A stretch of 64,000 nucleotides of DNA from Antedon bifida (Eukaryota; Echinodermata; Crinoidea; Comatulida; Antedonidae), in contig OY727100.1 of NCBI GenBank assembly GCA_963402885.1, positions 12,245,395-12,309,394 on the forward strand, given 5' to 3'. The notes below the pieces were generated by a model. That model saw only the letters and a program-made list of their open reading frames with translations. It made no database searches and was not told the origin of the DNA. The position numbers and the translations under genes were made by a program. Each line of letters starts with the position of its first letter. Within the stretch, counting starts at the first letter, position 1. Below are positions 1 through 64,000 of the stretch, piece after piece.

Positions 1-991
1 AAAGTTTTACTAATTTCCTAATTGTATTCAAATAGGCCTAACCATTTCCTTTAATGAACAAAAACTGTGAAATAAACGTGTTTTTTTTAAACTTTGAACT
101 TTCCATATTTTGTTGAGACATTTGTGTATTCTTTATAACTTTGTTATTATAAAGCTTTAAAATCACCATAATAATGTTAATGTATATGGAATATGTTAAT
201 TATATTTTTATAATCAAATTAGTAATTATGTTAATTTTGTCGGTTTACTTTGATGTTCTTAAGCAAAAATAAATTAAATAACTAGCATCTGTATGTTAGT
301 AAGAAATGAATTTTATTATCAATTTACATACCACTTTCATACTGTTCTGTTCTGTATTGTTCGGATTATCTATTTATAATTATAACTATGTTTCAATGAC
401 AAGCGACAGATACCGAGTGGTACGTGTTTCCTTGCCAATTATCTCAATTAACCTAATGCAACTTATTTCAGAATTTCAAATAACAAATTAATTACAAAAC
501 TCACGACCACTGAGACCAAGTCAAAAAGTCAAAACTACTATTAAAAAATGATAAACTAAAATGAGAAAAGAAACGTACATAAACACAAGTAGGAAATGAA
601 ATTTATTTATTCATTTTTTCGTTTCAATTATTTAATTATTTATTTGATCAACACGAACAATTAAGAACCGACCAAACAGATAAAACAAGTTTTCAGGAAA
701 AAAAATCCCAAAAAATTGACAAAAAGTTTCGAATCAAAAACAATATATACAATTTTATAGAAAAATATACAAAAAAATCAGTGAATGCACTAATCCTTAA
801 TAATGTATACAAATATAACAGAGTGTGATGTATAAAATAATTAAATAAAATAAATACTAAAAAAAAATCCCAAAACAATAAATTTCAATAATCTATATAA
901 AAATAAGATAAATTACTTTTTTGAAACAATTAACCTACTCATTAAAAAAAATAGTTCAGGTTGTTTTTAAATATATATTTCATTCTTTCAG
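1..991. other. AT-rich intron or upstream sequence of the carbonic anhydrase-Frizzled gene
   Basis: No coding exon was recognised here. The sequence is very AT-rich and ends in a good splice acceptor (pyrimidine-rich tract then CAG at 989-991), so at least its right end is intron. The exons carrying the first two zinc-ligand histidines of the carbonic anhydrase domain must lie to the left of the window. Confidence 0.6.
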
Positions 992-3900
992 TTGCATATT
1001 GTGCACTGGGATAACACAACCTACCCGGATGTAGCCACAGCAATCAAGTCACCAAGAGGACTGGCTGTACTCGGGTTTTTCATTGATGTAAGTGATTCAC
1101 ACAGTTTCTGGTCTGTTACATAGTTAAACATCAACGCAATCTAACAAAATGATACTGAGCTCCGGAGATCAAAGGATATATGTGTGGCTGCGAAGTTCCA
1201 TGCCCCTTAAACATTTTGACTGATTTTCGGTTGGCCAATTGGCTTCCTCAAATGTTTGCTTAACAGACACCGTACATAGTACAATACTGTTGGCATTTCT
1301 CGCAGTCAGACATAAGATCAAAGGACTAATAACAAGTTCCTATCTTGGCAGGGCGAGTTTAGCGTTCTGTTATTAGATTGCTTTGAACAAATCAAGAATA
1401 TTATACTAATAATTACCATTAATACATATAAAAAATAACTATAATTTACATTGCAGGTATGCGTGCCAACAAATCCAGCTTTTGAAAAATTTGGCGTTGA
1501 TATACCACGTATCGAAAGACAATGTATGTTTGATGATCCCATACACACAATCTTTGTATCAAAAACACTTTATTGTGAACGAAATAATAATAAATAATTA
1601 TAATCACAAAGAAACTTTTTATGTACTAATTTCTAACACTTGAAAAGTTAGGAATTAAGTAGTTTAGAAACAGTTTAGGCCTATTACATAATAAGAGGGA
1701 GAGCTTGTTTCAATCTGCATATTTTATGTTTATCTTTTATTCTTTATGGATATGGAAGAATTACAAAGAATACCTAAATATTTATATATATATATACACT
1801 TGCACTGATGAAAGGCTAGTGTTGCCCGAAAGCTCTGCTAACTTTTCTGGCTGTTTTACTTTACCGTTTTGATTTAGCTTTTCGCTTTTTTTTGTATCTC
1901 CATTGAGATCCAGCCACTGATACCCACATCATTGTCATTTTTTCAGTAATTTGCCTTTGGATTGATATATAATATATATATATATATTTTTTTTAGCTGA
2001 CACGCCTGTTACAATGACGCAACTCATCAAACTGGGAGATCTTATCAAAGGTGCTAAGATGGATGATTACTATCGTTATAATGGTTCTCTTACAACACCC
2101 GGATGCTGGGAAAGTGTTGTGTGGACTGTTTTCAAAAGGCCAATTTGTGTTTCTCCATCAACGGTAAGTTTTAAAAAGGTTTGCTAAGAAACATATGAAT
2201 ACAGTCATGTATAATAGTTGTAGTCTATCCAGATCAGCATCCTATGCCTCATCCCTCATGCCTATCACATGCTAGTCCAATTCCTTATCATTACACCATC
2301 ACTCTCTGGTCTTATACAGTATCCGATATTCTCCGACGTTCTCCCATCCAAGAACGCAATCGAACCCAACGTTGGCTAACTTCGGTAATCTGCCGAGAAC
2401 CCGAGTTTCAACGTGCTATGGCCGTAGTCAACGTGGTATGTCCGTATTCAACGTGTCTACATATAAACTGAAGTGATGGAACTTTAATTTTTACAATTTT
2501 TAAATTATTTTGTAGATGTCACGATTCAGAATGTTGAAAGCAATAAAAGGAACTTCTGTTGAATCAATTGTTGACAACTTCAGACCAATACAAGCACTTA
2601 ATCGTCGTAATCTTATCCATAGTATACGTCCAGGAAGTAGTAAGTAACAGTAACATAGTAGCAGTGTTTTGTTTTCTTTTGTGGATAATAACAGCACCAT
2701 ATCATAATTATCATATACTTACTTACTTAGTCTGGGACATACCCGAACTTATATGAGTAGACTCCACCATAACTTCCTCTCTCTCTGTTTGTAAATAGCA
2801 TTTCATACATCAATATTTAACAACGTTGAAATAATTGTAATTTTTTCATTTTGTTTTTAATTTATTTTTCAAGTTTTTTTTGAGAATTAACACATCTTCA
2901 TTTTCTTTTCATTTTAGGACACAGTGATTTCTGTGAACAAGTACGAGTTCCAATCTGTCAAGAAGTTGGCTTCTCTATGACCTCCTTTCCGAATATGTTC
3001 GGCCATCAGACACAGGAGGAAGCTGCGCGTGAATTGGAGAGATGGAGGGAATTGATCGACTCTGGGTGCTCTCCTCGACTTCAAAATTTTCTTTGCTCAG
3101 CCTACATTCCCGCCTGTGATGGTGGTGCATCTTTTATTCCATGCCGAGAAACATGCCGTGATGTTCAGAAAACATGCGCTGTTGCTATGCTCAGGTCTAG
3201 AGTAGATTGGCCAAAAGAGCTGACATGTACTCCACTACCAGGCTTAGGGAAGTCTAACCATGACTGTTTAGCAGGTAAAAGATAATCATTGTCGCATATT
3301 GTTTAATTACAAACTTAATTACTCATATTAGATAATGCTGTGCTAACTATTCACGAAAAGTATTTTACTATGCCAATAATCAAACATATCCAAAGTTGCT
3401 AAATCATACCATATTTGTCCACCTTGTATATGTTAATAGTTAAATTAATGTAACTAATAGACACAAATAAAACCGGATGTGTTATTTCTTCAGAGACAAG
3501 ACCACCTCAGGCAATTAAAAGTCTCATGATAGGACAGGTACAAAGAAATCGAGTCAAACTTACTTGGACCGGACCTTTCCACACAAGAACTGAGGTGCGA
3601 CATTACGAGATAACCATGTCTAGGCCAGAAACAGGGTTGATGCACAAAGAAGTTGTATCTGTTACCCGAACAGAATACAACAGTGGGGTTCTAAGACCAG
3701 GCATTTATATATTCACCATAAGAGCTGTCAACTATCTTGGTTACGGACCAACTGAAACCAGATCGATTGCAGTTAAGGATCTTCCACAAGGTAAATAGCA
3801 AAGCTGATACCGTCCTACGGAAAGACGTGTGTATTTTCCCTCTATGCCACTTCGTGACGTGTAATTGTGTAGAAATGTTCGTGGTTCTAATATATAATGC

Positions 3901-5317
3901 ACAATATCAAAGATTTAGAAGCGCCCTAGCCCAAACAGTATGAATATCGGCCACGTGTTTTAGGAAGAAATAAAGTCCCGAATTCAGAACTACAGCTTCA
4001 GATACACCCAGACGTATGCGGCGCAATTCTCCATGAAATTATTATCGCTACAGGAAAATCTGAATTGCCTCATTCTTCGGATGTATATTTTTTGGATATA
4101 CAAATATTCCAATTGTTGATGTTTAATGTCTAATGTTATTCAATTTGTTTTGATTTATATTTTTTTGTAGTAAACAATCCAAGGTTTGGGACGAAGATTC
4201 AGCCTCGACAATATGGAATTAAACACAAAGGAGTTCCATCCATGTTTAGCGGATTTGTTGACGTACAAGACCAAGGAGTAGCCAATGATTTCTGCAGGTG
4301 AATTATATTTATATTTATTATCTCTCTAAAGCTCTGTCTGTACTATTCTCGTCTCGAATAATGAACTGGGTTCCTTACAGTGCACACGGACAAACTGTGT
4401 ACACCGGACCTACGGTTTATCCGAGAAGACCTGTTCCACTAGGAGAGAGTCGGCCTCGAATCCATGCCGATATTGTGGTCGCCCCTGCATTAACCATTAT
4501 TTTGACTAGCTCAATCGTGCCATCTGCAACTGTAATTTATTAAAATCACTCGTACTTTTCAGGATCATAAGAAAAGGAGCCTCATATTTCATCACATGCG
4601 CATTGGCTGGTTCAGCAATTGAGGGAGAGATGAACTATAACGTGACAGGTGCAGGAATATTTGTTCCTGGGTATCCAAACACATGGTACATGCGAGATAA
4701 AAACCACGACGGACGGGATGACTATTGTCGGTATGTGGTCATATAATGCTTTTAAGCTCTGTCTGCACTATCTAGTTTGACGGAAAAAAAGTGTCATGTG
4801 CCCAAATATGGTAGTGATATGATGTCCACCATATATGGGCACATCATATCATGGAGGAAATATACTGTATATTTCCTCCATGATCATTATTTGGTTGTCA
4901 CATGAAGTTTGGTAGTGTAGAAAGAGCTTTACACTTTCATATTTATTTGATTTGATATAAATATTGTTTATATAATATATTATATTCCGGTATATATTTA
5001 TGTTATTGTATAACGGCTTAAGTTAATTTAAACACATACCTAATGCTTATATATGGATAACATTACTTATGTTCGGTTATAAATCAATGTTGCTGAAATA
5101 AAAATGATAATAGACTAATGAACTGTAAGTTGTTACAGCTTTATTACATTGTTGTATTAATTTTTCGATTTATAGGTGTGTCGATGTCGGAGCTAGGCAA
5201 CAATTTTCGTGCATACCCGCAGGATTCAACGGGTTTCAACTTGACGCAGAATTTGCTCCGATTCCACAAATATATGGCTGTCACAGAATGCATATAAACG
5301 CTTTCTTAGGTCCATAA
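992..5317 (+). CDS. Carbonic anhydrase / Frizzled-CRD / fibronectin III multidomain protein (5' partial)
   Basis: Nine exons join in frame: 992-1087, 1457-1523, 1997-2163, 2516-2639, 2918-3274, 3494-3790, 4171-4297, 4563-4730, 5176-5317 (1545 nt, 514 aa plus stop); all introns are GT-AG. Numbering from the first visible residue, 1-151 is the C-terminal half of an alpha-carbonic anhydrase. It shows LHIVHW with the third zinc histidine, [18 protein letters not shown] with the active-site threonine, and DNFRPIQ. Residues 153-268 are a Frizzled cysteine-rich domain with all ten cysteines. Residues 271-369 are a fibronectin III domain (KLTW, GYGPTE). The C-terminus has two similar segments ending DFCR and DYCR, each followed about 11-13 residues later by another cysteine; the second contains DKNHDGRDD, like a calcium-binding loop. 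Paired cysteines suggest a secreted or cell-surface protein; the N-terminus and any signal peptide are off the window. Zinc-dependent CO2 hydration is possible but untestable without the missing half. An AATAAA lies at 5507. Confidence 0.9.
1795..1976 (+). repeat. Dispersed repeat family R1, copy 1
   Basis: This is nearly identical to 7811-7976. Both begin near 'ctgatgaaggc', continue through 'gttgcccgaaagctctgct' and end in TA-rich sequence. A diverged copy lies near 53745-53865 and a short fragment near 18712. It sits in the intron between the second and third visible exons of the carbonic anhydrase gene. The flanking (TA)n suggests insertion into or growth from a TA microsatellite. Class unknown. 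Confidence 0.8.
4327..4347 (+). repeat. Solitary MITE terminal repeat fragment
   Basis: The stretch beginning 'taaagctctgtctgtacta' matches the outer end of the MITE family at 4752, 34043, 38541 and 48690. It lies directly beside a reverse-oriented SINE. The rest of the element is missing. Confidence 0.55.
4361..4505 (-). repeat. tRNA-derived SINE, reverse orientation
   Basis: The reverse complement matches the SINE at 51915-52090, including the tail 'gtaggtccggtgtacacag' and 'tttgtccgtgtgcact' and the tRNA-like head. It lies in an intron of the carbonic anhydrase-Frizzled gene. Confidence 0.7.
4752..4931. repeat. MITE (terminal inverted repeat family T1), copy 1
   Basis: The left end 'taagctctgtctgcactat' and right end 'tagtgtagaaagagcttta' are inverted repeats of each other. 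Inside are 'gtgcccaaatatggtagtgatatgat'-like stretches shared with the other copies and a perfect hairpin at 4848-4884 (17-bp arms, 3-nt loop). No coding potential: a non-autonomous DNA element. Confidence 0.75.
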
Positions 5318-5506
5318 CTTAACAAGGGACATAAAGCAAACGGTCTAATCAGTATGTAAATCTCGACTGGCAAAGATCTAAATATGAATCGAATTGTGAA
5401 CATTTATTTTGAGTTTTGAGCCGACAAACGCACAAACTGCAAAATGCAGCTATTTTTTTTATTTTTTTTGTTGAAATATATGATAATACTTAAGTTTATT
5501 TCTATG

Positions 5507-5512
5507 AATAAA
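5507..5512 (+). terminator. Polyadenylation signal of the carbonic anhydrase-Frizzled gene
   Basis: This AATAAA lies 190 nt downstream of the stop codon at 5315-5317 and is the nearest good signal. Confidence 0.5.
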
Positions 5513-6024
5513 ATTTTCTCAGGCATTATTCAACTAAAAAACAAGCTGTGTGAAGAGTAGTAAACCGTATCTATCCACACCTGCTTCGGTCCGGCTCCGG
5601 TTCCCAGGTGGCGTCAGATTGCGCGTACAGTGCCTTTTCATTTTTACGACGCAGCTACGCGCATATCGAGTAAAACGATTGGCATATGAAAATGAACTAT
5701 CTTATTTTTGCCGGAGCAGGTGTGAAAGACGCTAGCAAGATAGGTGTACCTCTGATTTGCTTTCTAAATGGGTTGATAACGTTCACTATCACAACATACA
5801 CAAATAAACGATGGTAGCAATAGAAGATACGTAAATCATTTATGTAAAATACTAACTTTTCTTTTGTAAAAATATAAAAATAGTAAAATGTGACTTGTGA
5901 AGCTAATCAAACAAAACCATGCTCATGGCAGTTTTATGTTTTCTGTGTAATAAAGTAGACATTTGATAAATTAACATTACAAACTTATTTGTATGCTGTT
6001 TTAATTTTCTCCTGTCTTTTAAAC

Positions 6025-6150
6025 AAGGCCATATACATGGCTGCAGTCGCGTGCTCAAGTTAGTGTTTACCGACCAACCGACCGACCAACCGACCGACTG
6101 ACTGACCAATCTACCGACCGAGCTGTAGAGTCGCGTAGCACGCGACTAAA
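6025..6150. repeat. (CCGA)n-containing fold-back element, copy 1
   Basis: It starts 'caaggccatatacatggct', carries 'gcagtcgcgtgct' on the left and 'agcacgcgact' on the right as inverted arms, and has an imperfect (CCGA/CCAA)n tract between them. Related copies lie at 6421-6540 and 30227-30322. Confidence 0.7.
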
Positions 6151-6420
6151 AATATAGCAATCATAAACACACAGTTGAAAACAAAATGCATGTAGGGCCT
6201 ACCTTATAAAAATGAGTTTTATTGGAAACTTTGAATAGTTCCGTATTGGATTAGCAATTGCTTGAACTAGGTATAATCTAATTGAAATGCTTCCCAATTG
6301 ATCTAAATGACGAGTGACGAGTTTGAGAAGAAGTATTTATGAATGACTAATATTTACAATGCATAATTGTGTAAGTCAGAAATGTGTTATTTCCAAAACT
6401 AGAAAGAATATGAAGTACAA

Positions 6421-6540
6421 CAAGGCCATTGGCTGCAGTCGCGTGCTCAAATTTGAGTTAGTGTTTACCGCCCAACCAACCGACCGACCGACCAACCGAC
6501 CGACATAGTGAGCTGTAGAGTCGCGTTTGCACGTGACTAA
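6421..6540. repeat. (CCGA)n-containing fold-back element, copy 2
   Basis: Same design as the copy at 6025-6150: 'caaggccattggctgcagtc', the gtcgcgtgc arm, a CCGA tract, then 'gagctgtagagtcgcg' and the right arm. The two copies are about 270 bases apart in the same orientation. Confidence 0.7.
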
Positions 6541-7810
6541 AAACAGCATTATAATAAAAACTGCCTTACCAAACAAACACACACAACAATGACAAGACAA
6601 GTTGACAAGATAGACCTTATTACTGTATAATTAAATTACATCAATATTCCGTGAATCATGATCATGAGCTTTACAACCGTCAAGACATTAGATCATGAAT
6701 TTCACATGATAGATTAGCCTCCCGACCGACCACGACAAATAATAATCACACCTATAAATAAATAGCTGGATATTTTTCTCACACAAACGGAATAAGGTAC
6801 CATTTTTAAAGTATGCAATGTCTGTCTGTTGAACACGCATTTAAATTAAATTGTATCTTATTTAAATACCGGAGGTCTTGGGGGAAGTCTCAGCTCTAGT
6901 GCAGTAAATTTCAATATATGGTACACGTTAATATGTATGAGTTCACAAGTTTACATTCTGTTCAACAGATACATCTGTTTCTTTTTAGAGACAAAATTAA
7001 ATTTAAGTTACCCTTTTAGACTAAATTAAATTAGTTCTTTTTAATACACATTCACACATATTAGTTGTAGTAATCTAGGATCGCTTCTGGTATTAGGTTA
7101 TTCTCCACAGAAAGTTCAACTTTATACCTTATTTGTCAATGTAATAATTATCATTACATATTATAAGCTACAGTATGTGTAGTATCTATAGCACAGCATT
7201 GACTAGGATACTTGAGAACGACCACATAAATACAGTGCTGTATTAGCTTTGGAAATCACGGAATTGCTATTATGAATGGCCGCAATGTAGCATCTCAATC
7301 TTAAGGAAATTGACGCCTTGTCCGCATGAGTCAGACATCCTTAACTATCTTTAGGAAACCGCCCCAGCTTACTATTTCGGTTTTAATTTTGTAATTAATG
7401 TATTGATTGTGAAACGAAAAATGAATGAACCGTAACATTTTTGCTAAGTTTTGTTGGCTGATGAAGTTATGATTCATAACGTTAAACTGAACCCCACTGA
7501 TCCTGATAATGTTATATTTTCGGGAATAGCCGCCATTTTGGTTAAGAATATAGCTTGTCCAAGCAGGCATGATTTTTTTCTCAGTCACATTATTTGACGC
7601 ATACGGTCAACTTCAATTCAAACATTGAAAAGAATGTTATCACTCCATGGATCAACTTCAAATATTGAATACATTTAAAAATATGGGTAAAAATAATTAA
7701 GAGATATCCCCTTTGTTAATTGCTGCTATCGCTAAGATAGCACGTTATCACTATTTTCTATGTTAAGGAATTTCAAAATATACATATATATATATATAAT
7801 AATATAATAG

Positions 7811-7976
7811 CCCTGATGAAGGCATAGTGTTGCCCGAAAGCTCTGCTAACTTTTCTGGCTGTTTTACTTTATCGTTTTGATTTAGCTTTTCGCTTTTTTT
7901 GTATCTCCATTGAGATCCAGCCACTGATACCCACAGCATTGTCATTTTTTCAGTAATTTGCCTTTGGATTTATATA
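7811..7976 (+). repeat. Dispersed repeat family R1, copy 2
   Basis: It matches 1795-1976 almost base for base over about 160 bases and is again bounded by TA-rich microsatellite sequence. The reverse frame is partly open but has no recognisable product. Confidence 0.8.
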
Positions 7977-8812
7977 TAGGCCTATATAAATAGACAAATT
8001 TCCTAATATAAGTTGTGATTTTCACCGGGTAATTTATTCCAATACGAGTTAGCCTATAGTGACGTGCGGACCTTGTTTACACAACGACGAATACTGGTAT
8101 CGAAACGGTATAACGGTATTTGACTTTGCCATTAACGGAACATAACAGAATTAAGCCGTACACCTACAGTCATGAAGTGGGCCTACTTACAAGCATACGA
8201 TAACCTAGCTAAGCTTTAACGCTTACCTTTTCAAATCCACATAATATCCAGTACGCATTTCCTCAAGTTTAAAACTAGGACATAAACTTCACGACGCCAT
8301 TTTGTACATCCAACACGTAATATTGTCGAATCGTTGTTATGTTTATTTTTTTTTAAATCAGCTATTCTCATTAGCATACAGATGTTACGTCATTTACGTC
8401 ACGTTACGTATTTCTAATTATATAATCATGACGTAGCCACTAGACTGCTGATAATGGCAACACTATAGTTGCTAATGGTCCCAACAATGAGCATCACGTG
8501 GGCGGAATATTGATTACCAGAAATGAGATATGAACATTAATGTTATTATATATATTTTTTATTTTATATGTTGGATTTTTTTTTTACATTTTAAAGTAAT
8601 TATTCAGAAATTAACATTATTATTGATTGTCTGAGCATATCAGACAATACTAACAATTTATGAAAATAAAGAAATATTTTGTTCACATTTTTGGGAAGTT
8701 GAGTTTACGGCTTAACCGGATTACTTTTTGTTACGTGATCATGTTATTTAATCTGAAATTTAAGGTACAAACGCATTATAAAAAGGCTATTTAATTCCAA
8801 TGTATCTAATAT

Positions 8813-10684
8813 CTAATAGTCATCATCATTATCCAATAGTTTTGTGGAGGAACTTTTAGGATTGTATGTCGCGTTTTTTCCAGCATTTAGAAAGTCCTCT
8901 AAGTTTTTAAACCTAGGATCTTTCAAGACCCTTCGTGACATTCCCGCCCGGGCCTTGTCGATCATTTTCCTTCTTACTTCATCAGTTGATATCCCACCAG
9001 CCTCCTTCTCTCTCTTATGAGTCTTCAGAAGAAGGTGAGTTGGTAGAGTACTGACGAGTTTCCGAAGAACCTTTTCTTGCTGAATTTGAAGCTTTTCTTC
9101 CTTTTCTGGATCATCGAAGTGTTTCACTTTACCTTCTCGTTGCTTTCTCTTTCCTAATACATCACGCGATGTGTTATCTTTTGTACTTGTGTTTTCACCA
9201 TTTCTATATCTGTCTGTTGATTCTAAGCCTATATCCATTATTTTGTACTCGGTTGTCTTCACATATTTTTTGCTGTGTGTAGTCTTTGATTGTACTATTC
9301 CGTTTTTATGTGTATGTGTATTTTTTGATACTGCATTCCCGTTAACTTGCTGAGTATTTTTATCTATGTTTTGTTCGTTGTGAGTAGTATTAACCAATGG
9401 TCCGTTGTCAAGGGTATCGACATATTTCTTATAACTATATTTCTCATTTGATTGATCTGAAGTTTTTGAGGTATTTCCATTAACATTTGACGTAAGGTAA
9501 GCATCTTGTATCGGTGATGGCAATTTGGTGTTTTCTTTGCCTACATTTTGTTCATTGCGTTTGAAAGAAGCTGCGAAAATACCCAAGGCTCGCACTTTCA
9601 ACAGTGGAAACTTTACCTTTCCTTTAAGTTCTGGTTTAGTTTCTTCACTGACTTTCATACTGTCTATTTGAGTAAGTTTTGGCAAATCATCAGTTATAAC
9701 ATGTTCAGTTTGATCCACATTTTCCTTCCCGTTTTGTACTATTTTAGAACTGTCAAACGTATCCTCAAGAATGTGTTTCTCCTTTCGATGCAGTAAAAGT
9801 GCGCCCTCTGTTTTTGAACGTCTGAGAGGTTTTGATTTAGGCCTATCATGTTGAGACTCTTTCCCAAAATCCACTGATCGCGATTTAGGCCTAAGATGTA
9901 TTGTTTCTTCAAACTCATCTTCAGCAGCGGTTTGTTCTAGATATGATGGCCGCTCATAAGCTTTCACAAATCGTAACTCATTATCTTGGTCAAACACCTG
10001 TAAAAAAAAAGAAAAATTGGTCAATTGAATTTTACAAACACCATTTACGTTTCACATTTTTTTAAATTAAAATGTGTAATTTGCTATAAACAAGGTTATA
10101 GAGTACCAAAGAACATATTCATATATAACTATATATATTTTGACATTTAATTACTTTGAGAACAAACATTATTATATTTATAATGTAATTTAATTCATTT
10201 TAATGATTTAAAAAAAATTAAAACATTAACCCCCGAAGATAAAGAAGTGAGTAAATTACATTCAATTACCGCTCAAAATATTGGTTTGGGCTAGAGGCGA
10301 TGTGTTTGCATTCGAAACCAGTCAGTTACGCTATTCCACTTTGAAGTAGCTCTATACATTTTGTACTTTGGTCTATGATAAATTTACCTTCTTACTTGGG
10401 GCAAAATACACAAATTATCACACAATTAACAACAATAATGTACCTGCTTAATGAAGAAATTCCGTTGGTTCCAAGCCAATGTTGATTCTCTTCGTCTTTT
10501 TTCATCTTCGATTTTCTTGAGTTGAGTGGCAAGTCGCCGCTCCTCGGCGGGGTTACCACACGCCAGAACGCTGCTTAGCTGTCCGTCTTTTACGTTGAAA
10601 CTGCGCGCTACTTGCATCATTACTGTCTGCTCCCGAGTAATGTTTGATACGCGTGATGGCGATCCCATGTACGCATGCTTACTT
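8813..10684 (-). CDS. Unrecognised charged protein, last two exons (gene F)
   Basis: Two exons, 10684-10444 and 9997-8813, join in phase 0 (CAG|gtacatt and tttacag|GTG). From the first internal Met (10668) the protein is 469 aa; the frame is open upstream of that Met to a splice acceptor (ctttacag). I do not recognise a family. Near the N-terminus is a charged, probably helical stretch (EERRLATQLKKIEDEKRRRE). The middle is low-complexity, Asn/Lys/Thr/Ser-rich and probably disordered. Near the C-terminus there is a basic stretch and the motif KDPRFKNL, close to KDPRFTNL in the gene at 49067-50428. No signal peptide or membrane segment is seen, so it is probably intracellular. Upstream exons probably lie at 13668-14067. 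Confidence 0.8.
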
Positions 10685-13667
10685 CTGTAAAGAAAAGATT
10701 CGTACCTTTCGTTATGTTGTAGGCCCTAAATATACAGTAAACCAACTACATACAATGTAAGCTTGAATTCGCTAAACAAAGCATAACTAAGCGTAGGCTG
10801 ACCTAATCTTCTTATAGGCCTAAGCTTGAGAGAGTGGACGGCATGATTATGAAGAGCAAGAATAGGCGTATCTATTCTGTCAGAAAGTATTAATTAGTAC
10901 GAGATTCTAGTCAAAGGGAACAGAAGGTCGATATAAAAAGGGGCATTACGTAACATTTCATAGAGCTTTTTAAATACAGTGCATACAAATTATGTTATTT
11001 GTTTTTTGTTGTTGTTTTTTACTGCATGAATTTAGATTTATACAAGGAACAGAACTTCATTTTGTAGTTTTGATTTAATATCAAGCTCAAGTAGTCTAAT
11101 TGATAGGACATCTGCATATCAAGCAGAAGGTTCCGGGTTCGAGTCTCGGTTGGGGCGTTCTCACAGATTTCTTCATCTTTATCGTTTCAAATTAATTAAA
11201 TTTCAGTATATCACCGGGCGGTTTAGAATTAATGTTCTGTACCTTATGTGTTTATATTAAATGTTATATAAAAATCTGGGGATAGGTGGAAAATGATATG
11301 GTATAGATAATGTATACTGCCAGCATTTTAGGAAACACACATATGTTCAAATTGGATGGGTCCCGATAGTGTCCACTTATTAGAGGTTCCACTTTCAAGT
11401 ATGTCAAATCTAAATTATATCAGTTACTGAAGCAATTTAATCAATACACTTGATAACAGTGTTCTAACTTTAGAAGATATATCCCACATGACAACAATAT
11501 CGAGAAAAGAAAAGGTACTTAGTAATAATTAACAGTATAAACACAATATTAACACATTTTATAATTTTCCATTACAATTTTCTATAAATAACCTAATCGA
11601 AATTAGAAATTACAGTACACAGGTGCACTTTACTATCAATAACCACACACATTGTGTGGGTCTATTATTTATTTAATAATTGAAACTTCCGAAGCTGTTC
11701 TTATAAGTAAACAATAAAAAACACCTACAATCAGTTTAAATAGTTCTTAAATCTAATAATAAAATTCTGTTGGAATCTAACGATTTGTCTCCTGGCTACA
11801 GCAACGGCAGGGGCAAATCAACACGCTGATATCCTGTACTTGAAGCAATACCATAGGCCTGTTCTATAACTGGAGATTAAGGCATTGTCAATTTTTAAAG
11901 TAATCCTACTCTCTCAATGCGAGTACATTTACTAGTTACTAAGGCTATTTATTATACAAATAACTACTTACTCTATCCATCAAAACAGTGTTATGGAAAG
12001 CAAAGACCGACAGAAATAGATTGATATTAAATCGATGCGAGTGTGGAACATTCTGGCTTCGTTTCATTAATGCAATGTAGGCCTAACTCTAATTTATAAA
12101 TGGATAGTATTATTATAAAGGAACGAATGTAATTTCAAAATCGATCTAGTATTGTCTCATAGTGTTGGAAGGCCATAAGGACAGAGGGAAAATCAATGTT
12201 ACCTTATCTACCGGTTGTAATAATAATAATATAGTATTGTTATTTTTTTAAAGTCTTCAGTACAACTCATTAAGACATAACAAGTATTGACTGGTGTTGT
12301 TTATCGATATACGTTGCTACTGACATTAATCTTCTTACTAGTGACACTAAGCTAATCATATTATGTCCTAACACTACTAATACAATCTTGATCCATGTAG
12401 GTCTAATTTATTTAATTCCATACCTCTATGCTTGATCCAACGAATACAAAACTATAATTGCCTTTCTACGCAGGGGAACATTTTCTCTTATAATAAAGTC
12501 TTATCAATAAAATTATGTATGAAATTCAATAACAACATGTTTTTAATTTTGTGCCATTTGTGTATTTCTTGATATAGGCCTAATTTAAACATTTATTATA
12601 AAGCTCTCTTACCAATAAGATATCATTCATTCATTCATTCTGTCTAACACTAATTCACACTTTGGTTACTCCTATTAACTTCTTCTATTGACCATCATGT
12701 CATGTATTTATATTGTAATTACAGTAGTATTAACGCCAATTCGCCATTTGCTTTTATGCTAACACCATATCGCAACAGATATAAGTATTCAATGTAATTG
12801 CAGTCTAATTCAATTCAATCTATTTCGTTATTAATTCTAAAAAGGACAATTATAATAATAAAACAAAATGATTTAAATATAAAACGTCTTTTTCAAAATT
12901 GTTTTCTTCTTTGAAGATTAACATAAATGATTGCTTTTATGCTTCAAGATTCTTGATAATGTGCATAATGTACATATGCCTGTATCATTAACAATGTTTT
13001 ACATGGGATGTTTTACATGGACAGTACCGGTCTTTATGTCTGACTATGTAAACCAATTCTAGCACAAAGGTTATAGAATAATGTAAATAATTCAATATCA
13101 AACTTACATAATAACATTGTTATAACATTGCAGTTTTCTGTTTATCTTTCCCACCTTTTAAATTTATGAAGCTTACGACAATAAAATGTAATTGTGATTT
13201 TATTGGTTCCAGTATTGTAAAACGCAACGATGTTACAAAAGACTATTGATCGGGTAAAACGAGCATTTTAAACAAATAATATACAATGATAACTACGTGA
13301 TTGGTGGATCTACTATAAATGATTTATTGGTTTGTGCTCTAAAGGGGGTTCAGTGGGGGTAGGAAGAGGCCACTAATGCCCGATTACATCCGTTTGTATA
13401 CGTCGTCGTCCTAACAACTAAGACGTCATGAAGAATAAACAATACATTAAATTTCCTTTCACCACGTGCACGTTTGAACTATGACATTCACATGCTGTTT
13501 TAGGACTTAGGACTCAAACTAATCAACTATTTGAGTTAATATTAATTTTCAATAATCCAATGCAATAAATATGTAATAAATAAAACAAAATTAATGTTTT
13601 CATGATGAAGACTGAGATGTTGCTTGTGTTGCTTGATATAATAACAGACTCTCTCTCTCACTCTCAC
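10685..13667. other. Probable intron of gene F, holding a tRNA-like sequence
   Basis: AT-rich, no supported coding exon found. It contains the tRNA-like sequence at 11085-11157 and, by the frame argument for gene F, probably one short undetected exon. Confidence 0.5.
11085..11157 (+). tRNA. tRNA-like cloverleaf, anticodon ATC (possibly a pseudogene)
   Basis: It folds as a tRNA. The acceptor is GCTCAAG/TTGGGGC with one A-G mismatch; the D stem is GTCT/GGAC; the anticodon stem TCTGC/GCAGA closes the 7-base loop ATATCAA; the variable loop has 5 bases; the T stem is CCGGG/CTCGG with loop TTCGAGT. The B box GGTTCGAGTCT is nearly canonical and position 33 is T. The anticodon reads ATC (codon GAT, Asp), whereas animals normally use GTC for Asp. 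It may be a decayed tRNA or a tRNA-derived SINE head. Confidence 0.5.
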
Positions 13668-14067
13668 CTCTGGTATCATGTCTGGTTGCAGAAGTTGATG
13701 ACCAGAGTTCCCTGTTATATGCAGTATATAATATGCCCGACTTCTGTCGTAAACGAAAATGTCAATTAATCTTACATTCATCTGAATGATGACTGAACCA
13801 GGACAGTTTAAAGCACCTTTGGCTGATCCCAACATTGACCAAGGGCTTCTCTCGTCCAGTACCAACCTTAACCAGAGGAGAGGCATAAGCCAATACATCT
13901 GAGACAGATACTAGATGCATTAATGAAATAATAACAATACAAACGCTTATTATAAATGAAACCAAACTTTTGCCTTACCCTTTTGCTGATACTTGCTGAG
14001 TTGTGTTAATAAGGAGATGGCGTTCTCTCACTCGTTCTGAACGGAGCAAGTCAAGTCCACTCTCCAT
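13668..14067 (-). CDS. Candidate first three coding exons of gene F
   Basis: Exons 14067-13979 (starts ATG GAG AGT), 13866-13776 and 13743-13668 join in phases 2 and 0 with good donors (gtaaggc, gtaagat, gtgagag) and pyrimidine-rich acceptors, giving 85 codons of open frame that ends in phase 1. The next known exon (10684) needs a phase-2 partner to reach its open frame, so one more exon of length 1 mod 3 should lie between 10685 and 13667; I did not find it. The link to gene F is therefore an inference, and these could be a separate small gene or untranslated exons. The peptide starts MESGLDLLRSERVRERHLL; no domain is recognised. Confidence 0.5.
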
Positions 14068-14473
14068 TGTCAGTGTTCTTTCATCTAAGAAGTGTTACCA
14101 AAATTGATCTCCACAGCAAACTGATGAAACTCTATCGAATAATAGAACAATTATACAATGTGGCATGTTGGTATCGTAAATGTTAAACAAGACCTATCGA
14201 TTATATCAGTAGTCCACCATAAATTCAAAATGTAAAAGATTTATAGCATTGTTAAAGGAAATTTATAAAAGGTAAACCTTCATTTAATTAGCACCACAAA
14301 TCATTAGGCTTACTGTTTTCAATAGTCACGTATTTAAATTGCTACAAAATCTCGAGTTTGTGGCCCATTATCTATTTGGCCTTTTGTTGAGAATTATGAC
14401 CATTATTAATAGCATGTAAATTGATACGTACAGAATAAATAATAATTATTTTTCAGAATAAATACAATAATAC

Positions 14474-14511
14474 CAGGGAAGAGTTAAATTACTTAATTTA
14501 ACTCTTCCCTG
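14474..14511. repeat. Perfect hairpin, 17-bp arms, 4-nt loop
   Basis: The arm cagggaagagttaaatt is followed by actt and its exact reverse complement. It lies in an AT-rich intergenic region and no family relationship was seen. Confidence 0.8.
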
Positions 14512-15279
14512 ATAATACAATCAAGTTAAGTCAACCGATAAATTGATTTTTTTTAAACTATTAAATTACAAAAGTTAATTCCTCATAGCAAAATATTTTT
14601 AAGTGTAATTGTTTTGATCTCAGTCTAAGTATGGGGGTGTATTTGTTTTTCTAGTAGTTGAAAAATATGATGATGATTTATTCAATAAATTATTAAGTAA
14701 ATCATTGTTATTTTTGAACAAGTACCGTCAATTTATAGAAAAGGGTACCACACTAATACATTATGAAATATATATTTATTGAGCCAAGTTCATGGTATTT
14801 TAAAGAGTTCAAACGCAAGACCAAAAAACGATATAATTTTACCGTTTAAGAAAACGACATTCGCAGTTCAACACACACGACCACATCATTCCATGCACAA
14901 CACCTGTACATAATATTTGGAAGTCAATATGATCAAATGTAGGCCTATACGTTCCAGATGTTATGGTTTAGGCTCATTTTATAATTTCCTGTCAATTAGA
15001 AATAATTTGTAACTGGTAGGCCTACATACCTGTGAAATCCCAATTACGTTGCTGTTGAGCTAGGCCTAGTTGTAGTTAGTTGACCAGTACAAACGACAGC
15101 TGATGATGTATAAACACAACTGTACATGTAGGCTTACTAAAACATAATAGCACCACACCACATCCTTATCATGTATTGTATCAACAAAAAAGAAAACCTA
15201 TTTACATGTATGCTGTACTACCATAAAATCCGTATCTGAAATCTACCTCCCGCAGCTCCCATAAAACCCTTGGCAGACG

Positions 15280-15330
15280 ACACTTTCTCGCGGACCAATC
15301 GGAATGTTTCCATTGGGGAGCACGGTTCAT
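15280..15330. promoter_or_regulatory. Possible promoter region with two opposed CCAAT boxes
   Basis: 'gaccaatcgg' and, about 12 bases later, 'ccattgggg' place CCAAT on the plus and minus strands in a locally less AT-rich stretch, upstream of the first candidate exon of minus-strand gene F. Only the motifs and position support this. Confidence 0.25.
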
Positions 15331-18300
15331 TGAAAATGGGGAACTGTCTTTTACCCAGGTTTATAACTTTGAACTTTAACAACGTAAATCAAAGGATGAC
15401 AGGTCAATAATAAGAATGTTGGTGTTGCTTTCTATTACGGTACATTTACTACTTAGATGATAATGAGTAAAGTATAACTTTGATAAAATAATAAAATAAT
15501 TCTTAGGCCTATAGGCCTATGTACATTTGTGGATTTCTGCTGAAACATTCACTACTCAATCTTCCACACTCTGGGCCTTTTTTTCCAGGCTTAGTTGTTT
15601 CGTACTGTAGGCTACATGGAACAATTATCGCTACCTAGGTGTAGGTAGTAAGAGTGTAATTTCACTATTCCCTAGTAGTAACCAATACCCGGGTAAAACT
15701 AAGCATGGGTCCTAAGATATCAACTGGTGATGTGGAATTGCATGTACAGTAAGCCTACATAATATATAAAATCTGCTATCTGTTCTTAATTTTACTATCT
15801 GTAGCCTATTTGTATTTTTGAACAGTATAGGCCTAAGCCATATACCTAAATTATTTGATGGTGATGGCCCTTTCTTTCCATGTTAATGTTTCTGTAAGCC
15901 AGGCCTGTTCCGTATGAGCTGATGATGACTGACAGTAAATTACTATTAGTCTAGTAGACACCGAATTACGTATGGTTTGCTTACAGGATATATCATGTTT
16001 GTCTTTGGAATAAAGAAGGATAAAGTCAAGTGTATAAATGATTTACTTGTTGTAAGTTTCTATGGAAATTGCATGCGCGTTATAATAACGCCTCCAGACA
16101 CTTAAAGAATATTGACACACAAAATCCTGTTGCATTTCGACATGACAGTGACACATGCAGAAAAACGTGGCTATTATGTATTTAGTTGTTAAATGACGTA
16201 GTGATCTGTCATTGGTCAATTGGTCATTTACAGGTGCATAATGACAGAATTGTTAGCAAATTAACAACTAAGTAGAACCAAAACAGGTATTGTACCGCTT
16301 AATAGCCAACATATTGCTAACCACCACTAAACGTGAAGAGGTATGGGGCTATGTTTGACATAAACCCGCACAATTACGTACAATCTATTAGTACACTGCC
16401 ATGGAGTGGCTGACGAGCATTTATTCTGGTTCATCTTCAAAATTTTATCTGATACAATTAATATCCCCAATAAAGAAAAAATAGGTAACAAAGGTGAGAT
16501 GTTATGGTTCTAATTGATAAATCTGGCGACAAGTTCTCACCATGTCAAACAACCAAACACTTGTCTGCCGAACATAAGTGCTATTAGAAAACATGACATA
16601 GAGGCCGCCAACTTTTCAACCGTATTAATAGCTGCATAAGAATACATTATCTTGCACTATTACAATCTGGTTATAGAAGATAGTGTTAATGGCATGATGT
16701 TTATATTGAATTTATTGTTGGCTGACTGGGAGTTAATCGGTTGCTGATAGATTGTCAAATATTGATATTAGTGATCCCTGCTTCAGCTTATCGAAGTACG
16801 TGATCGATTTCATTTATTTTTATTTTTTGAACCCAATTTTCTGTCTATCTTAAGAGCACAAAAAATTAAAAATAAGGTACAATGCACTGTCGAAAGGAAA
16901 AATTAATTATAGAAGAAACCTCTTACCCTCTTTACTTGAGAATGAATGTTTAGGGCCTATTAACAAAAGAGTTTTGCACACAATATAAATAAAACAATGT
17001 CGTGGCAATTGTATTTTCTGTTCAGCTAAGCTCTATTTTAGGCAAAGACAATAGACACACACGGCAGTGCAATACCGTTCAAGAAAAATCGTCACAGATT
17101 GCACGATTTTCTAAATTAGTATAACATAAGCAAAACTCTAATTTGTATTCATCGGTATAATTTCGTTAGTTTTGAAAGAGAATAAAAAGTAAACTTGAAT
17201 TACATTACATTTGTTGTTTTTGTATATAATGTCTATGTATATTTTAAATGTATGACAATAAATAAAAATAATCCACTTATGAATGAATGGTAATACTATT
17301 ACTATAACAATTTCATTTAGAGCTACAAAAAGACAAACCTATTCTTCAAAACTTATGAATATTTTTGAAAGTCAAACAAATAAAACTGGATAGAACATGA
17401 GAAACAATAATAAGGGAATATGCAGCGCTATTCATTGTAGGCTACGCAATTCTGGTTTTAAATGATACAAATTGATTGGAGATATACAAAAGGTAGCGAA
17501 GAGGTTTTGTTTATTATATGACTCACTTAATGAAAATAATAATAATTCAGACACATTTTGAAAAACCGAAATCGTTTTGTCAATTTAAGACAATACTAAA
17601 AGATAAGATATGATATCAATACAAAATACACCTTGATATCGTTAATGTATTTAAACTAAACTATTGGGTTAACGTGGCTGATAATACACGTCTGTTACAA
17701 CGATAGATATGAAGCAATTAGTTGTTTGCCGAGAGAAAAGATTACGATAACAGAAAGAATAAATTTCTGTAAACACAAAATTAGTAAACATAATTATATC
17801 TATCCACCAGATACATGTCTAGTGACATTATACAGCATGCAGCATGCAGTATCCGACGCTATGTTTTCTTTTGCAAATTGTTGGTACCTTAGCGTTCCAA
17901 TCGGCTAATACTGTATATAACTTATGCCATTAAATTAGATAGATATGATTAGAACAGTGAAGAGAAAGAATTTTGGAGAACGTCTTTTTACATACTTACT
18001 TCATACATCTTATAAGTGTGTTTTAATGTTTGATATTTGTATTGAATTATTTTTAATATTTTCGGATAAAATTAATTAAATAGTTTTAAGCTAACAGGGG
18101 CACTGTGACGTCATGTGTATCAACACATATTGTATAATTGTAAACGTATACCGATTAAATTAAACAAAATAGTAGAAAATATAACTTTAAAATCAGTCTA
18201 AAATTAATACAGTACCCAATTACATGCTACTTCTAGGTGTCAAACACATCGCATAGATCTCTTAACGATATTTTTCTTAAATGTATATTAAAAAAACATG

Positions 18301-19636
18301 AAAAATGGAGATTAATAAAAAAAATGTTTTGAACAGGCCATTTCCTAGCAAAAAATCACTTTTAAAAAGACAAAATTAAATTTTAGGGGTAAATGGGAAA
18401 TAAACATTAAAGGGGACAATACATTTAGCCCCTCTCCCTAAAAAAATAATATACATTTAAGGTAAAATAAACCTCTAAAAATATTATTTTAATATTTACA
18501 TTTATAATTTTTAACTAATTAACAATATACACAAACAGTAATACAAATTTGTTTATAAAAATAATTCCTGTAGTTTACTTTATTCTAAAATAGCTTATAT
18601 ACACACACCTTGTTATGTAAACGTTTTGCTATCTCTAAAACACGTGTGTAGACCCATTAACCGTAATATTATTTTCATATATATTATGTCATATGTCCCC
18701 TTTTGTCAACAAACAGCCAGAAAAGTTAGACATTATCAACCTTTGGCTAAACATTCAGATCAAAGCTAGAATAGATTAGGGTCTACAGTGCATGTTAATG
18801 ATTTTGAAATTATTTTTGTTTTCATTCAACTATATAATTACTTAACTACCCAATGGTTATGATAAAGTATATTAAATAATGTATAAAATGTTGTATTATT
18901 AGATATACAAATATATGACCGCTCATTTTGAACGTAAATTGAATGAAATCTAACCAATTAAAACGTCATCGTAATATTTAAAATGCAGTTTAAGCTTGTA
19001 TAATAGACTCACCACTCAGTATCCAAAACTTATTAAACATATACAATTAAAATAGTATAAACGAACTACCAGCAATTCTATTTTTTTTAAATACACAACT
19101 TCGTAGTAATTTTTATTATTTAAATATTTTGCATTAAAATGTTAATTGTGTTGAAATAAAGTATAATACATTTCTAAATTATAAATTATTAAAAAAGTAA
19201 TAAATACGATGGACTATTTTTACTACGTTACAACGAATATTGTCCAAGATTGTGGAAGTAGAATAATGTATTGCACTAATTGCTAATTATTAGTATTTAT
19301 ATAATTCTAACAATTTCTCTTTCATATTTGTTATTTATAAACAATTATAAGAAAATTATTGTATAAATCCAACTACATTTTCATGTACTATTTCCTCTTT
19401 TAGTCAACATGGTTCATCCTGCACTCCTTCCTGATATAGAAATAATATTAAGGAAAAGGGCATTATACTAAATGATAAACATCCATTACACCAAGACTAT
19501 ATGTATGGTTAAGGTCAGGAAAACGACTATGTAGCTAACTAACAGATATCTAAATTCATTCGTCCCTTTTTTCCATCCGTGCTTCAATGAAAAAATACTG
19601 TTGAATCACCTTGTTGTCTATATTGTATAGTGTATC

Positions 19637-19642
19637 TTTATT
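19637..19642 (-). terminator. Polyadenylation signal of TRPC gene A
   Basis: TTTATT on the plus strand is AATAAA on the coding strand, about 105 nt beyond the stop codon at 19748-19750. Confidence 0.5.
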
Positions 19643-19747
19643 TTGACATATATATATATTTTGTATGTTATTGTATATTTATGTAAGCGATTGTGCCTGT
19701 TATGAATTTCCGCAAGAAGGACCAAATAAATCTAAATCTAAGATTAA

Positions 19748-22700
19748 CTAAAATCTTTTGAAAAATGACATGACTGAGCCGACAAGTGTGGGCGATTCTG
19801 GTCTTTGTTGGTCAGGCTCTAACTGTGCTTCACTGTCAATCGTGGATGATTTCTCCTCGCCAAACTCATTTTCTCTTTTGTAAGGTGGTTGATCGAAATC
19901 AAAGCCTGCATTATCAAGGCCACCGTCTTCCTCATCCGAGCTGTCTGATGCATCGGTTGAGTCCAACTCAATTGAAGTAGCTGCAGTTAGGCGCGAATCG
20001 TCCACGTTGCTTTCAATTTCACTGCGTGAAAGTACATCGTCTGCGGCGATTGTCGATGCTGTGCCGTACGAGGGATTAGGAACACGCAGTCTTATATCTG
20101 AATTGCTTTTACTGCTGCTAAATAAACTGCCGAACATTCCACCTCCTGACAGGAAACCTTTTGAAGCAAACCGGTTTTGTCTTCGATCTATGGTTGACAA
20201 GACACTCTCTGTTTCTGAATCTGGATCCTCGTTTTTCACAACCTTTTCTATTGTGTGTACACGTTTTGAAAGCTTTGTTATTTTCTCATTACACTGGGTT
20301 AATGTTCCTTCCATTTTCCTCAGAAAGTCTGTGATTTCATTTCTAATGTAGTTATAAAAACAAGTATCGTTGTCATAGGAACTATCTTTACAAATTTGGT
20401 ATCTCTAATGTAAATAACTAAATTCTACAGAATATTTATGCAATTGGATTTATATATTGTATATTCTGAAATAGTTAACAAACATTATTGTAAATATATA
20501 CATGATTTGGGGAGAATGGGGAGAATTCGGAAAGATGAGGTTCACAGTAGGCCCTACTGCACATTCTGGTTACACAGTATAAAGCAAATCTGTACCAATA
20601 AGCTCATTTCTCCTATTATCTGATAATTAATCAGCTGATTCAACTACTAAATAATCTCTACTGTTTTCCAATCGTTTGATACGCTCTTTACCATTCAATC
20701 AATCAATAAATCTTTTCACCAATGGAAAAAATAGAATAAACACTGATTTGCTCAATAGCAATTGCAAAGAGCTTCTTGGCATGAGGCTAAGTATAATATT
20801 ATACTTAAATAAAATAGTGAAAATTGTGTACAGTGACAAAAATTCAATATTTTATTGCATCGTTGGCATTTTTGTATATGATTTACCATATTAGGTGAAA
20901 GGATAATAATTTATTCATATTTTACTTACTTTACACTTGAGATATCTTGACGAACAGAAATGATGTCCAACTGCGTCACTGCACCCTCAGTGTCATACTG
21001 ATCTGACTTCTTTTCGGCAATATAACGTGCGATCAATAAATGAACTACCTCCTATATTAAAAAAAAGAGTAAGAAATAAAATGTAATCGCACTAAAGAAG
21101 TTAAACAATTGGAGTAAACAAATGTACATACACAGCTTATGAAACATACTAATAACATAAATGTAATGTAGCGAACACTTTAATTTGTGAGTGACCGTTT
21201 TTATAGGCCTACTCAGTTTCGAACAGATTATTTAGCGGTCTACAAAATAGAAAAGCCAAGATTTGTTTTTATCAATAATACCTACATCATATTTCTTCTC
21301 TTTTTCTGCTACTCTTTGAGCATATTTCTGAAAACAAAGCAACGTTTAATTATTTGTTTAGGGAATTCTATACATTTAAAGAACATATAGGCTATGCATA
21401 GTGTGGCATAGTACAATTTAAATTATTATTATTTTATATAATTTTTTTTAATGATAAAAAAAAAAAATGAATAAAAACGAAAGTACACACGTGTTTCAAT
21501 ATTCCCGCATGCGCACAATTAACTAAGATGACGTAGTTCGGTCATCGGTCGTCGCAAATCGAAAACTCCTCAATTTCTCAAATTAGATTTTATATCTATA
21601 CAAATAAACATACATTTCTAGATTTCTGAGCCGCATCCTTGTAACAGCAACAATGCATAATTTCTTTGATCACGTGCCATATACTCTTTGGTGATGGAAC
21701 GAGGTTAAATGGAACAGGAACAGTGGCGGCATCATCAAAGTAACTCATCCACATCTCCGCACGACTGAACTTCCATTCTATATCTGCTTCTTCCTGAACA
21801 CAAAATAGTATTTCTGTAAACATAATGTATCGTTTTATCTCTTTATCATCATTGTCCTTGTCATCTTCATCATTGCTATCATCACCTAAAACGACACTCC
21901 CCCACCCCTTCTAACAATGTTATCACCATCATTTGAGCAATGGTACAGTAGCAATGGTACAGTAGCAATGAAGGGAAGAAGGAACAACACATTTTACTTA
22001 CCTCCACTCGACAAAATGTACTACTCATCATGGCGATTAGAACATTCAATAAAATGATTACTCCAATGACGTAATACGACGCGAAAATAAAGCGACCAAC
22101 GGCTTCAGTGAAGACATGCGTTGAACTGCTCATCAATACATCAAGGTCTTTAAGGCCAAAAAGCGCCCAAAAAAGGGTCTCCATAGAGTGACCAAATCTA
22201 AAATGTAAAGATAAATCTAAATCTTACTAGAAATGAAATTGTTGTTGGTACAGTTTTAATTGAAGCAATGAACATTATGTTTCTTTTATTTTGTCAGTGA
22301 TAACAATTCTAGAGGCCAGGACCTATGATTTATTTATAAAAAAGAATAACATTAAGCATCGTACCCTTAACGTTTTCAAGACCTAAAATTCAAGTAATGA
22401 ATAACTTTGTAGAAGGGAATGACTATAGAAAAATGGTAACTCACGTGCCAAATGGCATTTCTCTGCAGTCCTCTGGTTCAGTTTCTCCAGCCTCTATACA
22501 TTCAATGATCTCCTCTGGTGAATATGGCCAATAGAGCTGCGTAAGTCCAAGAGCAAATGCAACCCAGACCAACGTAAATATAAACAAAAACCTAAAAGAA
22601 ACATGGTGTATTAATCAGATCAGAAGGTTGTTTGTTTCTTATCTATATATACAAAATAGTCAGATGTTCCCACGATAGGCAATTCGTTCTTGTTCATTCA

Positions 22701-25700
22701 TTCATTCGCTTTGCCTATATCATCAACTCTTTAGCAACTTAGCAGGTACACGATGGACACAGTTGTACAATATCTACATTAATTATATACGCCATTAATA
22801 TTACCTTGTAATATCATCGACCATTCCTCCTAATGATATTTGCAGCGGTCCGACTTGATCACTAATAACAATAAGCCGCAACGATCGACAAAAGCTGAAG
22901 ATATTTGCCATTGCAAACATGGCTTCTGCCACAAGATTTGGGTCGTAGTTAGGCCACTCACTGCGGTCCACGTCATCTGTATCTGCACTGGCCTAGCATA
23001 TACAGAATATAAAGATAAAATTATATTTAATCGGAAATGTGAAAGTGTCAATGAGGAAGACAAGAAGAGAAAAGAATGGAAAAGAAGACAAAGGAAAACA
23101 TAACAAGAGGAAACTTGGAAAACAAGGACTAACCTTACTAATAGACACAAACTTGAGAGATATCCAACACCAGTATAAAATCATTTGAAATAAATCGATG
23201 AAATTCCACATATCTTTTACGTAAGCCTTGATGCCATTCCTGTATAACTCTTTGACTTCACGCCAAGTCATACCTATAAAAGAAGAAATGTACGCCGATT
23301 ACTTCATTGCACTTTCGCATTTTTTATCTAGATATTTCTAATTAACAAACACATTGTGTTATGCTCCAATGAATACGCAAAGATCATAATTTATGATAGA
23401 TATTGGCTAAAAGATGGAAATGTTATTAGCCAGGCAGATATATTATGAAAGCAGATGCATCCAGGATGCATCCAGAACAACGATAGAGCACGTGTCGAGA
23501 AAAAAACAGAGCCAGGTCTGTTGATTTCAATTTCAATATTTCTTGTTCGTTTAAACTCTGAAGCCGACTAAATTATGAAGCAAGCAATAGAAAATAAAGT
23601 TTAAAAAATTACCAATAATCCAACTCATAATAAATATTTGTATAACAGTTGGATTGCGCCCTCTAACGCGTAGAGCATGTTCTTGTTGTATTAAATCTTC
23701 AGATACCAGACATGTATCATATTCTTCATCGAGTAAAACCTCTTCATTCGGTATCTGCACATCACTGGTTGCGCATCCAAGCAACACCAGTAATGTGACA
23801 TAAGAAGACGTGTGCATAAGAAACTTGATATACCTTTAATTATAACAATAAAAAGAACCGCTAAAGAATTGTTTGGACTGTATCTACAGTATGTCAATAT
23901 TTAAATATGTTTACAGTTTATATATTTCTGTAAACAGTCTACATTAGTGGCACAGTCAGTATTTAAAATATGATGGTTTAATTCTAACCATTATTAATCA
24001 CCCGGTTCCTGAAGGTATACGATATGAGTTATATGCAAAACTGGTATTGACCAGTTATGAAAAGTAATAGGGTTAACCTTCTAAACGGTCATTAACCAAA
24101 AATAAAAAGTATCTCAAATCTATAATTTAGAGAGAACTTAAACAACAAAAATATTAGACAAATTGGATGTAGATGGTAAATAAAAAAAATAATGCAATAT
24201 TGTTCATGTCATTTACATATATTAATAGTGACATTCGTAAATACGTTTTCATAAAAGTTACAGCCATTTTAAAAAAAGTTTCCCAACTAACCCCACACTT
24301 GATATTCAGAATGAAACAATAGTTTATTACACTTACGGGGTTCGCATAAATGTAGAAATTCTTCCAATCGGTGCGGCCAGATAAAGTATTGACCATATAG
24401 GCCAAAAGATACAAGTAGTTAAAGTCATCAATAGTCCCTTTAGTGATCGATTGGTCCGCAAATCAGCTGATAGACCTTTATACCACCTATCAGTTAAAAG
24501 GATCTGACAGTTCGGATGAGCTACAAACTTAAAGACACAACATATAAAAATAAATAAATAAAAGTTAGAACTGTATTCAAAATATTATTTGGTCCACCAC
24601 CATAGCTTTCGTATCATTCGATTGAACAGGAAATAATTTATCTTAATCGGTTTTTTAATTATGAAAGTTTTTTCACAGCAAAGAAGTATGTTATTTATTT
24701 TTGTTGAATTAATAATCTTGTTTTTCAATCTAATTTTCATCTTGTCCGTGTTTCTATATTGCTCAGTTGGTCTGAACTGTTTACTACATAAATCTGTTGC
24801 GTGTTCCTTGTAAAAATCAGTGTTCCTCTAATATTTCACCCGATTCTACAACTGTCAATAGATACATCCTAACTGGCTAGCGCAAGTCACTGAGATATAA
24901 ATCTAAGTGTAGTATGTACTTTTAATAATTCATTTCTATCTCTAGATTTCTGTGTACAACTGGATTGATATTCACTTTAGTAGATTCCTATACTTACTCT
25001 CTTTTGGTAAAATGTGACAGCCTTTAACACTTTTAATGGTTGTTTAAGCTCAATGACTTCTGGAGTTTTCTTCCACTCTGCACGGTCATGGGTGAGTATA
25101 GTAGACAATTCTTTAGAGTTCCTCGTCTGTCCAAGGAGTTCAGATGCGTACAGTTCAACCTTCAAATGATAATTATGTAAATCAGATAAATATTTAGGTT
25201 ATAATATAGCGTAATATTATAAAAATGCCATAATATTTAGCGTTAAGGTTTGTATGACAAATAATTTGGCATGATTTTCAGATAGTTAGATAATAGTAAT
25301 GCCACGAAACATTCATGAATAATAAACAGTTTACGATATAAAAGTATCACATGTAAAACGCAATGAGTGAACTTCGGATTTTCAAATTATAAATTCGAAA
25401 TATTTGTCCAAAATTGTAGATTTCGATTAGTTATTAGTAGTTAGAAAGGAGTCATTTATGTATAGAAATGTTATGTTTAAGTATTTCACCAGATTCCGGA
25501 AACCATACAACATTATATATAGTAATACTTAACTCGACCATATGTTTGTACAATAATATTATATATGCATAATTTATTCAGCTGCAACAGACAATATAGG
25601 CCTAATGCAAATTGAATGAATTAATATCGGTACTGAGAAAAACAGTGGTACACTGGAAATGCACAGTGTAATTCTTTAATATTACCGTATTTATTCTAAT

Positions 25701-28700
25701 AAACGCTCCGCTTTGAATAAACGTCTCCCTCGAGTAAACGCCAAACTCGAATAAACATTATTGGAATAAACATCATTTGGAATAAATGCTCCCTCGAATA
25801 AACGTGCCGCCACATACATATACACACAATATTGCATGCATTCTAACACATTTCTATTTGTAGTAGAATTCATTGATTGACATGATCTACAATTTACCAA
25901 GCATTTTATACAAGTTTTACTGTATTCTCTAACTATTTTTCTAGGGGCTATTTATTTGGTTATACATGTTATCATAATTACAGCTAAAAAAAATAAAGGC
26001 CCCCCCCCCCACCTTTAAATAAAGGCCCCCTAAAACCCTCATGAACAATAAACGCACCTGGGCGTTTATCCGAATAAATCCAGTAGATATAGATAATATT
26101 GACACGAATTTAACTGCTAATATTTAATAACACGGCCTAAGTAGATATGGTAATAGATCAACGAGGATAGAATATTGATCATAATATATACATAGAATAC
26201 ATATGATTATTACTATTATATTGTTATTGTTATTAATATAAGAACAAATATTACCTGTTCCGCTAATTGGTCGTACTCATTCTTATACTCGTACTCCATT
26301 CGTGCTAAGAGTTTAAGTCTTTTATAAAGTTCAAATGATTTGTCAATCGGGTCATCACTGGTCAAAGAGATATAGAACTCACTGCTCAATGCTTTGTATA
26401 TATTCAACAAGCCGACAGAGTACTGTACTGAATGTTTCTGCCGACTTGTTTTTAACTTCTTCCACGGGTCTGATATGACAGCATTGTGTTGCAAAAGCAT
26501 CTGTAATAATAAATTGGTGTTACACTTTGGTGAAAATACAAGTTTCTTGTTTATGTGATGTTGATCTTGTGATGTCTATGTGAAGTTAATATTGTAATGA
26601 AACTTACCTTTATGATGTCATGGTTATTTGTGTGTGCTGCTAGAATAATTGGTGTGATACTTGGATGAAAATCCTCATTATCAGCTTGTGAGTTTATCAT
26701 ATTCTGTGTCATTCCCTAAAAAATACCATTGGAATATATAGAAATGAAGGAAGTTAAATAAATAAATTAATTAAAGTACAATAATTAAGTTTAATTAATC
26801 AAAACCACGTGCATTAGTATAAGACTTCAGACAAATATTTAGAAATGAATTAATTTCTATTGTATTACTGGGCAAGGTTTCTCTATGTATGTATTTTCTC
26901 TATTGTATAGAAATAACAATAATAATAATACTGTAATAACGTTATCCATTTTTAATCAAGGTGCTTTAAACAGTCCTGGCTTTGTTTGTATCAAACCTGT
27001 TAGTGGCGGTAATTATCGCTGTTGGTTTCGATTGAATAAAATAAAATAAAAATACAAACATTTACAAATTGTAAATATTGTAATAATAATGATATTTTAC
27101 ATATAATATATTGATATGAATGTAGTTGTACGGTTTATTGATTTTTATTATTATTTATTTATTGAATTATTTAATTTAATTGTTTTTAATATTAGTAAGT
27201 GATATGATAGTATTGTTGTTGTTTATTTATTTAATTATTATTTTAGTATAATTTAATTGTTAAAAAATACTTAATTTCAGCTTATTGCTGCCACTGTATT
27301 TTTATTTTTTTTTAAATAAAAGATACCATGAATAATAATGATAATTGTACTTTTTATTTTAGGCACGGTTTAGGCAATTTTTACCAGTTCATTTCCTCAA
27401 ACATCATCCAAAACCCCCTGGATAATGTATTAATTTTTGATAAGCTATCAAAGCTCAGAAATATTTTTTGCTTAAAATTACATTTTTTCAGGTAATAATT
27501 TTGTTATCGATCCCATTTTTGGTTAAAGTGAATAACTATTATGTGAAAAATATTTTTCAGGAGGGCAATATATTTTTAAATGAAACAAAATACTATTTTG
27601 ATAAAAATCACTGCACACGGTACTAAGAATATAAAAATTCAAACCATCGTAATATCAACAAATACGAACATGAAAATAAACGTTAGAAGGCCTATTCAGA
27701 ATGACTTGAAACAACATACCAAATTATTTATGTAACCATGTAATATAATAAGATTCAATGAGTACCAGGTGTTAGTATTTGAAGAACTATTGGTCGTAAT
27801 CGGTATTTTCATAATGATAATATATGAAATATTATTTATTGATTTATTGATTCAATGTTATTATGCACGGACAACTGTGCACAAAAACTACGAACGTGTA
27901 TTACCATGTTAACAAAATTAGGCCTACCAAGATTGGCGTAACTAGTATATTCATAATGGCAATACAGCCATGAAATATTGTTTTAAGATTGTAATGTTGT
28001 TGTTCGATTTATATAGCGCTTATACAATCAAAAGATTGTCCCAAAGCGCTTAGAGAAAAAACAGAAAGAAATTACAAAGAAAAAAGATGGGTTTTTAAGA
28101 GTGTTTTGAAAACTATGATAGAGGATGCATTTTTAATAGGATCAGGAAGATTGTTCCACATTTTAGGAGCTGCAACTGCAGGTCTTAATGCGGCTGGGTG
28201 GAACAAAAAGTGCAGATGGATTAGTGGTCGACCTAAGATTCAATATTATTATCCTGAGACAGGTCTTATATATTCAAACAAATGTAGGCCTACCCATCAG
28301 TGACTAGCTATTCAAAATATGAATATTATTGACATAACAAAATAGTTATACTTATAATGTTTACCATTATTAGTTAGACTTAAAAAAACACAACAATTGA
28401 TATTAAATACCCGTATGTTTTTCAAATTGCAGATGAAACCCAAACAAATTTAATGACACAGCATATTTCACAAAGTTGAACAATATAGGCCTAACACAAC
28501 AAATAATGATGATGGTGATAAATAATGATGATGGTGATAAATTATGATAATTTAAATTGTGCTGTTATTTCAACGGGAAGACACTTACCGTTATGTTTTA
28601 AAGGCCAATATCATTGGAAGAAAAAAGATATGGATATTTTCGGGATTAAGCGTACAGTATATAATTAAACATACATTAGGCAACAGTATAAATGATCTAC

Positions 28701-31700
28701 TCTACCTTAAAAACACATATTCTAATTTAACAGATATTATGCATAGTATTATTCAAATAATAATAATTATTTTATTTTTTTTTCCATTTTAGGAAAAATA
28801 TTTACCTGTGGTGATCGAGCATATTCGAGTAAAATGTCAACTACTTTAACGTTCTGCATATCCACCGCTCGCAAGAGTGCGTCCCCAACGTTCACATCGT
28901 TTTGTAAAAGAACTTTTACTATTTCTGAAAAGAATTAGTTGATTGATTTTAGAAACAATTAAAATAACATTTGTTTACCACCTTTATAATTTAAGATGAG
29001 CTTTCAGAGGAATGTTTAGATTAAAAAATGTAATTCAATTGTATCGGTAATTACTCAGATACTTGGCAAATGACCCTTCATTAGGATGGACCCTCATCTT
29101 ACAATAGAGAATTGTAATTCATAATAGAAAATGCCAGTACCGTTATTAAAGCGGAATATACTTTAATTTTCTATAGTTGCAAGACATTCGGCGTTGTTCC
29201 TTTATTTGCATTAAATTATCAATAGATCTACAAAATTATAACAATTGCAACAACTTGGAGAATAGTTTGATATCACCAATTTACCTATGTTGTTTGATTT
29301 AATTGCGACTGCTAGTGCATTTTTACCATCTGGGTTTGTACAGTTTTTATCAAAGTCACAATGAGAAAGAGCGAATTCCACAGCATCCAGATCACCACTT
29401 TCGGCTCCCTTTAAGTACAGTTGACGAAGAGTATCTTGATCTACCTCTTCTTCCATCATAGAAGTATAGCGTGACTCCTACAAATCGAGGGGAAAATAAT
29501 AAACAATCGATTATTATTATATAACTGCATCAATGGTTCAACACCCGTCTATTTACAGGAACTAATTCAGAAGTATAACCCTGGTCGCCAGATATTACTC
29601 GTCTTGCAGTTCCTAAAACTATTTGGTGATAAATCATTTTCTGTCATTGGACCTAATTTATTGCATAATTTACCTATTAATGTGCGTATACAATGTTTTA
29701 AGAAATTGTAAACAAGATTTCTTTTCCCATAGGAATAATTTAGATGTTCTATTTGTCCTTCTATACTGCTCTAATCATTGTACAGCGCTTTGGTCTTCTT
29801 TTTTGGAAAATTTTAGATTCTATAATCTATAAATAGATTTTATAAACCTATATAGTATAGTATAGTATTATTAAAAAGATCAACAAATTAAGTTACGCGG
29901 GAGAGCTACATATGTAATTTATGAAGGGGGACTATTATTACATTCGATATCAAATACATATCTTTCTCTGTATCTTCAGTAAAATGACAATGAAATTAAA
30001 ATACAAAGTGCTGAATTGTCAGTTCTTTACAGTCATAAAAATTGATATAATATAAAACAATTATAAAAATAAATTAATTAAAAACAAGCTGTATAAAATA
30101 TATATATATGTAAAAAGATAAAAAATCAAATATAAAGTCTCGATCACTATATACAATTATAGATTTACTAAATTTGTATTTACTATGTTGAGTTTTAAAA
30201 AATATTTTGCGGTACGGTAATATAGTTCACTATGTCGGTCGGTCGGTTGGTCGGTCTGTCTGTCTGTCGGTCCGGTATCACTATGCATTGTAGCACGCGA
30301 CTTAATGGCTGTTGGCCTTGTTAAATTCAATGTTGCGGAACCTTTTTTTGTTACATGGCTAGACAAATGAAATATATTCCATCTTCTTTCCTTTGATTAA
30401 ATTATATATTTACTGAGTGTTGTGGTTTTCATTAGTTAGTGCATTCGTGCATACGAGATGAATTATAATGAACGTATGTTTACTCTGCTAATAACATTGA
30501 AAAACAAACAACGTGATAAACATTATGATGTCCAATAGTATCATCACCAACGTATAGTACGTACGTCCTATTATACTGTATATATTGTAAAAGAGAGAGA
30601 ATTTAAACTATTTCATCTACAATGCTGCATTAATTAATTTGTACATGAATGACAATATTCTGCGAACGGGAATATATAATATCAATAAAAAATAAAGTAT
30701 AGAAATAAATATATGTGACGTAAAACCTAAAAATAAATGTAATATTGTGCACATTGTTAATGAAAATTCCATTATTATATATTTTTAAATATTTTTTGTA
30801 TACAAAAGTATATAGTTTAAATAGGAAAGAAAGAAAACAGAAAAAGTATGTACATCATTAACACTATTGAACTTTCTTGCTAAAAACATAATGAAAAAAC
30901 ACATCATATCAAAATAAAATCATATATCAAACAATAAATACAAAAACAGTATACATATATACTATAAAAATAGAAACAATATTAGAAGATATATTTTACC
31001 TTTACATCAACCGAAGTTAGATCTATCAAACCACTCTTACGTTTGGTTATAAGCATGTAGGCCTACTTTAAGTTTTCAGATAATATATCCAACGGCTATC
31101 TAATATTTCAAGGCTTTATGATCATTACGAAATATGTATTAACGTCGTAGTAAAAAATAAAAGGACGTTTCTATGAATTCAACCTGCTGGTAGTATGAAA
31201 TGTACGAAGCGTATAGTCACGTATCACACAATGCGTCCGTATTTATACATAAAAACAATAGACTGTGAAAAACATTATAATAGTAAACAACCTCCCATAG
31301 AATATAAGGTCATCAATGTAGGCCTACCTTTTAGTAAGATATTCACTTATTAATGCTGTATATTCACGTATATAATATAAGTAACTCGGCACCAGGGTGG
31401 GTTTACCTCCCCAAGCCCAGCTTTAAATGAAGTAAAAACCAATAAAGTGTATGAGAATGCCTTGAATGTTTTGAAGTTTTTATCTTCTTGTAGGCCTAAA
31501 CGGTAAATGTCCCCCACAATATGGGAATGCCTAAAGAGAGGAGTTACCAAAGGAGTTCTAGTAATGTTTTATAACGTTGACTGTACAGTAAATACAGCAC
31601 GGTTCGTATTTTATCTTCGTATATTGCTAATACTGTACTTTTATCATTGTTTAAATATAGAAAAACTCGATTACATCAATTTGATTTTATATTAAATTGA

Positions 31701-33362
31701 TTTTAGTATATTTTCGTTCTACTATATAAATTAATATACTTTATTATTTAATATAAATTCGTTTTTTTATCGCTCATTTTATTGCAGCTTAATATGTTTA
31801 AGCATTATAATTTTCATCATCCGTGGGAATTTTAACATTGGCTAGATTTAAAAACAAAGGGGTGTGAACAACATCACATTTCGTGAACTATTTTTAGTTG
31901 CCATCAGGGCCCGTGTACTGCAATAATCAAATACATTGTATTCTGAACAACAGTGTGATGCTCACCTCTCAACAAATGTTACGTTACAATTAAACTCTAG
32001 ACAATCGTTCGTTCACATAGTCAACTTTGTTTAGTGTATACATAAGAACGCCTGCATCGTATAATAATAACCAAATATACTATAGTATATAAACAACAAT
32101 GTCAACATTTCAACAACAATAATAATTTCACATACAGATTATTTGAAGTTACAGTTGTCAGACAACATTCCCAGATTTATTATTTTAATAATAATAATTC
32201 AACTTAACGTCTCATCAGACGATAGATAATATACAGTAATGAAGTAAGTAAGTAAATGAGTAAGTAAGCGAGCGAGCAAGTAAGTAAGTAAGTGAACGAG
32301 AAAGCAATCAAGTAATTAAGCAAGTAAGCAAGTAAATAAGTAAGTCGCAAGTAAGTAAGTAAGCAAGTAAGTAAGCAAGAAGGCAAGTAAGTAAGTAAGT
32401 AAGTAAGTAAGCAAGAAGGCAAGTAAGTAAGCAATTAAGTAATCAAGTAAGCAAGTAAGTAAGCAAGAAGGCAAGTAAGTAAGCAAGAAAGTAAATAAGC
32501 AAGTAAGTAAGCACATAATTAAGCAATAAGGCAAGTAAGTAAGTAAGCAAGTAAGTAAGCAAGTATGTAAGTAAGTAAGCAAGTAAGTACGTAAGCAAGT
32601 AAGTAAGCAAGAAGGCAAGTAAGTAAGCAAGTAAGTAAGCAAGAAGTCAAGTAAGTAAACAAGTAAGTAAGCAAGAAAGAAAGTAAGTAAGCAAGTAATT
32701 ACACAAGAAGGCAAGTAGTTAAACAAGAAGGCAAGTAAGTAATGAAGTAAGCAAGTAAGTAAGTAAGCAAGTAAGTAAATAAGCAAGCAAGCAAGCAAGC
32801 AAGCAAATAAGTTTATTATTAAAGCGTCTTACCCTATTATTTTTCTTCTTAGAGTTACTTGTACCTTTTTTAGACATCGTGTAAATCTGATATTCTTTTG
32901 ATTATTTGTTAGCAAAATTATGACATTTCTTTCAAAGCAATCTTAAAAAATAAAGTCCTAAGATAGAGCGCCATTTGCAAACCGATTCATAAAACAAGAT
33001 AACTATGTCCTGAGACTTAAATTAAATCGTATCGAGTCAAATAAAACTACTGAAATTCTCGAACGTTCATACCGTCTACATACCAATGTGTAACTAATGC
33101 TAAACAATTACTGAAATAGCGATTAGGACAACAAAAGGCAAATTTGCTTTGCTAAACTATAAACCAATTAATATGCAAATCTATTCTCTGATATTTGAGT
33201 ACAAATATTCCAGTAATACAAATTTACATATTTAAATACAGAAAATTGAATGGTGTAGGAAACGTGATGTATAGAAAACAATCATACTAAGTAAACTGTA
33301 CTATAGCTTACATTTTCCTTTTTCTTAGCAGCTGATGAAGTTGATTTCCTTCGTCGAGACAT
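19748..33362 (-). CDS. TRPC-like cation channel A
   Basis: Sixteen exons join in frame: 33362-33312, 29477-29285, 28924-28806, 26715-26608, 26500-26255, 25159-24998, 24527-24337, 23833-23613, 23273-23134, 22992-22805, 22591-22445, 22197-22002, 21793-21614, 21327-21286, 21051-20930, 20342-19748 (2901 nt, 966 aa). Order: a Lys/Ser-rich N-terminus, ankyrin repeats (about 28-205), the TRP_2 region with FVAHPNCQ, then six membrane segments (S1 about 365, S2 about 420, S3 about 455, S4 about 497, S5 about 540). The pore is METLFWALFGL (594-604); S6 has LLNVLIAMM; the TRP-box EWKF is at 660-663, followed by PFNLVPSPKS. A CIRB-like segment and an acidic tail ending MSFFKRF follow. LFW and FGL are TRPC pore hallmarks; the family forms receptor- or lipid-activated Ca2+/Na+ channels of the plasma membrane. 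The S3-S4 loop is short, as is usual. Assignment to a TRPC subtype was not attempted. Two other first exons are described separately. Confidence 0.93.
25687..26090. repeat. AATAAACG-rich interspersed repeat in an intron of TRPC A
   Basis: The left part (25687-25805) repeats 'gaataaacg' at intervals of about 17-20 bases ('ctcgaataaac', 'ttggaataaac'). The right part (25995-26085) has 'aataaaggcccccc' runs and ends 'gcgtttatccgaataaa', the inverse of the left end. The whole could fold back on itself. No protein is encoded. Confidence 0.55.
27998..28260 (+). repeat. Old interspersed repeat ('tatatagcgct' type)
   Basis: It opens 'gatttatatagcgcttatac' and contains 'gtcccaaagcgcttag' and 'gggtttttaagagtgtttt'. 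I associate this layout with dispersed repeats of deuterostome genomes rather than with a gene. A 65-codon open frame inside is not supported as a gene. It lies in a TRPC A intron. Confidence 0.5.
30227..30322. repeat. (CCGA)n-containing fold-back element, copy 3 (reverse)
   Basis: A GGTC/GTCGGTCG tract is followed by 'gtagcacgcgactt' and 'tggctgttggccttgtt', the reverse complement of the layout at 6025-6150 and 6421-6540. It lies in the first intron of TRPC A. Confidence 0.6.
31000..31056 (-). CDS. Candidate alternative first exon 1c of TRPC gene A
   Basis: ATG starts a 19-codon open stretch (MLITKRKSGLIDLTSVDVK) that ends in phase 0 at a gtaaaa donor, compatible with the phase-0 acceptor of the common exon at 29477. 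The donor is weaker than in the other two first exons, and only the basic character of the peptide resembles them. It would give a 968-aa protein. Confidence 0.4.
32240..32812. repeat. AAGT/AAGC microsatellite, about 570 bases
   Basis: Imperfect tetranucleotide array of AAGT and AAGC with scattered substitutions. Long reverse-strand open frames across it are simply the repeat read as Leu/Tyr/Thr runs and are not genes. It lies in intron 1 of TRPC A, about 20 bases past the donor of first exon 1b. Confidence 0.95.
32833..32877 (-). CDS. Alternative first exon 1b of TRPC gene A
   Basis: ATG starts 15 codons (MSKKGTSNSKKKNNR) ending in phase 0 at a strong gtaaga donor, in frame with the common exon at 29477. 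It resembles exon 1a (MSRRRKSTSSAAKKKEN), about 480 bases further upstream: both are short, start MS and are Lys/Arg/Ser-rich. This fits alternative promoters for one channel (964 aa with this start). A large AAGT/AAGC microsatellite begins about 20 bases past its donor. Confidence 0.65.
33312..33362 (-). CDS. First exon 1a of TRPC gene A
   Basis: ATG TCT CGA opens 17 codons ending AAT|gtaagc in phase 0, joining the exon at 29477 to read on into the ankyrin repeats. It is the most upstream of the three candidate first exons and about 1.6 kb from the first exon of the divergent TRPC gene B. Confidence 0.7.
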
Positions 33363-34961
33363 TTCAAAAGTGTTCCTTGTTCCCGCAATCATAAAGACAT
33401 TACTTGCAGGCTGTTAGAGACCGGTTGTCGATGCCATAATTACCAAAGTCATATCACCAAACCCACACTATCGAAGGCTTATGTAATGATGAGGGTACTT
33501 TTATCTTATATAGAAACTCACATAAGGCGTAATATAAGCCTGAACAGTTACGCATATTTAAAAAACTTTATTCGGTGAAATTGTCCCAAATAATGACAAT
33601 TAATCTTGCGTAACATCGTGTATGAGGGGTTTATTACGCTTCCCGTGATAAGTACAACGGTGTACGCTTTCTTTGTTTTGACAGTTAAAGAGTAGAAGAT
33701 ACCAAAGGATAGACTAATATAGAATCCTTCAGTTATTGGCATATAGTCATAAAACTTATACTATTACATGTTAAAATACCAATAAATAGGGCCTACTATA
33801 CAACATTTGTTTTATTAATTGTACGTTGTGTATGAATTCGTGCAACAGGTTCATAATATTATAAAAGACGGATGTATTTGACCTCGAAATTAATACTGTG
33901 TCAGTCAATATAAAGTTCGTATTAATTATTTGGTATCTGTAGAATAAATTAATACATAATTTATATTCGAAAATGCATTAATTAATATAAAAGGGCTTTT
34001 TGTGTAGGCGGTGTGATATATTCCTAACATGATCCTGGAGTGTAAAGCTCTCTCTACACTATTAAACTTTATATGACAAAAAATGTGCCCATATATGGAC
34101 ATGATGATGGTATTGGGCACGCATATCACTATCATATTTAGCCACATCAAACTTTTTTTGTCAAACTAGTTTGATAGTTTAGACAGAGCTTTAAAACCAG
34201 AAACCAAAAAATGACTATATAAACATACTATACTCTTGGGCATATTACAAAATGAATAAATATAATATACAGTATATATATATGCACCTGGGCTCACAAA
34301 CTTGTCCCCTTATTATGGATGTCCCCTTAGTAAGGGTTGGCCGTAGTGTTAACATAATAATTGCACCTCATTTCACAGGAAAGTTCCAATGTACAATGTA
34401 TTTATTCATCAACATTTTTAAAGCTTCAATACGAGGAGATCTATACCAGATATAGGAAGGAAAAAAGAAACAAAATCGGATATAATACAAACTAAAACGA
34501 AAGACATTTATTGAATTTATGATAGAATATTATAATGAAGGTTATATTATAATATAATATGTATCAATATGGTCAAATGTTTGCCCTACTCAAAGGTAAA
34601 GTTGTTGTACTTTAAGCTAAATATTTGAGAATACTTGCACTTGAACAATTGCAAGTAATTCTCATGTGGGATTCGAACCGACGACCTCAACATAACTAGC
34701 TTGGCGTTCATATATTTTGAATGTAAAGATGAAAGACATATTTTAAGGCTTTTACAAGTACAACTGTCTACGAAAAGACGGTGTTTACATTACTTAATAA
34801 GGCATAGGCACTCGTTAGAAATCTAAACAATATACGAAATGGAGCATGGTATTGGTATAAGTCGATCACACGATATAATATGAACGTAAGTTACCAATTA
34901 GAGAGAAAACTAGCAATTACCAGATAAGACTACCAGGAGAAGATCACAAACTAAAAAAAGT
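33363..34961. promoter_or_regulatory. Head-to-head interval between TRPC genes A and B
   Basis: About 1.6 kb separates the start codons of the two divergent TRPC genes, so both promoters should lie here, at least for the upstream-most starts. It contains a MITE (34043-34193) and a reverse tRNA-like B box (about 34663-34690, 'ggttcgaatcc' on the minus strand). No TATA box or specific factor site is claimed. Confidence 0.4.
34043..34193. repeat. MITE family T1, copy 2
   Basis: Left end 'taaagctctctctacacta' and right end 'gatagtttagacagagctt' are inverted repeats. It shares 'gtgcccatatatgg' and 'atgatgatgg' stretches with the other copies and lies between the two TRPC genes. Confidence 0.75.
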
Positions 34962-37900
34962 ATGGCTGAATATAATAGAAAAGGCCAAAGGTAAGTTTAC
35001 TCATACGTATTACCATTATCGGTATTTTAAAAATTACATTAAGATTGAATTATATCAATATGATATGTATAAATATACGCAGGTTAGACATGTATATCAG
35101 GCACCGAAGTCATGCGAGTGAGATTGGGGGTGTATAGGTATGAAACGAAATGTATAATATATGTTAAAACAAAATAATATTAATGGTTCCATAATTATAG
35201 AGTATTAACAACATTTAAGATTCATAATTTAATGAATTTCGTGTTGAGGTAAATGAAGTCCTAATATAACTCGTATTTTTGTACATTTTTAATTCAACAT
35301 TTATGCTGTTGTAGTAGTTATTATCTATAAATAGTTCGCTTTATAGTTCCCATTATAGTGAAGACATTCAATTACATACGTTGAGGCGTATATCCTATAA
35401 AATACATAAGAAAGAAAATGACCAAGATATGCCAACTGACAGTACTCTCGAAGAGGTTTTCCTGCGGGCAGCAGAAAAAGGAGACATAGAAGCAGTCTCG
35501 TATGCGTTACTGCACAAGGAGTCCTTCGATGTCAACTGCCGAGATAAGAACGGCGATACTGCGCTTCAACTGGCGGTAAAGAATTCAAGTGCAGGTAGGA
35601 AAATTTCTATTAGGGCTACTGAATTATATATATATATATAAATAAGATAATATTCACTGATAATAGTTGCAGGTAGGCTTAGATAAGATGACGTAATCTT
35701 GTTCTTGGGATAAGGTTTTCAACTGCGTTGGTTATATGGGATATAGGCTAATTGGTACGTTCTCAGTAGTATCGTCTTAAATTGCGTTTTGTGGCAGTTA
35801 AATGTATGGTGGTAAACTTAAATGGACTGTGTACACGAGAGTTTAGTTTGAATTTTGTGTTCATGCAGCTTTAAAAATTAAATGTTAAATGTATTATTCT
35901 GGTCCTCAAGCTTAACTGGAAACTGAGGAAATTCGGATTAGGCCCTCCACGGACCCACGACAGCAAACAATGCAGCGCCTACCAGATCACCACACCGGGA
36001 GAACTCTTTACGAGTAGTGTACCAGGTTCTTTAACATGCACTGTTAAGTACACGGGACCAATGGCTTTACATCCCATGCGAAGGATGAGGCAATGACAGT
36101 AAAGCATCTTGCATAAGGATGCAATTAGTATGGTACAGATAAACTCGAACCCATGCCTATCACAATGCTTTCCGATATTATCATTACACCATAACATACA
36201 GCACTCGTCGCTATTTCTAGACGGTCTCCTATCCATAACGCAACAGCTTTGAATTCTTTGTTTAGTCAACTTTTCACTGATATCCAAAGAAATAGAAATA
36301 ACACACATTTAGTGAAGCATCGGACCAACAGGCGATAAACCTCTAAAACGGTCCAGTCCCAATTTCACAATAAGCCCATCTATGAGTAGTGGCCGTGTGT
36401 GGCAGGGCTACTAGTGTACTAGTACACCGGCGTAGGCTAACCCCCTACTCGTTTCGAAAGATGTATAAAGTGCATTTACCTTGCCTATTGTAGGCCTACA
36501 TATCTATTGATTTGTAATTTTCATAACATTCTAGTAAAATGAATTTTGAATTGCTTAAAACAAACCACTTTAAATAAAATTAATTTGCTACTTCAAACTC
36601 AGAAATACTCAGTAATACGAAAAGTATTGTTTATTTATAAAGAGGTAATCAAACTGATGTTAGATGGCGGTATTCATCCAGGCGACTCTCTACTGAGGGC
36701 GATTGACATGCAGAACATGAAGATGGTTGATATCATTTTGAACTTTGCAAAGTCGACACAGGTATAAAAGAAACGGTTTTATCTTGATTAAAAAACCTGT
36801 TTGTGTTATCCTATTTATAAACTCTTGAAATATGTGCTTATACATTGTTTATGGATTGTGTGTCCATATAAGAAATAATAAAGGTAATTTATAAATTTTC
36901 CGACAAAAAGTAGGCCTATATCGGATAATTCAGTTTTGGTTTACATATAGCCGTACATTTCAAATAGCCAACGAATAAAACATATATTGCTGTATTTTTT
37001 TAGTTAAAAATGTTTATAGAATATCTATGCATACAAACTAAGAAAAAAAGAAAGATTATTAAATATGTTTTTTTTTTGTCTTTTGTGAGATTAACTCATT
37101 TATTAAAAGAATCTTCATTGTGTTTAATTTCAATAGTATCTTCTAAAAAACTGCATTTCGTGTCTGTTTTTTGTTCATTCTTTTTCACACATTGTGAATA
37201 TCCTCTTATCCATTTATAAGAGATGACTCGAACTAGAAAAGTTGCTTAATATTTGGCGGCCCGGCTCATGTTTGAATTTGAACTATGATCAGTGGCTGTG
37301 TGTGTACTAGTACACCAGGTTAACCCCCTACTCGTCTAGAAAGATGTACTAGGTTCTTTAAAGTGCACATGAGCTAAATATGTGTACACTGGACCTACGG
37401 TTCCTTATCCGAAAATATTAACTACACAAAAGAATTCGAAATTAGGCAATAAGTTATTATTTTATTTCATTCTAGGGTAAACAATACAATATAATTAATT
37501 CTGGTATGGATTCAGACGACTTTCATCCGGTTGTTACTCCTCTAGTTTTAGCTGCCCAGAACAATAACCACGATATAATCAGGGTAGGTTACACTATCTA
37601 TAAAATATTCTATTTCTAAACATTGCAAGGTATTCTATGTGAAAATTGATGAATAATCAATAACGTAATCCACGTAGGCCTATTATTATAAACAATAATC
37701 TGAAATTAATTTTGGGTTGCAAATTAATTTTGGGTTGCAAATTAATTTAACACTCGCATCATATTGATGAAAGGAGGCCGCAAACATCCAGCGGGCAGTA
37801 AAAGTCATTTTCGAATACTGTAGGCCTACTATTCTAATCTATAGATATAGTATTGGTACTCATTCAAATTGAATCCAATTGAATGTGAGATCAAAGTGTC

Positions 37901-40900
37901 TAATGTAGTCCATTTATGTAAATGTAGTGACAACACCATGCGGGCCGCGATATTTCCCCAACTTATGTACGAAAAATAAAATCGCATGCGGGCCATTCGT
38001 AACACATTTCTTGTACACTGCAGAGGTGATAATCACAAACTAACCAAATAAACAAGTTGTACTTACCGTCTATTATGTAATGTACTGATAGATAACTCCA
38101 AAAGATTTACTCACAATATAATAGGCTATAGCAAAGCAGCAACAATCAATAATACAAATGGTGATTAATATTCTAACATATGTCGATTTACTGCTCATGA
38201 ATATTCAAGATATTGCAAATTTATCTACATTAGGCAGATGTTAATCAAATGTGTAAATTGTGCAGTTACCTTAACTTATCCGGTTGGAGCTTGGGTAATT
38301 CTTCGAATTCTTCCATAAGAAGAGATTGCTTCGCGTCGATCATACCTGTATTGAAATTAACATATTTTATTTTATTTAGGATCTAAAACATACAAGGATT
38401 GCACCCACAGAAATGTCCTCCAAAACTAAACCTAGAACCCCACCTACGAAAACAAAATTTATCTTCATTTCCGGTAGTGGTATTCCAAGAGCATTCCATT
38501 ACGGGCATTTCGCCATGGATTTCTATGAGCTACATTGTTGTAAAGCTCTGTCTACACTATCAAACTAGTTTGACAATAAAAGGGTGATGTCCCCATATGT
38601 GGTATTGATATACCTATATATGATAGTGATATGACATCATCATGTCCATTATATGGGGACATCACATAACATTTGATAGTGTAGACAGAGCTTAATCACA
38701 TTATTTTACTGCAGGCATTGTTGCTGAATGGAGCGCATCTTATTGATGATCCTGGTGTTCAGGAAGATCCAAACGAGTGCCACACAGTGGAATACTCTAT
38801 TGGTATTCTCCACATATATAAAGCACTTTCTGGTGAATTCTACATTGCTCTCACCAGCAAAGATCCCATAGACGCAGCATTTTCCATCTGCCGTCGTCTA
38901 GAGAAGCTTCAAGACAGGGAGTATGAATTTAGAGCCGAGTATGAAGAACTTAAGAATCAGGTAAGCAGCTGCTGCACTCATCACACACCTCTAGGTGACC
39001 AACTTGGTCGAGCTCTGCACTGTTTTCTACGTTCACTTTTATCTTTTAATGACATTAATGGTAATAATTTAGTGTTCGGTAAATAAATGAATATTATAGC
39101 CTTGCCTATCTTTATTTACAGGTTTCAAATTTCTGTTGTAGTCTTCTCGACCAGTTACGTGGATCAAACGAACTCGAAACTGTCTTGACGCACGATTTGA
39201 AAGTGTGGGGAGAAGACTACACAACAGTCTCTGACAACCAATTGTTGAAACTAGAGAGGGCGATTGAACACAAACAGAAAGCGGTGAGATCAAAGTTTAC
39301 GTTGTCAATTTATGAAATCATTTGTGAAAGTACGTAAACATATCCATTATAAGCTTATCCTCTAAATGTCTTTCAGTTTGTTGCACATCCTAATAGCCAA
39401 CTAATAATGACAAAACGTTGGTACGAAGGACTACCGATTGGTTGGCGAGACTACTCAGTAGCACGTGATGCTGTTGGAAGTATACTCATTGGATGCAGTT
39501 TTCCGATATTTTCTGTATTATACCTGTTGTTTCCGTTTGGATGGATAAAGAAATTTGTCCATACACCGTTAGTGATATTTGTTGTTTTCGTAACTTTTTC
39601 CAAAATAACTATAATTTAATTTGTTTACATCTTAAGTTAGTCCTAGACTATAAACTATCTCAAAATAATAATAATCATATTGTGTTAATTGCCTTTCAGA
39701 CATGTGAGATTCTTATTTGAAACATTTTCGTACTTTACGTTTCTTTCTTTACTGATTATAAGCACATTATATAATCAGGACCCATCGCCTGCAACCAACT
39801 TCTCGTTTACAAAGGCAGAACAACTCGAAATAGAACAGTTCTACGACAGGGAACGAGGCAGGTTACCTTCTGTAACATCAATCGTGTTATACATTTGGGT
39901 CATAGGTTTGTAATGTATTTATTTTGATGTAACATTGCATTGAAATGTTAATAATAATAATGTAAATATAATGTAATTGAAATGTAATTGTACTGTGACT
40001 TGGAATGTCATTTTAATGTAATTGTAATGCAGTTGTAATACAATTGTAATTTAATTGTAATTACAATGTTATTGTAATGTAATTGTACCTGTAATGTAAT
40101 TATTCATGTAATTTAATACAATTTGTAAATTAATTGTAATGTAATTACAATGTTATTGCAATGTAATTGTACCTGTAATGTAATTGTACATGTAATTCAA
40201 TACAATTTGTAATTTAATTGTAATGTAATTACAATGTTATTGTAATGTAATTGTACCTGTAATGTAATTGTACATATAATGTAATTGCACGATGACTTGT
40301 TAAATGTCATTTTAATGTAATTGTAATTGTACTGCAATTGTAATTTAATTGTAATGCAATTGTACTATAATTACAATGTAATTTTAATGTAATAAACATT
40401 TTATCTTATCAATCTTATGAACGGAATAATAAAAAATACTGTAAACTGGCCATTACTTTTTAGGAATGACAGTACAGGAAAGCAAACAAATATGGCAATG
40501 TGGGTTTAAAAAGTACATGAAAGACAAATGGAACCTTATAGAGACGGCGCAAATTCTTCTTTATTCCGTGTGGATTTTATTAAAAGTTGCTGCATACTTT
40601 GAGGTAAAAATTAAAAATTGTTCTCATTTACAGTGTAATGAGTGCTCTAACCTGGGTTTATTTTGGATTGTAAGTACCACAAATATCACACAATGGTAAA
40701 TACTGTCTATTTAGCAGCAAATGCATTACACACCTTTACTTCTGGTTATTATAATGCTCCTTTGTTTATGCTCTCGTTTAAAATTCATCAAATTACAAAT
40801 ACGTTCTGGCCTTTACGGACAACGAATAAGTAATGTTTATGTATAGTTTAAAATTAAATTTCAGATACAACGAGAAGGCGATATATATGTTGCCAATCAG

Positions 40901-43900
40901 GAAAGATGCGATTTCTTCGAACATGGTCCACCGTGCTATGCAGCCTACTACACCCATCATGAATTCAGTATATGCTGTGATCCCGATTTAAGCTTTTACG
41001 GCGATTGTTTGAATAAGTAAGCGGTCTCATATTATTTATGTTTTATATTAATGTACAGCGTGAATCCAACCAAGATAGTATTTATTTTTACATTAAATGT
41101 AGTTTCTGACCTTAAATCTAAAATCTAAAAAACGTAGGGAATGGGACTTTCCATGTCTCAATCAACATCCTTGGTTTATCTGCAGGACATCTGCCTGTTA
41201 TTGGTGAAAACATTAGATATGTAATAAAGTCATCATTTTACACCAAGTTGTTCCAATTTGTTCAATATTTGAAGATTAATGTTACTTAGTCTCTCATCAA
41301 TTGAATAATGATGCCTGTTATAAATCTATTATCTAACAGTAATTTAGGCAATTAGTTTTGACCTCTTTTGAGGTCATTAGTCCTGTATTTCATTGACATT
41401 TACCATGTATCTTTATAAGATTCTATTTCTATTTTTAGTTCTGACTAAAAAGATATAGCCTACATTTTACCAATACATTATCTTACAGGCAATGCGATGA
41501 TGGCTCAACATTTGATGGAGAAAGGTGTGTACAGCGGTATTTCAACAGTACAACTTACACATGGACTGACGTATCAGGTTCCACATTGTGTCCTGATAAT
41601 ACAGCATGGGATGGAGAGGCATGTCGTGAAATGCCAAGCTGCTACAATAACTACATACTTTATGGAAGTTTGTTTACGTGTTGTTTAGTAAATCTCGAAA
41701 GAAGCGTCTGTGAATTACATCAGTGTGTAATCGATGGCGGTTATTATAACTACAACGGCAAAGATTGTTATCTATACGAAAATGGTCGTTACGTTGCATA
41801 CGGCAATGGAACTGTTTTGAAAAACGACAACAAAACCTGCGATCAGTCTGAAGAATACCAACTCGCGATTCAGACTTTACGGCTTCTTGTAAGTGACTGC
41901 GGTGGACAACCAGTGGACGACGGTAAACTAAAAGAGACAATCGACAGTTTACTGACATCGGAATTCCAAAGTGGTTATATCGAGGTTACAGATATCATTG
42001 AAATTCGGAATTTAAGTGATTATACCAGTTCATCAGAATATTCTTACTCTTTCAATAGTGAAGAGTTTGATTTTATATCTCAATATTTCTCAAGCTATAG
42101 TTTTTTCCTAAGCAGACGTGAATGGAACAATGATGACCCTAACCTGGTTGCCGAAGCTGCATTTGCCATTGGTAATATCTGCAGTTTTCTTAGACTTCTG
42201 CAGCTGATTACTAGTAGTCGTTCCATAGGTCCTCTCGAGATATCATTAGAGAGGATGACTTCGGATATTGCAAGATTCATGGTTATTTTTATTGTCATAT
42301 GGTGGGCGTTTGCAATGGGTATGACACAGCTTTATTACCCATATGCCTCAGCAACAATTCTAAAATGCATTGAAGATGGAGGCGAGCAAACAGGATGTTT
42401 CCAAAATCCATTTGCCGGGTAATTGTCTTACCTATACTATTAAGGTTACTAAAATACTTCTTCCATAGATTCTGCTTACTTATACCACTACTACTACTTT
42501 TTTTTTTCTTTTGTTGTTAACTACCATCTTTATTCAACAATTACAGAATCTCATATATATATTTACATTATTTTCTGCATATTTTTTTTTTATGTTATCT
42601 ATTACAAAATATATTGCATGTTTAGTGAAAAAAGTTGTTTAGTTATGAAACGTTTGTTAACTTATTTATCATAATTTGTGTATCTTTCAGTTTATATATT
42701 TGTATTTGATTTGCCCTTTAGGGAAATGCTTAAAAAGTGGTGTAGTATACCAGGCCACTACTACTACTTCTTATGTTACTTCTACGTTTGCTGCTGCTGC
42801 TGTACCTACTGATGCAGTTACTGTTGTGGCTACTGCTAATGCTACTTCTGCCAATACTGCTGATAATGCGGCTGCTAATGTGGCTACTGCTAATGCGAAT
42901 GATGCTACTACTGCGATTGCTGCTACTACTGCTGCTTCTACTGCTGCTGCTGCTGCTACTCCTGTTGCTACTACTATTACTGCTACTGCTGCTACCGCTG
43001 CCACCGCCGCCGCTCATAGTGATACTGCTACTCCTACTTCTACTGCTGCTACTGCTATTACATACTGCTGCACTGCGCCTATTACTACTATTGTACTGCT
43101 GCTTCTGCTACCACTGCTGCTACAGTACAGATACTGCTAATGTTAAATCTGCTTCTGCTACTGCCACTGCAGGGATTCTCCGTATATGTTTCTGATAGAT
43201 TTTCTTGTACAATTTAAAATTCTACATCTTCTGGTTTAAAACGTGACAAGTTTTAAATGTTGTTACATTTTATGGAATCAAGAACAAACATACTAGTAAT
43301 TATAAGCTATCCACTAATTTGTGATACTGTAATAATAATGAATAACGTAGTACCAACTGTTTTTAGCTTTGCAGAAGGGATGGAAACCTTATTTTGGGGA
43401 CTGGTTGGATTAGGCGACCTGGGCATTTTAGATACAGGTACAGATCATTCCATTACGGAAGGTGTGGGTACAGTTATGTACGCAGTGTATATTGTGATGG
43501 CAGTTATCATTCTGCTTAATGTACTTATAGCCATGATGAGTAACACTTTCAGTCAAATACAGGTAAACAAATATTCGCACGCTAAGGTTATAAAGACATT
43601 AAGGCCAATTTACAGATAATTGGTAACGGTAAGCGAAAAAGCGCGTAGCGTGTCCCATAGAATACGATGTCTATCTTGGACGGGTTTTAGCTCATAACAT
43701 ACAGGATTCTATGTTTTTCCCCGTTTACCGCTTACTGTTACCGCTCGTGTGTAAATTGCCCTTTAAAAATCAACAGAGCGAGAATGAGAGTTTACCAATA
43801 TGCTGACAGCAGTCACGGAATAAGGCTTGGTTCCCATTGCGCTACTTTTGCGTTGCTTCCAAGTGGGAACAAATATGTAATTTGAATGATGTGCTGCGAT

Positions 43901-45646
43901 AACGTGAAAGCACTCAGAAACTGAGTGAAGTAGTGGGCAAAATATATTAGGGAAACCTATATTCCGAGGTAGAGGGCTCACTACTTGATATTAATGTTAA
44001 ATGAATACAGAGGGCGTGCTATATCTCATATGGACGATACAGGAAAGTGAAATTTTAATTGAATAAGCTTTTGTGACGTGACCAATATATCAATAACAAT
44101 AGGCATGTATGTATATACCTATGTACAGACATTTTCAGAATTTCAGAATGATAACTTCAACATTTTAGGCGCTATCGTGCTAACAACAAACAAACAAAGC
44201 AAGTAATAATACTTGTAAAAATTATATTTGGCCAAATAAAAAATACCATTCTTAGTCTCTGTTTTAAACTACGGTAATTTATAACGCCATTTCGAACTTA
44301 TGATATTTGTTTTATAGGATAATTCTGATATCGAATGGAAGTTTAGTCGATCAGCCATATGGATTTCTTATTTCAACAAACAAATCGCGCTCCCGATTCC
44401 ATTTAACATTCTTCCGAATCAAAAAGATATATTTGAATTATGCAGAGGTATTTTAAACAGGGCATTCTGTCATAAGACTGAGAAGGAGATGAAAAAGGTA
44501 TGAAGTAAACATCGATATTATTAACAACATTTTAGTTAAAACATTATTATAATTAAGTTAACCATTATCTTTACAACATAAACATTGAGAAGACCCTGTG
44601 CCAAAATGTTGCTAAATCGACGTCTAGAACCAAGACTACCATGACGAAAATTGCCAAATGTATTTTCACACTGCAAAAATATATCTCAACTTAACCCAAA
44701 ATCACTGTGACTCATATAATAGTCCCCTACTAGTATATACACACAATCTTACAATACAGTACCACTATATTGAAAAATAAACTATTTTCAACAGAAATAC
44801 AAGGACAAAATAAAGAAGAAGAACCAAGAATATCAGGTATGACATTATATATATATATACACTACATACATTCATAACATTGATTATTAATAATAAATAG
44901 ATCCAACAGTTTCATAACATTTCAATATGTTTGTGTTTCTAGGAAGTAATGGATAATTTAGTTGCCCGCTTCATTGCTGACAAGCGGTCGTCTGCTTTTG
45001 ATACAGACGATGCCGTAACACAGACAGACGTCATCGATATACGGTCTGATGTAACCGAGTTTAGGTAAATACAAATAAAACATTGTTTTGTAATTTTGTA
45101 AGCTACAAACTCCGAATTCAGATATGTAACATTTTTTACATGAAGTAAAATTGTAACAGCATGATTTCAAATTGTTTAGCCTTACCTATTAATAATTTGT
45201 AATTTATAAAGTCGATTAAATTTGATTGGAATTATACTTCTCATGATAGGAATGAAATGATTGAACTATTTCGCAACGTTGAGGGCGCTATTTCAAACTG
45301 CGTCGATAGATGTGATGAGATCTTTGATACCGTACTTGAATTTGGTGATTCGCTTGACGTAATAAATGGAAGTATTAACGGCAAAGAAAAGTCTAAAATT
45401 GTCAAGAAGCGGGAAATCAGGAACAAAAATGTTACTGAATTTCAAGAGAAGCTAACATCCGTAGGCCTAAAGCAACCTGGTGCACAGATGAGGCCTAGAC
45501 CTACACAAGTATACAAACGTCGTACGAGGATAGTTGGGCATGCCCAGCTTGATTATGTTCCAGAATCAGACGATGAGAATGACGAGGAAGACAACCAACC
45601 AACCATTCCTTCTTTTTTTCAAAGGATCGGTGACCTTCTAGCTTGA
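34962..45646 (+). CDS. TRPC-like cation channel B with a large extracellular S3-S4 insertion
   Basis: Sixteen exons join in frame: 34962-34990, 35386-35594, 36643-36761, 37476-37583, 38715-38960, 39122-39283, 39377-39567, 39700-39905, 40464-40603, 40865-41016, 41489-42418, 43367-43562, 44318-44497, 44795-44836, 44943-45064, 45250-45646 (3429 nt, 1142 aa). Order: ankyrin repeats, TRP_2 region with FVAHPNSQ, S1-S3, an insertion at residues 471-736, S4 from 737 (DPNLVAEAAF), S5, pore METLFWGLVGL (836-846), S6 LLNVLIAMM, TRP-box EWKF (902-905), a CIRB-like segment, and an acidic tail ending in a hydrophobic segment with PSFFQR. The insertion carries 17 cysteines and four N-glycosylation sequons (N540, N627, N635, N695), consistent with an extracellular position. 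It departs from channel A in the filter (V-G-L for F-G-L) and after the TRP box (LPNQKD for VPSPKS). The first exon is short and rests on splice phase alone; the rest is strongly supported. Confidence 0.93.
35940..36165. repeat. SINE-like interspersed repeat
   Basis: It contains 'gtgtaccaggttctttaaca', 'ttacatcccatgcgaagga' and 'actcgaacccatgc', a layout I associate with old tRNA-derived repeats of marine invertebrates. It lies in intron 2 of TRPC B. Confidence 0.5.
36360..36475. repeat. SINE fragment
   Basis: 'gtgtactagtacacc' and 'ccccctactcgt' are shared with the copy at 37259-37425. It lies in intron 2 of TRPC B. Confidence 0.5.
37259..37425 (-). repeat. SINE, reverse orientation
   Basis: It ends 'gtgtacactggacctacgg' then 'ttccttatccg', the reverse complement of the tail at 51915-52090, and its left part matches 36360-36475. 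It lies in intron 3 of TRPC B. Confidence 0.6.
38541..38694. repeat. MITE family T1, copy 3
   Basis: This is the best-preserved copy: left end 'taaagctctgtctacacta' continuing 'tcaaactagtttgac', right end 'gatagtgtagacagagctt'. It lies in intron 4 of TRPC B, about 20 bases upstream of the exon 5 acceptor. Confidence 0.85.
39926..40400. repeat. TAATTGTAATG-type minisatellite with an 84-bp higher-order unit
   Basis: The tract is almost wholly variants of 'aatgtaattgt'. Within it 'acaatgtt' recurs at 40063, 40147 and 40231, exactly 84 bases apart, with matching flanks, so a higher-order unit has been duplicated. It lies in intron 8 of TRPC B. Confidence 0.9.
40865..42136 (+). other. Cysteine-rich extracellular insertion of TRPC B
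   Basis: This is exon 10 and about the first 650 bases of exon 11 (the intron 41017-41488 lies between), encoding residues 471-736 between S3 and S4. The first part is cysteine-rich: C-x10-C with FDGE (C523-C534), C-x10-C with WDGE (C555-C566), C-x13-C (C600-C614), and several CC pairs. The second part is acidic and rich in Ser and Tyr, with few cysteines. I recognise no known domain. Channel A has only about 17 residues here. The frame runs without a break into S4, so it is not a mis-joined neighbour. Confidence 0.85.
42755..43165. repeat. GCT/ACT trinucleotide tract in an intron of TRPC B
   Basis: About 400 bases of imperfect (GCT/ACT/TCT)n give open frames of Ala/Thr or Leu on one strand and Ser/Arg or Ala/Val on the other. 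The flanking exons (ending 42418, starting 43367) join in phase without it, so it is intronic. Confidence 0.85.
43820..44035. repeat. Interspersed repeat sharing ends with 57510 and 63850
   Basis: 'aaggcttggttcccattgcg' resembles 'aaagcttggttcccactaga' at 57509. 'cactcagaaactgagtgaa' and 'agagggcgtg' are shared with 63870-63930. It lies in intron 12 of TRPC B. Class unknown. Confidence 0.45.
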
Positions 45647-45915
45647 GTCAGAAAGGGCAGGTGACCGTCTTCTAAAAAAGAAGGCAAATTCTCCTTTGTT
45701 CACCTTTCAAAAGCTAAGGTGAACAAAAGTGATATGTGATAGGTCTAAGACAGGTGAATTTTCAGAAACAAGATATTGACCCTGAAGGCAAGAGCACACA
45801 CACTGCAACGAAACAATGATCTCAGCATTGAATGTAAATAAGAGCGGGAACAAACAGAAGGAATCAGGTACTGCTGATGCAGCACACGTGAATATACGGA
45901 AGTGGGTGATGAATT

Positions 45916-45921
45916 AATAAA
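45916..45921 (+). terminator. Polyadenylation signal of TRPC B
   Basis: AATAAA, 270 nt beyond the stop codon. Confidence 0.4.
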
Positions 45922-47084
45922 TATTAGATGAAGTTATAACAGAATCGTAATAGCCCATGTTATTGAATAATCTTTGAATAAGGAAGAAAAAAAACCCCAA
46001 AAACAATACATAACATATTTTGAAAAACACTTTTAAATCAGTTGCTCAAGAAATTTATACAGTATAATAATAATTTATAAGATTAAATAAGTCTTGCTTA
46101 AGTACTTCCAAAGTTTGTTTACAGGCCTTAATATTAATTTAATATTAGGAACGATTGAAATACTAAATCAGAGAAGTGCAAAAACGTAATTATGTTGCTA
46201 GATTTCATGATTTCAATGAAAAATACCATTATACCTCCGCTGCGAGGCATAATCAATGATGATACTAATTATTCTTGTGAAGGTTTTTAAAAATCGAATC
46301 GAGTTTGTTGAACACAAAAGGTGACAATAACGACAGATTTATTGTAGACAGTGTTGCCACGAGAAGGTGACCGGTATTATCTTGGTTACATATCGATCGG
46401 AATAGGAATAAATATAAATAATCTACTTAGAAAGAAGAAATCACTAAATACTACCTCAGATAATATTAATTTTGGGGTAAAGTTATTTGGGTAAGTCTCG
46501 GTTAGTATGTTATTAGGCCTAACAGTAGACTAGTACTGAATAACTCGAAGAAAATTAATAGGGCCTACTGTAGTCATTACATTTTTACCGCTAGAGCAGT
46601 TAGACTTGGTCAGTATTTGAACAAAGAGGGATGATTTAGGTTACTAGAAAAAGTTTTTATTTTCATATTTTAATATAAATAAGCATAAGAAGTAAAATTT
46701 CAATTTGCTCATACAGTATTGGTCTATTAAATAGATATTTAAAATGTTTGGAGCGCATGAGTTCCCTCATGAATTCTACGGCATGAGTGTAGATATGGGT
46801 AGGCCTAGATACTCTAGAATTATCTATATATAATTTATGTAATTCATACAATATATATTTTTAAAATAAAGTTTTATAGATCATTGGAATTTGCTTTTGA
46901 AATAATTTTGGTGAAAATACATTATTATAAACTGTAGGTCATTCAGTAATGTGCCATGATGCACCTCAACCCTTCAATGGGGTGAAAGTTTGTACAAAAT
47001 ACAATTGAAATGTTCTTTTTTCTTAATTGTAAAAAAATTAAACGTATAATTAAATTACAAAACTTATAAGAATGTAGGCCTATA

Positions 47085-47150
47085 GCTTGGTGGTTAACGT
47101 GCTTGCCTTTCAATTCCAAGATCCATAGTACAATCCTGACCTAGTGCCGG
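47085..47150 (+). repeat. tRNA-derived SINE head
   Basis: 'tagcttggtggttaacg' has A-box character and 'gtacaatcc' about 45 bases later is a decayed B box. The stems do not fold as a functional tRNA. Confidence 0.4.
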
Positions 47151-47338
47151 GGTTGTAACTCATGACTCTTTCAACTCCACTCCCTATAAGCCTAAAATGA
47201 GATTTAGTTTATACGATTAATTATAAAATAGTTTACATATCCTGTAATTGGCTAGTTTGTCGCTGTTGGATCTCTCTTAAAACGCTAATCGTCATTAGAC
47301 ATTGCGCGTCTCACTTGTGTTCGCCACTCAGTACGTTT

Positions 47339-47563
47339 TTAAGCAAGCATGTGTATAGGTCCGCGTGTGAAAAGTTCTGTTTCCTTTTTTATGTTTGCCA
47401 TCCATGTTGTTTTTGGTCTTCCTTTTGGTCTTTTGGTCTTTCTCTGAGCCTCTCCGAGTGCGATCTTAGCTGGTGTGTTTTCATTTAAACGGAGCAGGTG
47501 ACCATACCATGTCAGCCTTCTTTTCTTTACGTTCTTACTCCACTCAATTATTCTGTCCCTCAT
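47339..47563 (-). mobile_element. Non-LTR retrotransposon fragment (C-terminal tail of the polyprotein)
   Basis: The open frame contains KKRRLTWYGHLLRL followed by KRPKGRPKTTW, a signature of the C-terminal end of LINE reverse-transcriptase proteins. Only about 75 codons remain and no upstream reverse transcriptase is present, so this is a dead fragment. Confidence 0.65.
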
Positions 47564-48689
47564 ATTGCCTCATATACCGTCATAAACAGCGCCTGTATAA
47601 AAAGAGTGCATGTTTTTCTCAATTTTATAACCATACAGAAATGAATACAATCAATGCATCTAAAGTATTACTAAAATAAGTATGGCATATACCGTAAAAA
47701 AAAATTAAAATGACAACGGGATCTAAGTTTAATCATAGAGATATGGTTTAATGTTTTTAATTTCTATAAAACAATTTAATAAAGAAAGCCCGCCACATGC
47801 CACATTAGTCTCGTTTTAGTTAAATGATATAATAACGTCACATGTTTACAGCAGCTAGACTCTTTGAGGTAAAAATATATAAATACGTCACATGGTGTAC
47901 TTTACAGCTAGTCTCTTTGTAGCTACACTGTTTACATCAGATACCCCACTGTCATGCAAAGCAGGCGAGAGATTCACATAGTACACACAATAAAGACAAA
48001 GCGGTTACCACGACCACCGCTCAATAGTATTTGTTCGATGCGTCCCACGAGTAAATTTAATGACAACAATAGACTCACCGAGGATAGCATGCATAACAGA
48101 GGACCTCTATGAAGTTATTATTTGGATTCTAATTTTGGTGAGTATTTACGTTTTTTGTAGCTAGAAATAATGCATCTTGTAGGACAATGTTAAATATTAA
48201 GATAAAAATAACAGACTACTGAATAAAGTAAATGAATTACTAGGCCTAAAATATATTAGGATAGAATAAAAGGTATACATTAGGCATACAGGTACGTATA
48301 GTATTAGTAGCAACGGCAGCATTGTAAAGGTTTATTTTGATAATGACGATGATTATCTGGCTTAAAGGCCTAGGACTAATATAATGAAATCGAAAAAGTG
48401 ATGAAAAGACCGTTACTTCCTTAACTAGTAGACTATACGTATAACAGCAAAGGATGGTGATGACAAAAAGCTCTGTTCTTTTGTATTAATAGTATAATAT
48501 TATAATACAGTAACCATTAATAATAGTCAAAATAAAACATTCGGCGCACACCTGTCAAAGTTACATGTCGTAAAATCCTCTGCCTATTGGTTACTTGGCA
48601 ACACGACCTCCCACATCAATTAAGCTTACAGGTTCAAACTAACTAGATAAGGGTCAATATATCAGGTAATGTGAAAACGTTATATGGTG

Positions 48690-48812
48690 TAAAGCTCTGT
48701 CTACACTATTATACTAGTTTGATGAAAAACTGTGCCCATATCGTAGTGATATGCCGAAATATAATAGTGATATAACATCATCATGTCCACACTTCACATT
48801 TTTTGTGTGATT
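48690..48812. repeat. MITE family T1, copy 4 (truncated)
   Basis: The left end 'taaagctctgtctacacta' and the internal 'gatataacatcatcatgtcc' match the other copies; the right terminal repeat is lost. Confidence 0.7.
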
Positions 48813-49066
48813 TGGTTATGCATCATTATTAACGTTACGCAAAAACTAAAATTATTGTTTTAGAGTTTATGCTGCCTATGAGTTATATAAAACACGTATA
48901 TTGCATCATAAATTGTTTTGCACTAAAACTTAACCAGAATATATTTACGGAAAAATAATATATTATATATTTTCTCCTCATTTAGATATTGTGTATTGAA
49001 AAATACCTTACCGATAAGCCCGGCGATAGTAAGCGTGACTGAATACACAGCAAATTAAAAATAGAC

Positions 49067-50428
49067 ATGAATCTTAATTCATATTTAAGTCCAAGAAAAA
49101 CTAAAAAGCCATCGACGTTGAAACAACCCGCCTACGAACCAGAGGCAAAGTACATAGACAAACAAACGGCAATATCAATAGCAAAGAAATTAAGACTTTC
49201 AAAAATAGGTAATGTAACACTGCGTATAACCAATAAACAGATATCAGAGTCTGATGTCACTGTTAGCGTTAACGATGCTAGGCCTACGACAAGAAGAATT
49301 ATTATGGATCGCAACAGAGGTAGAATGACGGCGGAGAACACAAAAAGTAGCGCCGTTGGAAAATGCATTTTAGTATCAAATGATTACGAAAGTAGGCGAC
49401 TTTCGAGAAGCTACGAAGGCATTGATGGACAGAAAGAGCAGAAACGTAAGTTTATGATGCAGAAGAAAAGAGGCTTTGCTCAGCGTCAACTAGCTAAACT
49501 ACAAGAGGATGAACGTGAAAGTTGTAGGCCTAGCGAAGTTACAAAAAGTCAAATTCAAAACGTAAATGGAAAGAGCAGAACTATTCCACATTACATGAGT
49601 CCTTTAAAATGTGACAAGAAAGAACCAATTGATCCCGAGGTTGCTGAAGTAACTCGTTTCATTGCAGGTAACCCGGATCCACGGTTACAAGACGACGTAA
49701 CAACATTAGCAAACGGTGTAAACGACCATCAATACAAATCCAGAAAAACGGAAAACGGAAAATCTCATTTTGTGCGAAAACCTGTTAAACCAAAGAACGT
49801 TGTATCAAAGGGAAGTGTAAACAGAATTCCCGTTCCAAAAATTGAATTTTCGTGTACCGACAATACAGATGACTCGATAAGTAACTACTCTATTGAATGT
49901 AATTCTGATACAGAGTTGGATGAGAATTATGTCAATCATAACTCATCTCTGAAAGTATATCGAGAACAAAATAAAGGCAATTTAAAGATAAATAAACAAA
50001 ATAATAAATCAAATGGAATTCGAGTGGATATCACGAAAGAAACTGAACCAGATGCAGAATTACTAAACACCAGAAGCGAATCTCGGACGACAAAAACAAT
50101 AATATCACAGCTCATAGCATTGAAGAAGACAAAAGACAAAGGACTAACACCTAGACCAGCCTCCAGAAATGCTATTTTGCGTAATCGGGCAACGAAGGAA
50201 GCAGTATCTCAACTAAACCCTGCAAAAGACCCTCGTTTTACCAATCTGGCATCGTCTTTAGTTCCAGATTCTGCCAAGTCACATGATCTGTATAAATCAA
50301 TGGGACGACTCGAATTAGACAACGAATTTGTATGTCAGATTCCTACAATTGACAAATCCCTTATTTTTCTTAATGATGTGTATGTCCAACGCCATGGCAA
50401 TTCAACAAGTAGGTTGCATACATCATAA
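49067..50428 (+). CDS. Unrecognised basic, low-complexity protein (gene E)
   Basis: One uninterrupted frame of 453 codons, starting MNLNSYLSPRKTKKPS and ending at TAA 50426-50428. I recognise no domain. It is rich in Lys, Arg, Ser and Asn, with a charged helical stretch (KEQKRKFMMQKKRGFAQRQL) and no signal peptide or membrane segment, so it is probably intracellular and largely disordered. Near the C-terminus AKDPRFTNL resembles LKDPRFKNL of gene F at 8813-10684, at a similar distance after a basic stretch, suggesting distant kinship. The length and lack of stops make a real gene likely. It may be the only coding exon, since no in-frame splice partner was found. An AATAAA lies at 50841. Confidence 0.75.
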   Translation: MNLNSYLSPRKTKKPSTLKQPAYEPEAKYIDKQTAISIAKKLRLSKIGNVTLRITNKQISESDVTVSVNDARPTTRRIIMDRNRGRMTAENTKSSAVGKCILVSNDYESRRLSRSYEGIDGQKEQKRKFMMQKKRGFAQRQLAKLQEDERESCRPSEVTKSQIQNVNGKSRTIPHYMSPLKCDKKEPIDPEVAEVTRFIAGNPDPRLQDDVTTLANGVNDHQYKSRKTENGKSHFVRKPVKPKNVVSKGSVNRIPVPKIEFSCTDNTDDSISNYSIECNSDTELDENYVNHNSSLKVYREQNKGNLKINKQNNKSNGIRVDITKETEPDAELLNTRSESRTTKTIISQLIALKKTKDKGLTPRPASRNAILRNRATKEAVSQLNPAKDPRFTNLASSLVPDSAKSHDLYKSMGRLELDNEFVCQIPTIDKSLIFLNDVYVQRHGNSTSRLHTS

Positions 50429-50840
50429 CAATGATGCATAATTAAACTCCAATGTAGGCCTACTACTTTTTTATTTACTTGATATGCTACCAGAAGTTCA
50501 CCAATGATAGTTGTTCTTTACCGTATTATCTTTATCTCATTAAATGATACGCAATGCCAATTTTGCATACGGGTTAAGTCTTTGGATTGTGGGATTGTGG
50601 ATAACATGTACATTCGAACCAACAATTGTAAATGATACCTCAGTGAAAACAATAATAGAATATTTTACAACTGTGAAATGACTATTTTCCTTGCTTATCT
50701 TTATCTTGTTTATTTTACATGATGATATAGCATTTCAGTTTCTTTATTAAGAATCTTGATCATAATATACAGCAATGTTTTAGTATGCCTTTAATAATAA
50801 TCATTATAGGACTGATTAGTACAAGTATTATTCATTTTTC

Positions 50841-50846
50841 AATAAA
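50841..50846 (+). terminator. Possible polyadenylation signal of gene E
   Basis: AATAAA, 413 nt beyond the stop codon. Confidence 0.35.
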
Positions 50847-50940
50847 AAGCTGCCAATGAATAAATAATGAACGTTCCTGTCAATTATTGCCTTGTCTTAA
50901 AGTTTCAAATCTTCATTTAAACGCAGAAAAAACTATTCTA

Positions 50941-51630
50941 ATCAAGGATACAAGGATACAAGGAAACTTTATTCATCCCAACTTGGGAAATTGTGTTGCT
51001 GTCTTATTACAATGCCGTAAAGAAAAGAGAAATGATAGGCCTAATACATAAGTGTGATAATAATAATAACAAAAATATTGTATTCGTAATAAATTCCCCT
51101 ATCTTTGAAATCTTTCATTATAGTCTCGTATGCCCCTTGGGAGGAAGGAGAGACGATGGCGTTCAGTGGAACTAATCACTGACAAATAAAACATACGAAG
51201 GATGTGGCTATCGACATTAAATGAGCGTAGTTTACGTAGGCAGTACATGCGTGAATTTAGTTTCTTTATAATGTAATTTATGTGTTCCCCCCAGAACAGA
51301 TATTCATCAAAAACCACCCCCAAATACTTAAAACTAGATACACTCTCTACTTTAGCATTCTTTATTAGCACGTCTTTAGTCTCGACCCTCTTTTTAGTCC
51401 GGAAATCCATCACCATCTCTTTGGTTTTTGAGACGTTCAATTCCAAATAATTTAAATCACAATATTCTACAAATCGTTTAATTTCTGGAATATACTGAGA
51501 ATCATCATCCCCCCTGATTAACCCAATGAGAGCAGTGTCGTCAGCGAATTTAATAGCAGGACAGGAGGTTTGGTCATTAGATCTAAAGTCAGCGGTATAG
51601 ACTGAAAATAATACCCTGGGGTGCGCCTGT
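50941..51630 (-). mobile_element. LINE remnant (CR1/L2-like), reverse transcriptase C-terminal part
   Basis: On the minus strand GAPQG is visible at about 51613-51630, then, in another frame, KFADDTALIG with the catalytic Asp pair, LELNVSKTKEMVMDFR, FKYLGV and finally RLSFLPRGIRDYN. GAPQG and FADD are reverse-transcriptase core motifs. The element is 5'-truncated, shifted in frame just after GAPQG, and appears to have lost the segment between YLSVIS and the terminal RLSFLPR. The 3' end carries 'ggatacaaggatacaagg' and 'aactttattcatccc', typical of LINE 3' ends. Dead copy. Confidence 0.85.
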
Positions 51631-51914
51631 GTTTGTAAAAATCATTTGTTATACTATTTTAATTTGCTAATCCAACAGCATTCGCCATTTTAACGCAACA
51701 AAAACCAAACACAAATTTAACACTAGGCCTACTTAACAAAAAAAAACAACCATAACGAACAAATCAATTAACCACCACTAACTTCTACTAACGTTAGCCA
51801 ATAACGTAACAAACAAGAAATAAGAAATCTGTATTATTATTAATAGAGAAGAAAAAACTCCACTAGACGGAAAATGTTCTCACAGAAATAAACAAAAAGT
51901 CGCCCTCTATCAAA

Positions 51915-52090
51915 CGAGTCAAATGGCCGAGTGGTTACGGCAGGGCGCCATTTACCGTATAGTACTTAGCGAGCCAAAAATCGGATGAGTTCGAGACCTC
52001 CTAGTTCTGGTGGTGGAACAAGTCTTCTTGGATAAGGACTATAACCCGTAGGTCCAGTGTACACAGTTTGTCCGTGTGCACTTTAAAGAT
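51915..52090 (+). repeat. tRNA-derived SINE
   Basis: The head 'atggccgagtggttacggc' is a tRNA-Leu/Ser-like A box and 'gagttcgagacct' a decayed B box; the body ends 'gtaggtccagtgtacacag' then 'tttgtccgtgtgcactttaa'. Reverse-oriented relatives lie at 4361-4505 and 37259-37425. Confidence 0.75.
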
Positions 52091-52330
52091 GTATTGTACC
52101 CCCGAAAAAATAATTATTGAACAATTGTTTGTTGAATATGCCATTTTAATGTCACATAATAGTTACCCACTTTGACCAAAAATTAGATAAACAAAATATT
52201 AATTTTAAACTTAAATTAAAAGCAAAAAAAATGGTCAAATTGGCTGAACCAATGGATTCTTGGTTGAATTCAACCATTTATTTTGTCATTTGTATTTTTT
52301 TTCTACAGAAGCGATTAACTTTGTTAAATC
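52086..52330. repeat. 'Attgtcccc' repeat family, copy 1
   Basis: It begins 'aaagatgtattgtaccccc' directly after the SINE. Related starts lie at 54724 and 63977, and a reverse one near 18412. It also contains 'tagttacccactttgacc', whose reverse complement resembles 27524-27541. Confidence 0.5.
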
Positions 52331-55030
52331 TACAATATAACATATTCCAAGTCCAAATACATTTTTAAAGAACCCAGGTCATTATTGGAGGGTGTTTTGA
52401 ACTGGTTCACAAAATAGCCCTTGGCTGGGGATTACCACTATCTGACAGTGATTTACTACTGTATTGGTAATGCTTGGAAACATGTGCCTAAATACATAAA
52501 ATAAAAATATAATTTTGTTATACTATTTTATTTAGAGCAGCAGTGTTTTTATAGGCCTACGCATCGTTGCGGTTACACAATTCAGAGACGCTTTTTACAC
52601 ACTTATCAACCTTACTTAAGTTGTATAGAATACAAGACCGTATAAAAAAACAAACTGAACACGTAAATGAACAATATGTAAGCTGTCATTTTAGGAATTT
52701 GTTGTATGAATGAAATGAAAACAATTAAATCTATATTTATACTAACCTTCAAACTAAATATATATTATTTATACTTATTCCCACCTTAAATGTGGATACT
52801 TTCTTTCGGAAGAATCATAGAGGTCACTGCAAGATCTCTATCCGAAAGTAGTGGGACACCATAATCTGCAGGGGAAAATGTCGTAAGCATTAAGTATTAT
52901 AAGACGATGATCTATTAAATTCCAGTTACAATGGAACTTTTATTCAACAACAAGCATTTTACAGGGTTTTAAAAAACGTCAATTTATAAATAAGTTCGAT
53001 AATTTCCTTACTCGGTTTTACTTTCTATTATTAGATAAGTCTTTTGGCCTTCCATACTACAAGTGACCGATTAGAAAATTAGAAATTTACAAACAATTAG
53101 GTAATTATCTTCCATAGTACTACTTATTCTTGTTTATGTAATTGTTTTACCCTTCTTTTGAGGTTATTCTTCTTAGCATTATTTAGTGTAAAAGGTTTTT
53201 ACAAAGACAGTCTGGGCTGACACTCATCTGTGGCTTAAAATCCTCATATCCTGGGATTAAACCGCTTTAAGAGTGTTCACCATGCTTTGGGACTTTTCAT
53301 TAAAAACATAGCCGTTGAAGTCAGCAAAAAGTGATTTCTAACCAGCATGCATGACATAGCATGTAATGCTGAATCGGTAGGCGCATTTGACTAGACTGGC
53401 CACTCGCAAAAACTTCGAAGTTATCTACTCACACATGCAACAAACAGTGATGATTTTCAGCTAGATATAGTGATTATCTGCTAAAAAAACAGCCTAGTCG
53501 AATATGTCTAATTATAGGAATAGATAAAATGATCGTGGTTTTTTTTGTTTAAACTTGTGTCCAAATAATTTGAACAAAATAATACAATACAAATTTCAAT
53601 AAAATATTTATATGTTTTTAATTACTGTTTTTAAATAAATATTTTATAAAACATTAATTTTTTTTGTGCTTTCTAATGAAAATATCATTTTTGAAACTAG
53701 TGATTATTACTTTTCAATAAGAAAATAAGTTGCCACGTTTTTTTTTCTTGCTCTTTTACTTTATCATTTTGATTTAGCTTTGAATATGACGTATGTTCAT
53801 TGATTCCCACTAAGAACCACCCACTAACATTGTCATTTTTCATTAATTATGTCTAAAATTTATTTTGTTTTTCTAACATAGATTAGGCCTATAGGTTTAG
53901 ATTTTACGCTCTCATTATTTATGACTATAGACCTAGATTTATATTTGTATTTGAACTTATTGGGCTTTGTTTCAGTTCTATACGTATGTATGGGGGTGTA
54001 ACGTACAATTTCTACTTCAATGCAATACTCAATTTCCAATTGTTCGAAAATTCATTGTGTTTGGATGACGTCATATGGGTTGACAATTGGTTTGTTTGTA
54101 CTAAGCATCAATTTTGGATGACGGGTCGTCGGGCTTTACCAAACCGCATGTTATAGAATACCGTGCACCATGAGTTTACAGAATTACAGACGATTTATTT
54201 ACAAAATGGGTGGAGTTCTGAGAGATTTTTAGTCAGAATTAAGGTCCAATAATGAGAGAAGACTGGCCATGGTAAGAAAGTAAGTATTCACGATACAGTA
54301 GAGGATTGGTCCAAATACTCATTGGGTTTAACGCATGAGTGGTTGGCTATAAACGTACCTACAAAACAATATCTGATCTGACGCTAAGCTCACAAAAAGT
54401 CACTGGTATAGTTTCTATAGAGCAGTAGCTACACCGGGAGACAATGTAGTATGTAAGATAATTGTAATAGTTACTGTAACCAGGGAAGTGTGAGGTTATA
54501 GTTACTGGTTATAGCACTGTTTCAATGTCCAAAAACATGGAACTTTATTTTGTTTTTCGGAATTCATTAATAATGTACCTTGTTTCTGCCATTTGTATAA
54601 GCTATACATTTTCTAAATGTTACATTTTTTGTTTATTTCGAATATTTTTGGTTTCTTATCGTTTCGACAAAAACTAAGTTGAGAGTTAAGTTATTGCATT
54701 CTTTTTTTCTTTGAGTTGATTAAAGATATACCGGTATTGTCCCCCTGAAAAAAAATAATAAAAAATGTGTTTAAAATACCATTTTTACCTCAATAAATTT
54801 AAAGGAAAAAAGTCAGTCGAATGTCCATTATTCTGATTCTCTGGTTAAATTTAACCGTTCAGAAGTGAAGTTATTTTCGTGGTTTTTTTTTGGCGAAAGT
54901 GAATAACTTGGTTAAAAGTTTAATTTATTCACTAATTAAAAACTAAAACTCGTTTCCAGGGCTTACTATTCTTCTCAATTTTATTTTCCAAAATATGAAT
55001 GTTTTTCTTCAGGATTTTCCAAACCACACT
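52091..55030. other. Intergenic region, no gene seen; repeats
   Basis: It contains two members of a repeat family beginning '(t)aaagat.tattgtcccc' (52086-52330 and 54722-54960), a diverged R1 copy near 53745-53865 and AT-rich sequence. The last bases before 55031 include a good splice acceptor (tttttcttcag at 55003-55013), so an untranslated first exon of the sialyltransferase gene probably lies in this region. Confidence 0.5.
54722..54960. repeat. 'Attgtcccc' repeat family, copy 2
   Basis: Begins 'aaagatataccggtattgtc' then 'cccctg', followed by an A-rich run and 'gcgaaagtgaataact', as in related copies. Confidence 0.5.
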
Positions 55031-57299
55031 ATGAAACAACGGCGGGTTACTGAAAAGAATTACATATTTGTAGGTTTGATATTTTCAATCATAATATTCT
55101 GTACGACGACTATCATGACATCCCACAGACGTCAGATAATAGGCGAACAACAAGAGGAGTTACATAATCTCATCCAATTACATCAAAGCAAACGTGTTCA
55201 ATCTGAGAAGCGGTAAGGATGGGTTAATGTCTAATTTCTTGTACAAATTTCACCCAATGAAATTATTTGCTCCATTGCACGTATAAAACATCAATTATTT
55301 GTTTTACACACCTAATGTGAATTATGTCAACACCTTACAAACATGTTGTATAGTTTCTAAGCAGAATATTTATTTATTATGTATGCCGGTTTGTTAATAT
55401 TATTGGTAGTCCTATCATGGAGTGCTGTTAATTATTATATCAAAATATCAAAGAAAATATTTGTTTTATTTGTACTCATTAGGTAAAATTTATTAGATAA
55501 TTGTTTTTTTTACTTATTTGTGAAGTGAAACACTTATTTCTTTTGATTTTACTTTGCATATGAAAAATATATCATTTTGCATCTTCTTATACTTTTAAGT
55601 TATTAGAAAAGGTTAAATTTGTACCCATTCACTGGAATTATATTATAAATCAAATAAGTTACCACTTTCCAGTAGCCAGATGTCTGCTTCTTTTAACAGA
55701 AACATTTCTTATGTAAAGAAAACTAATCAGTTTGAAGTACCGGTAAAAAGTCAGTATACAGATTGGTTTCTCCAAAGTTTGTCTACGCAAATCGATACAG
55801 TGAAAGCAGCCGATCTCAAGTAAGACACCTCTATTTGCTCTATTCACATGACAAGGGGTGCCCCTATCTTTAAATAAGTAATTGCAAATACGAACATCAA
55901 AAGACTGCATACCAAAGGTGAATACTGTAACAATTTTTGGCACAGAAGAATTATAAACACTCAAATCCATATAATAGGCCTGTACTTCAAATTTAGATTC
56001 AATTATTTCACTTTCAACCCTAGATGACATGTGTCGGATATAGCACACATACAACTTTGCGAAAGTATTTACATTATACCTATTTCTATAGTTTCCAGTT
56101 GTTCTACTATACACCTGAGAACCATATTATGCTAATCCAAACTCTTGTCCGGTATATCTAAAGTTTGAACTGTTTTCTTATTAGACAAAAGCTTATTTCT
56201 GGTGGTTTATCTCGGAAGAGAACATTATCAAACACAATTGAAATCATAAAGGAGATAAACGGGAAAATGTTCCGAATCAGACAATCACCTTATGAATTCA
56301 ATATGAAAGAAGCGGACAACTGTGCAATTGTTGGTAATGGCGGTGTTCTCCGTAGCAGTGGTTGCGGAGACGAAATCAATGCGCATGACTTTGTATTTCG
56401 TATCAACATGGCTCCGATTCATGGCTATGATATAGATGTAGGAGATAAAGTAGATTTCATGGCTTTGAACAGCCAAGGAACCAGACAACTTGTGAAGTGT
56501 ATAACAAATCCTACAGAAAATTGTTCAGAGTCTTTGCAAACTCTTACTCTACTTGATAATGCGTATCTCTGGTTTTCAAAATATACCACAGTTGATTTGA
56601 AATTGTCATCTAAGATTAGCCAATACGTAAATACAACGATTCTGCATCCACGGGATCCGTTAGGAGATTTTATTCAAAAGTAAGTATAGTTGTGTTCTCA
56701 TATGTAACGGGTTTAAATGTGTGTCAGTGGCGGATCCTAGCTTTTAAAATAGTGAAAAGGTGACAGGATCAAACATTGTACTGAATACAACGTTCTGTAT
56801 TTGGATTAACCATTAACCGTCTTAAAGGTCGGTCGTTGAGAACTGGCATTAAGGGGTCCTCTGTCTTTTGCATCACAATTGTCAGTATGCAGGTGAGGGA
56901 GGGGAGGGGTCAGTTAGACATTTTGTTACAAGTATTAGCCAATCTTTCAATTGTATATTTAATTTTGTGTATTGTTTTTCTTGCAGATTATGGAACACAA
57001 CTAGCTATCCTTCATCCGGCTTATTCGTGTACTCTTTAGCTTCCACAATTTGCAAAAGAATATCCTTGTACGGGTTCTACCCGTTCAGCAAGGCAACAGA
57101 TGGCACTAGACTAACATATAACTACTACACGAATATCAAAATAGGTGATTTTGTGATAGGGCATAATATACCGAATGAGTATCAAATACTACAAGATCTT
57201 CAAGAAAAGCGAGTGATAAGACTAGTTACAACTGCATGTCCAAAAATTGAAAAATATGTAGCTCGTAATCGAAAGTTTAAACGGTTTCATAAACAATAA
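55031..57299 (+). CDS. Alpha-2,8-sialyltransferase-like enzyme (ST8SIA family, GT29)
   Basis: Three exons, 55031-55212, 56185-56679 and 56987-57299, join in phase 2 both times (990 nt, 329 aa). The start is MKQRRVTEKN, chosen because a strong splice acceptor (tttttcttcag) ends 17 bases before it; an in-frame ATG at 54995 would lie in intron. Residues 11-28 form a type II membrane anchor, as expected for a Golgi glycosyltransferase. The large sialylmotif starts at N106 (NCAIVGNGG) and includes HDFVFRINMAP; the small motif is PSSGLFVYSLASTICKRI with YGFYPF (254-259); the very small motif is H285-x4-E290. Conserved cysteines C107 and C248 fit the fold's disulfide. The YGF[WY]PF and RxNxAP pattern fits ST8SIA, enzymes that add sialic acid to sialylated glycans from CMP-sialic acid. 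Linkage and acceptor cannot be read from sequence. The protein is short for the family because the stem is short. Confidence 0.9.
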
Positions 57300-59281
57300 A
57301 ATGTAATATCCACCGAATAATAACCAGTGTTTTTGTCTAGATTAAGCCTACTTATTTACACCTAAGAGAAATTTACTATGCAATAGTGATTTTGAATAAA
57401 CTACACCTCAAGTGTATACTTGACAATTGATTGGTCGGTTACGACTTTTGGGCAACACGAGGCCCCTGACTTAATTGAAACCCAACTTGTAGTGTTTGGC
57501 GTCTATAAAGCTTGGTTCCCACTAGAGACGCAATGCAAAGACGTAACGCAATCGGTTTTACCAATGTGACAAGCGATAGGTCAAATAATCCACCGCTTTT
57601 AATTGGTCAAATCACTTCGTTGCACTTACGTCCAGTCAATGTGTACTGCTGCATTTTTTTGCTATATTTCATGAACATTAATATGTTGTGGAATAGAGCA
57701 TGAGAAGAGAAAAAACAAACCGATGTGTTTTTTTTGTATGCACCACGGGGTCGGCCGGTATTTAAAAATAGTCACCATTTATATCAAAATATCCTATGAT
57801 ACTGTGAACATATTGTAAGCGCTGAGAATTAGGTAATTGTTTTAATGTTAAACCAAATTGCGATTTTTATTATAGGCTTAAGGAGATTTCTTCGTTCATT
57901 ATTATTTCATTGTATTCTGGTTCGTTAAATTGGGTAGCGTTTGCATTATCTATTATGGAATTGCATTTTGCCCCATGCCGCCAAATATTACATAATGCCA
58001 AGATGGATGCTGGTGACCTGTCACAAACGACGGCTGTTCCACGAAAGTGCAATCGTCATGAACCGCCGCTCGTGATAGGTCGAATCAGATGCGTAACGCG
58101 CGTGAACCAGACAGTCTATGAACAAATGTGCGTATTTCTACACACCAAACTACGTGGTGATTCTTCAACTATTTGTGTCTATTACCATGGTTAACGGAAG
58201 CAAAAATAACACCATCAATTGATTTGACAACATGGATGGTTACGCCCTATTTGCTGTCCAGCAATCAACAGATCACCAACATTGATAACTATAATCTGTT
58301 CGTGTGGCATAAATGCTCGAACATTTTTGTCTTTTCTAAAAGTGTTATTTAAACTCAAACATATTAAGTGGCTCGTGTTCTGAAGTATATACTACGTTCA
58401 CTTTCTATAAACATCCTAAATTGTTTGAAAACACTTGCTTGTACTTTACTGTATATTTGTAGTTCTATTATAAATGCACGAAACGAAAAAAGATAAACTA
58501 TGCGTTGTTTTCTGGGCCTTTATGGATAAAGTTGAACTTCAAATTGGCATTATTTCTTATAAGTACTGTATGTGTATGTACTTAGTATAAAACTGCTGCA
58601 GAAGCCACTGAAAAGATTCACAACTTACACCATGGTCAACAGCATGTAACACGAGCCGATTTAGCATTTACTTTCACTGTTTTGAAAGAATTATGCTAGG
58701 TCTAGCCTAAATAAGATAAAATATTTTAATCCTGCCAATTTTGTGGTAACCCACACCCAAGAAAAGAGCATGTTACCATACATCGTCAGACACATCCCAC
58801 TTAGATGCAACGCCGTAAGTAATCATTATTGAGGTGATGGGATGTGATTGTTTGTGATTTGCGTCGCGCTACTTGTCGTTGTGTTGCGTCCGGTGTGTAG
58901 GTACAAGCCTACTGAATTAATATCATAAATTTATTCAAATCTCAATCTGCCAAGGCATACGTTTCCAGTTTTCTAATAATGCTAAGTTATGTAATTGATG
59001 AAAAACTATTTTTAAAACCACAAGCGCCAATACTAAAACTAATTCCACCATGCGTATAATTCTTAAACATATTGTCATAGAGCCAATATATGAACGTAAA
59101 TTAAATTATTATTACCGAATTAGGTGCGTGTCCGGGTAGGTTTATTCAAACTTTAAAAAACATGAATAATCCCAGACAACACACCCTAAATCCAAAAGGG
59201 TTTTGTTTGTATACCGACTATCAGATGATTTCAACAAAGTTGTGATTAACTCTACAATACGAAATAAAAAACTAGACATGA
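57300..59281. other. Intergenic region with degenerate repeats, no gene seen
   Basis: It contains the 3' untranslated region of the sialyltransferase gene (AATAAA at 57395) and repeats with 'cttggttcccactagagacg' (57512), 'gatgcgtaacgcgcg' (58088) and 'gcgtcgcgctacttgtcg' (58861), probably decayed DNA elements. Open frames up to 94 codons show no domain. Confidence 0.5.
57395..57400 (+). terminator. Polyadenylation signal of the sialyltransferase gene
   Basis: AATAAA, 96 nt beyond the stop codon. Confidence 0.5.
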
Positions 59282-60867
59282 AACTCGTCACTTTGACGAG
59301 TTAGTTATCCGCACCACGACAAACGCCACGTGCACGTCATACGTTGGAATATTGCACACAGATAAAGATTATGGCATTATGACAAGAACTGAAGAATATG
59401 ATATGCTGTTAGTGCTGAATTCTGTCAATTTTGTGTCATATAGGATATACATGCAAACAGTATAAGCTGTATACATATTACATACAGTGTAGAATAGGTG
59501 AAATTACGGGACCCGCCATTTATTCCAATTTTTAACATGGCGACGGTATCAAAATGAAACACTTAGATAGCAATTTCAGAAGGAAATTATCTCAGGAACA
59601 ACATATTAACGTGTAGAAGAAATTTGAATACGTAAAATATAGATGCGCACCCTTTTAAATGTGATGAACTATTACGCAAAATATGAAAATACGACTTTTT
59701 TTATTCAACTGGCCATATGATGACGTCACAACATCCGATTGGCAAAATGTTTACATGAATTCGTATCTACAATCCAATAGCTTCCAGAAAACGTTTTAAT
59801 CGTGATTATCACATTTTATTCTTACGAGCTATTACAGATTAAAATTTACTGTAAAGATGAAATTAATGACCCACGTAATTAAAATTTTTAGGCATGATGA
59901 CGTCATAAAAATTAAAATATTTTTATCTCATGCTAAAGAAAGTTGATTGACCTACACAATATATAAATGTAGGAGAAAAAGGAATACAGATAAGCGTGAT
60001 GCGCTCCATTGAATGTGATGAGCAATAACGAAAGAGACAAAAATCCTATATTTTACATTCGTGTGGCCATACGATGACGTCACAATGTTTTTTTAGCCTT
60101 ATTGATGCATGATCCGATATCTACAACTCATCAACTTCTAGATTTTGTAATAAAAATAAACGGTTAACGGTTTACTTTAGAAACTATGACTGTTTAAAAA
60201 AAGACATAATTTTGACGATTTTTTAAGCTTTTTCATAAAAAAGGCGCACGAATTGTCTAATTCAACGTGTTCGTATGGCGTTATTTAAACTGGAAAAGGT
60301 CTAAATTGTTTTCAAAATTACTAGGAAAGGCTTGAAAAATATAATTCAAGAGAAAAAAATATGTTTTTAACGGTACGTGCGCACCGCGCGCGTAAAAAAT
60401 TGCGCGCCCGTGGGAATTTTTGACATGCTCAAAATGACAAGAAACGCGTAAAAAGTTGATTAGAAATTAATTTTGCGCATTTTGAAATTTTAAATGCGCG
60501 TGCGCGCGTAACTTCTTGTGAAACATGCCATTTTTAATCCGTAGAAAGTTTGCCCCTGATATGACTTAAATTTTGTCAAAGTGTCAATACTAAATGACTT
60601 TTGGTTTTTAATCTATGATCAATCATTGAAATTCATAAAATTGCGCGTAAGTCACGTTGCGCAACTATGACGTCATTCAAAAATAGGAGGTGCACAACTT
60701 CACGTAAATGCCCATATGTTGTCAAAGTTATGAAATGTTATGTTTACACATTTTAGAGGAACACGACTCACAAAAAGGAAGGAAGGAAAGAAGAATAATA
60801 CAGAAAAAAAATATTGATCTCATACAATAACAAGGAGTTATCCGCTTGGTATACCAAGCGGATAACT
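59282..60867. repeat. Structured non-coding element with hairpin ends and CRE-spaced tandem units
   Basis: The left end is a hairpin (59282-59302: 9-bp arms, 3-nt loop) followed by 'agttatccgc'; the right end is a perfect 32-bp palindrome (60836-60867) that begins 'agttatccgc'. Inside, TGACGTCA occurs at 59721, 59898, 60075 and 60668; the first three are exactly 177 bases apart. Two flanking units match at an offset of exactly 354 bases at three separate anchors. No open frame above 60 codons was found. The right part is rich in GCGCG words. It looks like a non-autonomous mobile element, but I cannot name its class. Confidence 0.6.
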
Positions 60868-63800
60868 AATTAATAACTACACACATTAACCTTTGACTTT
60901 CTAGTAATAGGCCTACGCCTGTATGATTGATATGTAATGTAATGTAATGTAATATGATAATATTATTCAATACAATGTAATTATTTTATTTCCTCAAGCA
61001 CTCTGGTTTGAAAATTGTCTTTGCTTGTCGCATATAACCATAATAAAATATGATAACAAGGGGCGGAATGAATCAATTAAATTCACACATTTTTAGCCAA
61101 ACTAAAGAGCTTTGATTACGTGGTTGGTACCAGAAGTACGTATATGAAATCGTTTGTTTGTTGAATTTGATTCCGAAAGTATGAATCCCATAATTAATAA
61201 ATGATAATTATTTTATTTTTAAAAAACATTCAGAAATAGCAAGTACTTAGTAGACTAAATATTTTTCAAACAATTTGCCAAGTAATCGACTGAGAAAGAT
61301 ATTTGTCCTACTGACAAAATACTGTTTAAGCAAAAACTATGGAAACAGTAGGCCTATATGAAAATTTGCCTTTCTGCCTTTCGGGTCTATAAAAGACACA
61401 CGTAAACCCGTGGTTCCCATCATGTAAAAGAACCAAAAAACAGTGGTAAGTTTTACCCATCCGTGCCTCAAAACCCTTTCTTCTTCAGAATGCAGTCGTA
61501 CACAATATGTTATCCTCATGGGCCCTGCTACAACGATTAAGAAACTTTTGTTTCCATACAAACCTGTTTTTTAGGTATGTGTGACAAAATACTGAAATAC
61601 CAGTAAATCTAAGATATCTTGATACTAATACACATTCAAATTGTTTGTGGCCAGTATATGGTTTCAAGAGTGATTGTAGTTCTATGTGTGTATAATACAG
61701 TAATGCAAATTTGAACCAGGTATTTCACTTATTTTTTTACCTTCCCTGGATTATAGAGACAATTATACAGTTATTCGTTTTTAAAATTTAAAAATTGTAT
61801 TTAAAATTTTATTTTCCTTGTTTCCCTAGGCGCAACGCAAGTGAGTTGACCAATCACAAGCGACAGCAGTGCGGATGATCCAGTGCTTTTTGTTTAATCA
61901 AATTATTGCGCCCTTAATAGTTCATATTAAAAGGTTTGTTCTGATCAATACAAATACCATCAACTTATACTTAAATACGGTACCTGTTCTTACCCATTAA
62001 GTACACATAATAGCTGAACCACCTTCTCATATTAACATTGCAGTTCTATTATACTTAGGCCTAGGCCTATTTGGCCTTGAGGTAAATAATACACTGTAGA
62101 CAGTACTTATTATATTACTATCCAATACATTATGATATTAGTAGTAATAGCACACATAGTAGAATCAGAGAGTTGTCTCTTTGGTACAATAGTATACTTA
62201 GGTACCCATTTAAAAAATAGAGGTATAATAATGTACCCCTCCATGATTCAAGCTTCCGTACTTACAGACGAAGCTTAAATATCAAATGTAGGCCTAACAA
62301 TAAGCTAAACCCACATTTTAAAAATAAATAGGTGGGTTAATGTAAGTTTCTCCAAGTAATAATTATAGTACCGCATTTTCACATAAGCAAGACGAGGAAG
62401 TTGCTTAGACCACCTATAACAGCTTATTATCCTACTCGCTTTCTATAATTATTATTTAGTATGAGATTTCCTCGAAAACAATTGCAATCATTAAATGTTG
62501 TGTGTTTAACCTTTTTAATACGGTACCGAATGGGAATGACTTTACAGAATTAATTTTTTAGTGTCGAATTTTAGTGAAAATTAATTTAAAGAGTTACTTT
62601 GGAATTAGGTATAGGCAGGCAGAAAGAGAGAAATAAATAATTAGTAATTTTTCTCTGCCTGGTATTACGCAATAGTTTCTACTACTATTTATTACTTTAA
62701 ACGTGACTGCTAAAAAATGTCACCCTCATTATCAAAAACCCCTACAGGTCGCGTCGTTAGTGATGTAGTGTTTGATTGCCTCATACAGAACAATGCTTTG
62801 TTTGAAAATTGCTCACGTGGAACTATTCATCAAACAATATATTGTAAACTGTAAACAATTGCTTGCCTTTTATATAGAAATTTGTACAGAAATCTCATTC
62901 ACTTGACCATGGCTGGTAAGAATTTGTGTTCGTCTGAAGTACAGTTATACACAGTGGAATGTTACATTTTACCGAACAGTTTGAAGGGATAACCTTGGCG
63001 AATCCTAGCTTTTACCTAGAGGGTGAAACATTTTCTATTAGAACAGATCTTACTGGCAAGTTACTATAATAAAGGTAATGTAACAGTAGTTTTAGGAAAA
63101 CAGTAGGTTATATTTTATAGTAATAACCCCTGTTGAATAATAGGATAAGACTATACAACTACAGTCAGATACGGTACACAGAAACGACTGCCAATTAAAA
63201 TTAGATCCGTATTTAAAAAGTTTAGTTTAACAGTAAATACTAGATTACATTATTGTCGGGATACAACTAGAAATAGTATGATTATACCACTATTGGACCT
63301 AACTATTTGTTGTGTGTATGAGTGGGGAATATATTCTGATGTACCGTAACGCACATGGGTAAACGAATTAATATTCTTATTCTTAAGCCAACTCTCTCAA
63401 TATCGGACTATCCCCAAAATTCTTCCAAAACATACCTTTTCAGGCCTAGAACGTTCAAATTTCAATAAAAGCAATATTGGGAATAACATAAAACAGACAT
63501 TATTACTATCAGCCCAGGCGTGTCAGGTAATCAAAGAGCTGACGTTAATATCAATACTTTGATCGGGGGGTTACATTTCCTTTGATTGTACACTCTAGAC
63601 TATACATTTTATTTTTCTTAATAATATAAAGAATGAATAGAAAGTAGAAGATATGCAAATGTCAACTTCTGATATAGACAGCTACTTAAAGTTTTCTACT
63701 GTGATTATAATTACAAAACATAAAGAGATCTGCTTTGGAAAGGTGTGAAATGGTTTGTGACGTAAAGGAAGGGTTAGAGGTAGGCCTTATAAAAGACAAA

Positions 63801-64000
63801 GAACAATAGAAGGATGAGATGTGTGAACCAAAGGCTAAGGAATGCATCATTAACCAACATTATAAATTAGGAACTCAGAAACTGAGCGAAATACACTTGC
63901 CAAAATTTGAAGAGCGACAGAGGGCGTGTTAATTAATATTTAGTTATATATTGAGAAGATAATATAACTCGAGATGTTAAAGATGCATTGTCCCCTAAAA
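60868..64000. other. Intergenic region, no gene supported
   Basis: AT-rich sequence with short GTAAT repeats (about 60935-60955) and interspersed-repeat fragments at 63850-63935 and 63974-64000. A possible tiny first exon (ATGGCTG|gtaag at 62909-62915) has no downstream partner in the window. Confidence 0.5.
63850..63935. repeat. Interspersed repeat fragment
   Basis: 'actcagaaactgagcgaaat' and 'agagggcgtgt' match 43913-44020. Class unknown. Confidence 0.45.

Follow-up and report, generated by a model that had tools for sequence, protein, structure and literature searches.

Judged by its predicted product, gene B of the feather star Antedon bifida encodes a TRPC channel, and its S3-S4 linker holds a cysteine-rich insertion whose cysteine pattern is kept in a second feather-star genus, Anneissia. 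Because the second genus keeps the domain, the channel probably makes real use of it, perhaps as a sensor on its outside. The module sits exactly at the site, on the outside between S3 and S4, where a sensing role in TRPC channels is putative.

Gene B and its S3-S4 insertion

Gene B lies at 35429..45646 on the forward strand of the window, the whole 64,000-nt stretch of contig OY727100.1 that was analysed. The splice-consistent model has 15 exons, with GT/AG borders at 14/14 introns, and encodes 1118 residues without an internal stop. Its first exon is probably incomplete at the 5′ end, because upstream of the ATG at 35429 the open frame extends further, reading EDIQLHTLRRIS, which resembles DIELHTLRRLTS near the N-terminus of the Anneissia protein. 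Residue numbers are lower here than in an earlier sequence-only reading, with the insertion at residues 447-712 rather than 471-736.

Pfam matches to the whole protein, all above cut-off, were Ank_2 (4.5e-12), TRP_2 (5.9e-9) and Ion_trans (5.3e-20). When the long-exon piece was compared with solved chains, 33 of the 48 listed sequences were TRPC or TRP-gamma (1.6e-18 to 1.8e-14) and the other 15 were TRPM8, at 0.0021 or worse. The model reads IEWKFSR, a TRP box of the EWKF type that is a TRPC feature, and ETLFWGL before the end of the pore. The latter contains the LFW motif named in PMC5967863. Hydropathy peaks of the product correspond to pre-S1 and S1-S6 (1.53 to 2.76), and the top window in the insertion reaches 1.21.

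The exon at 40464..40603 contains S3 and the last part of S2, shows a hydropathy peak (residues 424-442) and ends in phase 0. It is followed on the same strand by the first insertion exon at 40865..41016 (152 nt, five cysteines), by a non-coding, phase 2 GT...AG intron of 472 nt at 41017..41488, the removal of which joins the two parts in the frame kept in Anneissia, and by the second part of the insertion at 41489..42134. This second part, with 12 cysteines and all four sequons, occupies the initial 646 nt of exon 41489-42418 and thus shares an exon with S4, whose motif DPNLVAEAAF starts at 42135. The remainder (42135..42418) encodes S4, the S4-S5 linker, S5 and the start of the turret, with hydropathy peaks and with matches to TRPC4/5/1/6/3 and TRP-gamma chains, and the end of the pore and S6 follow in the exon at 43367..43562, which is covered by the Ion_trans match. 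The joined insertion comprises 266 codons, and the model confirms the 17 cysteines, the four sequons and the frame open into S4-S5 that the sequence-only reading had described. The interval given there, 40865-42136, spans the intron and overshoots by 2 nt into the DPN motif.

The insertion consists of a cysteine core of ~174 residues and a tail of ~78 residues leading into S4. Solved TRPC chains match its 11-18 C-terminal residues. This end is probably the usual pre-S4 linker, which would leave about 250 residues that look foreign. Sequons are found at residues 516 (NST, 41544..41552), 603 (NGT, 41805..41813), 611 (NKT, 41829..41837) and 671 (NLS, 42009..42017), all on the forward strand. Two stretches, at insertion positions 15-53 and 96-130, show the cysteine order C, C, CC, C, C. 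By coordinates derived by hand, the first unit (C-x12-CC-x9-C-x4-C-x10-C) extends over 40934..41528 and is split by the intron, and the second (C-x12-CC-x8-C-x4-C-x13-C) over 41640..41768, both on the forward strand. The internal-duplication score was reached by 50 of 2000 shuffles for gene B, by 2 for Anneissia and by 6 and 115 in the two cross comparisons; with cysteines held fixed, the corresponding counts were 235, 48, 55 and 356 of 2000. These data are no more than suggestive of an internal duplication. The number of cysteines, 17, is odd, which we counted against a regulatory ectodomain.

Conservation and identity of the module

The sequence-only reading had proposed a search for the same insertion in TRPC orthologues, and it is present in one relative. 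P0001, a predicted short TRPC4-like protein from Anneissia japonica, also a feather star, carries it at about 50% identity (E 4.5e-102 over gene B residues 440-745) and is the gene B orthologue, with tree support of 100/100. All 17 cysteines and 16/16 spacings between them are equal, in a gap-free core of 174 residues of which only 89 are identical; by our own arithmetic, retention of 17/17 cysteines has odds near 1e-5 if each had just the average 51% chance. Two of the four gene B sequons (NST and NGT) are at identical positions, one (NLS) has an Anneissia sequon nearby, and NKT is absent from Anneissia. On these sequences, the module predates the Antedon-Anneissia split and belongs to the B lineage. 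An Antedon mediterranea orthologue of gene B was not seen among the 120 matches listed. Because cysteines and spacings are unchanged in a second crinoid genus, the module is likely to fold as a disulfide-bonded outer unit. Of the folded, disulfide-bonded, glycosylated module originally proposed, the cysteine-rich composition, the frame and the retention of the pattern are thus observed, and the disulfides and the fold are predicted. Identity is 50% in the insertion, 76% in the N-terminal part and S4-S6, and 62% in the C-terminus; lower conservation than in the rest of the channel would also be expected of a free cap and was likewise counted against a regulatory ectodomain.

An annotation or splicing artefact (a read-through intron or rare exon, in a channel whose true linker is short) is very improbable. 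The Anneissia model itself looks wrong in S1-S3, where only 14/86 aligned residues agree and the stretch is unlike any TRPC S1-S3, probably through a wrong exon choice in the predicted record. However, the fixed cysteine spacing is conserved in the second genus, and the chance of 266 successive codons without a stop is about 6e-9 at this base composition. Skipping of the first insertion exon alone would shift the frame, and just before S4 in exon 41489-42418 no acceptor combined the right frame with a good pyrimidine tract. Of eight in-frame AG sites before S4 in this exon, only that at 42066 leaves a short linker (23 residues), and its pyrimidine content is weak (0.50); six AGs at 42059-42116 have higher pyrimidine content, but all are out of frame.

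Profile searches, also proposed earlier, were run on Pfam, NCBIfam and PDB and gave no significant family match. The best Pfam E-values obtained with the two insertions, of gene B and Anneissia, were 0.12 (UL97) and 0.18; P0001 likewise has no Pfam domain name for the insertion in its record. The best non-channel Pfam match of the long-exon piece was at 0.091, and neither insertion matched significantly in NCBIfam, a library built for prokaryotes. A sequence comparison and two profile comparisons with PDB gave nothing better than 0.1, and the best rows (a cellulase at 0.1, an RNA polymerase subunit at 0.64 and FBF-2 at 2.2) were taken as chance. No second copy was found in the animal's own genome, where two matches fell in gene B and the third, at locus L016 (E 2.4), had reading frames showing nothing channel-like and was also taken as chance. 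A protein search with the insertion matched only P0001. All of these domain and copy searches were sequence-based and would miss a relative by fold only. The structure prediction proposed in the sequence-only reading gave a mean pLDDT of 40 for the long-exon part, which lacks S3, and was unusable. By its sequence, the module looks like a domain family that has yet to be described.

A known small disulfide domain (of somatomedin-B, knottin or EGF type), captured and since diverged past sequence recognition, would explain the origin of the module and is compatible with either reading of its function. We consider such a capture unlikely, if tenable. The twice-found arrangement resembles C-C-CC-C-C, the cysteine order of knottins, in which the disulfides are threaded; CCDPDLSFYGDC resembles somatomedin B, and one intron cuts into the module. 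Against this, the Pfam, PDB, own-genome and protein searches yielded no significant relative beyond P0001. The somatomedin-B profile was absent from the Pfam families listed up to E 10, a list from which the filters of HMMER remove most matches with E above about 0.1, and the only EGF-type profile was teneurin EGF (E 0.45), which scored 10.5 bits where the cut-off is 65.

S3-S4 linkers in the surrounding clade

The sister gene A (21286..29459, reverse strand; modelled to 21286, with C-terminal exons beyond the model) has a short linker, with S3 in exon 23273-23134 and S4 in exon 22992-22805. There are 16 residues between the end of the S3 exon and DPN, in agreement with the earlier estimate of about 17. 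In a tree of 26 rows, genes A and B and their orthologues lie inside an 11-row clade of crinoid and hemichordate TRPCs (support 100/99). All seven other members, six from Antedon (L017-L020, L024 and L025) and one from Ptychodera flava (P0003), have long S3-S4 loops, so that long loops are usual in the clade, gene A and its orthologue are short-linker exceptions, and gene A is a poor yardstick for the gene B linker. The statement that S3-S4 is normally short is thus true of TRPCs in general, while this clade departs from it. As in gene B, loop, S4 and S5 lie in one open frame at the six Antedon loci. The loops differ in being about 78-171 residues long as cut, with 0-5 cysteines (mostly cysteine-poor) and no convincing likeness to the gene B module. 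What is particular to the B lineage, by sequence, is the cysteine-rich module. Anneissia shares it, so that it is not confined to one animal; no other relative was found among the proteins searched. The sequence-only reading knew of no described TRPC with such a module.

Likeness of the seven loops to the B and Anneissia modules was assessed with 300 shuffles each. The L025 loop beat 300/300 shuffles against B; against Anneissia 13/300 reached its score, and the alignment was different outside the shared stretch. Scores were reached by 4/300 (B) and 70/300 (Anneissia) shuffles for L019 and by 109/300 and 6/300 for L024, and none of the three was accepted as a relative. Between L017 and L018 the likeness of the loops is clear (score 124, 0/300 shuffles). 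An inverted duplication was not supported for the sequences flanking A and B, where the ORFs at 8813-10051 (reverse) and 49043-50428 (forward) share only KDPRF-type residues (E 0.093).

The clade bears on a second account of the module, passive elaboration, in which these linkers tolerate long additions and that of gene B is folded, with disulfides serving stability, shielding, trafficking or glycan display and no sensing. The seven long, mostly cysteine-poor loops, with no convincing likeness to the module, and the faster evolution of the insertion than of the channel favour this account. The unchanged cysteines and spacings and the gap-free core argue for a constrained fold, but a passive fold would be constrained too, and we regard passive elaboration as possible though somewhat doubtful.

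A putative extracellular regulatory domain

We give an even chance to the reading that the linker forms a folded, disulfide-rich, probably N-glycosylated ectodomain that acts as an extracellular regulatory domain. The TRPC domains, the S3-S4 position, the conservation of cysteines in Anneissia and a sensor proposal for TRPC3 support this reading. Each tetramer would carry four copies of the ectodomain, which at least two feather-star genera have in common, folded extracellularly and adjacent to the voltage-sensor-like domains. If the ectodomain bound a ligand or a component of the matrix, or changed its redox state, the S3-S4 linker would shift and thereby bias both S4 and the S4-S5 linker, in a channel whose drive otherwise comes from inside. 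A broader proposal is speculative and rather unlikely: that an orphan, internally duplicated disulfide fold, which the searched proteins show in feather stars alone, made a TRPC receptor-channel gated or tuned directly from outside through the S3-S4 linker, in a crinoid and hemichordate clade that repeatedly tries S3-S4 ectodomains.

According to PMC5967863, TRPC3/6/7 already have a long S3; in TRPC3 it combines with the S1-S2 and S3-S4 linkers into an extracellular domain, and the authors propose that this domain of human TRPC3 senses external stimuli. The extra outer structure is at the same site as the gene B module, but it is described there as solely alpha-helical, with no cysteine-rich module. 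In the tree, gene B is not with TRPC3/6/7, and TRPC6/7 rows are in another clade; among the measured rows of TRPC3/6/7 type the longest linker was 48 residues between anchors. Gene B with its conserved, folded-looking module, sister A with a minimal linker and the cousins with long, plain loops form a ready set for comparison of S3-S4 roles. Polycystin-2 and TRPML also have a folded outer domain in the sensor-like domain, which they carry between S1 and S2, whereas that predicted for gene B lies between S3 and S4.

Layout and splicing of the gene B insertion

Gene B, a TRPC channel gene, was modelled as 15 exons joined by 14 GT-AG introns that encode 1118 residues with no internal stops, and the Ank, TRP_2 and Ion_trans domains of Pfam all pass their family cut-offs on the protein; the model probably lacks part of the 5′ end. 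The S3 exon (40464-40603, phase 0) is separated from S4 by 266 residues, encoded by exon 40865-41016 and by the opening 646 nt of exon 41489-42418; beyond the insertion, the latter exon also encodes S4, S5 and the beginning of the turret. The insertion contains 17 cysteines and four sequons. These counts and the exon model agree with the sequence-only reading, which had placed such an insertion between S3 and S4, in frame into S4 and S5.

The S3-S4 linker of TRPC channels lies outside the cell, and a hydropathy scan of the B protein detected no membrane-strength peak within the insertion. Solved chains of TRPC4, 5, 1, 6, 3, TRP-gamma and TRPM8 (48 sequences, E up to 0.01) match the piece encoded by exon 41489-42418 only from residue 198 of that piece onward, so that no more than the final 18 insertion residues, together with S4-S5, are covered.

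Splicing out of the module would give a short-linker isoform of B, which the arrangement of splice sites makes unlikely. Eight in-frame AG sites precede S4 in the long exon, and the sole one giving a short linker (23 residues), at 42066, has a pyrimidine content of 0.50. Six AGs at 42059-42116, with pyrimidine contents of 0.61-0.78, are all out of frame, and skipping the first insertion exon (152 nt) by itself shifts the frame. A trinucleotide-type repeat (tactgctgctac and variants) with several open frames occupies 42740-43190 (+), in the intron separating the S5 and S6 exons.

Conservation and identity of the module

The sequence-only reading had proposed a search for the same insertion in relatives, and it was found in Anneissia japonica. 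Among 1260 candidates, a protein search with residues 440-745 of B returned a single match with an E of 10 or less, the predicted TRPC4-like protein P0001 (E 4.5e-102), in which all 17 cysteines and all 16 spacings equal those of B. The 174-residue core aligns without gaps; identity is 51% in the core and 47% in the tail, and outside the insertion 76% in the N-terminal part, 76% in S4-S6 with the TRP box and 62% in the C-terminus. Judged from this alignment, the insertion is more than a chance open frame. The conservation argument is weakened by P0001 being a predicted record, not a sequenced transcript, and the comparison by its S1-S3 stretch, where just 14 of 86 aligned residues are identical to B, probably through wrong exon choice in that record. 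The argument is further weakened in that the best 120 of 638 matches contain no Antedon mediterranea orthologue of B, where a near-identical protein would be expected to rank first.

A profile search, also proposed earlier, assigned the module to no family, with nothing significant in Pfam, NCBIfam or PDB. A protein search in the insertion's own length range found no relatives at E up to 10 among 1261 candidates. In the genome, the Anneissia insertion revealed no second copy (two matches are B, and one further match has E 2.4), and in a search with the long-exon part of B the insertion was matched only by itself at E up to 0.001. Within the module, two consecutive units share the framework C-x12-CC-x8/9-C-x4-C-x10/13-C, which suggests that it may have arisen by internal duplication, with modest support at the residue level. 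Structure prediction of the long-exon part (excluding the five first-exon cysteines) from two sequences gave a mean pLDDT of 40, which supports no statement about its fold.

Linker length and the TRPC clade

Between fixed anchors, and counting six residues of S3, the linker is at most 48 residues in 119 of 122 rows; the three that exceed this are P0001 (274), B (272) and P0003, a TRPC4-like protein of the hemichordate Ptychodera flava (178). The rows comprise A, B and the best 120 of 638 matches drawn from 8000 scored candidates, and so are no census. The P0003 linker has one cysteine and no clear likeness to the B module. Searching the Antedon genome (315.6 Mb, 27 contigs; the window is C13:12245395-12309394) with the long exon of B gave at least 13 matches, namely B, two exons of A and 10 other TRPC loci. 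Six of the 10 (L017-L020, L024 and L025) have loops of approximately 78-144 residues, as cut from open frames, with 0-5 cysteines; the others (L021-L023 and L026) have shorter loops, about 20-50 residues judged by eye. The loop of L025 (oriented 6589-6960, G000:C15), of about 121 residues, carries five cysteines and six sequons.

In a 26-row tree, built after the loops had been removed from B, P0001 and the genome loci, 11 rows form a clade (100/99): B, P0001, A, its orthologue P0002, the six long-loop loci and P0003. Its inner order is partly unsettled, L024 and L025 cover less than half of the columns, and L018 and the outgroup are long-branched. Taken with the loop lengths, the tree indicates that all sampled clade members have a long linker except A and its orthologue. 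The earlier statement that S3-S4 is normally short stands for TRPCs in general but not for B's own clade. Either the common ancestor of the clade had a long linker that was then lost in A, or long linkers were gained several times independently at a tolerant place. In B and in the six long-loop loci a single open frame runs through loop, S4 and S5. Gene A, by contrast, is interrupted by an intron within its S4-S5 linker, which would fit A as the derived form.

A (21286-29459, −) and B (35429-45646, +) are arranged head to head with about 6 kb between them, and each with its orthologue forms one of two sister groups (100/99). The orthologues P0001 and P0002 indicate that the duplication is older than the Antedon-Anneissia split. 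Over 705 residues, gene A shares 97.9% identity with a TRPC5-like protein from Antedon mediterranea. Large ORFs at 8813-10051 (−) and 49043-50428 (+) flank the pair on its outer sides; neither matches Pfam, and their only common stretch is KDPRF.NL (E 0.093).

Possible role of the module and neighbouring features

According to a study of human TRPC3, the long S3 together with the S3-S4 and S1-S2 linkers builds an extracellular domain with a cavity that the authors propose to be a sensor of external stimuli; they also cite glycosylation as a factor that determines basal activity (PMC5967863). The B module lies in the S3-S4 linker, and by analogy it would regulate the channel from outside through that linker and S4; we infer that a ligand or redox conditions may act on the module and that it may be coupled to the channel. 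The main rival explanation is that the module is a passive folded cap sitting on a tolerant loop. Among the titles and abstract openings listed in searches of open-access literature, none described a TRPC of this build from a crinoid or any other echinoderm.

Elsewhere in the window, a Frizzled-type cysteine-rich domain (Fz, 4.4e-29) at 2884-3285 (+) is followed by an fn3 domain (6.9e-8) at 3454-3798 (+). An ORF at 51099-51641 (−), with a Pfam match to ALKBH8_N at 1.1e-4, contains FADDTALIG, a stretch reminiscent of a LINE-type reverse transcriptase. A sialyltransferase-like ORF (Glyco_transf_29, 1.8e-25) lies at 56162-56683 (+).
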